Source: a virus
DNA length: 33,761 nt
IMG/VR virus record: IMGVR_UViG_3300031753_000026
Span: 1 to 33,761 of that record
Strand: one strand, 5' to 3'
Part shown: in pieces, positions 1-33,761 of the stretch
Position numbering within the stretch: the stretch's first letter is position 1
How the letters are laid out: the number at the start of each line of letters is the position of its first letter
Notes under the pieces: generated by a model
The model's database searches: none
The model's input: only the letters and a program-made list of their open reading frames with translations
Told to the model about the DNA's origin: nothing
Program-made: the position numbers and the translations under genes

Positions 1-1345
1 CGGGGAAGACCGTGGCACAGTCCTTCACGAACTGGCCGATTTTGCGGAGGTCGTCGAGCAGGATGGGCGGCAGCACGATGTCGATCACTTCGCGCTCTTC
101 CGGATCCTCGTCGAGCGCGATCGCGAAGATGTCGCGGTAGGCGTCCTGCCAGAAAGCCTGGTAGCTGGCAAACATCTTCAGCATAGGCAGCTCCATCGCG
201 GTCGAGGTTGCGAGGTTGCCGGTCGAGGGATCGCCGAAGTAGTGCAGCATGATGCCGGTACCGGCACAGACCATGAGCTTCAGCTGGTCGCCGTCCGAGC
301 GGGCGTCGCCGGCGCCAGTGCCGCGCGGCATCGGGCCGAGCTCCACGCCGGAGTTCTCCACCCAGGTCGAGCCGGGTGCGGACTGGGGATGGCGTTCCAC
401 CTGAGTCATGCCGGCCGAGGCGTAGGTCGACTGCAACTTGGCCGTCATCTGGTTGATGATGCCCTGCCCGCCTTTCACTTTTCCCTTCCAGGCAAACTTG
501 GCCAGCGCCTGGGTGATGGCCACGCGGGCTTCCATGAAGCGGCGATGTTCTTTCGACCAATCCAGGTTGGAGGAGAGCAGCCCGTTGCCCCGTTGGTGCA
601 GGGTGTCGAAGGCCACGTGTTTGACCTTCACCCCCTGTTCCACCTTGTTGCCAATCTTGCCCTTGCTCGAGGGATCGTTCTGCTCGGCCAGCAGCGCGTC
701 GTCGTCCTCGTCGTTGCGCCAGTCCGGGTAGTAGAGAACTTTGTCCTGGGCCGTGAGTCTGCGAAAGCCCAACACATGCTCGTCGTCGTCCGGGTCACAA
801 ATGATGTCCGTGATCTGCAGGCAGTCGATGCGGCGGATGGTCTTCGGCTCTTTCGCGGTCCGGTTTTGCGAGTCGAACAGCGCGTAAAAGATCTCGCCAT
901 CGACTAGCAGCTTCTTCGAGGAGCGGCGCTGGCCTTCGGAGTCCATCAGCGACTTGTTGCGCCGGCCTTTGGCGAACTGGTCGAGCTGGTCTTTGATTTT
1001 CTGGTTCTTCGAATCCCAGCTCACCCCGGTGCCGAGCGCGTAATCGGTCCACAGTCGCACGGCCTGCTTCATCAGCGGGTCGCGCAGCCAGTAGAGCCGG
1101 GCTTTCGCGACCAGCACGGTGCGGGTCTGGGCGTCCAGGTCGGCGGAAGTCCACTGCCGGCCAGGGACCAGCCAGCCGCGATCGTCGAGCGCGAGCTCGA
1201 TGTCGGCGCGGGTAAAAGCTTCGCGCAACTCCGGCACGTTGCCGATCAGGAAGTCGGCCATCTCCTTGGCGGTGTAGTCGCGCTGTTCCACTTCAACCAG
1301 CGGCTTGCGGGAAAACAGGTTGCGCGCGCTTTCGAGGAAGTTCAT
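1..1345 (-). CDS. Phage portal protein (3' partial)
   Basis: The frame is open from ATG at 1345 to the left edge (448 codons, no stop), so the C-terminus lies outside the window. It starts MNFLESARNLFSRKP and contains portal-like stretches such as LRDPLMKQAVRLWTDYALG (about residues 84-102), VDGEIFYALFD and a late SYQAFWQDAYRDIFAIAL segment. Portal proteins form the dodecameric ring at the head vertex through which DNA is packaged. The ATG overlaps the TerL stop as ATGA, so the two are translationally coupled. Family assignment rests on reading plus position directly after TerL; the lambda-like versus SPP1-like subfamily is not resolved. Confidence 0.85.
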   Translation of the reverse strand, partial: MNFLESARNLFSRKPLVEVEQRDYTAKEMADFLIGNVPELREAFTRADIELALDDRGWLVPGRQWTSADLDAQTRTVLVAKARLYWLRDPLMKQAVRLWTDYALGTGVSWDSKNQKIKDQLDQFAKGRRNKSLMDSEGQRRSSKKLLVDGEIFYALFDSQNRTAKEPKTIRRIDCLQITDIICDPDDDEHVLGFRRLTAQDKVLYYPDWRNDEDDDALLAEQNDPSSKGKIGNKVEQGVKVKHVAFDTLHQRGNGLLSSNLDWSKEHRRFMEARVAITQALAKFAWKGKVKGGQGIINQMTAKLQSTYASAGMTQVERHPQSAPGSTWVENSGVELGPMPRGTGAGDARSDGDQLKLMVCAGTGIMLHYFGDPSTGNLATSTAMELPMLKMFASYQAFWQDAYRDIFAIALDEDPEEREVIDIVLPPILLDDLRKIGQFVKDCATVFP

Positions 1346-2664
1346 AGGTTGTCGCTGTAGCGATCAAAGTCGTCGAGCTCGGGCGAGATCATCACTTCTT
1401 CCAGGTGCTCGTGAAACATCTCTTGCTCGGCGGTGCGGATGGCGGGTTCCATGGCGTAGCGCACCCCGTCCCAGATGTGGTCATGCTTGCCCACGATGAT
1501 GGGCAGCACGTCGCCGGTGACCGGATCCACTTTGTAGCGGTAGAGTCGCGCCTCTTCTTCGGCATGCTTGCAGCGCGGGTGAATCACGATCATTTCGTGC
1601 ATCCGCAGCCAGGCGATTCCGTCTTCCACGGCGCCCGGCCAGTTCTGGGCTGCGACTACGTTGAGTCCTAAGCCGTTGAGGTGGAAGATGGTCTCCGGCC
1701 GCGACGGGTCGCCGCGAATGATGTGGCGTTTCGAGCCCGGCACTGAGGCAAAGAATTCCGGGATCTGGTTGAGCTCCACGCCGATGCCGTAGGCCTCGTA
1801 CTCGAGGTAGAGCCGGGCCTGGTGCTTCCACACTTTGACCAGCGTGATCGGGTCGCGGGCGAAGCCCCAGTCGGCGCCGAAGTAGGGGCCCATCCAGCCC
1901 GGCTTCGGAACCAGCTCGCCGGCCGTGTTCTTGATTTCCGCTTCGAAGCCTTCGACCACGTACTTGCCCTGGAAAATCTTGGCCTCGCTGCCTTTGCGGA
2001 ATTGGCCGCCCCAGACATGGGCCGCGGCGTCGGGATCCACGCGGTAGAGATAGTCCTTCTCTTTGGCCAGCACCTCGGGAAACCAGGGGTTATCCGACCA
2101 GTTCACTTCGCGCACGATCGCATCCGGAGGCGGGTTCAGCAGGAAGCGCTTGGCCGTCGGGTCGGTCTCTTCGTTGGGGTTGAAGCTGACCCAGATCTCC
2201 GAGCCCGGCTTGCGCACGGTCGGGATCAGCACCGTCCACGAGTATTCGGAAACCTTCTCCGCTTCCTCCACCCAACAGATGTCCACCCCTTCGGTTGATT
2301 TTATTTTTGCGGGATCAGTCTTCACTCCCAGAAATATGAACTCACTCCCGTTGGTGCAGCGGATGACCGAGTTCTGCACTTCGAAGATCTTGCCCAGGCC
2401 GGGCAGCGCGTCGATCTGCTCCTTCAGCAAGCGATGCACGGATTCGGTGATCGAAGTCTGGGTCTCGCGGGTGCACAGGATGCGCAGCTTCGACCGCCCG
2501 GCGAGCGAGAGCAGGGCGCGCGCCACCGACCAGCTCTTGGCCGAGCCGCGGCCGCCGTGCACCACCTTGTAGCGCTTGGGCTGAAACAGGAACTGCATGC
2601 AGGCGGGAAACTCCAGGTCGAACTCGAAACTATTAACCGCGGGCCGGTTGATTACGCTTGACAT
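1342..2664 (-). CDS. terL: Terminase large subunit (TerL)
   Basis: The 440-residue packaging motor resembles the PBSX/Terminase_3 type. Visible motifs are a Walker A-like GGRGSAKS (37-44), Walker B ICWVEEAE (129-136), the coupling segment WVSFNPNEETDPT (158-170), and RNase-H-like nuclease acidic motifs FGADWGFARDP (262-272), IRGDPSRPE (316-324) and HDHIWDGVRYA (near 393-403). It cuts concatemeric DNA and pumps it through the portal encoded next. The annotated ATG at 2664 overlaps the -35 box of the divergent plus promoter and has no clear ribosome site. An internal ATG at residue 23 (2598) is an alternative start. A DUF5681 gene is the only small-subunit candidate seen, and it is separated from TerL by a plus-strand block. 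Confidence 0.93.
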   Translation of the reverse strand: MSSVINRPAVNSFEFDLEFPACMQFLFQPKRYKVVHGGRGSAKSWSVARALLSLAGRSKLRILCTRETQTSITESVHRLLKEQIDALPGLGKIFEVQNSVIRCTNGSEFIFLGVKTDPAKIKSTEGVDICWVEEAEKVSEYSWTVLIPTVRKPGSEIWVSFNPNEETDPTAKRFLLNPPPDAIVREVNWSDNPWFPEVLAKEKDYLYRVDPDAAAHVWGGQFRKGSEAKIFQGKYVVEGFEAEIKNTAGELVPKPGWMGPYFGADWGFARDPITLVKVWKHQARLYLEYEAYGIGVELNQIPEFFASVPGSKRHIIRGDPSRPETIFHLNGLGLNVVAAQNWPGAVEDGIAWLRMHEMIVIHPRCKHAEEEARLYRYKVDPVTGDVLPIIVGKHDHIWDGVRYAMEPAIRTAEQEMFHEHLEEVMISPELDDFDRYSDNL

Positions 2665-2693
2665 GCTTGCTTGCCAGCATTATGCTTGCTTGC
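2658..2693 (+). promoter_or_regulatory. Sigma70 promoter P1 with TGCTTGC operator repeats
   Basis: TTGACA (2658-2663), a 17-bp spacer and TATGCT (2681-2686) form a near-consensus promoter. TGCTTGC occurs at 2664-2670, directly after the -35, and at 2683-2689, overlapping the -10; the copies are 19 bp apart. The same architecture recurs at 4655 and 8575. It reads into the zinc-ribbon block. The -35 lies on the start codon of divergent terL, so binding here could affect both directions. Confidence 0.8.
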
Positions 2694-2954
2694 CTGAATC
2701 GAGCACAAAAAGCCGAGTACCAGGCCAAGCGGATCCAGTTCCTGGCCGAAGCGCACCGCATCGTCCTCGGCGGGACCTGCCCCAACTGCGGCGCGAAACT
2801 CTACCGCAACAACTCGCTGGCCGGCTGGTGGATGTGCGCGCACCGCGGCGCCGTCGGCTTCCAGAAGGAAGCGGGCCCGCACTGCGAGTTCCAGACCTTC
2901 TACGACCCGACCCCGCTCGAGCACTACGCCGTGCTCAAGCTCGAGGGGAAGTGA
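2694..2954 (+). CDS. Small zinc-ribbon-like protein, possible CTG start
   Basis: About 86 residues starting LNRAQKAEYQAKR. It has a CPNC pair, then WMCAHRG and a later HCEF, consistent with a single zinc-binding ribbon; function is unknown. The only upstream in-frame ATG (2682) lies inside the -10 box of P1 and cannot be on a transcript from it. The codon 7 nt after the -10, where the sister promoters have ATG, is CTG at 2694. I chose it by that analogy. No Shine-Dalgarno sequence is visible. It is the first gene of a run of small Cys-rich plus-strand genes. Confidence 0.6.
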   Translation: MNRAQKAEYQAKRIQFLAEAHRIVLGGTCPNCGAKLYRNNSLAGWWMCAHRGAVGFQKEAGPHCEFQTFYDPTPLEHYAVLKLEGK

Positions 2955-2957
2955 CCC

Positions 2958-3116
2958 GTGACCGTTAGCGACCTCAAATTCGTGCCCTGTACCAAGTGCG
3001 ACGGACCGGCCAACACCTACGGAAGCCGGCTGCCGCGTTCCATCTACTACTTCACCGAGAAAATCCTGGTCCGCTGCAACCACTGCGGCGACCTGCAGAC
3101 CTTCAAGAAAGGGTGA
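2958..3116 (+). CDS. Mini zinc-ribbon protein (52 aa)
   Basis: GTG start 3 nt after the previous stop, with a purine-rich GGGGAAG upstream. The product begins VTVSDLKFVPCTKCDG and ends with CNHCGDLQTFKKG. Two CxxC pairs (CTKC, CNHC) separated by about 30 residues are the classic four-cysteine zinc-ribbon pattern. The specific role is unknown; nucleic-acid or protein binding is the usual role of such ribbons. It is codirectional with, and tightly spaced between, other Cys-rich genes. Confidence 0.7.
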   Translation: MTVSDLKFVPCTKCDGPANTYGSRLPRSIYYFTEKILVRCNHCGDLQTFKKG

Positions 3117-3119
3117 CCC

Positions 3120-3641
3120 ATGGACGACCGCGAGAACTTCTGGGGAGAGCCGATCTCCCGCTACACCGATGCCGACGCCCTCGAGGACGGCATCCTGGTG
3201 GCCATCAACCCCAAGGACCGCGTAACCCGCGCCGTCTTTGACTTCCTGAGCGAGCACACCCCGATGGGCCCGCAACCGCCGGACAACTGGCCGGTCGAGA
3301 TGATGGGCTGGTTCCGGGCCGAAGCCATGAAGCGCGAAGAGGCGCTGAAGCTGATCGCCGAGCTGGGCGCCGTCGAGGCCCAACATAAGTTTGTCGAGAT
3401 CATCCGCGACCGCAAAGCCCTGGCCATGGCCAAGGGGCTGATCGGCCGCGAGGAGCGCACGGCGCGTCGCGTCTTCGAGCAGAACGAAGGCGGCGGGATT
3501 CACACGCTCTGCATGGGGATTGACGACGCCGGCGTGATCCGCTCGCTGTCGCCGCGCGCCGGCCAGAGCGGCAAAATCTTGTGGCTGCTGCCCAACGACG
3601 AAACCGGCGGCATGACCCTGATGTTCCCGGAGGACTACTGA
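3120..3641 (+). CDS. Hypothetical protein, DUF6573-like N-terminus (tentative)
   Basis: The 173-residue acidic protein begins MDDRENFWGEPISRYTDADA, followed by LEDGILVAINP. This resembles the opening of DUF6573 phage and plasmid proteins, which have unknown function. I see no catalytic motif, membrane segment or signal. The start lies 3 nt after the previous stop. The 3' end, CCGGAGGACTACTGAG, is repeated exactly at the end of the next gene and supplies the GGAGG ribosome site for the downstream start. Confidence 0.6.
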   Translation: MDDRENFWGEPISRYTDADALEDGILVAINPKDRVTRAVFDFLSEHTPMGPQPPDNWPVEMMGWFRAEAMKREEALKLIAELGAVEAQHKFVEIIRDRKALAMAKGLIGREERTARRVFEQNEGGGIHTLCMGIDDAGVIRSLSPRAGQSGKILWLLPNDETGGMTLMFPEDY

Positions 3642-3822
3642 GCCATGAGCGTCTTCCCGACATTCACTTCGCACGATGCGGAGATCTGCTTCAACTGTGA
3701 CAAGCCGATTTCTGGCGGCCGCGAGTCCGGCTATCACGACGGCGCCTTTGTCGCGACCTGTCCTGATTGCAAGATGCACACGTTTTACAACCTGCCGACA
3801 CCGGCCCCGGAGGACTACTGAG
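3627..3822 (+). repeat. Duplicated 16-bp stop/RBS coupling element
   Basis: CCGGAGGACTACTGAG occurs at 3627-3642 and again at 3807-3822. Each copy encodes a PEDY C-terminus, contains the stop codon and carries the GGAGG that serves the following gene. This looks like duplication of a translational coupling cassette during gene gain. Confidence 0.8.
3645..3821 (+). CDS. Small zinc-ribbon protein (58 aa)
   Basis: Begins MSVFPTFTSHDAEICFNC and has two CxxC knuckles, CFNC and CPDC, about 28 residues apart, so it is probably a zinc ribbon. The function is unknown. The start is preceded by GGAGG in the 3' end of the previous gene. The last 16 bases of this gene region are identical to that 3' end (both proteins end PEDY), so the coupling element was duplicated together with a ribosome site. 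Confidence 0.7.
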   Translation: MSVFPTFTSHDAEICFNCDKPISGGRESGYHDGAFVATCPDCKMHTFYNLPTPAPEDY

Positions 3823-4008
3823 ATGGCAACCGAGCTCTGCCCGCATTGCGACGGGCCCATCGCCGAGTGTGGCGGCCGCACCTTCGTGAAGCTGTACGAG
3901 TGCAGCCGGTGCGGCGCCAGCTGGTCTGACACCTGGTGCTGTGCCTGCAACGATCGCTGTCCGAACTGCGACACGGAGACCGAGCCCTCGAGCGTATTGG
4001 AGGATTGA
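3823..4008 (+). CDS. Cys-rich double zinc-ribbon protein (61 aa)
   Basis: Starts MATELCPHCDGPIAECGG and carries CPHC, CSRC, CCAC and CPNC pairs, enough for two zinc sites in 61 residues. Its role is unknown, and the fold is inferred only from cysteine spacing. The ATG overlaps the previous gene end region and uses GGAGG at 3809-3813. It belongs to the P1 zinc-ribbon block. Confidence 0.7.
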   Translation: MATELCPHCDGPIAECGGRTFVKLYECSRCGASWSDTWCCACNDRCPNCDTETEPSSVLED

Positions 4009-4011
4009 ACC

Positions 4012-4191
4012 ATGGCGACGATCGAGCGCAGTTTTCTCACGAGGGACGCGGCCGAAGCCTTCATCGAAGGCCTCGAGTATGTGAATGACTCGGCCATCAC
4101 CAACATCCACCTGGTTGTGCCACTGCACGGCGATTTCCTGGTGCGCTTTGAAGACGAAGATCGCGAGGAAGAGGAAGGGCGGGTGGTATGA
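4012..4191 (+). CDS. Small acidic hypothetical protein (59 aa)
   Basis: ATG at 4012 follows the GGAGG at 4000-4004. The product begins MATIERSFLTRDAAEAF and ends in an acidic EDEDREEEEGRVV tail. No family is recognised. The stop overlaps the next start as ATGA, supporting a real, coupled gene even though it is short. Confidence 0.6.
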   Translation: MATIERSFLTRDAAEAFIEGLEYVNDSAITNIHLVVPLHGDFLVRFEDEDREEEEGRVV

Positions 4192-4454
4192 GCGAGCACG
4201 CGATTTGCCGAGAGCTGCTGCGCCAGGCGCGCGAAGAAGCGAAAAAGGCCAGCGTCACTATCCCTAAGAACCTGACCGCGCTCGAATCCTTTGGCCAGTT
4301 CTTCATCGAAGGTGACGGCATGAAGGGCGAGTGGGTACAGAAAGCCGACTGCGCCCTGGGCGCTCGCGCCGAGTTCATCTTCACACTCATTGACCGAGCC
4401 AACGATCTGCGAGCCCGCGGCCTGTGGGTCGAGATCGCACGGAGGAAACCATGA
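4188..4454 (+). CDS. Hypothetical protein (88 aa)
   Basis: Starts MSEHAICRELLRQAREEAKK. It is probably mostly helical, with no cysteine motif or membrane segment, and the family is unknown. It is coupled by 4-bp ATGA overlaps on both sides (4188-4191 and 4451-4454). The GGAGGAAACC at its end is the ribosome site of the next gene. Confidence 0.6.
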   Translation: MSEHAICRELLRQAREEAKKASVTIPKNLTALESFGQFFIEGDGMKGEWVQKADCALGARAEFIFTLIDRANDLRARGLWVEIARRKP

Positions 4455-5961
4455 AAGTCAAAACCGCACAACGCATCTGGGCAGCCGTGCCCGAAGCCGA
4501 GTCGGCTTTCTGGGCCGAGATCGCCAAGGCCTTCCCGGAAGCCAAGACCGGCGACCTGGACCCGATGTACGTCATGCAGCTTCGCGACACCATGCGGGCC
4601 GCGGTTGAGCGCTGGGTGGAGCTCAACGTCGAAGACTGACTCGGTTGATTCTCCTTGACATGCTTGCTTGCATGCACTATGCTTGCAGGCATGGAGGATG
4701 AAATGACCAACGAAGAGCGCGACGCGAAACTCCGCGAAGCGCTGCACCTCATCAAAATCCACATCGGGCCGGAGCACAAGTACGACCAGAACCGCGACCT
4801 GCACGAATCCGTGCAGCTCATCGTGGATGTGGCCCGCGACCTGGGCTTACTGTCGCCGGGCTGGCCTTGCGGATCTAGGGGCCGGCAGTGAGCACGCCCG
4901 AGCTGAACTTCCCGCAACCGCTGGCCGACAAATACATGCCGCGCACGGTCGCCGAGTTCGTTGGCCTTGGCGGCGTGCTCGCGCTCGGCCGGCGCCGGCG
5001 CGAAGAGCGCATCCCACTTGGCGCTGAGTTTGACCAGCCGGGCTTTCCATTTCGCGTCGTCGACCAGCTTCTCGATCAGGTAGTCGCGGTACTCCGGCCA
5101 GTCGCGGAACATGAACGGCAGCTTCTTGGCGTAGAACTCAGCGCCGAATTTGCCGGCGGTGTCGACCCCAGGCAGGCGCTTGGCCAGGCGCTCGTAGAGC
5201 GCCGGATCCATTTCCTGCAGGTGGAACAGGGAGCGGACCGCGGTCTCGTGATGCAGGTTCGAGACTCGCATCTCGGCGACGTTCACGCCATAGCGGTACT
5301 GCTCGTCGTAGACCCGGTTGTACGCCCACTTCTCGCGATGGATGGCGGTCCAGATGTCGCGATAGCTCCAGTCGTACAGCGGGTAGAAGGTGAACTGGCC
5401 GGGCGAGAGTTTGCGGCCCCAGGTGATGGCTTTGTAGGTCAGCTGGTTGGTGCAGCCCATCAACCGCGCCGGGCTCTCTTCACAGCGCACGCCGGCGACT
5501 ACGGCCAGGCGCTGGCCGGCGAATTCCTTTTTGAAGATGGCGGGGAAGAGCTCGGCGAAACGATCGGTGCCGTAGCGGTTTTCCTTGATCGAGCAAGGAT
5601 CCTTGGGGTGCACCCAGTCGGCTTCGGCCGCCGGGTCCCAGCACTGCAAAAACTTGGTCTGAAACGAGGCCGCGTTGTCGAGGTGCATGGGCATCTGAAA
5701 CCAGAGCGGCCGCACCTCTTTGCGGTACATGATCGCGCGCACGTAGTCGACGGTCGCGGTCCACTCCGCTTCCTGGTCGAGAAAGAACACGGTCAGCGGC
5801 AGGCGCTTCCGCTCGCGCGCGACGCGCAGGGCGAGCTCGAAGACCACGGTCGAATCCTTGCCGCCCGACATGCCCACCACGACGTTGGGAAACTCGGCAA
5901 ACAGGTAGCGCAGGCGGGCCAGGGTGGCGTCGAACACGGTGGCGTCGGAAAAGATCTTCAC
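4387..5961 (-). CDS. PAPS reductase/sulfotransferase-family protein (IbrA-like), 3' end disrupted
   Basis: This is a PP-loop ATP pyrophosphatase-type enzyme: MSGGKDST (31-38), FFLDQEAEW (59-67), KDPCSIKENRYGTDRF (120-135) and GVRCEESPAR (157-166). Middle motifs (YPLYDWSYRDIW, YGVNVAEMRVSNLHHE) recall the DUF3440/IbrA proteins found in prophages and mobile elements. The biochemical role of those proteins is unsettled, and no ParB-like IbrB partner is seen here. Credible sequence ends near residue 336 (about 4953). The remaining 188 codons are antisense to plus-strand genes, so the native stop seems lost at the junction with the ATPase remnant. The start overlaps the DUF5681 gene as ATGA. Confidence 0.75.
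   Translation of the reverse strand: MKIFSDATVFDATLARLRYLFAEFPNVVVGMSGGKDSTVVFELALRVARERKRLPLTVFFLDQEAEWTATVDYVRAIMYRKEVRPLWFQMPMHLDNAASFQTKFLQCWDPAAEADWVHPKDPCSIKENRYGTDRFAELFPAIFKKEFAGQRLAVVAGVRCEESPARLMGCTNQLTYKAITWGRKLSPGQFTFYPLYDWSYRDIWTAIHREKWAYNRVYDEQYRYGVNVAEMRVSNLHHETAVRSLFHLQEMDPALYERLAKRLPGVDTAGKFGAEFYAKKLPFMFRDWPEYRDYLIEKLVDDAKWKARLVKLSAKWDALFAPAPAEREHAAKANELGDRARHVFVGQRLREVQLGRAHCRPLDPQGQPGDSKPRSRATSTMSCTDSCRSRFWSYLCSGPMWILMRCSASRSFASRSSLVISSSMPASIVHASKHVKENQPSQSSTLSSTQRSTAARMVSRSCMTYIGSRSPVLASGKALAISAQKADSASGTAAQMRCAVLTFMVSSVRSRPTGRGLADRWLGQ
4451..4639 (+). CDS. Small hypothetical protein (62 aa)
   Basis: ATG at 4451 is placed by the GGAGG at 4441-4445 and the ATGA overlap. The product begins MKVKTAQRIWAAVPEAESAF and is predicted helical, with no recognised domain. 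It is the last gene of the P1 block; promoter P2 begins 15 bp after its stop. Confidence 0.6.
   Translation: MKVKTAQRIWAAVPEAESAFWAEIAKAFPEAKTGDLDPMYVMQLRDTMRAAVERWVELNVED
4655..4690 (+). promoter_or_regulatory. Sigma70 promoter P2 with TGCTTGC operator repeats
   Basis: TTGACA (4655-4660), 17-bp spacer, TATGCT (4678-4683). TGCTTGC copies at 4661-4667 and 4680-4686 are again 19 bp apart. An ATG sits exactly 7 nt after the -10, at 4691. Confidence 0.82.
4691..4891 (+). CDS. Small hypothetical protein under P2
   Basis: Two starts are possible. ATG at 4691 would be leaderless from P2 (7 nt after TATGCT) and gives MEDEMTNEERDAKLREAL. ATG at 4703 has a well-placed GGAGG (4693-4697, 5-nt spacing) and gives 62 residues. 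The overlap of both signals suggests either dual initiation or a retained ribosome site. The protein is acidic and helical (RDLHESVQLIVDVARDLGLL) and of unknown function. Its stop overlaps the GTG of the truncated ATPase as GTGA. Confidence 0.62.
   Translation: MEDEMTNEERDAKLREALHLIKIHIGPEHKYDQNRDLHESVQLIVDVARDLGLLSPGWPCGSRGRQ
4888..4970 (+). pseudogene. 5' remnant of an AAA+ ATPase/clamp-loader-like gene
   Basis: A GTG start coupled to the previous stop opens a reading frame whose first 27 residues (STPELNFPQPLADKY, then MPRTVAEFVGL) look like the N-terminus of an RFC/RuvB-type AAA+ protein, of the pattern EKYRPRTLxEFVGQ. After about 4968 the frame runs antisense through the PAPS-reductase gene with shadow-like composition, and no Walker A or B follows. 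I read it as a gene cut off by rearrangement, or an assembly junction. The rest of the ATPase is not in this window. Confidence 0.55.
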
Positions 5962-6359
5962 GCTGGCTTCTTGGTGACGTCGCGGAAGCGGATGTTGAGC
6001 TTGAAATTCAGCGGGCTGCCTTCGGATCCGGTCAGCTCGACCGGCTGCACGCTGCGGCCTTGCACCCGATCGGTAATCTCTCGGGCCGCGCCGGTGTCGC
6101 CGCGGATGGCGGCGCGCACCTGGCCTTCGGCCAGCATCTGGCCGTAGGTCCGCTTCAGCGGATCCTTGTCGACCAGCTGCTCAAGCTGCGCCCGGTAGAG
6201 CTCGGTAATGGGCTGCGTCGACGGCTTCCCACCGGGGTTGGGCGAGCGGCCGGGCTGGAACTGGGTGCGCCGGCCGATCGAGGGATCCAGGCCGCCGCGC
6301 AGCTTCCCTGGCGCCGGCTTCTTCCGGACTACGCGCTTGCCAGGCTTCCGCTTTTTCAT
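5958..6359 (-). CDS. DUF5681-domain protein, candidate small terminase
   Basis: 133 residues with a basic N-terminus (MKKRKPGKRVVRKKPAPGK) and then FQPGRSPNPGGKP, the hallmark of DUF5681. These proteins often sit next to terminase genes and may act as the DNA-recognition small subunit; that role is inferred. It overlaps its neighbours by 4 bp on both sides. It is separated from terL by the PAPS gene and two plus-strand blocks, which is unusual. Confidence 0.7.
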   Translation of the reverse strand: MKKRKPGKRVVRKKPAPGKLRGGLDPSIGRRTQFQPGRSPNPGGKPSTQPITELYRAQLEQLVDKDPLKRTYGQMLAEGQVRAAIRGDTGAAREITDRVQGRSVQPVELTGSEGSPLNFKLNIRFRDVTKKPA

Positions 6360-6502
6360 TCTGAGACAGCTTCATCGGCTTTTTCCCACTCCTGGGCTTC
6401 CCCAGGCTCTTGCAGTAGGGCCGCGTGGGCCACATCCGGGAGGGTCTGAAGGCCCTGTCGGCGGCGCCGGTCTGCCCGACGATCACGAATCTTGTGGATC
6501 AC
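6356..6502 (-). CDS. Small hypothetical protein (48 aa)
   Basis: GTG at 6502 overlaps the upstream stop as GTGA, and the stop overlaps the next ATG as ATGA, so the frame fits the operon exactly. The product begins VIHKIRDRRADRRRRQG, with a highly basic first half and an acidic end (EWEKADEAVSE). Family unknown. Support is the tight coupling rather than homology. Confidence 0.5.
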   Translation of the reverse strand: MIHKIRDRRADRRRRQGLQTLPDVAHAALLQEPGEAQEWEKADEAVSE

Positions 6503-6777
6503 TCGTAGGCTTCAGGGAAGAGGTCGGCCAGGGGCTGCTGTGTCGGATTTTCCACAGCTCGGGGCTTTTCCACAAAATCGAGCTCGAGCTGCACCCCTTG
6601 CAGCTTCCCGCCGGCCGGCTTTCTGGCCAATTTGCGGGCTGCCCCAGGTTTGGGGCGCTGGGCTGGGCGGTGGAACGTCTGCCGGACGGCGGCGCGCTCG
6701 ACCAGCTCTTGGATGACGTCGCCGGCCGAGACCAGGCCGCCGCGGCGGCTGCGGATCTGATAGGTGCGGTTGAACAT
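6499..6777 (-). CDS. Hypothetical protein (92 aa)
   Basis: Starts MFNRTYQIRSRRGGLVSAGD. It has a basic, proline- and alanine-rich middle and an acidic tail (PTQQPLADLFPEAYE). No recognised domain. Unlike the shadow frames here, its composition is mixed and it is coupled to the small gene that follows. Its stop lies inside the GTGA overlap at 6499-6502. Confidence 0.55.
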   Translation of the reverse strand: MFNRTYQIRSRRGGLVSAGDVIQELVERAAVRQTFHRPAQRPKPGAARKLARKPAGGKLQGVQLELDFVEKPRAVENPTQQPLADLFPEAYE

Positions 6778-6800
6778 GGCGCGGCACCCTTGCCCAAAGT

Positions 6801-7094
6801 CTAGTGCAGGAAGGCTTTCACCAGGGCCACAAACGAACTGGCCGTGGCCGTGCCCAGGATCCAGGACAGCACCTTCCGGATGCCCCGCTCGCGGTCGAGC
6901 TGCTTCTTCAGCACGGCGATCTCGCGGTCTTTCTCGCGGCCGTCCTTCTCGGCCTTCTTGATCCGGTCCCAGGCCTCGTTGAGATCCTTGACGATCTCGG
7001 CGTGGGTCAGCTCGCGGTAGTTCCGCCAGCCGATCACGCGCTGCTTGGGCTCGCCCACGGGCGGCCCGTAGCGCACGATGTCATCCCCGAACAT
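6801..7094 (-). CDS. Coiled-coil protein with C-terminal membrane segment (97 aa)
   Basis: Residues about 30-72 (HAEIVKDLNEAWDRIKKAEK onward) form a charged heptad-like coiled coil. It is followed by a hydrophobic stretch, VLSWILGTATASSFVALVKAF, that could span a membrane once. The start is supported by GGAG 4 nt upstream. Function unknown; a holin- or spanin-like accessory is possible, but it is far from the glucosaminidase. Confidence 0.6.
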   Translation of the reverse strand: MFGDDIVRYGPPVGEPKQRVIGWRNYRELTHAEIVKDLNEAWDRIKKAEKDGREKDREIAVLKKQLDRERGIRKVLSWILGTATASSFVALVKAFLH

Positions 7095-7305
7095 GGGTCT
7101 CCATCGCCAGGAAGGCCAGGGCGAGCACGGTAAAGGGCGACAGCTGGCCGGCGCTCGAGGCCTCGATCTGTTTCACCCAGTCGGCCAGCAGCAGGTCGTC
7201 GACCATGCCGCTCATTCGTACCAGGAACGGGCCCGCGTCCAGGTGCTCACGCGCCACGCGCGCCGGCTTCTTCTGGAACCAGTTGGGCCAAGCCAGCGCC
7301 GCCAT
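7081..7305 (-). CDS. Hypothetical protein (74 aa)
   Basis: Begins MAALAWPNWFQKKPARVARE and ends with a hydrophobic LSPFTVLALAFLAMETHVRG. The start is coupled to the previous stop as TGATG at 7305, and its end overlaps the next gene by 14 bp. No family recognised. Confidence 0.5.
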   Translation of the reverse strand: MAALAWPNWFQKKPARVAREHLDAGPFLVRMSGMVDDLLLADWVKQIEASSAGQLSPFTVLALAFLAMETHVRG

Positions 7306-7652
7306 CAGGCCCAGGCCTCGGGCAAGTAGTTGGTCTTCTTACAGGAAAGCAGGCGCCGGCGGGCGCCACAGGCGGGGATGACGTAGTGCAGCCGCTCGGG
7401 CTGCATGAGCGGGTTCTGCACCTTGTAGAACGGCAGCAGGTTGCCCACGCCCATCGGGCCATCGCTGAAGCCGGGCGTCGTCGCCTGGATGGCAGCCGCG
7501 GAATTCAGGGCGACCAGCTGGATCAGAAAGCGGGAGATGCGGCGGGCGATCAGCCGGCGCACCCAGCGCTCGGCTTCGCGATGTTTCACGTGGAACGTGG
7601 GCTCGTCAGTCCGCGACTGGTCGGCCTGCAACACGCCTACTTTGCTTGCCAT
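7305..7652 (-). CDS. Hypothetical phage protein (115 aa)
   Basis: Starts MASKVGVLQADQSRTDEPTF, has a basic helical middle (REAERWVRRLIARRISRFLI) and ends with CGARRRLLSCKKTNYLPEAW. Function unknown. It is the first gene of the minus-strand run that ends in the PAPS-family gene. I found no convincing promoter in the 130 bp upstream. Confidence 0.55.
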   Translation of the reverse strand: MASKVGVLQADQSRTDEPTFHVKHREAERWVRRLIARRISRFLIQLVALNSAAAIQATTPGFSDGPMGVGNLLPFYKVQNPLMQPERLHYVIPACGARRRLLSCKKTNYLPEAWA

Positions 7653-7783
7653 GGTTTTGGAGACACGGGTGCAGCGAGATAGACCCCACTTTGGCGCGGG
7701 GGCGGCGGTTCGACGCGAACGAACTCAGGCGGGTCGTTGGATCAGATCAGGGCCAGGCAATCGGTCACACAGCGGGGAGAAAA

Positions 7784-7942
7784 ATGGTAAGTGGTGGGCT
7801 GGTTGATGAGCTCGCGCGAGCTGCCCTCAATCGCCTGTTGTGGCGGCATTATGACACGCTTCCGGGAAAGCAGCCCAAGTTACTAAAGGGCCCGCTCGAT
7901 CGAAACCAACCAATCTGGGCCGCCCACAGGCGCAGGCAGTGA
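7784..7942 (+). CDS. Possible small basic protein (52 aa)
   Basis: ATG at 7784 is preceded by GGGGAG with 5-nt spacing. The frame begins MVSGGLVDELARAALNRLLW and ends basic (WAAHRRRQ). It stands alone in the 500-bp gap between divergent gene sets and uses fewer GC-rich third positions than its neighbours. It may be real or a chance frame; only the ribosome site and isolation support it. Confidence 0.35.
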   Translation: MVSGGLVDELARAALNRLLWRHYDTLPGKQPKLLKGPLDRNQPIWAAHRRRQ

Positions 7943-8153
7943 GCGAACGAGCCCCTACTCGTGCGGTTCCCGCTGTCTGGGCAAGCATTGTGCCACAGTT
8001 CCGGAACGCCTCAGCAACGCCTGTTCTCAGGCGTTAACGGGGGGGTAGCTCGGGCAGGGCTGGCGGCTGGTGAGACAGGTCCTCGCCGTTCCCAGTTTCC
8101 GCAGGCTGGATGTCGCCAGCCCTGCGTACTCGGCACCTGCCCGAACGTCACGT
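7943..8153. other. Intergenic region with stem-loop
   Basis: No credible gene is seen in this stretch. It contains a perfect 8-bp stem with a 4-nt loop at 8016-8035 (AACGCCTG/CAGGCGTT). Neither strand has a following U-tract, so I do not call it a terminator. It lies at the 3' end of the minus operon that stops at 8154. Confidence 0.5.
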
Positions 8154-8369
8154 TCACGGCTTCGGCTTCTTCTGGCGCTCGATCAGCTCTTCGAGGTCGG
8201 CCATCCGGTTGACGGCCGTCACGATAGCCTTGGCGTCGGCCACGGTGTGGCACTGGCAGACCGGGCGCTCGCCTTCGTAGACGTTGAGCTGGATCAGCCG
8301 ACCCAGGCGCCACTTGCGGCGACCCACCGGCGGCTCGAACGGCTCACGATCGTAGTCGTTCTCCGGCAT
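8154..8369 (-). CDS. Hypothetical phage protein (71 aa)
   Basis: Begins MPENDYDREPFEPPVGRRKW and contains VCQCHTVADAKAIVTAVN, a pattern common in small phage hypotheticals (CxC followed by DAxxIVxxxN). Biochemical role unknown. The ATG at 8369 overlaps the previous stop as TGATG, which fixes the start. Confidence 0.6.
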   Translation of the reverse strand: MPENDYDREPFEPPVGRRKWRLGRLIQLNVYEGERPVCQCHTVADAKAIVTAVNRMADLEELIERQKKPKP

Positions 8370-8527
8370 CAGCCCTTCGCTGGCTTCTTCTTCTTGTCGC
8401 CCCAGCGCGCCTGGGCGGCCTTGCGGGCGATCGCGGCGCGCTCTTCTTTCGTGAGCTGGGCGGCGCGCGCCTTGCCGCCTTTGCGGGCGAACTGCGTGGC
8501 GTAACTCTCTTTCTCTTTTGCCATCAC
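8369..8527 (-). CDS. Small basic KGGKARAAxLTxEER-type protein
   Basis: ATG at 8524 gives MAKEKESYATQFARKGGKAR, followed by AAQLTKEERAAIARKAAQAR, a widespread short bacterial and phage motif of unknown function, then a Lys-rich tail. An immediately upstream GTG (8527) sits 7 nt after a CATGCT hexamer that lies 17 bp from TTGCAA (8563-8558). This mimics the layout of the plus promoters and would make this divergent gene leaderless too. I annotated the GTG; ATG is equally possible. Confidence 0.6.
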   Translation of the reverse strand: MMAKEKESYATQFARKGGKARAAQLTKEERAAIARKAAQARWGDKKKKPAKG

Positions 8528-8534
8528 GCTTCGA

Positions 8535-8563
8535 AGCATGCCACAAAATATTCTAGCTTGCAA
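8535..8563 (-). promoter_or_regulatory. Candidate divergent promoter for the 8527 gene
   Basis: Minus-strand TTGCAA (8563-8558), 17-bp spacer, CATGCT (8540-8535), start codon 7 nt later. TTGCAA lies in a perfect palindrome GCTTGCAAGC (8556-8565) that contains the GCTTGC operator core. The match to sigma70 consensus is only moderate. Confidence 0.4.
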
Positions 8564-8574
8564 GCATTATTTTA

Positions 8575-8610
8575 TTGACATGCTTGCTGGCATGCAGTAT
8601 GCTTGCTTGC
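8575..8610 (+). promoter_or_regulatory. Sigma70 promoter P3 with TGCTTGC operator repeats
   Basis: TTGACA (8575-8580), 17-bp spacer, TATGCT (8598-8603). TGCTTGC copies at 8581-8587 and 8600-8606 are 19 bp apart. ATG follows 7 nt after the -10, at 8611. It is nearly identical to P1 and P2. Confidence 0.85.
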
Positions 8611-8814
8611 ATGGAGAGAATAATCAACACGAAACCGGAAGCCAGGCAGGCCATCACGCTGGGCCGCTTTCTCGGGCTGGCGCAGATTGCCCGCGAACAG
8701 GCCGCCGGGAAGCCCGGTTGGCAAGGGCTAAAGCCGGAATGGCTGGTCGAGCTGTTCGTCGAAGTGGCCGACAAATACGCCGAGGCGGAAGCGGCCGACC
8801 GGGAGACACGATGA
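8611..8814 (+). CDS. Small hypothetical protein under P3 (67 aa)
   Basis: ATG at 8611 coincides with the expected transcription start of P3, so the mRNA should be leaderless; an upstream in-frame TTG lies inside the promoter. The product begins MERIINTKPEARQAITLGRF and ends acidic (DKYAEAEAADRETR). It is helical with no known domain. The stop overlaps the next start as ATGA. Confidence 0.65.
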   Translation: MERIINTKPEARQAITLGRFLGLAQIAREQAAGKPGWQGLKPEWLVELFVEVADKYAEAEAADRETR

Positions 8815-8972
8815 ACCCGGCCGAGCTGCTGCACTCGGTCTCGCAAGTCCTGGGCCTGGCCGAAGCGCTCGCCATCGTCGGCGGCGCGCTCGCCCTGGTC
8901 CTCGTCCCAATCCTGCTGCTCCTCCGGGAGTACGCGAGCTCGCGGCCTGGCGCCGCGGAAAGGAACCATTGA
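8811..8972 (+). CDS. Single-pass membrane mini-protein (53 aa)
   Basis: Starts MNPAELLHSVSQVLGLAEAL and has one strongly hydrophobic stretch, AIVGGALALVLVPILLLL (about residues 21-38), followed by a charged tail REYASSRPGAAERNH. It is probably an inner-membrane protein of unknown role. It is coupled at both ends: ATGA at 8811 and TGATG at 8970-8974. Confidence 0.62.
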   Translation: MNPAELLHSVSQVLGLAEALAIVGGALALVLVPILLLLREYASSRPGAAERNH

Positions 8973-9319
8973 TGCCCGACTACACCACGATTTCAAAGTA
9001 CGACCGCATCCGCGGCCAGATGCAGGATGTGGCGCTGTTCACCAAGCCGAGCACGATCCGCAACGTAGAGACCCTGACCGGCAAGGCTGAGACCTTCGTG
9101 GTCGAGACCTGTCGCCACGCCGAGCTGGGCGACTACATCTTCGTCGAGTGCGTGGACGAGAGCGGCGTCGTTCGCCTCTGCTGCCCGCCCAAAGTAGCGG
9201 ACGCGATCGCTGCCCATCGCGACAGCCTGACCGCGCGCCGGCGCCGTATCGCCGGCCGAGCCACGGCCCAGGCCCGCAAGGATCGCGGCGAAAAGCCGGC
9301 TTTTTTGAAGAAACACTAG
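8972..9319 (+). CDS. Hypothetical protein (115 aa)
   Basis: Begins MPDYTTISKYDRIRGQMQDV, has VETCRHAELGDYIFVECVDE in the middle and a very basic C-terminal third (RRRRIAGRATAQARKDRG) suited to nucleic-acid binding. No family recognised. It sits directly upstream of the ATPase gene, separated by repeated leader element A. Confidence 0.6.
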   Translation: MPDYTTISKYDRIRGQMQDVALFTKPSTIRNVETLTGKAETFVVETCRHAELGDYIFVECVDESGVVRLCCPPKVADAIAAHRDSLTARRRRIAGRATAQARKDRGEKPAFLKKH

Positions 9320-9374
9320 GTCGAAACCGGGACCCCCGCCCGGTCTGCGTGTTAGTCGCGCACTGAGGAGACCA
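9316..9374 (+). repeat. Duplicated intergenic leader, copy A
   Basis: A ~59-bp element spans from the upstream stop to the GAGGAG ribosome site of the ATPase gene. It contains the stem ACCGGG/CCCGGT (9326-9331/9339-9344). A second copy lies at 10660-10718, so the same stop-hairpin-RBS cassette precedes two consecutive genes. Confidence 0.8.
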
Positions 9375-9379
9375 CAACT

Positions 9380-10663
9380 ATGTCGATGTTTACCGTTGCG
9401 CAGAAGGAAGTGGGGTTTGTGAAGGCCTCACTCTACGGGCCGCCGGGCACGGGTAAGACCGTCCTCGAGGCCATGCTCTTGATCTACCTGTCGAAGACCT
9501 ACCACAATTCCGCGCCAGTCGCCTGGCTGTCGTCGGAGAAGGGAGTCGACTTCGTGATCGACTTCTTCAAAGCCGAGGGCGTGCCGCTGCTGGTCAGCCG
9601 CTCGCGTTCGTTCGTCGACCTGAAACGAGCCCACGGCGAGGCCATCAAGGAAGGCTGCTGCGGCCTCGGCATCGACTCGACCACGCACTTCTGGGCCGAG
9701 CTCTACACCAGCGGGATGAAGGGCCCCGGTCCACGCCTAAGCAAGATCGGACGGATCAAGGACGAGTGGGCGCCGTTCGCCGCGGAGTTCCAGGACGCGC
9801 CCATCCACTCCCTGGCCAGCGGCCGGCTGGGCTACAAGTGGGAAGACGTCGAGATCGAAAACACGGAAGGGGAGATCGAGAAAGAGGTCATCAAGGCCGG
9901 CAGCAAGATGAAGGCCGAGGGCGACTTCGGGCACGAGCCCGACCTGGAAATCGAGATGGCGCAGGTGGAGGATCCGGACTTCATCCGCTACGAGAAGGTC
10001 CGCGGCCGGTCTCGCCGCACCTTCAAAAGCCAGATGCTGCACATCGCGACCATCAAGAAGGCGCGGGTGTGGGCACTCAACGGCAAGGCCTTCAGCTGGA
10101 AGGATCAGCCCAGCTATAAGCCCGGCTACTACAAGGTAGTCGCGGAATGCTTCAAACCGCACTTCGACTCGATCGCGATCGGCGGGGTGCATAACGTGGG
10201 CGGCGACCCCACCCGGCCCGGCTCGGAAGGGCTGTTCCGCAGCGGGAGCGACCAGAGCTACCACGAGATGCAGCTACGCAAGCAGATCGCGCTCGAGAAG
10301 TGGGATGCGACCATGGCGCTGATCGCCGGCGGGCAGGTCAAGGCCGACATCCGCAAGCGCCAGCTGATCGGCGAAGGCATCACCTTCACCCGGTCGAAGA
10401 CGCAGTTCATGGCCTCGGCGCTGCCCGACCTCGAGCGGCACCTCGACATCTTGCTCGCACTCGAGCGCCGGCTCAAGATCGACAACCCGACGAAGGACGA
10501 GGATCTGGCCGAGTGCATCCGGCTGGCGCGTGAGGACGTCGACCATCCGGGCAAGAACCTGTCACTGCTCGAAGTGCGGCTCGCGCAGAGCGTGGCCGAG
10601 GTGGAGAAGCCGAACGGCGCCGCCGAGGCCCCGCTGACCCCGGCTTACCCCGAGGCCTTCTAG
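9380..10663 (+). CDS. Phage P-loop ATPase (RecA/AAA-like)
   Basis: 427 residues with Walker A GPPGTGKT (20-27) near the N-terminus, then WLSSEKGVDFVID, and GLGIDSTTHFW as the likely Walker B. The layout matches AAA_24/Sak4-like phage ATPases that act in recombination or replication, but the long charged middle (ENTEGEIEKEVIKAGSKMKA) means I cannot name a subfamily. The RBS is GAGGAG in the repeated leader. It is the largest gene of the P3 block, and a DnaJ-like zinc protein follows. Confidence 0.75.
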   Translation: MSMFTVAQKEVGFVKASLYGPPGTGKTVLEAMLLIYLSKTYHNSAPVAWLSSEKGVDFVIDFFKAEGVPLLVSRSRSFVDLKRAHGEAIKEGCCGLGIDSTTHFWAELYTSGMKGPGPRLSKIGRIKDEWAPFAAEFQDAPIHSLASGRLGYKWEDVEIENTEGEIEKEVIKAGSKMKAEGDFGHEPDLEIEMAQVEDPDFIRYEKVRGRSRRTFKSQMLHIATIKKARVWALNGKAFSWKDQPSYKPGYYKVVAECFKPHFDSIAIGGVHNVGGDPTRPGSEGLFRSGSDQSYHEMQLRKQIALEKWDATMALIAGGQVKADIRKRQLIGEGITFTRSKTQFMASALPDLERHLDILLALERRLKIDNPTKDEDLAECIRLAREDVDHPGKNLSLLEVRLAQSVAEVEKPNGAAEAPLTPAYPEAF

Positions 10664-10718
10664 GTCGAAACCGGGCGCCCCAACCCGGTCTGCGCGTTCG
10701 GCGCGCACTGAGGAGACC
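10660..10718 (+). repeat. Duplicated intergenic leader, copy B
   Basis: Second copy of the 9316 element, from the ATPase stop to the next GAGGAG. It has the stem ACCGGG/CCCGGT (10670-10675/10684-10689) and an additional GCGCG/CGCGC hairpin (10692-10706) with a TTCGG loop. Confidence 0.8.
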
Positions 10719-10721
10719 ATC

Positions 10722-11413
10722 ATGGCAGTCGAAGCAAAACGCGGATGCGGTTATCGGAAGAAGGGCTGTACTTGGTGAGCGAGCCGGGCGGGATGCCCTG
10801 CGATCGCTTGCCGATCGCGCTCACGGTGTGCCCGGTCTGTTCGCACGGCTTCAAGCAGGCGCGCGGCTTTACCTGGGTGGACGTCGAAGGCCTGGTCGGC
10901 GGGGTGCATCGCGACTGCCAGGATTCCTGGCCGTGCCCGCTGTGCATGGCAACCGGCGGGATGGGCAAGGCCGGGCTGCTGTGGATTGGCGAGCGCTTCT
11001 ACAAGACGCCGGCGGCGTTCGAGCGGGAAGCGGGCGAGCTCGGGATCAGCCGGCGGATCACCGCGCTGCCCCGCGGCTTCAAGGTGGGCGAGACCTGGAT
11101 CCTGCTCGCGCACCCGAAGGCGATGCCGGGCCAACCGTGCGGCGCCTGTGAGGGCCTGGGCTTCCTGGGCAACGTCGGCGCGCTCGAGCCTTGCGACGGG
11201 TGCGACGGCAAAGGCAAGAAGGACGTGGCCGCGATCTTCAAGGTGTGGCGGCCGGCGCGGCTGGAAAAGATCCTCGGCGAATCGCAGCGCGACTCCGACG
11301 AGGTGCGCGAGCTGATCGAGAAAGGTATCACGCCGGTGTTCGTGCCCGACAACGACCCGGACCACCAAGGCACGGTGTACGACAAGGAAGAAGACGACGC
11401 CGAGGCCGCCTAG
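10722..11413 (+). pseudogene. DnaJ-like zinc-finger protein with N-terminal frameshift
   Basis: ATG at 10722 has a strong RBS from leader copy B and encodes MAVEAKRGCGYRKKGCTW before TGA. The frame shifted by -1 (open from 10745) continues as EEGLYLVSEPGGMPCDRLPI and runs 222 residues to 11413. Together they read as one protein broken around 10757-10768 (GGAAGAAGGGC). The main part has CPVC and CPLC pairs and a DnaJ-type CGACEGLGF...CDGCDGKGK zinc finger (about 136-162). Role unknown. Causes could be an indel, a sequencing error or recoding. The alternative start ATG 10745 has no ribosome site. Confidence 0.65.
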
Positions 11414-11484
11414 CCGTAGCGGATGATGACGTAAACGTAGAGGGCCGCGAAGATGCAAACGACTGTGACGATCGCGCAGGTCAC
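11410..11484 (-). CDS. 24-residue membrane micropeptide
   Basis: GTG at 11484 overlaps the previous stop as GTGA. The frame encodes VTCAIVTVVCIFAALYVYVI and ends IRYG, essentially one hydrophobic helix with a positive end. Its stop overlaps the stop of the convergent plus gene (11410-11413). Such short coupled membrane peptides at operon ends are often missed; function unknown. Confidence 0.45.
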   Translation of the reverse strand: MTCAIVTVVCIFAALYVYVIIRYG

Positions 11485-11678
11485 GGGAATTGGTAGTTGG
11501 GCCGCGTTTTCTCGGCTGCGGCCAGGGCCTCGGCCGCGCTATCATCGTGCCGGTAGACGGTAGGGTCGACGCCTTCCTCATGCAGCAGCGGTGCGACTAG
11601 GCGCAGGCATTCCAGCTCGCAGCGCACCCGGATCATTTCCGCTTCTTTCAGCTTCAACACTTCCTGGACGTCTTTCAC
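11481..11678 (-). CDS. Hypothetical protein (65 aa)
   Basis: Begins MKDVQEVLKLKEAEMIRVRC. The first half is a helix of heptad character and the tail is polar (AAAEKTRPNYQFP). No family recognised. The start overlaps the upstream stop as ATGA. It is the penultimate gene of the early operon. Confidence 0.6.
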   Translation of the reverse strand: MKDVQEVLKLKEAEMIRVRCELECLRLVAPLLHEEGVDPTVYRHDDSAAEALAAAEKTRPNYQFP

Positions 11679-11896
11679 TTCAACTCCTCGGCGCGCGCCT
11701 GCAGGGTGTAGAGCGCGATCGCTTCAATGAGGCGGTCGTACTCGTAGCTGGTGGCGTTGGCCGGATTCTGACGCAGGATCTTGACGATCTGCTCGGCCAG
11801 CTCGCGCTGCCGCTCGCGCTGCGACATTTCCTGCGGCTTCGGCATAGGAAAAAGCAGGGCCGGGCTCGCCAGCGCCCAGCCCATCAAGTCGACCAC
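11675..11896 (-). CDS. Hypothetical protein (up to 73 aa)
   Basis: The frame opens with GTG at 11896 (VDLMGWALASPALLFP). In-frame ATGs give MPKPQEMSQRERQREL and MSQRERQRELAEQI, and the latter is preceded by GCAGGAA. The conserved-looking part is the helical RELAEQIVKILRQNPANATS. Start uncertain; function unknown. The stop overlaps the next start as ATGA. Confidence 0.55.
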   Translation of the reverse strand: MVDLMGWALASPALLFPMPKPQEMSQRERQRELAEQIVKILRQNPANATSYEYDRLIEAIALYTLQARAEELK

Positions 11897-11902
11897 CCGA
11901 AG

Positions 11903-12448
11903 TTAGGCCGCGATCGCCTTGACCCGCGTGGCAAAGTTTTTGGTAATCACCCCGAGCACGTTCTCGGGCGCCGGCAGGGTCGGGTTGTTCTCGAGCATGC
12001 GGGCGCAGGTCGTGAAGCCGGCATACCAGAGGGTGACGTCGCGCTCGATTTCCTCGCCGGTAGCAGTCACCTCGTTGGCGATGTGCAGCCGCCGGTTGTC
12101 CTTCAGGGACCCGAAGTACGCCTCCGTGATCGTGGTCACGTTAAGTGGTTGCATTGGAACTATTCCCCCTTTACTCGTTGAGATGGCCGGCTCGACGGGC
12201 CCGGCTTTGCCAGCCATCTTACCCTGCTCGGCAACCTCCACGGCCGTTTCCAGCAGGGGCACGGGATCCGGCGCGCGCCAGCAGTCGCATTCCCGATACT
12301 CGCCGCGGGCCATCAGCAGGGAGAGAAAGGCGCGCGTGCCGTAGAAGATCACGGCGGGCGGAACGTGGAACGCCGCCGGCAGATCGAGCTCGCCCACGAA
12401 TTTGCCGTCAGCGGCGTAGAGCTTCACGGTCTTCGGGATTGGTGCCAT
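11903..12448 (-). CDS. Hypothetical early protein (181 aa)
   Basis: Begins MAPIPKTVKLYAADGKFVGE, with a YEECD-like segment GEYRECDCWRAPDPVP and a C-terminal half NVTTITEAYFGSLKDNRRLH onward. I see no known motif. The ATG directly follows the upstream TGA. Codon usage matches the operon. Confidence 0.6.
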   Translation of the reverse strand: MAPIPKTVKLYAADGKFVGELDLPAAFHVPPAVIFYGTRAFLSLLMARGEYRECDCWRAPDPVPLLETAVEVAEQGKMAGKAGPVEPAISTSKGGIVPMQPLNVTTITEAYFGSLKDNRRLHIANEVTATGEEIERDVTLWYAGFTTCARMLENNPTLPAPENVLGVITKNFATRVKAIAA

Positions 12449-12775
12449 TCACGCCTTCCTTTCAATTTTGTGCATCAAGACCCACTCGAGGGCAGCGCTC
12501 AACTCCTTCTGCGTCGCCGGATCTTTCGCGTCGCCGCGCACGATGCAGGCCGCCGCGCGTTCGAGCGCCCATGGCACTCCTTGCTCGAGCGGGACCAGCA
12601 GCACGATCGGCTTGTTGAGGAGAATCGCGGCGCCGACCTCGAGGCAGAGCTTCGGGTCGACCTTCCCGCTGTAGATGGAGATAGCGCACGCCGAGCTTTC
12701 CATCTTGGGCAGCATGTCGCGGCTCGCGTTCTCGAGCCAGGCCTTGATGGCGGAATCGTCCCAGGGGATGGTCAT
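12449..12775 (-). CDS. Nucleoside 2-deoxyribosyltransferase-like small protein
   Basis: 108 residues: MTIPWDDSAIKAWLENASRD, then ISIYSGKVDPKLCLEVGAAI and LLNKPIVLLVPLEQGVP. The arrangement D-x-x-x-x-LEVGxAxxLxKPI resembles phage proteins annotated as nucleoside deoxyribosyltransferase or TIR-like folds (a Rossmann-like fold with a glycosyl-transfer or NAD-related site). The assignment is tentative. If right, it could act on nucleotides or NAD metabolites during early infection. The start is fixed by ATGA overlap with the upstream gene. Confidence 0.5.
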   Translation of the reverse strand: MTIPWDDSAIKAWLENASRDMLPKMESSACAISIYSGKVDPKLCLEVGAAILLNKPIVLLVPLEQGVPWALERAAACIVRGDAKDPATQKELSAALEWVLMHKIERKA

Positions 12776-13056
12776 GCGGTCTCCTCCAAAGTGCTGGGGA
12801 TGGCTTCCACTTTGCGCGCGATTATCATGCAGAAGTTCGCCAGGTGCACCGCGGTTTTGCGCACGCGCTCGTAATCCTCCGGCCGATTCGTGGCGTAGAC
12901 CAGCTGCTCGGTCTTGTCCTGTAGGCATGCCAGCGCATCCGAAAGCGGATACTCCTTCGCCATGTAGTGCGGCTGGTCGCGCGACTCGCGCTCGATGTGT
13001 TTCGAGTCCATGGCTTCGGCCATCCAGTGGGCGAAGCGGTCAACATCAGCTCTCAT
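12772..13056 (-). CDS. Hypothetical protein (94 aa)
   Basis: Starts MRADVDRFAHWMAEAMDSKH and ends NFCMIIARKVEAIPSTLEET. Contains LACLQDKTEQLVYATNRPED and looks helical. The YATNRPEDYERVRKTAVHLA region resembles short phage hypotheticals that carry a helical HLANFCMM motif. Function unknown. Coupled at both ends by ATGA. Confidence 0.6.
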   Translation of the reverse strand: MRADVDRFAHWMAEAMDSKHIERESRDQPHYMAKEYPLSDALACLQDKTEQLVYATNRPEDYERVRKTAVHLANFCMIIARKVEAIPSTLEETA

Positions 13057-13256
13057 GCGGTCCTCCGTTCGAGCAGCGTGCCCAGCTTATACTTCGCGAT
13101 CAGGATCAGCGAGGCCGGGCGCAGGATGTAGAAGTCCAGGCGCGAGGCCACACCGATCGCGCGCGCGTAGTAGTACAGGCTGTTGGCGGGCTCACCATTC
13201 TGGCGCCGAACGTACTCGCGGAAGATCTCTTGGATCTCGGAATCGGTGAATGTCAT
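13053..13256 (-). CDS. Hypothetical protein (67 aa)
   Basis: Begins MTFTDSEIQEIFREYVRRQN, followed by SLYYYARAIGVASRLDFYIL. No domain recognised. ATGA overlaps at both ends tie it to the early operon. Confidence 0.6.
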   Translation of the reverse strand: MTFTDSEIQEIFREYVRRQNGEPANSLYYYARAIGVASRLDFYILRPASLILIAKYKLGTLLERRTA

Positions 13257-13987
13257 GCGCCCTTCCCTTTGGCGGCGAGGTAAGCGGCCAGTCGCGCCTT
13301 TTGGTCGGCAATGCGGTCGCGCAACTGGTCGGGTGTGGGCGGCTCGATGGGCGCGCGCGGAATTTCAACCGGAGTCGACACTGGCGGCGCCGTGGCTTCC
13401 ATCGGCTTTACTAGCTCGAGCACGCGCGGTGCCGGGATCTGAAGCACCTTGGCGAGATCCGGCAGCACCCGCTCCACTGCCGTCCAGGCCTGGTACTCCT
13501 CAAAGAAACGCTTTTGTTGAAACTGGGCGTCCCGAGCCCGCTCTGCATCGGTGTAGCTGAGAATCAGATAGGCGCCCCACCCACCTGTGCGCCGCACGGT
13601 GTCGGTGATACGGAGTGGCAACTTCGGTGCGCCCTTTTCCACGTAAGCATGCTGGTAGTCCTCACCCCAGCGGCACCACTTGTCGACAAATTTGATTAGC
13701 ACATCCCAGGCCGCCCGCATCTCGGCGTCAATCTGCGGCACCTCGTAGCCTTCGATCCGAGCAAAGATGTCGGGTAGTCGCACCGGGAAGCGGCATTCCC
13801 TCATACAGCGATTGAGAGCATATTGGATACTCTCCACGGAGTGCTTCTGGCACAAAGCTTCAGCCATCACCGCTAGAGCTCCTGCCTCTTCAGGCATGTG
13901 TCCCATTACGACGTAGAACGTGGCCAGCCGCCTGATTACTGATCTCGAGTTCTCGTTCGAGTCGGGCTCGGAGTCGGTCGTTGGCAT
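13253..13987 (-). CDS. Replication accessory protein, possible helicase loader
   Basis: 244 residues from ATG 13987, chosen because GGAAGGGAG precedes it (MPTTDSEPDSNENSRSVIRR). The helical middle (ATFYVVMGHMPEEAGALAVM, then RCMRECRFPVRLPDIFARIE) resembles phage P/DnaT-type loaders and DUF6475-like proteins: a compact helical domain before CRFPxxxPDIFxxI. This is inference, strengthened by its place directly after and overlapping the initiator, as lambda P follows O. No Walker motif is present. Confidence 0.5.
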   Translation of the reverse strand: MPTTDSEPDSNENSRSVIRRLATFYVVMGHMPEEAGALAVMAEALCQKHSVESIQYALNRCMRECRFPVRLPDIFARIEGYEVPQIDAEMRAAWDVLIKFVDKWCRWGEDYQHAYVEKGAPKLPLRITDTVRRTGGWGAYLILSYTDAERARDAQFQQKRFFEEYQAWTAVERVLPDLAKVLQIPAPRVLELVKPMEATAPPVSTPVEIPRAPIEPPTPDQLRDRIADQKARLAAYLAAKGKGA

Positions 13988-14666
13988 TTTGTTTTCTCCC
14001 TTCCGGCAGGTTGTAATTCGCATCTTCAAACCAAAAGCGGTTGATCTGGGCCCCAGTTGCCCTCGCGACCCAGACCTGGTGCTCGAGCCAGTCGCAGGCC
14101 CTCCCATTGGGCAAGCCGTATTGTTTCTCGATGGCCTCGATGGCAAACGCGACCGAGGTCACGTTTTGCAGAGTGATGGGCAACTGGATTCTCTCGAGAA
14201 GCCCGCGGGCGAGCGCAGCGTTGGGCAGGTCGGGGGCGGGGTTGTTGCTTGCCCCTGAACTTTCTGGCTTTAGATCTTTGGCTTCTTCCTTATTGCACCC
14301 CTGATTTTGTCGCATGGTGACCTCGTTTTTTGTCGTGTGGTGACCTGGCTTTTTGTCGTGTGGTCCACCCGACACCTGGGTGTCGTGTGGTAGTGAGAAC
14401 AGGAACGTGTACTGTAGTGGTCCGAAGCGCCCACTCGAAACCGCGCGAAGCTTCTCTTTTGTGAAGGCGCCCCACTCCTCGAGCTCGTCGATGACCCGCT
14501 CCACGGTGCGCTCGCTGATGCCGCAGTGGGCGGCAATTACTGGGTTGCCAGGCCGGCAGAGATTGGTTCGCCGATTACGATGGGCCAGCAAGCAGCCCAA
14601 CACGGCGGCATGGCGCGGCTTCCAGTCTTTGCCACGGTGCGCTGCGAAGCGTGCGATGGCCTTCAC
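13890..14666 (-). CDS. Replication initiator-like winged-helix protein (O-like)
   Basis: From GTG 14666 (AGGAG 9 nt upstream; the previous gene ends at 14686) the product begins VKAIARFAAHRGKDWKPRHA. A helix-turn-helix follows (PVIAAHCGISERTVERVIDE), then a low-complexity His/Thr/Lys linker and a C-terminal domain with CDWLEHQVWVARATG. HTH first, repeats in the middle and overlap with a loader-like gene all match lambdoid O proteins. The linker-coding DNA carries tandem 23-bp repeats, probably the origin. An upstream extension to 14762 in the same frame would overlap the previous gene and is less likely. Confidence 0.65.
   Translation of the reverse strand: MKAIARFAAHRGKDWKPRHAAVLGCLLAHRNRRTNLCRPGNPVIAAHCGISERTVERVIDELEEWGAFTKEKLRAVSSGRFGPLQYTFLFSLPHDTQVSGGPHDKKPGHHTTKNEVTMRQNQGCNKEEAKDLKPESSGASNNPAPDLPNAALARGLLERIQLPITLQNVTSVAFAIEAIEKQYGLPNGRACDWLEHQVWVARATGAQINRFWFEDANYNLPEGRKQNANDRLRARLERELEISNQAAGHVLRRNGTHA
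14295..14390 (-). repeat. Tandem 23-bp iterons, candidate replication origin
   Basis: Abutting units lie at 14295-14317, 14318-14340, 14341-14363 (23 bp each) and 14364-14390 (27 bp, divergent). The plus-strand core is TTTTGTCGTGTGG; the second and third units differ at only a few positions, while the outer ones are degenerate. Unit length is not a multiple of three although they lie inside a coding frame, so the DNA, not the peptide, is probably selected. Confidence 0.7.
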
Positions 14667-14685
14667 CTCGAGAGCTCCTAGCAAA

Positions 14686-14979
14686 TCACGCCGCCTTGGG
14701 AAATGTGAGGCCCTTCTTAAAAGCCCATAGTCGCGCGTGCCGCTCACAGGCCGCGCGCGCATGTATGACGATCTTCGGCTCGATCACGGTCTTGCTATCG
14801 AGCCCGCGGCCGCCTTTGACCTTCTTCACGTAGTGGTAGCCGACCTGGAAGTTCGCCGGGTCCTTGCAGAAGCCAGTCGCACAGCGGACGGGATGGCCAT
14901 GGTCGGCCAGGCCGGCGCGGGTGAAGTCGTGGCGCCGCACAAAGTGAGCGTGGGCCGAGGTTTTCAGGTGGCTAGGCAT
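14686..14979 (-). CDS. Hypothetical protein with Cys/His-rich segment (97 aa)
   Basis: Begins MPSHLKTSAHAHFVRRHDFT, continues HPVRCATGFCKDP and ends CERHARLWAFKKGLTFP. The spaced C-x(5)-C and CxxH residues could bind a metal. No named family. It overlaps the previous gene by 8 bp and ends just before the initiator start. Confidence 0.55.
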   Translation of the reverse strand: MPSHLKTSAHAHFVRRHDFTRAGLADHGHPVRCATGFCKDPANFQVGYHYVKKVKGGRGLDSKTVIEPKIVIHARAACERHARLWAFKKGLTFPKAA

Positions 14980-15232
14980 TGCGCTTCGCTTTCCGAAGCA
15001 GAAAATCGACTTCCTTCTCTTCGAGCCCGAGCAGGACCTTGGCCAGCGTGTGGGCCTCTTCGTGGCTGACGTGGATCATCGTTGCCTCGACCTTCCCGCC
15101 GCGGTACTCGGTCGCACGCAGGATCAGGTAACCGGACTGGGCCTCGAGCACTTCGAGCTTCCGCATGGGAGTGTCGATCACGGAGGTGGCGCGATAGGCG
15201 CTGATGACTTCGACGCTGGTCGCTCTGGTCAT
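14972..15232 (-). CDS. Hypothetical protein (86 aa)
   Basis: Starts MTRATSVEVISAYRATSVID and ends with a charged helix, LLGLEEKEVDFLLRKAKRNA. It contains RGGKVEATMIHVSHEEAHTL. Function unknown. It starts 2 nt after the upstream TAA. Confidence 0.58.
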   Translation of the reverse strand: MTRATSVEVISAYRATSVIDTPMRKLEVLEAQSGYLILRATEYRGGKVEATMIHVSHEEAHTLAKVLLGLEEKEVDFLLRKAKRNA

Positions 15233-15234
15233 AA

Positions 15235-15558
15235 TTAACGGCCGGGCCCCGCGGTTGTGCCGTTTCCGTTCAAGCTTTCCGCAGGGCCCGGCCGAGCTCT
15301 GAGTGATTCTCCGCGACCTCCTTTCCTCACCCGAATTTTCCCCGCGGTCGGGCGGGGAATCTTTTGCAGTGCAGCGATGCGATGCACGTCAATGGGACAG
15401 TCCGGCCGGCGCGTGATCCGAAACGGGTCCCACTCCACCCGACAGGTGCAGACATCGCCAAGCTCAAACTCGCCATCCAGTTGCCGGTAGACGCTGCGCA
15501 GATGGCGCCCCGCTAGGCGAAACTCGATCATGCGGCGTCCTTCTGCGCAGTTGCTCAT
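15235..15558 (-). CDS. Hypothetical protein (107 aa, or 98 from a later start)
   Basis: ATG 15558 overlaps the upstream stop as ATGA (MSNCAEGRRMIEF). ATG 15531 (MIEFRLAGRHLRSVYRQLDG) has AGAAGGA 6 nt upstream and may be the used start. The C-terminal part is basic and Gly/Pro-rich (KIRVRKGGRGESLRARPGP), and its coding DNA contains a 10-bp inverted repeat. No family recognised. Confidence 0.55.
   Translation of the reverse strand: MSNCAEGRRMIEFRLAGRHLRSVYRQLDGEFELGDVCTCRVEWDPFRITRRPDCPIDVHRIAALQKIPRPTAGKIRVRKGGRGESLRARPGPAESLNGNGTTAGPGR
15240..15293. repeat. 10-bp perfect inverted repeat
   Basis: GGCCGGGCCC (15240-15249) pairs with GGGCCCGGCC (15284-15293) across 34 nt, at the 3' end of the coding region that stops at 15235. 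It may stall ribosomes or protect RNA. There is no U-tract. Confidence 0.6.
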
Positions 15559-15755
15559 GCCTGCCTGGCCTTTCCTAGAATTTTGAGCGACAGCGCGCGA
15601 TCGAGGACCCAGCGCTGGCCGGCCGGCTTCAGCTCGTAGAACATCAGGAACGGGAGGTAGCGGTTGTCCAGGTACTCGCGCAGGGCTTGCTGCAGGTAGC
15701 GGTCGTTGTCCTTCAGCGTCGACGGGAAAGTGAGGACCTTGGCGGGTTTCGACAT
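15555..15755 (-). CDS. First early-operon protein (66 aa)
   Basis: ATG 15755 gives MSKPAKVLTFPSTLKDNDRY, an acidic-basic mixed helical protein (LQQALREYLDNRYLPFLMFY). An upstream GTG at 15773 in the same frame (VFRNFEMSK) falls next to the leader inverted repeat and is less likely. Function unknown. A tRNA-like leader lies immediately upstream. Confidence 0.55.
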   Translation of the reverse strand: MSKPAKVLTFPSTLKDNDRYLQQALREYLDNRYLPFLMFYELKPAGQRWVLDRALSLKILGKARQA

Positions 15756-15770
15756 TTCGAAATTCCGAAA

Positions 15771-15835
15771 CACCGCTCGGGATTATGAGTCCACTGCTCT
15801 AACCGCTGAGCTACGGGCCCACATCCCGAGCGGTG
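15771..15835 (-). other. tRNA-Met/Ile(CAU) 5'-half inside a 13-bp inverted repeat
   Basis: On the minus strand, 15822-15784 reads as the first ~38 nt of a tRNA: acceptor GGGCCCG, TA at 8-9, D-stem GCTC/GAGC with loop AGCGGTTA, then the anticodon loop CTCATAA (CAU). The 3' half (variable region, T-arm, CCA) is absent. The fragment is enclosed by perfect 13-bp arms CACCGCTCGGGAT (15771-15783) and ATCCCGAGCGGTG (15823-15835). It would lie in the leader RNA of the early operon. It could be an attachment-site relic or a tRNA-mimicking regulatory element. Confidence 0.65.
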
Positions 15836-16140
15836 GGGAGGTGACCGCAAAACTTCCTCTCTCCGCTCCCAGGGGTTTAAGTTCTCGAACCCGGAGAGTG
15901 TGAAGCAGGCGCGAGGGTAAGTCGCACCCCGAAGCCCGGTCAAGCGCAAACTGGTCGCACGCTGTGCAAAAGCTGTGGGCAACTCGGAAATCTGTGGAAA
16001 AGCCGGGCGCGAGTGCGACTAGATTTGGGCCCGGTTTCCCACAGCTGAGTGATGGCAGGCGGCGTGCAGGCCAGGCGGAAACGGGTGCCACCTGTGGGAC
16101 GGTGGACTAAAAGTCCACTGTCCTAGCCGCTACCAACCCC
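15836..16140. other. Non-coding region between integrase and early operon
   Basis: No gene is seen. It holds DnaA-box-like 9-mers (TGTGGAAAA at 15993-16001, one mismatch to consensus; TTTCCCACA at 16035-16043 and TGTGGGCAA at 15974-15982, two mismatches each), GTGCGAC-type repeats near 15921-15927 (minus) and 16013-16019 (plus), the candidate early promoter, and the second tRNA-like hairpin. It is a plausible control or attachment region. Confidence 0.55.
15915..15943 (-). promoter_or_regulatory. Candidate promoter of the early operon
   Basis: Minus-strand TTGACC (15943-15938), 17-bp spacer ending GTGCGAC, and TTACCC (15920-15915). The spacer end matches the integrase-region promoter at 17349. 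The -10 is weak. It would give a leader of about 150 nt that contains the tRNA-like half. Confidence 0.4.
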
Positions 16141-16141
16141 A
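16097..16141 (-). other. Second tRNA-like half with long hairpin (UUU loop)
   Basis: Minus-strand GTAGCGGCTAGGACAGTGGA followed by CTTTTAGTCCAC resembles a D-arm plus an anticodon arm with a Lys-type UUU loop, and it aligns with the CAU half at 15784-15822. The anticodon arm extends to a ~12-bp hairpin (16097-16108/16112-16123). It is fully paired, with one G-U, only in plus-strand RNA. No T-arm follows, so I do not call a functional tRNA. Confidence 0.45.
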
Positions 16142-16164
16142 AAAAGTGTGTCAGGGTTGACACA
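16141..16164 (-). terminator. Intrinsic terminator after integrase
   Basis: On the minus strand a 7-bp stem TGTGTCA/TGACACA with loop ACCC (16164-16147) is followed by CTTTTT (16146-16141), 25 bp past the integrase stop. Short stem but clear U-tract. Confidence 0.65.
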
Positions 16165-16188
16165 ACTTACCCACTTGAGCCAAGCCGT

Positions 16189-17118
16189 TCAGTTCGGCTT
16201 CTTGGTCTCGAACGGGAGCTCGGCTTCGCGGCGGAACAGGTCGAGCTGGCGCTGCTTGCGGTTGAAGGCCTCGAGCTTTTCCATGGCGTCGTCGAGGTCG
16301 GTGCGGCTGACGATGTGGTAGCGGTCGAACACGTCGCGCGTGAGGTGACCGGAGATCCGCATCGCGACCTTCTCCGGCACGCCGGACCGGATCAGGTTGC
16401 GCACCCCGGTGCGGCGCAGGTCGTGGAAGAGGAGGGCGGGGCAACCCGCGGCCTGGGTCGCCTTCGCCCAGGCGTCGCGCATGTCGATGATCGGGGTATC
16501 CATCGAGTGCACGCCGGGGCGGGTGAAGACGTAATCGTTCGGGGCCTTGCCGGCGATGCATTGCGCCACGAGCTCGAGCACCTGGCCGCGCAGGGGCAGC
16601 AGGCGCGCTTCCTCGTTCTTGGTCTCGCCGGCCTCGAGCGTGATGCTGCGCTCTTCCAAGTTGACTTGGCGCACGCGCAGGTTTAGCAGCTCGGACTTGC
16701 GGCACCCGAAGGTGACGCCACACTCGAACATGGCCCGCAGCCACAGCCCGATCTTGCCGGTCTCCTCGGCCAGCCGGCGGTACTCGCTGTCGCGCAGAAA
16801 GCCTTTGCGGACGTTGGTTTCCTTGAGGTGCGGGATGTAGGGACACTCGGCCAGCGACAGCCGGCGCGAGCGGATGGCCAGCACGTACATGCGTTTCAGC
16901 GCGGCCAGCTCGCGGTTGATGGTGGAGTTCTCGGCCTTCTGCTCGAGGCGCAGCGAGATGTAGGTCTCGACCTGATCCGTGGAAATCGTCTCGGCGGGGA
17001 TGGCTTCGAAGAAGGGTTTGAGGTGGCAGGCCCAGCGGTAGCGCACAGTGCGCAGGGATTTCCGGCGGTTGATGGTGTAGTCACGGACCAAGGCCTCGGC
17101 CAGATCGGAAACTTTCAT
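16189..17118 (-). CDS. int: Tyrosine recombinase (phage integrase)
   Basis: 309 residues from ATG 17118 (GGAGG, 7-nt spacing; an upstream ATG at 17124 is too close to the GGAGG). An N-terminal SAM-like core-binding domain (KSLRTVRYRWACHLKPFFEA) is followed by the catalytic domain. In numbering from the upstream ATG, the catalytic residues are Arg142 (GCRKSELLNL), Lys169 (GETKN), His234/Arg237 (HDLRRTG), His260 (SGHL) and the nucleophile Tyr269 (FDRYHIV). It would catalyse site-specific integration, probably at a tRNA gene given the nearby tRNA halves. The set is complete, so activity is expected. A terminator follows it and tandem promoters precede it. Confidence 0.93.
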   Translation of the reverse strand: MKVSDLAEALVRDYTINRRKSLRTVRYRWACHLKPFFEAIPAETISTDQVETYISLRLEQKAENSTINRELAALKRMYVLAIRSRRLSLAECPYIPHLKETNVRKGFLRDSEYRRLAEETGKIGLWLRAMFECGVTFGCRKSELLNLRVRQVNLEERSITLEAGETKNEEARLLPLRGQVLELVAQCIAGKAPNDYVFTRPGVHSMDTPIIDMRDAWAKATQAAGCPALLFHDLRRTGVRNLIRSGVPEKVAMRISGHLTRDVFDRYHIVSRTDLDDAMEKLEAFNRKQRQLDLFRREAELPFETKKPN

Positions 17119-17200
17119 TTCCATCCCTCCATGGTGCGGGGCGGCGAGTCTCGGCGGAAAGGTCGCGAGAGGAGTGGTACTTGTGGGAGCGGCACGCGCG

Positions 17201-17361
17201 GCATTCTATAGTCGCACTACCGCGGCGAATGTCACGTTTTGTAAAGCTGCAAATCTGTTCGGTTTTCGGAACAGCGAACAGCGCTACCGGAGGTTGTCAG
17301 AGCTGACGGGTGAGCGACCACTTATAGTCGCACCCTGGGCGATTGTCAAGTTTTGTAAACG
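17201..17361 (-). promoter_or_regulatory. Integrase control region with duplicated promoter/operator
   Basis: Upstream copy: TTGACA (17349-17344), 17-bp spacer, TATAAG (17326-17321), near-consensus on the minus strand. Downstream copy about 115 bp away: GTGACA (17235-17230) and TATAGA (17210-17205) with a 19-bp spacer. Both are preceded by TTTACAAAAC and end the spacer in GTGCGAC followed by TAT. Between them, CTGTTCG/CGAACAG is an inverted repeat. This fits a repressor-controlled integrase promoter pair or integrase arm sites. Confidence 0.65.
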
Positions 17362-17709
17362 TTAGACGACGGCGGCCTGGGCCGGTGTGCCGAGCTCGAG
17401 GCGCGTTTCCAGCGACTCGATGATGAGCTTGTTCAAGCTCATGTTCCGGACCTTCGCCGCGCGCTTTACCGCCTCGTAGAGCTTGACCGAGGGAAAGCGG
17501 ACGTAGAGGTTCTTCTGCTCGCGCAAGGGGCGGCCGCCTTCGGCGTGGTGCTGGCGAACGAGGTGCAGTTTGGGGGCAGCCTTGCGGGTGAGTTTGGCGG
17601 TAACGCCTTTGGGGGCGTGCGGCTTGATTCGCGCGAGATGTTTCGCCATCGCGCGGGTGGTGAGGTTGGGTTTGGCGGCGGGGCGGGTACGACGCGCTGG
17701 AGTTTTCAT
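17362..17709 (-). CDS. Ribbon-helix-helix (Arc/CopG-like) regulator
   Basis: 115 residues. A basic, Pro/Ala-rich N-terminus is followed by the RHH core NLYVRFPSVKLYEAVKRAAK and then VRNMSLNKLIIESLETRLEL, a beta strand plus two helices as in Arc and CopG. It probably binds operator DNA as a dimer; the GTGCGACTA motifs around it and the integrase are candidate targets. No ribosome site precedes ATG 17709, but TAGACT lies exactly 7 nt upstream with TTGCCC 18 bp before it, so the mRNA may be leaderless. The long basic N-terminal extension is unusual. Confidence 0.75.
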   Translation of the reverse strand: MKTPARRTRPAAKPNLTTRAMAKHLARIKPHAPKGVTAKLTRKAAPKLHLVRQHHAEGGRPLREQKNLYVRFPSVKLYEAVKRAAKVRNMSLNKLIIESLETRLELGTPAQAAVV

Positions 17710-17737
17710 GCGCGCCAGTCTAAAGCGGGGGATGCGA

Positions 17738-18208
17738 CTAGGGCAAGGATTTTTCCCGCACCACGAGCTTGGGCGTTTGCGGCTTGATGACTTGGCACTG
17801 GCTGTAGAGGGCCAGCAAGGGCCGGGACAGCTTCTCGCCCTTGATGATCTCGCCGGAGTCCGGGCACAGAGTCCAGCGGATGTCTTTGTCGAATACGCGC
17901 TTCAGCAGGCGGGCCTGGCTGGCTTTGACCAGGGCCAGGCGAAAGCGCTCCACCGCGGCGTCGTCGATCGAGATCGACTGGCCGAAGGTGGCCATCATTT
18001 CCCAGCTGACGCCGTGCAGCAGTTTCGACTTCTCGGCATGCGTCGAGCCGTGCTCGCGGACCAGCTCGACCAGCTCTTCCTTCAGCTTGTCGACTGGTTT
18101 TTGGGCCTCCTCGCAGGCCTGGAAAGCCTTGAGCAGCGCCGCTTTCAGCGCGTTGTAGTCCGCGGCTTTCGCGTCGACTACGGCTGGCGTGGGAGCGCCC
18201 ATGCCCAC
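17738..18208 (-). CDS. Hypothetical coiled-coil protein (156 aa)
   Basis: Begins MGMGAPTPAVVDAKAADYNA (Met3 is also a possible start). Residues about 17-55 form a charged helix (EEAQKPVDKLKEELVELVRE). The C-terminal half has a CPDSGEIIKGEK segment, with only one Cys before it, so a metal site is unlikely. Host-nuclease-inhibitor (Gam) similarity was considered but is not supported. It precedes the RHH gene. Confidence 0.55.
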   Translation of the reverse strand: MGMGAPTPAVVDAKAADYNALKAALLKAFQACEEAQKPVDKLKEELVELVREHGSTHAEKSKLLHGVSWEMMATFGQSISIDDAAVERFRLALVKASQARLLKRVFDKDIRWTLCPDSGEIIKGEKLSRPLLALYSQCQVIKPQTPKLVVREKSLP

Positions 18209-18237
18209 TAGTTTGGCACGGCGCCGGCGCGGCGTGC

Positions 18238-18435
18238 TCAGAAAAGTTTGGTGATGTAGGGCAGGGCGTTCGCCAGGCGGTTGACCGCGGCGCGGGCTTC
18301 CGCGTCCAGGGAGCGGAAGTCGACCAGGACCTGGGCCACGGCTGCACGTTCGATGGCGCGGCCCCAGAAGACGCCGACGGTGACCCCGGCGCTGAAAACG
18401 AACGCAAGATCGACTACGGTCATGAGCAGGTGCAT
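18238..18435 (-). CDS. Small membrane protein (65 aa)
   Basis: ATG 18435 is set by CGGAG 7 nt upstream. One N-terminal hydrophobic helix (LLMTVVDLAFVFSAGVTVGV) is followed by a soluble helical tail (LVDFRSLDAEARAAVNRLAN). It lies just downstream of the lysis genes, so an inner-membrane spanin or holin accessory is possible; this is inference. Confidence 0.55.
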   Translation of the reverse strand: MHLLMTVVDLAFVFSAGVTVGVFWGRAIERAAVAQVLVDFRSLDAEARAAVNRLANALPYITKLF

Positions 18436-18448
18436 GGGAATCTCCGTT

Positions 18449-18817
18449 TTACTTTGCTGGCGCCGGAGCTGGGGCTGCATTCAGCACCGCAACCACGGAA
18501 CTGATGTATCTGGCGACTGCTGCCTCGTCACTCGCCTTGCCAGCATCCGCTAAGCCTTGCGAGACCACCGGCCCGATGAGCTGCACCACATCGGCCAGCT
18601 TGGAGGGGCCCGTCGCGTTTTGTTGTTTGAGGGCGGCGTATTTCTGTTCAGCCAGAACCACCGCACTCACTGTGGTGTTGAACATCGGACCCAGTGCGGG
18701 CGCGAAAGCGGCGACGGCGATTTCAGCTGGGCCGGCAGCGTAAGGCAGGATTGCCAGTAGGCCTTTTTGAAAATCACGGCCCACGGTCTCGAGAAAGGAC
18801 ACGAATTTGTTGGTCAC
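18449..18817 (-). CDS. Hypothetical protein near lysis genes (122 aa)
   Basis: GTG 18817 overlaps the previous stop as GTGA, with GGAG 8 nt upstream. Product VTNKFVSFLETVGRDFQKGL continues with an Ala/Val-rich hydrophobic centre (EIAVAAFAPALGPMFNTTVS) and ends Pro/Ala-rich (LNAAPAPAPAK). It may be membrane-associated. No family named. Confidence 0.6.
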   Translation of the reverse strand: MTNKFVSFLETVGRDFQKGLLAILPYAAGPAEIAVAAFAPALGPMFNTTVSAVVLAEQKYAALKQQNATGPSKLADVVQLIGPVVSQGLADAGKASDEAAVARYISSVVAVLNAAPAPAPAK

Positions 18818-19149
18818 GGTTTGATCTCCTTGTCGGCTTTGTGAATGGTTTCGAGGTCGGTGGCGAGCTCCTGGGCCGCTTCGGCCGAGGGCAGCACCAC
18901 CAGCATGCCTCTGGTGAGGCGCGACTGTTCGCGGCGGAACAGCACCGTCATAGCGATCGCCGCCATGACCATGCCGGTGCCGATCGCCAGGTACGGTGAC
19001 TTCGAGGCGGCGAGGGTTCCGCCGCACACGAATAAAAACGACACCACGGCCGAGAAGCCCAGCTCGAACAGAAATTTGAGCCAGGCTGCGAGGGCGGTCT
19101 GCTTCATCCAGCCCAGGACGAAGCTCGCGATCGGCTCAAAAGGATTCAT
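18814..19149 (-). CDS. Two-helix membrane protein, holin-like
   Basis: 111 residues with hydrophobic helices FLFELGFSAVVSFLFVCGGT (about 26-45) and YLAIGTGMVMAAIAMTVLF (about 53-71), then a polar cytoplasmic-type tail. Size, two spans and position beside holin and glucosaminidase fit a holin or antiholin; not proven. The start overlaps the upstream stop as ATGA. Confidence 0.6.
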   Translation of the reverse strand: MNPFEPIASFVLGWMKQTALAAWLKFLFELGFSAVVSFLFVCGGTLAASKSPYLAIGTGMVMAAIAMTVLFRREQSRLTRGMLVVLPSAEAAQELATDLETIHKADKEIKP

Positions 19150-19370
19150 TGGTTCTTCGGTTCTTTGGCGGTTGCCGTCGCGGCTTCTACCTGTGCGACT
19201 GTGGAATGGGTAGACGCATCCTTGGCAGCGATCAGGCCCACGCCGGAGGTGATTCCGGCGATGAGAACGGTGGCGTTGACCGGCTGCCCGTGTAGAAGGG
19301 CCAGCCCAGCGGTAGCGAGCGTCACCACGATGGTGAGCACGCCGGAAATAGTGGTTTTCCAGTTCTTCAT
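19146..19370 (-). CDS. Small holin
   Basis: 74 residues, MKNWKTTISGVLTIVVTLAT, then a second hydrophobic stretch NATVLIAGITSGVGLIAAKD and a polar tail (VAQVEAATATAKEPKNQ). The MKNWKTTxxGxLT opening with GxGLIxAKDA is a familiar small-holin pattern in phages. It would form pores that release the glucosaminidase encoded just upstream. The ATG has GGAGG in the region before it. Confidence 0.72.
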   Translation of the reverse strand: MKNWKTTISGVLTIVVTLATAGLALLHGQPVNATVLIAGITSGVGLIAAKDASTHSTVAQVEAATATAKEPKNQ

Positions 19371-19404
19371 TTTTTCCTCCCCAGTTTGAAAACTTAAGAT
19401 TTTG

Positions 19405-19902
19405 TTAACTTCCGGCCGGCGGCGCGATCGGCGTCGGCGTCTGCGTCTGGATGAAATCGTCGTAGATCGCGATCACCTTCTTGGCCTTGTCCGGATCCGA
19501 TGACCAGGTTTTCGACACTTCGGTGACGTAGGTCCGCGCGTCCGGGGCGTCGAGTGCGGCTTTGTAATGCGGGTAGACGTTCGACAGCCGCTCGAGCGTG
19601 GCCAGGCGATCGCAGAAGCAGGCGCGCCAGTCGGGATAGACCACGAACTTCGCGCTGACCACTTCCCAGCGGCCGTCGAGCGCCGAGCCTTGCCACTCGC
19701 GCGTGGGCAGGGTGATGGTGCCGTAAATCGGGTGCGCGTGCTGCTTCATCCCGAAGAGGTTGAAGTCTTGCAAGGCGAGCAGACTGTGACCCCAGGTGGA
19801 CTCGAGTGCGGCCTCGCAGGCTGCCATGGCCGGAAAGGGATGGTTGGCCTTGATGGCCTCGTTCCGGGCACGGGTGAGGAAGTCACGCTGGATCTGATTC
19901 AT
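19405..19902 (-). CDS. Endolysin: N-acetylglucosaminidase (GH73-like)
   Basis: 165 residues. FPAMAACEAALESTWGHSLL and then FNLFGMK carry the GH73/FlgJ-type signature, with Glu34 in ESTWG as the likely catalytic acid. FVVYPDWRACFCDRLATLER and YVTEVSKTWSSDPDKAKKVI complete the domain. It would cleave peptidoglycan glycan strands in lysis. No signal peptide, so release depends on the adjacent holin. Confidence 0.85.
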   Translation of the reverse strand: MNQIQRDFLTRARNEAIKANHPFPAMAACEAALESTWGHSLLALQDFNLFGMKQHAHPIYGTITLPTREWQGSALDGRWEVVSAKFVVYPDWRACFCDRLATLERLSNVYPHYKAALDAPDARTYVTEVSKTWSSDPDKAKKVIAIYDDFIQTQTPTPIAPPAGS

Positions 19903-19921
19903 CGTTGCACCTCGAGATGAA

Positions 19922-19979
19922 TCGCGGGCCCTGAACTCGCCCAGAGGGCGACCAGCCCCGGTCGGCCCAGGGCCCGCGA
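19922..19979. repeat. 11-bp inverted repeat upstream of endolysin
   Basis: TCGCGGGCCCT (19922-19932) and AGGGCCCGCGA (19969-19979) can pair, enclosing a small CGCCC/GGGCG hairpin. It lies between the glycosyltransferase and endolysin genes. There is no U-tract, so it is more likely an RNA-processing or stability structure than an intrinsic terminator. Confidence 0.65.
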
Positions 19980-19996
19980 ACTTGTGGGGAATGTCG

Positions 19997-20704
19997 TTAG
20001 GAACTCAGAAAGGCCTGGTGGCAGGCGTACATCCGAGCTTTGTCGTAGCGGTCGGGACAGGACAGGTGACTCGAGATGATCGCGTTCTGTCGGGTCGGCC
20101 AGCACTGCGAGCCGCGGTTGATGAAGCGCCGGTCGTCGAAGTAAGCCAGCCGGCGGGTCGAGCGCCCCAGGATGTTGCCGGTCCAGAGGTCTTCCGCGTA
20201 AGGCGTGATGTCGTCGCGCCACACGCCCAGCACGGGCGCGTTCGGCAGCAGCGAGTAGGCCGCCATGCTTTGCCAGCATCCAGGACCGCCACTGGCATAG
20301 TTCTGGGCTTTCTGGTAGGTGACCTCGTTGGTTTCAGGATCGCCCCGAAAGTCGCCGTAGTAGTCGTACCGGGTGAACTCGCAGGCGAACAGCCGCTCGG
20401 GCACCACGTAGGTGTCGGGGAAGCAGCGGAAGAGGAAGTCGTAGCCGCGCTCGAGCGCCCAGGCGGCCGACGCGCGGGTCTTGTACGTGAGGTGGCCGTA
20501 ATCATCCGGGACGTCAGGCAGCAGGATGGTGTCGGCGGGCAGCCCCACGTCCAGCAAGGTGCGCTCGGCGCCCTGGCCGGTGCCCACAAAAAAGCGCACG
20601 TCGGCGAAGCGCTCGGCCTCGGGGATCCAGGTCAGGCGCAGGGCATCGTTCGAGCCGTTTTTCTCGAAGTCCCAGCAGGTCGAGATGGCAATTAGGTACT
20701 TCAC
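19997..20704 (-). CDS. GT31-like glycosyltransferase A (235 aa)
   Basis: GTG 20704 overlaps the methyltransferase stop as GTGA. VKYLIAISTCWDFEKN opens a GT-A fold. DVRFFVGTG (35-43), PDVPDDYGHLTYKT (63-76), GYDFLFRCFPDTYVVPERL (87-105) and EDLWTG (171-176) follow the GT31 beta-1,3-glycosyltransferase order. The usual DxD is altered to FPD here, so metal binding and activity are uncertain. It may modify a virion protein or host surface glycan. Confidence 0.65.
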   Translation of the reverse strand: MKYLIAISTCWDFEKNGSNDALRLTWIPEAERFADVRFFVGTGQGAERTLLDVGLPADTILLPDVPDDYGHLTYKTRASAAWALERGYDFLFRCFPDTYVVPERLFACEFTRYDYYGDFRGDPETNEVTYQKAQNYASGGPGCWQSMAAYSLLPNAPVLGVWRDDITPYAEDLWTGNILGRSTRRLAYFDDRRFINRGSQCWPTRQNAIISSHLSCPDRYDKARMYACHQAFLSS

Positions 20705-21327
20705 GAACCCACTTCCACCACGCCGATCCCGCCCCAGTGCAAGTGCTGGTTGAATTCGCAGGTCTTGGTGCCCGGTGCGTGCTGTTCCCGCTCTGCCCAG
20801 AACTGGGCCACGAAGCACCCGCGGACCCGCATCCACTCGCTATCGTTGATGTCGTGGAAGGCGACCAGCCCGCCCGGCCGGACCAGCCCGCGGTAGTCGT
20901 TCCAGTCCTGCTTCACTCCTTCGTAGGAATGGTCACCGTCGATAAAAAGAAAATCCAGCTTGTCGCCGTCCAGGATCTCGGGCAGCTGGTTGCGGATCGC
21001 GGCCGAGTGGGAGTCGCCAGTGATGACCTTCACCCGCGGCGCGAAGCTTTGGAACAGGGACATGCGCGCGTCTAGGGCCCGCGGGTTCGAATAGAGCCCG
21101 CTTCCCGAAGTGCCGGCCGGCCAGTCGAGCGAGATTTTGAGCCCGCCCAGGGCGGCCAAGCGACACCACAAATAGAACGTACCGCCGGACTCGGAACCGA
21201 TCTCCATTACGTTGCGCAGCGGGAAGCCGCGCAGCATGTCGACCAATCCGGCGATCTCCGCGCGGATCTGCACCATGCCCAGCTCGAACGCTCGGTCGAG
21301 CAGCGCGTCGGTGCTCACGGTTTCCAT
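20701..21327 (-). CDS. Class I SAM methyltransferase (Methyltransf_24/CmcI-like)
   Basis: From ATG 21327, METVSTDALLDRAFELGMVQ; GTG 21318 overlapping the upstream stop as GTGA is an alternative. Motif I is NVMEIGSESGGTFYLW and the acidic motif is LDFLFIDGDHSYEGVKQDW, followed by RPGGLVAFHDI. These match CmcI or cephalosporin-hydroxylase-type sugar O-methyltransferases. Placed between two glycosyltransferases, it probably caps or modifies the same glycan. Confidence 0.75.
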   Translation of the reverse strand: METVSTDALLDRAFELGMVQIRAEIAGLVDMLRGFPLRNVMEIGSESGGTFYLWCRLAALGGLKISLDWPAGTSGSGLYSNPRALDARMSLFQSFAPRVKVITGDSHSAAIRNQLPEILDGDKLDFLFIDGDHSYEGVKQDWNDYRGLVRPGGLVAFHDINDSEWMRVRGCFVAQFWAEREQHAPGTKTCEFNQHLHWGGIGVVEVGS

Positions 21328-21908
21328 GGGTTCCAGGTGATGTTGGTCGCGGGATCCGGGATCGGGCCCAGGCGCAGGTCCCAGTAGCGACGATCGCACA
21401 CCGGGCTGATCTTGGGCGAGGCGCGATCGAGCACGGTGAAGACGCACCAATCCTCGAGCCGCTGGTAGTTGGCCAGCGCCGGCTGGCGCTCGTCGTAATT
21501 CTCGAGGTAGGCGATCATGGCCGCTCGCCTAAGCCAGTAGCCGGCGCCGCCGCCGCAGCAGTCGCCCGGCTTGCCGACCAGGCCCGTGTAGTCGCAGTCC
21601 AGGAAGGCGGCCGCAGCCAGTAAGCGATCGGCCGAGACCCAGGTATCGCGATCGCACTTGAAGACGCGGGTGTAGTCGTGCTCGAGCGCCCAGCGGTAGG
21701 CGGCGCGCATCTTCACCGGCAGCGCCAGATAGTCGTCGCGCACGGGCAGGATCACTTCGTCTTCGTCCGGATCCGCGTTGCCGGCGCCGAGAAAGAAGCG
21801 GTAGTCGGCCGTGGGGCTCATCACGCCGCAGCAGCCGAGCAGCAGCCGTTGGTCTTTTTGCCCGGCGCGATCGCGGGCGCACGAGGGGATGGCGACGAGA
21901 GTTTTCAT
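21315..21908 (-). CDS. GT31-like glycosyltransferase B (197 aa)
   Basis: ATG 21908 overlaps the lipoprotein stop as ATGA (MKTLVAIPSCARDRAG). It shares YRFFLGAG, the short linker to a lysine-helix (LPVKMRAAYRWALEHDYTRV), then FKCDRDTWVSADRL with a DRD metal motif (85-90) and LEDWCV (151-156), the GT31 order. It is shorter than the other two, possibly a minimal catalytic domain. A DCCGGGAGYWL loop resembles acceptor-side loops of the family. Confidence 0.65.
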   Translation of the reverse strand: MKTLVAIPSCARDRAGQKDQRLLLGCCGVMSPTADYRFFLGAGNADPDEDEVILPVRDDYLALPVKMRAAYRWALEHDYTRVFKCDRDTWVSADRLLAAAAFLDCDYTGLVGKPGDCCGGGAGYWLRRAAMIAYLENYDERQPALANYQRLEDWCVFTVLDRASPKISPVCDRRYWDLRLGPIPDPATNITWNPWKP

Positions 21909-22165
21909 CGGCACTCCAAAGAGGCTTTGTTCCCGTCGGCCGCGTCAATGTAAGTCACCGCGCGGCGGCAGATGCAGTCGCTTCGGCCATTTTCCCGTTG
22001 TAACGTTATAGTGCAGTTACGCACCACCAGGTCGCCAGGCTTGGCCGGCGCGGGCTTCGGGTGCTCATGGGCAGGTCGGAGGGCCGGCGGCGCCGGCGGA
22101 ACGTGCGCCTGGGGCTTGTGCGCGCAACCCGTGAGGACTAGGAGAAGTACCAGTTGAATTTTCAT
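21905..22165 (-). CDS. Proline-rich lipoprotein (possible o-spanin)
   Basis: MKIQLVLLLVLTGCAHKPQ is a signal peptide with lipobox LTGC (lipidated Cys14). It is followed by a Pro/Ala/His-rich stretch (VPPAPPALRPAHEHPKPAPA) and a short domain with a CIC pair (NGRSDCICRRAVTYIDAADG). Proline-rich lipoproteins of this size are typical of Rz1-like outer-membrane spanins, but no overlapping inner-membrane partner is present, so the role is uncertain. Confidence 0.6.
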   Translation of the reverse strand: MKIQLVLLLVLTGCAHKPQAHVPPAPPALRPAHEHPKPAPAKPGDLVVRNCTITLQRENGRSDCICRRAVTYIDAADGNKASLECR

Positions 22166-22293
22166 GCTAGAATTCCGCCCCGGAGGCGGGTGCGGTGGCC
22201 CGGTAAATGTCCCGCGCTGACTAGTGGAATGCCGAGCGTGGGCAGCCCGCCTTGAATCACTGGATCACTTGAAGTTTTCGGAAGTTTCGGCCA
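22166..22293. other. Short intergenic region
   Basis: No gene is seen. A 9-codon frame (MAETSENFK) starts in the TGATG at the end of the GT gene on the minus strand but is too short to call. No clear terminator or promoter is visible. Confidence 0.4.
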
Positions 22294-23757
22294 TCAGGAA
22301 ACCTCGACCGTCCCATCGCCCAGGATGTAGGTGTCGATGCCGCGCGACTTCAGACACGGCCGCCCAGGCAGGCGCGCGCGACCACGCATGTCACAGTAGG
22401 CCTTATGCTGCCAGTTCCAGTTGCGCTTGTACTGGTTGATGTTCGCCCCTTCCACGTAGGCCACGCCCCAATAGGTGCGCTGCAAGTCGATGAAGAAGGC
22501 GGAATGCTCGCCGCCGCCAATCTTCACGTTGCCGCCATCCCAGCGGATGGCGCCGTGCTCGGGCCGGAAGATCTTGGTGCGAACCAGCGAGTAATTCACC
22601 GTCAGATCGCACAGGTGGTACCGGGTGCCATCCACTTCGCCGGAACCGTGGTAGCGTGCGACCTCGCGCAAGCTGCGCTCGCCCGGTTCCCAGCAAAATT
22701 CGTAAGGGTTCCCGTCGACGCGGCCGGAGACCAGGCCGAGCGAGGGCACGGCGTCGAGCACCTTCTGCATGGCTTCGACGCCCGGCCGCACGGCGGGATC
22801 CGAGAAGTCGAAGTCGTCGGATGCGATCAGGCAGTATTCACGCTGCGAGCACTCGGGGATGGCATTGTTGGCTTTGGCGCCGAAGCCCGAGTCGAAGGGC
22901 AGCCAGATGCAGGCGTGCTTTTTGCGCCGCAGCTCGGCGTAGCGGGTGATCTTCTCGCGTGCCTCGATGCCGTCGTCCACCAGGACGATCCGGGCGTCGG
23001 GGAAATTCTTTTCCAGCCCGTCCAGGCAGGCGAACAGGTAGCCGTCACGCAGGAAGGTCTTGACCATGACCGCGACGCGCGAGAGCGAGCCTTCCGGCAT
23101 GTGATGTTCGCCAAGCATGGAGCGCCGCCCGCTTTTGAACTGGGCGTGCACGTTGCGCATGTTCTGTGGGGTGTACTCACAGCAGGCGATCACGCTGTTA
23201 CCGACCAAACACGGCTCCCTGCCCGAGACCGCGGACGTCTTGCTGTACTCCACGATGAACTGGGTTTCGTTGTGCGGCGTGATGCCGAGCGAAAGCAGCT
23301 TGTTGCCCGTCCAGCGGTCCTCCGAGAAATCCTCGTTCACCCGCCACTCCAGCGGGCATAGCAGCTCGAGCGACTTCCGACTCAAGCCGTAGCAGAAGCC
23401 GGAACAGTAGGGGCTCGCGTAGTTGCCCGAGGGCCCGCGCAGCCGGCCCACGTAGTCGAGCTCCCCGAAGCCGTTGCCCAGCAGGCGCTCGGGGCGCAAG
23501 TAGCAGTCGTCGTCGATCTTCCAAAGGAAGTCATAGTCGTGTGCCAGCGCCCAGCGCCGGATCAGCTGGGTCTTCATCGAAAGGTAGTGATAGCCGTCCG
23601 GGCAGTCGAGGATGATTTCGTCCGGGCGCTGGGCGGCGCCGGCGCCCAGGAAGTAGCGCACGTCGGCGCCTTCGACCTCGGGGCCCCAAGTCGCGCGGAT
23701 GGCGTCGGCGCGGTCGCGGTAGGCGTGGCAGGAAGTAACTGCGATCAGAATTTTCAT
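22294..23757 (-). CDS. Bifunctional GT31 + GT2-like glycosyltransferase (487 aa)
   Basis: N-terminal half: MKILIAVTSCHAYRDRADAI, RYFLGAG (34-40), WKIDDDCYL with an intact DDD (82-84) and EDRWTG (146-151), a GT31 enzyme. C-terminal half from about 226: VAVMVKTFLRDGYLFACLDG, ARIVLVDDG (255-263) and ASDDFDF (312-318), a GT2/GT-A domain. The fusion could add two sugars in sequence. No strong ribosome site precedes ATG 23757. It heads the glycosylation island directly after the fibre genes, as expected for fibre or receptor modification. Confidence 0.75.
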   Translation of the reverse strand: MKILIAVTSCHAYRDRADAIRATWGPEVEGADVRYFLGAGAAQRPDEIILDCPDGYHYLSMKTQLIRRWALAHDYDFLWKIDDDCYLRPERLLGNGFGELDYVGRLRGPSGNYASPYCSGFCYGLSRKSLELLCPLEWRVNEDFSEDRWTGNKLLSLGITPHNETQFIVEYSKTSAVSGREPCLVGNSVIACCEYTPQNMRNVHAQFKSGRRSMLGEHHMPEGSLSRVAVMVKTFLRDGYLFACLDGLEKNFPDARIVLVDDGIEAREKITRYAELRRKKHACIWLPFDSGFGAKANNAIPECSQREYCLIASDDFDFSDPAVRPGVEAMQKVLDAVPSLGLVSGRVDGNPYEFCWEPGERSLREVARYHGSGEVDGTRYHLCDLTVNYSLVRTKIFRPEHGAIRWDGGNVKIGGGEHSAFFIDLQRTYWGVAYVEGANINQYKRNWNWQHKAYCDMRGRARLPGRPCLKSRGIDTYILGDGTVEVS

Positions 23758-23791
23758 GGGGTGGGAGGAAATGGGGGAGGGGATTCTCTTC

Positions 23792-24958
23792 TCAGTTGAT
23801 GAAGGTGAAGGCGCCGCCGCTCGCCGCTGGCGCCGCGATGATGATGGTAAAAGCCTGCGTCCCGATCAGGCTGTGGGCATCAATCACTTTGACGGTGAAG
23901 TTGTAGGTGCCAGCGATCGTCGGCGTACCGGAAATCACGCCCGTCGAACTGTTGAGGCTAAGGCTCGTCGGCAAGCTGCCCGCGGAGATGGAGAAGGTGA
24001 AAGGCGCGGTGCCGTCGACCACGCTAATGGTCTCGGAGTAGGCCGTGCCAGTGGTCCCGCCCTGCAAGACTTGGCCGACGGGCACGGGATCGAGCACTCC
24101 GCTGCCGCCGCCAGGGAAGAGCGGTTCGAGCACATTCAGATAGCGGACGTCGCGATCAACCTGCGTGTTGGGCACATCCTGCTGCACCCAGTAAGTCGCA
24201 TTCGGCGGGGTGTGGTTGGTGTTATTCAGGATGCAGCGGTAAGTCACGCCGCTAACCAGCACGGTGTTGCCCACCACGTAGGCCGTGACCGAAGACCAGG
24301 CCCCGGACAAGTCGCCATAGTCGAGGGCGACCACGGCCGCGCCGCCGCTTTCGAGTTCGACGGCCGCGCTGGCCCAGTTCTGTGCGGTCGAGACTTGCGA
24401 ATACACCGCGACGCTGCCATCCACCGTTTGCGTGTCGTCGTAGAGTCCGACGCCCACGGCGTTGGCCCCGATGCTGGACTGCCGCGAGGTGCCGAGCTTG
24501 GCGCCGAGCGTGTTGGCGGCCCCGGAAACGAAGCCGAGCGCAGCCACCACAAAATCGGCGGTCTGCTGCGTGGTCACCTTCTGGTACATATTGCCATCCG
24601 TGCCCGAGCTGGTGCCGGTGTTGCCGAACGCGCTCACCCCGGAGTATTCCTCCACCGCGGCGGCGACGGTCGTGTTCCCGCCGGTGATGTTCACGGTGAA
24701 GACCGTCGCGGCGCCGGTGGTGACGTGTGCCGTCCAGATTTCCACCCGCACCCCGGTACCGTTTTTCGAGGCGCGCAGCGTCCAGCTGGTATAGCTGCCG
24801 GCCGAAGTAGAGATCGAGCTGACCGAGGAACTGGTCGAGCCCAGTGCGACTACGACTACCACATCCCGCCCAGTCGTGGGCGTAACCGAGGGCAGGGCCA
24901 GGCTGGCCACGTTTACGGCGCTGTTGGCCGCCGAGCCCGTGGTTGCGGCGATCGCCAT
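23792..24958 (-). CDS. Tail fibre/adhesin with carbohydrate-binding and Ig-like domains
   Basis: 388 residues. The N-terminal beta-rich module (about 5-200) contains VEEYSGVSAFGNTG. Next is WSSVTAYVVGNTVLVSGVTY, a chitin-binding-type CBM5/12-like segment. A He_PIG-like Ig domain follows (GTAPFTFSISAGSLPTSLSL, then GVISGTPTIAGTYNF). This is a typical receptor-binding mosaic. Its TGATG overlap with the upstream gene ties it to the tail operon. Confidence 0.7.
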   Translation of the reverse strand: MAIAATTGSAANSAVNVASLALPSVTPTTGRDVVVVVALGSTSSSVSSISTSAGSYTSWTLRASKNGTGVRVEIWTAHVTTGAATVFTVNITGGNTTVAAAVEEYSGVSAFGNTGTSSGTDGNMYQKVTTQQTADFVVAALGFVSGAANTLGAKLGTSRQSSIGANAVGVGLYDDTQTVDGSVAVYSQVSTAQNWASAAVELESGGAAVVALDYGDLSGAWSSVTAYVVGNTVLVSGVTYRCILNNTNHTPPNATYWVQQDVPNTQVDRDVRYLNVLEPLFPGGGSGVLDPVPVGQVLQGGTTGTAYSETISVVDGTAPFTFSISAGSLPTSLSLNSSTGVISGTPTIAGTYNFTVKVIDAHSLIGTQAFTIIIAAPAASGGAFTFIN

Positions 24959-25848
24959 CAGTCATACCTCATGCACAGCTTCAGCTGGCCGTTGGTGGGG
25001 AAGGAAGTATTGAACTGCCCGGTGGCGAGGTAGGTGCGCGTGGCCCCGTAGAGGGTGGTGGTGAAGAAGCAGGCTTCGGCCACGTCCTGGGAGTGGACCC
25101 AGCCGAGCACCGTCATGGGGTTGCCGTAGCGCCCGTAGTCGGGAAAGCCGGGGGTGATCGGGATGTCGTTGTTAAAGGCGCCGGAGGAGTTCGTCCCGTT
25201 CCAGATGAGGACGTAACTCTTGTTGGTCGGAACGTTGCCTGCGGCCACGCCGAACACCAGGGTCTGCTGGTACACGCTACTCACCGAAGAGTTGGAGTTC
25301 GCGAGCACGGCAATCGTCACCCCGTCCGAGCTGTCGGTCCCGTCGGTGTTCTTGGTGCGCTCCACGAAAAAGCCGAAGGGCTGCCCGTTCGAACCCACGC
25401 TTCTCCACAGAATCATGCCCATGCGACTCACGTCGCCGGAAAAATACGAATCGTAGGTGAGGACGTTTCCGTTGCCGGTGGTGCCAGTGGCTGACGAGGG
25501 TTCGAACACGGTGGAAACGAGTCCGGTCAGGGTTCCGGAGCCGTTGGTTGCGGTGCTGAGCGACATCCGCATCCGCACCCCGTTCGGGCTGCCCGAGCCG
25601 GTACCGTATTCGATCTTCAGGTAGAAGGCGGTGAGGGCATCGCCGGGCTTCCAGATTTGGTACACCCAGCTGCCGGCGGCGGGCACGTTCGTGGTCGACC
25701 AGCCCGTGGGATCCGTGACTTGGCCGGTATCGGAGCTTTGCGTCCAGCCCATCGACGCCATGGCGGCGCTGATCGCACTTGCCCACAGCCGGAAGTTGGC
25801 GCTCGAAGCGCAGTCGGAAATCAGAAACTGCTGGGAGGTGTAGCTCAT
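24958..25848 (-). CDS. Tail-associated protein (296 aa)
   Basis: Starts MSYTSQQFLISDCASSANFR and has LWASAISAAMASMGWTQSSD and WVYQIWKPGDALTAFYLKIE, a pattern seen in phage fibre-proximal proteins where each chain begins with a Trp-rich beta domain. Rich in Ser/Thr/Gly/Asn with no catalytic motif. Function is inferred from position and composition. Confidence 0.6.
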   Translation of the reverse strand: MSYTSQQFLISDCASSANFRLWASAISAAMASMGWTQSSDTGQVTDPTGWSTTNVPAAGSWVYQIWKPGDALTAFYLKIEYGTGSGSPNGVRMRMSLSTATNGSGTLTGLVSTVFEPSSATGTTGNGNVLTYDSYFSGDVSRMGMILWRSVGSNGQPFGFFVERTKNTDGTDSSDGVTIAVLANSNSSVSSVYQQTLVFGVAAGNVPTNKSYVLIWNGTNSSGAFNNDIPITPGFPDYGRYGNPMTVLGWVHSQDVAEACFFTTTLYGATRTYLATGQFNTSFPTNGQLKLCMRYD

Positions 25849-25852
25849 GTTT

Positions 25853-26437
25853 TTAGGTCCTCGTGATCTGCAGCTCGAGCGTCAGGCGCTGGCAGGTGGC
25901 GACCGAATCGAGATTGAATTCCAGGATGTCGCCGGCGGTGATGGCCGTCGTCCAGCCGGTCAGCGTGGTGCTGGTATTTTTCTGCGCGCTCGTCAGCGCC
26001 GGCTGCGCGCTGGCCACGATCGACGAGGTGGTGGGGAACCCGGCGTAGGTCGACTTTTTGACCGTGATCTGGGCCGAGCCGGACTGATCGGCGACCAGCG
26101 TCCAGCCGGTGATGGTGCACCCGTAAGGCACCTGGATGTAGCCTTTCGAGCCGGTTGCCGGCGGGGATCCGCCGCCGTCGATGGTGATGCCGATGGCGCC
26201 GATTAAGCCGGCCGTGGGCTTCGACCAGTTGGTGGTCCCGTCCAGGTACTTGGTCGCATCGTTCGGCGGGGTGGGTACCAGGCCGGCCACGGTCGCGGTC
26301 GCGAAGGGCATATAGCCCGAGATGTTGCGTGGGTCGGCCGAGACCGCATCGGCTTGCCACTTGACGTTCTTCGAGCTGGCGGGCGCCGCCGGCGTCGTGT
26401 CGCTTAGGTTGTCGGTGAAGTCGTCGAGGGTAGGCAG
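25853..26437 (-). CDS. Tail fibre protein with apparent CTG start
   Basis: The frame is open from TAA just before 26449 and contains no ATG, GTG or TTG until residue ~43 (ATG 26311). Yet the upstream codons read LPTLDDFTDNLSDTTPAAPA and then KWQADAVSADPRNISGYMP, a common phage fibre N-terminus. CTG at 26437 has GGAG 6 nt upstream and gives 194 residues. The C-terminal part is a beta domain (GIQVPY-like GYIQVPYGCTITGWTLVADQ). It is the second candidate CTG start in this window. Confidence 0.6.
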   Translation of the reverse strand: MPTLDDFTDNLSDTTPAAPASSKNVKWQADAVSADPRNISGYMPFATATVAGLVPTPPNDATKYLDGTTNWSKPTAGLIGAIGITIDGGGSPPATGSKGYIQVPYGCTITGWTLVADQSGSAQITVKKSTYAGFPTTSSIVASAQPALTSAQKNTSTTLTGWTTAITAGDILEFNLDSVATCQRLTLELQITRT

Positions 26438-26438
26438 A

Positions 26439-28529
26439 TCAGACTCCGTTTACCGTGAGCCCGGCCACGCCGCCCGGCGCCGGGCTGCCGAGATCGCCGG
26501 GACTGGTCACCGTCGTAGCGCCCGCCGCCGAGGGCAGCCGGCCGCTGCCGGAGCGGATGGCAATCACCACGATGTCGAGCGTGCCGTCGTTGTACAAGGT
26601 TCCGACCCCTCCGTGGGGCAGGCGGAACTCCGCGATGGTCGCGGTTCCGTTCGACTGGTCGATGTAGTCCTCGAACAAGATCAGGCGATCGCTCGAGTCG
26701 GGCCCGGTCGAGTGAATCGACCACACGATGAAAAGCTCGCTCTGTGCGTACTGGTAGCCGTCGCGCGGGCTCACTGGCAGGGGCACCACGTAGCCGTTGG
26801 CTTGCGCCAGGTGGGTGAAGATCTCCGGCACGCTGATCGCTTCCTGGGTGTTGTCGTTGACCTGCTTCAGCAGCTCATGGGGCAAAGGGTTGCCGGGCTG
26901 GAATTCGGTGAGGTCCACTTCGGAGAATTCGTTGCCCAGGGTAAAGGGCGTGCCCGTGACTGGCCGGGTGCAGATGGCGAAGACCGCGATCCGGCCGGCG
27001 TTGGCGTCGATGTTGTTATTCGACCCCACGTGATCGAGAAAGGTGTCGCAATGTACCACGCCAGTCGCATAGGTGACGTTGGCCTCGAGGCGCTGCAAAA
27101 ACAGGCCGCTGGTGGGCGAGGTGTAGCTGGTTTTCAGGTAGGTCCAGCGCCAGCAAGGCACGAACACGCAATTCGCGTAAGGGTAGACGTAGCCATCGGC
27201 GGGCGAGATTGGCCGCGGCACGGTGGCGGCGTCGACGAACTCGCCCATATACATGACCTCGGAGGAGACCACGGCAAACTTCGCGTTCTCGTTCATCTGC
27301 TGGGCGTCGACCTGCTCGAACGGTTCATCCTGGGCGAAGATCGAGTCGGCCAGGGCGCTGTAGCTAGGCGGCGAGGCGATGATGAGGTCGCGCTTGCGGC
27401 GCTGCCCGATGGTGAAGACCGCCAGAATCCCGTCGGTCGAGCGGCTGTTGGGCTTCGAGGAATGGATGTAGGTGTACCACTCTTCACAGTGCACGCCGCC
27501 GCCGGGTGCGAGCGCGGACTGCCACTGGTCGACTTGCCAGTTGCAGTACCAGAGCGCTTCTTCCGCCGAGGCCCAGCCCGTCGCCGGGTTCACCGTCGAC
27601 TTCGGCACCCAGAGGTAGTCGCACTCGTCACGACCGTAGGCGTAGCCATCCACGGTCGAGATCGGCAAGTTGACGGTATCGCCGTCCTTGTACGTGCCGT
27701 AAAACACTTCCAGTCGCACCATGCCCAGCTCGGCGTTTTCCGAGATCTTGGCCAGGTTGATGCCGCGGCAAATTTGCCCCGAGGCGAAGCTCGAATCGGG
27801 GATGTCACAGAAGCCGGGCTGCGAGCGCAAGGTGAGCCCGCCGGAAAGCAGCAAGGTGAGGCCTTGCAGGTTGCACGCGGCCAGGTTGACCGCGGTCGCC
27901 AGTTCCGCCAGCGCGATTTCGGTGTCCAGCAGGTTGTTGGCGTCGGCCGTGCCCTGCTCGGCCAGCGACAGGCCGGGCAGCGAGCCGGAGGGCTGGTACT
28001 GGTCGCGCTGGGTGCCCACCAGTGTGCCGCCGAAAAGAACCAGCGCGCTGGTATTGGGATCGGTAAAACGCTCGGCAAAGAACGTCACCATGATCTGGGA
28101 CGAGACCGCCTCTTCCGAGACGATCAGCACCAGGTCTTTGTTGGGGTGGGGATTCTGGTAGGCGTTGACCTGTAGCGCGCCGGTCACGCCGAAGGCGGAA
28201 ACCCCGGAATACTCGGCCACCATGGCACGGATGTACTGGGCGCCCGAGAGCGTGATGGTCAGCGAAGTGATCGCCGCAATCGAGCGGCAGGCCCAGTATT
28301 CCAGTCGCACCGCGCCGAAGCGGTTGGCCGCGATCTGCTGCCAGTGGTTGACGGGCACGCCCATGACCGACCCGGCCGAGTCGGTGATGCCAGAAACCGA
28401 CTGGCTGCCATCGGCCAGCGCGATGCCCACGACTAGCGTGTTGAGCACCGTGCAGGTGCGGGTCAGGACGAGCGAGGAAACGCTCGAGCCGCTGTTTTTG
28501 GTGTCGCCGACAAAAACTGGTTGAGACAT
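26439..28529 (-). CDS. Tail fibre/receptor-binding protein with triplicated domain
   Basis: 696 residues. The N-terminal module contains AEYSGVSAFGVTG, shared with the 24958-encoded fibre. Three divergent repeats follow: VNLPISTVDGYAYGRDECDY, VPRPISPADGYVYPYANCVF and VPLPVSPRDGYQYAQSELFI, each preceded by an ENAxxxxxxxEV-like helix. This suggests duplication of a ~130-residue beta domain. No enzymatic motif. Function is inferred from position between tail hub and fibre genes. Confidence 0.68.
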   Translation of the reverse strand: MSQPVFVGDTKNSGSSVSSLVLTRTCTVLNTLVVGIALADGSQSVSGITDSAGSVMGVPVNHWQQIAANRFGAVRLEYWACRSIAAITSLTITLSGAQYIRAMVAEYSGVSAFGVTGALQVNAYQNPHPNKDLVLIVSEEAVSSQIMVTFFAERFTDPNTSALVLFGGTLVGTQRDQYQPSGSLPGLSLAEQGTADANNLLDTEIALAELATAVNLAACNLQGLTLLLSGGLTLRSQPGFCDIPDSSFASGQICRGINLAKISENAELGMVRLEVFYGTYKDGDTVNLPISTVDGYAYGRDECDYLWVPKSTVNPATGWASAEEALWYCNWQVDQWQSALAPGGGVHCEEWYTYIHSSKPNSRSTDGILAVFTIGQRRKRDLIIASPPSYSALADSIFAQDEPFEQVDAQQMNENAKFAVVSSEVMYMGEFVDAATVPRPISPADGYVYPYANCVFVPCWRWTYLKTSYTSPTSGLFLQRLEANVTYATGVVHCDTFLDHVGSNNNIDANAGRIAVFAICTRPVTGTPFTLGNEFSEVDLTEFQPGNPLPHELLKQVNDNTQEAISVPEIFTHLAQANGYVVPLPVSPRDGYQYAQSELFIVWSIHSTGPDSSDRLILFEDYIDQSNGTATIAEFRLPHGGVGTLYNDGTLDIVVIAIRSGSGRLPSAAGATTVTSPGDLGSPAPGGVAGLTVNGV

Positions 28530-28532
28530 GGG

Positions 28533-30602
28533 TTAGCCGAGGATGTTCGCGGGGTTGCCGTTCGAGTAGCTGCCCGCTTCGCTTTCGAACATATAGAGCG
28601 CCTGGTCCGCGCCCGAGGCCGAGGTGTAGTCCGCTTCCGCGTTGGGTGCGATCTCAAAGAACCCGAAGTTCGACAGGTAGCTGGCGTCGATCATGGTGAA
28701 GGTGAGCAGGCCGGCGGTGAAATCCCACTTCTTGTCCAGGATCTGGAAGAGCTTGCCGGTGATGCCCATCACGCCGGCGACGCGATCCGGCACTTGGGGA
28801 TGGGTGACCGCGACTACATCGCCCGACTCGAGCCGCATGGTCGACCACAGCGAGTCGGCCGCATTCTGATCGAACTTCAGGTTCTTGAAGCCGTAGCGGA
28901 AGAAGATCAGCCAGGAGATGAACGTGGCGATGAAGTAGCCGAGGAAGGCCGAGCGCAGCCCATCGGCTTGCACCACGTGCTCGCCGTAGATGCCATATTT
29001 CGCGATCGACGGCTGGTACTCCTCCACGATGTCTTGCAGGTAGTTGCCGCTGGCGGTCTGGTCGGCGTCGTCTTTGTCGTACTGGAATTCGACCGTGTTC
29101 ACCATCTCGGTCTGCTCGGCCGATGGAATCGAGGACCAGTTCGCCGGGCCCAGGGTCATGGCCGCGACTGGCCCGGTGAGCGGGTAGAAGAACGCCACCG
29201 TGACCTGCCCGATGGCGTTCACGAAGAGGTAGCCGCCGAGCGGCTTCATGATCTGGTTCTTGATGAAGTCCAGGGCGGCCGGCGGCGAACTTAGGTGGAA
29301 CAGGAAGCTGAGGCCAGCCAGCGGCCCGTCCCGGTAGGCGGTAATCGTGGTGGAGTCAATCAGCGCGGCGGGCAAGCCTTTGGTGCCGTCTGCGTTCACG
29401 ATCTGGTTCTGCAAAATGTCGAGCAGGATGTCCATCGGGTTGGCATTCAGCGTGCGCAGGTGGCTGGCCGAGGTCACGCCGCCGTCGTCCGCAGTCTGAT
29501 AGATCACCTGGGCCAGCTTGATCGAGGTGTCCAGGCAGCTGAAGTAATACTCGAGGTTGAAGTTGTCGCTGGCCACGCTGTCGATGAACCCGGTCCAGAT
29601 GGTGCAGTAGTCGGCCCGGCCCAGGCCGGCGAAGGAGGTGTTCAGTAACACCTTCGAGCCTTCGAAGACGAAGTTGGGGAAGTCTGAGGTGATGGCGCCG
29701 CCGCGGTCCTGCACGTGGAACATGAGGTTCGAGGTGTCGGCGCCGCCGTCGAGATCGTGCACCGTCTGGGTGAGCGGGTCGAGTGAGACTAGCCAGGGCA
29801 CGGCCAGGTAGTCGGAAAAATTCAGGAAGCTTAGGCCGGCGCCCGTGCGCCCGCCGCTGTTGCAGGCGTTGCCGGGAAAATATTGCAGATCGGCCTGGAT
29901 CCAGCCCGTCGGCAAGGTGCCCGCGTGGTTGAGGTCGCCGTAGAGAAAGGCTAGGCGGAAGGTTTTGTTGAGCGTGCCGGCCGCGTCCCACTGGATCGCG
30001 AAGACTTGCCAGCTGGTCGAGCCCTGTAGGGCGAAGCTGGTGCTGTAGCCGCCGATCGTGATCGAGGCAGTCGCACTCGTCCCGGAGTTGTAGGCCGTGG
30101 CGTAGGCACCGGCGCGCGCGTCGATTTCGAGCACGGCAAAGAACGAGTTGCCGTTGTTGCTGCCGGAGACGAAGTTGATGGTGTCGACGCCGGCGCCGTT
30201 GGCCGTGGCCCACCACACGCAGATGCCGCTCGCGCCGCCGGCATAAGTTTGCAGCGCGGTCCAGGTGTTTCCGTTGGTATCCGAGATCGAGGGCGCCGGC
30301 CCGGTGCTGGACGAGGCCATGAAGGCCAGCAGCAGGTTGCCCGCCGCGGGCGCCTTCGCCGTGCCCGTGGTGGCGCCGAAGTTAACCGAGTTCACACCCA
30401 GCTGCACCGCGGCCGGCTGCATGCTGAGCCCGCCCGAGGAGTTGCACTGCGAGCCGGAATTATCTACGAAGAGCGGGTCGTAGGTCATGCCGGCGACGTT
30501 CGAGAAGGCGCGGGTGTAGCCGGGGATCTGGATCAGGTACGGGATGGTGCCGCGCAGGAAGGCCGCGAGCGAGGTCTGGAAGGTGGTGGTCGCCGGGATC
30601 AT
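28533..30602 (-). CDS. Tail hub/baseplate-like protein with inserted beta module
   Basis: 689 residues. The start (MIPATTTFQTSLAAFLRGTI) and C-terminal half (MDILLDILQNQIVNADGTKG; GGYLFVNAIGQVTVAFFYPL; LESGDVVAVTHPQVPDR) resemble siphophage tail-tip or hub proteins. Residues about 60-210 look inserted (GNLLLAFMASSSTGPAPSIS, DTNGNTWTALQTYAG), with the same character as the N-terminal modules of the two fibre proteins. It would cap the tail tip and connect fibres. The domain boundaries are my reading. Confidence 0.65.
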   Translation of the reverse strand: MIPATTTFQTSLAAFLRGTIPYLIQIPGYTRAFSNVAGMTYDPLFVDNSGSQCNSSGGLSMQPAAVQLGVNSVNFGATTGTAKAPAAGNLLLAFMASSSTGPAPSISDTNGNTWTALQTYAGGASGICVWWATANGAGVDTINFVSGSNNGNSFFAVLEIDARAGAYATAYNSGTSATASITIGGYSTSFALQGSTSWQVFAIQWDAAGTLNKTFRLAFLYGDLNHAGTLPTGWIQADLQYFPGNACNSGGRTGAGLSFLNFSDYLAVPWLVSLDPLTQTVHDLDGGADTSNLMFHVQDRGGAITSDFPNFVFEGSKVLLNTSFAGLGRADYCTIWTGFIDSVASDNFNLEYYFSCLDTSIKLAQVIYQTADDGGVTSASHLRTLNANPMDILLDILQNQIVNADGTKGLPAALIDSTTITAYRDGPLAGLSFLFHLSSPPAALDFIKNQIMKPLGGYLFVNAIGQVTVAFFYPLTGPVAAMTLGPANWSSIPSAEQTEMVNTVEFQYDKDDADQTASGNYLQDIVEEYQPSIAKYGIYGEHVVQADGLRSAFLGYFIATFISWLIFFRYGFKNLKFDQNAADSLWSTMRLESGDVVAVTHPQVPDRVAGVMGITGKLFQILDKKWDFTAGLLTFTMIDASYLSNFGFFEIAPNAEADYTSASGADQALYMFESEAGSYSNGNPANILG

Positions 30603-30615
30603 GGGAAAGGGTGGG

Positions 30616-31011
30616 TCAGCTGCCGTCGTAGGTCTCGATACGGCGCAGTTTCAGCTTGAAGCTGAAGGTGTTGAGACAGAGGCGCGGGGTCTTCCAGTCG
30701 GTGTCGTTGAGCACGTAGTCGTTGGACGCCGACAGGGTGGAATCGGGGTAGTAGGTGACGGTGCCGCCGGCCAGGGCAAAGCCGAGGAGCTTCTGCCAGG
30801 CCACCATATCGGCGAGCGCCGCGTAAGCGAAGTCGAGGTTGAGAAAAAAGTCGGTGCGCTCGTTCACCATCTGGATCAGGCCGGTGGAGGAGAGCGAGTC
30901 GTGGCGCGCGGCCGTGAGCTCGCCTTCCGGCTCTTTGTTGATGGGCGGATAGGTCGGGGTGAAGGTGACGCTGCCGGAACCGGGGTTGTAGACGAACTTC
31001 GGAACGATCAT
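30616..31011 (-). CDS. Distal-tail-like protein (131 aa)
   Basis: MIVPKFVYNPGSGSVTFTPT opening with beta-rich sequence, and a segment ERTDFFLNLDFAYAALADMV typical of phage minor tail or distal tail proteins. It follows the tape measure with ATGA overlap (31008-31011), the normal position for a distal-tail component. Confidence 0.65.
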   Translation of the reverse strand: MIVPKFVYNPGSGSVTFTPTYPPINKEPEGELTAARHDSLSSTGLIQMVNERTDFFLNLDFAYAALADMVAWQKLLGFALAGGTVTYYPDSTLSASNDYVLNDTDWKTPRLCLNTFSFKLKLRRIETYDGS

Positions 31012-33761
31012 TGGCTGCGCCTCGTGATCCGCAGCGTGTCGGAAGTCTTCAGGTGCAGGGTGTTGTTGCGCACCTTGCGGTTGATCTTCTGTACCAGCCC
31101 GGCCAGGGTGCCGTGGTCGACCGAGCCTTTCACGTTCACGTGGATGTGGGTGTCGCCGCCGCCCGAGTTGGCGTCGAGGTGCATGCCCAGGTGATCCATG
31201 AATTTCCCGATGTTGGTCTCGTCGAACTGATGTTGCGCCGCCGAGGCCGCCGAAGCCGCTGCCGGCGCGGTGACCGCACCCGCGGCCGCGCGCAAGGTGG
31301 GCGACGACATCAGGGCGTTGGCGATCCGGCTTAGCGCGACCGGATCATCCAGGGGAATGATGGCTTCTTCCGCGGCGCCGCCCGTGGCGCTGTCGCCGGC
31401 AACGAACAGCGTCGGCGAGCGCACGATGCCGCCCGCGGCCAGGTGGGTGACGTTCACGGTTTGCGGGCCGTTGGCTGCGGCCACGGTGCGGGCGCCGCCC
31501 GTGGTCGAGATTGGGCCGCTGCCAGGGGCAGCATGCCCGCCGCCCGAGCTCACGTTCGAGGCCAGGCCCGCCATCGCACCGGAGATTGCGAACAGCGCCG
31601 CCGCGGCGGCCAGCTCGGCCGCACCCAGGCCGGGGTCCCAGAACACGTCGGCAATGCCCTTGGCGGCAAAGTATTCCGCCCAGCTCTGGGCCATCGAGCC
31701 AATCATCTTGAAGGTCGCCGCTTCCATGGCGGCGCCGAAACTTTGTTGCCCGGTGATGATGCCCTGCATGGCGCCCTGGATCGAGCTCAACATGGTGGCC
31801 GCGGCCGCCTGGGTGGTGGCCTTCAGCTTGTCGATTTCCTGCCCGGTCTGCTTGGTCTGCGCGACTTCCAGCTTCTCTTCCGCGATCAGCTTCTGCAGGG
31901 CGGCGATTTGCTTGTTGATGGCCGTGGTGTCCAGGTCGCGCGCCTTGGCTTCGGCCAGCATGGACTGCGCGGCCGCGAGTTGCGCCTGATGCAGCGCGAG
32001 CTCGCCGGCGATGATGGTCTTGTTGCCGGCGGCTTCTTTTTCGAGCGCCACCTCGTGCTGTTTGAGTGCGACGAGCTTGGCCTGAATCGCGAGCGTGTCC
32101 TGGCCGCGGGCTTTGGCGGTGGCCAGTTCCTGCTGCGCGGCTTCGAGCGCGGCGTGATTCTGGCGTAGCTGTTCGGTCAGCAGTTCCCGCCCGAAGCTTT
32201 GTGCCAGCAAGAGCGCCTTGCCGTAGCGGCTCTTGTCCAGGGCTTCGCTTTCCTTGTTGAATTTTTCCTCGGTCTGCACGATCTGGGCTTGGGTGTTAAC
32301 GATCGCGACCTTGGCCTTGGTCAGCTGCGCTTCCAGCTCGAGCACCTGCGCCGGGGTGAAGAATGGGTTCGACTTCGCGGAGTCTAGTTTCGTCTGGGCC
32401 GCATCCATGAGGGCCCGCTCGCGCGCCAGCTGGTCCTGCAAGATGGCGATCGCCGCGGTGGCCTGCTCCTGCTCGAGCGCCTTCAGCCGCTCGTTCTTTT
32501 GCCCCTCGCTGATGAGGTGCATCTGCGCCAGGCGCGCGATCGCGGTTTCCTGATCCTTGAAGTGTTGCGCGAGCTTGTCCTGCGCGAGCTTGTCCTGGGC
32601 CTTCGCCAGTTCTTCTTCGGCGCGGGTCAGCTGCTCGGCGGCTTTCGCGGTCGCGAGGAAGTCTTTATCGACGTGGGCCGAGATCAGCTTGCCGTACTCT
32701 TCGACGACCTTTAGCGTGGCGGCGTGATGCTTCTGCATGGCCGCGGCGAGTTGTTCGGTCTCTTTGGCCACGTCCTTGGTCTGGAGCGTGGCCAGTTCCT
32801 GCTGGGCGGCTTGCAGCTTCAGCACCTCGCCGGCCTTGCTGTAGACCGCGACCAGGCGCTGTTGGTAGCTTTCGTGTGCGATCGCCGCCGCGTCGGTCGC
32901 TTGGCGTTCGGCGACCAGCCAGGCCGAGAGATCGGTCTTGCCGGCGGCGAAGGCAACGTGCTGGGCCGCTTTCCACTTCTCGATCGCGGCCAGCTGCGCG
33001 TCCAGGGCCAGCTTGGCTGCGGCGGCCTGCTCGCCGGCCAGCTTCTTGCCTTCTTCCGCGGTCTTCACCTGGGCGTTGTCTTTGGCCAGCTCGTTGATTT
33101 TCTTCTCGGCGTCGAGCTGGGCATTCAGCGCCTTGACCAGCACTTCTTGGGCGCCCAGTTCGGTTTCGGTTGGGCCGGCCGCGAGCGGCGTGGGCCCGGC
33201 TTCGGGGTTCTCGGCCGCGAGTTTCGCGTTCTCCGCATTCAGCTCTTCGGCGGCCTTCTTCGCCGCCGTGAGCTTGTCGAGTGCGACTTGCGCGGAGTGC
33301 GCGGTGCCGGCCAGCAGATCCGAGGCCTCTTTCTTCTTGCCTTCGGCGAGCAGCAAGTCGTACTGCGCCTTAAACTCTTCCAGCGCGTTCTTCGCGCCCT
33401 TCGAACCCTCGCCTTGCTCGAACCAGCTGGCTTTCAACTGGGCAAACATGGCGTCCGCGGCTTTGGCCAGGATGCCGAACTGCTGTTCCAGCTCCCGCAT
33501 CGAGATGTGGTCGATCAGCTCGAGCTCTTTTTTCAGCGCGTCGACGTGATCGTTGCGCAGCTCGTCCAGCTTGATGCCGGCCTCGAGCAGTTTGTTATCC
33601 AGGCCGGCGAAGCTGCCGGCCACGACGGTGTTGAACTCGTCCCAGGCCAGCGCCACCTTGTGCGCGTGTTCCGCCCAGGCCTGGATCCGCTCGATGCCTT
33701 TGACCAGCGCTTCGATCAGAAACAGGATGGCGGTCGCGCTGAAGGCGGCGCTCATGGCGGC
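31008..33761 (-). CDS. Tape measure protein (5' partial)
   Basis: Over 900 residues are visible and the frame stays open to the right edge, so the true N-terminus is outside; Met at 33755 is probably internal. The sequence is mostly Ala/Lys/Glu/Gln coiled coil (e.g. QTAHFAA-type heptads; KLAQDKLAQHFKDQ) with a hydrophobic C-terminal segment (AELAAAAALFAISGAMAGLA) and GGIVRSPTLFVAGDSATGGA, a familiar tape-measure C-terminus. Length sets tail length, implying a long tail. Confidence 0.88.
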   Translation of the reverse strand, partial: AAMSAAFSATAILFLIEALVKGIERIQAWAEHAHKVALAWDEFNTVVAGSFAGLDNKLLEAGIKLDELRNDHVDALKKELELIDHISMRELEQQFGILAKAADAMFAQLKASWFEQGEGSKGAKNALEEFKAQYDLLLAEGKKKEASDLLAGTAHSAQVALDKLTAAKKAAEELNAENAKLAAENPEAGPTPLAAGPTETELGAQEVLVKALNAQLDAEKKINELAKDNAQVKTAEEGKKLAGEQAAAAKLALDAQLAAIEKWKAAQHVAFAAGKTDLSAWLVAERQATDAAAIAHESYQQRLVAVYSKAGEVLKLQAAQQELATLQTKDVAKETEQLAAAMQKHHAATLKVVEEYGKLISAHVDKDFLATAKAAEQLTRAEEELAKAQDKLAQDKLAQHFKDQETAIARLAQMHLISEGQKNERLKALEQEQATAAIAILQDQLARERALMDAAQTKLDSAKSNPFFTPAQVLELEAQLTKAKVAIVNTQAQIVQTEEKFNKESEALDKSRYGKALLLAQSFGRELLTEQLRQNHAALEAAQQELATAKARGQDTLAIQAKLVALKQHEVALEKEAAGNKTIIAGELALHQAQLAAAQSMLAEAKARDLDTTAINKQIAALQKLIAEEKLEVAQTKQTGQEIDKLKATTQAAAATMLSSIQGAMQGIITGQQSFGAAMEAATFKMIGSMAQSWAEYFAAKGIADVFWDPGLGAAELAAAAALFAISGAMAGLASNVSSGGGHAAPGSGPISTTGGARTVAAANGPQTVNVTHLAAGGIVRSPTLFVAGDSATGGAAEEAIIPLDDPVALSRIANALMSSPTLRAAAGAVTAPAAASAASAAQHQFDETNIGKFMDHLGMHLDANSGGGDTHIHVNVKGSVDHGTLAGLVQKINRKVRNNTLHLKTSDTLRITRRSQ
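32566..32595 (-). repeat. Perfect 15-bp tandem duplication in tape measure
   Basis: TGCGCGAGCTTGTCC occurs twice head to tail (32566-32580 and 32581-32595), encoding KLAQD-KLAQ. The in-frame unit duplicates five residues of the coiled coil and would lengthen the tail slightly. Confidence 0.85.

Follow-up and report, generated by a model that had tools for sequence, protein, structure and literature searches.

In the window, by which we mean the whole stretch of 33,761 nt analysed here (the complete IMG/VR record IMGVR_UViG_3300031753_000026, with a GC content of 64%), the 5′ half of a tRNA(CAU) gene is located on the minus strand at positions 15,780 to 15,820, enclosed by a 13-bp perfect inverted repeat. 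We interpret this feature, with a probability of roughly 90%, as the attP site at which the tyrosine integrase of a temperate phage recombines with a host tRNA(CAU) gene, the crossover falling within the anticodon loop; the target is probably the tRNA-Ile2 gene of an acidobacterium. A crossing in the anticodon loop, which the initial annotation had raised as an unusual option beside a regulatory role, is strongly supported by identical host tRNA genes, by the adjoining tyrosine integrase and by relatives with displaced 5′ halves in five genomes. What can be seen directly is the identity to host sequences, the presence of the integrase and a matching architecture in relatives that are integrated; the phage's own mode of integration, its host and the promoter serving the tRNA we infer.

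The tRNA(CAU) 5′ half and its host counterparts

Read on the minus strand from position 15,835 to 15,771, the feature has the sequence CACCGCTCGGGAT-GT-[GGGCCCGTAGCTCAGCGGTTAGAGCAGTGGACTCATAATCC]-CGAGCGGTG, in which the inner bracket denotes the 41-nt tRNA half. The half starts exactly at tRNA position 1 and comprises the acceptor 5′ strand, the D arm, the 5′ part of the anticodon stem, the loop CTCATAA (15,783 to 15,789) and the nucleotides TCC. Its last 3 nt extend beyond the 7-nt anticodon loop, so that the half reaches about position 41 and not, as originally proposed, about position 38. The half as such is real, as it is identical in 41 of 41 positions to 54 complete tRNA genes with the anticodon CAT, found in 54 genome contigs chiefly of Acidobacteriota (Terriglobia) and Planctomycetota. 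In all of these contigs the 41-mer is followed by an ordinary 3′ half, which begins with ATTGG, TCTGG or a similar sequence. The suggested comparison with host tRNA-Met and tRNA-Ile genes hence yielded an exact 41-nt match to a host tRNA(CAU) that most resembles tRNA-Ile2: for the target gene ARAGORN cannot distinguish tRNA-Ile2 (CAU) from elongator tRNA-Met, but the best E. coli matches of the full gene are annotated as tRNA-Ile (82–83% identity), which makes tRNA-Ile2 the more likely target.

As expected for a sequence that contains only half of a tRNA, ARAGORN returned nothing for the half and the tRNA match in Rfam remained below threshold (15.7 bits versus 29). Neither program detected a tRNA 3′ half anywhere in the window, and a split or permuted tRNA was therefore rejected. 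Phage genes flank the half on either side, indicating that the record holds the unintegrated attP form and not the end of a prophage. The majority of the recognised genes, among them a PBSX-type large terminase (1342–2664), lie on the minus strand; the relatives of the terminase are too distant to inform the attP reading. The first gene after attP is a small ORF (MSKPAKVL..., 15,555 to 15,755, minus strand) without a family match, which begins the leftward gene block.

Since the 41-mer also occurs in Planctomycetota, the host has to be deduced from the kinship of the integrase. Relatives of this protein are found mainly in Terriglobia (E ≤ 1e-50 in 29 of 399 genomes; E ≤ 1e-60 in 16 of 200 genomes of one family). 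In contrast, none was present in 246 Planctomycetota genomes at E ≤ 1e-40, by which this phylum was rejected as the source of the integrase. The phage host is thus probably a member of the Acidobacteria. Of 30 Terriglobia genomes in which the search pattern for the half was matched, 28 contain a single copy, and the further copies in the remaining two represent displaced halves. The target tRNA is therefore probably encoded by a single gene, and lysogeny would render this tRNA dependent on the prophage.

The integrase and the att sites of its relatives

The tyrosine integrase (311 amino acids; 16,189 to 17,124, minus strand) carries all six catalytic residues, R142, K169, H234, R237, H260 and Y269, and the tRNA half lies 368 bp downstream on the same strand. 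The protein lacks an N-terminal stretch that is present in its relatives (GTG.LYRRGS..WW..Y..GR..R.ST), which may be their arm-binding part. Directly 3′ of the integrase gene we observed a weak terminator-like hairpin (16,147 to 16,164, minus strand), in a scan that yielded three such hairpins compared with 2.0 expected in shuffled sequences. By inspection of the sequence, a candidate promoter for the tRNA half, TTGACC-18-TACCCT (15,914 to 15,943, minus strand), and a candidate promoter for the integrase, TTGACA-17-TATAAG (17,321 to 17,349, minus strand), can be proposed, which share the motif GTGCGACT; the former scored below the threshold of a consensus promoter scan and the latter was not returned by it.

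Given these elements, the proposed integration would proceed as follows. The attP site brings the tRNA 5′ half, and a crossover in the anticodon loop would join the phage 5′ half to the host 3′ half. The resulting hybrid tRNA would lie at the prophage end that carries the integrase and would be read from a phage-borne promoter, whereas the host promoter and the host 5′ half would remain at the opposite end and point towards the gene block of the phage. The predicted junctions consist of the phage leader, the half and the host 3′ half (CACCGCTCGGGATGTGGGCCCG...AATCCATTGG) on one side, and of the host leader, the half and CGAGCGGTG on the other. Integration of this polarity separates the host tRNA from its own promoter, which ends up on the far side of the prophage. 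Transcription of the rebuilt tRNA therefore has to come from phage DNA, and the lysogen depends on the prophage for this tRNA.

To compare the att sites of related integrases, we examined 39 Terriglobia loci encoding integrases with 35–55% identity, counting a tRNA gene if it was located at most 300 bp from the integrase 3′ end. This applied to 27 of the 39 loci. In 14 of them the tRNA gene is co-directional with the integrase, corresponding to the 5′ side (−9 to 38 bp from the integrase stop codon), and in 13 it faces the integrase, corresponding to the 3′ side (mostly 1–73 bp). On the integrase tree, where the side labels derive mostly from tRNA adjacency only, the 5′ side requires eight label changes, at least six of which are forced by well-supported branches; polarity thus appears to switch readily.

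Five Terriglobia genomes show the 5′-type signature, in which a full tRNA gene is preceded, on the same strand, by a displaced 5′ half. The displaced half measures 40 nt at tRNA-CAU in G008, where it is identical to the half in the window, 40 nt at tRNA-Leu(CAA) in G005 and 41 nt at tRNA-Leu(TAG) in G529; tandem halves are present at tRNA-Asp in G209 (39 and 26 nt) and at tRNA-CAU in G193 (38 and 39 nt). In G008, G209, G005 and G529 an integrase relative is located at the end with the hybrid tRNA. The displaced halves break at the 7-nt anticodon loop or at most 2 nt past it, compared with 3 nt in the window. A related integrase is likewise encoded by the 60-kb viral contig L251, in which a tRNA-Lys(TTT) 5′ half follows 9 bp past the stop codon (4075–4118); judged by its sequence, this contig represents another phage with a 5′-half attP.

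The tandem 5′-type elements span positions 3611–13,926 of contig L182 at tRNA-Asp (G209) and 6427–12,848 of contig L228 at tRNA-CAU (G193). The trailers in G209 contain a hairpin (AAAGGACTTA...TAAGTCCTTT) approximately 22 nt past the displaced half, which perhaps blocks read-through from the host tRNA promoter. In contigs L223 (5372–5445) and L187 (9732–9811) we observed displaced tRNA 3′ halves that ARAGORN called as whole tRNA genes; calls of this kind probably lead to erroneous tRNA counts.

Several observations argue against the attP reading. No integrated copy of the phage was found in the genome contigs searched, which may not include the host: none of the 54 exact matches of the 41-mer continues into the phage trailer, and no attL or attR of the phage was found in these contigs. 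Among the integrases with mapped sites, the two closest to that of the window (L141 and L160, in genomes G069 and G363) are of the 3′ type, at tRNA-Arg and tRNA-Ala. Moreover, the distance of 368 bp between integrase and half exceeds the spacing in the integrated 5′-type relatives, and a second core-like copy lies nearer to the integrase, where the relatives keep their att site. With regard to close kin, a 35-nt pattern of the site had no match in viral contigs, positions 1 to 20,000 of the window had no BLAST match in a phage collection, and scans with the single integrase sequence for a close phage relative returned nothing.

Competing explanations and the inverted repeat

The second copy (CAGTGGACTTTTAGTCCACCG; 16,097 to 16,131, minus strand) is a diverged anticodon-arm-like segment just after the integrase gene. 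It agrees with the tRNA half in 22 of 28 positions (16,104–16,131), where the maximum in 300 shuffles was 18, it has CAGTGGACT in common with the half, and it forms a near-palindrome at 16,097–16,123 with the arms GGACGGTGGACT and AGTCCACTGTCC. Its sequence makes it a candidate for an old or decoy attP core, or else for an integrase-binding site. We consider it highly improbable that this segment acts as the attP core today, with the 41-nt half being an extra site or one no longer in use, even though the segment's position directly behind the integrase stop codon and its near-perfect palindrome, which resembles an anticodon arm, would fit, and even though the closest viral integrase relatives, L238 and L240 (51–52% identity), harbour a palindromic core TGATTGTTAATCAGA downstream of the integrase without a tRNA half. 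For the second copy has no match to a tRNA in the Terriglobia genomes searched: in 61 genomes no match was found with up to three mismatches, and in 41 genomes two matches with three mismatches compare with three for a reversed-pattern control, by which the segment was rejected as a host tRNA half. In contrast, the first copy is perfectly conserved with the host tRNA over 41 nt, as is expected only under recurrent recombination or under selection for rebuilding the tRNA. The same perfection, together with boundaries that fall precisely at tRNA position 1 and shortly after the anticodon loop, makes it scarcely credible that the half is a dead remnant, captured from a host by chance and devoid of a present role. 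The absence of an integrated copy from the databases searched would be compatible with such a remnant, but the half accompanies an intact integrase whose relatives use halves of this kind.

The core in L238 (approximately 4068–4082) and L240 (approximately 4001–4015) is short and resembles an anticodon arm containing GTT, and a tRNA might be disrupted by integration at this core; as the anticodon arm of a Terriglobia tRNA-Asn, TGATTGTTAATCAGA found no match in 41 genomes.

The inverted repeat described in the initial annotation was confirmed. Its leader arm (CACCGCTCGGGAT; 15,823 to 15,835, minus strand) lies 2 nt ahead of tRNA position 1, and its trailer arm (ATCCCGAGCGGTG; 15,771 to 15,783, minus strand) shares its first four nucleotides (ATCC) with the tRNA half, while the rest is phage-specific and lies after the crossover region. 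The arms are complementary at 13 of 13 positions. This is the sole 13-bp perfect inverted repeat with a spacer of up to 60 nt in the window, 19 of 20 shuffles of the window contained none, and no further copy occurs elsewhere in the window with up to two mismatches. The predicted folding energy of the 65-mer amounts to −40.5 kcal/mol, compared with a mean of −20.6 kcal/mol for shuffled sequences (z = −6.6). The repeat around the tRNA half is not due to chance. It is not a common feature of 5′-half att sites either: in seven reconstructed sites the longest complementarity between leader and trailer amounts to 4–5 nt, and in the site of the viral contig L251 to 5 nt, so that a comparable repeat is absent from all eight.

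In the folding predictions the attP RNA forms one 13-bp hairpin, in which the D-stem is the only tRNA pairing retained, and the hybrid tRNA with the phage leader adopts a cloverleaf. The arms would be joined only in the unintegrated attP and pulled apart by integration; the hairpin predicted to lock the half-tRNA in the RNA could not form thereafter. Judging from these folds, we tentatively propose that the repeat most likely serves to sequester, in folded form, the half-tRNA transcript for which the unintegrated phage has no use. Such shielding and a binding role at the level of the DNA are the two proposals that we favour for the repeat. In the latter case, which is compatible with the attP reading and concerns the repeat only, the arms would be an inverted pair of sites for the integrase, an excisionase or a repressor, paired only in attP. 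This is possible, if rather doubtful: the repeat is perfect and unique within the window, and one of its arms extends into the right core arm of attP, but the eight other 5′-half att sites have nothing comparable and the integrase lacks the N-terminal stretch that may be the arm-binding part in its relatives.

The initial annotation had considered that the RNA regulates translation by tRNA mimicry. More broadly, the half-tRNA capped by the 13-bp stem could be a structured leader that controls the early genes in cis, either by mimicry or by masking of a start codon. The hairpin is very stable, and 15 nt separate its end from the start codon of the first small ORF, an ATG. Once the leader arm is missing, folding predictions give the trailer a different hairpin in which this ATG takes part; the predicted probability of the ATG being unpaired is approximately 0.44 in the leftover context as compared with 0.55–0.96 in the attP context. 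This change is modest and varies with the cut position and length of the RNA, and start-codon masking was rejected on these grounds. For tRNA mimicry, we obtained no positive evidence, given that only the D-stem retains tRNA pairing in the hairpin, that no known leader RNA family in Rfam, T-box-like or other, matches, and that no homologous leader was found for comparison. In searches for the latter, the putative replication gene as a query returned nothing, and the two matches to the small ORF are short, unrelated and located in low-GC contigs. As attP moreover fully explains the tRNA identity, we regard a structured leader as unlikely. A combination of both ideas appears less likely still: attP would be an RNA switch for the integration state, in which a transcript from the integrase-side promoter crosses the half-tRNA into the early genes and forms the 13-bp hairpin, and integration splits the hairpin, after which the promoter serves the rebuilt tRNA and the early genes are left downstream of an alternative hairpin that covers their first start codon. 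If this were true, recombination itself would turn the early operon down.

Relation to known systems

The premise of the initial annotation that a normal integration remnant keeps the tRNA 3′ half holds as a tendency but not as a rule, since 159 of 3,919 islands in the Islander collection carry a 5′ tDNA fragment (PMC4383910) and the pTN3-like integrases use the 5′ half (PMC8371274). The attP reading places the present site in the 5′-fragment class of Islander with the anticodon subsite, in which a tyrosine integrase lies between a full tRNA gene and a displaced 5′ fragment (PMC4383910). Correspondingly, the phage encodes an intact tyrosine recombinase, its fragment starts at the exact tRNA end and stops at the crossover subsite, an identical attB is present in candidate hosts, and integrated relatives possess the full tRNA together with the displaced 5′ half. 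In contrast to Islander, where this class is a minority of 4%, 5′ adjacency accounts for about half of the tRNA-adjacent loci in the present integrase family of Acidobacteriota, with repeated switches on the tree.

The closest parallel in the architecture of the target is the element in the acidobacterial genome G008 (L139/L172/L173; contig of L091), which uses the same tRNA(CAU), shares the identical 40 nt and carries a co-directional, adjacent integrase. Unlike the phage in the window, this element is 7.3 kb in size and has no leader-trailer repeat, and the integrases are only about 36% identical. As far as the accessible descriptions of pTN3 and the pTN3-like integrases of Thermococcus go, their attP and attB likewise have a tRNA 5′ half in common, anticodon included (PMC5495485, PMC8371274), over 41 bp of a tRNA-Leu gene in the case of pTN3 (PMC5495485), and in the archaeal pTN3-like elements the rebuilt tRNA is parted from its original promoter and read from element DNA (PMC8371274). 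By the same descriptions, pTN3 differs in being an archaeal plasmid that targets tRNA-Leu and in which attP is part of the integrase gene, so that this gene is split upon integration, whereas the half in the window (15,780–15,820) lies outside the integrase gene (16,189–17,124); these accounts mention no repeat around the half. The tRNA-dependent lysogeny of mycobacteriophages also combines integration in the anticodon loop with tRNA function supplied by the phage, but these phages compensate with a separate complete tRNA gene (PMC10865867); by ARAGORN, no complete tRNA gene is present in the linear, possibly incomplete 33.8-kb record.

Attachment sites with a 5′ tRNA fragment are thus already known as a minority, of which the present site is a phage member. 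By the open-access literature, two features appear to be new, namely the inverted repeat that encloses the half and the high frequency of 5′ polarity in this integrase family. Usually treated as a rarity, 5′ polarity is found here in a phage and in integrated form in five Terriglobia genomes. With an integrase family that appears to switch polarity often, it can now be asked what sets the polarity in a near-symmetric anticodon-arm target, and 5′-type prophages raise the question of how expression of the tRNA is secured. The repeat, which integration would break, is a concrete and testable oddity.

Elsewhere in the window, three near-identical sites on the plus strand, at 2658, 4655 and 8575, start with TTGACATGCTTGCT and end with TATGC, and thereby oppose the strand of most recognised genes. 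In addition, the phage encodes a PAPS-reductase-like protein (4387–5961, minus strand; PHROG 2302, E = 5e-81), which displays a weak similarity to DndC.
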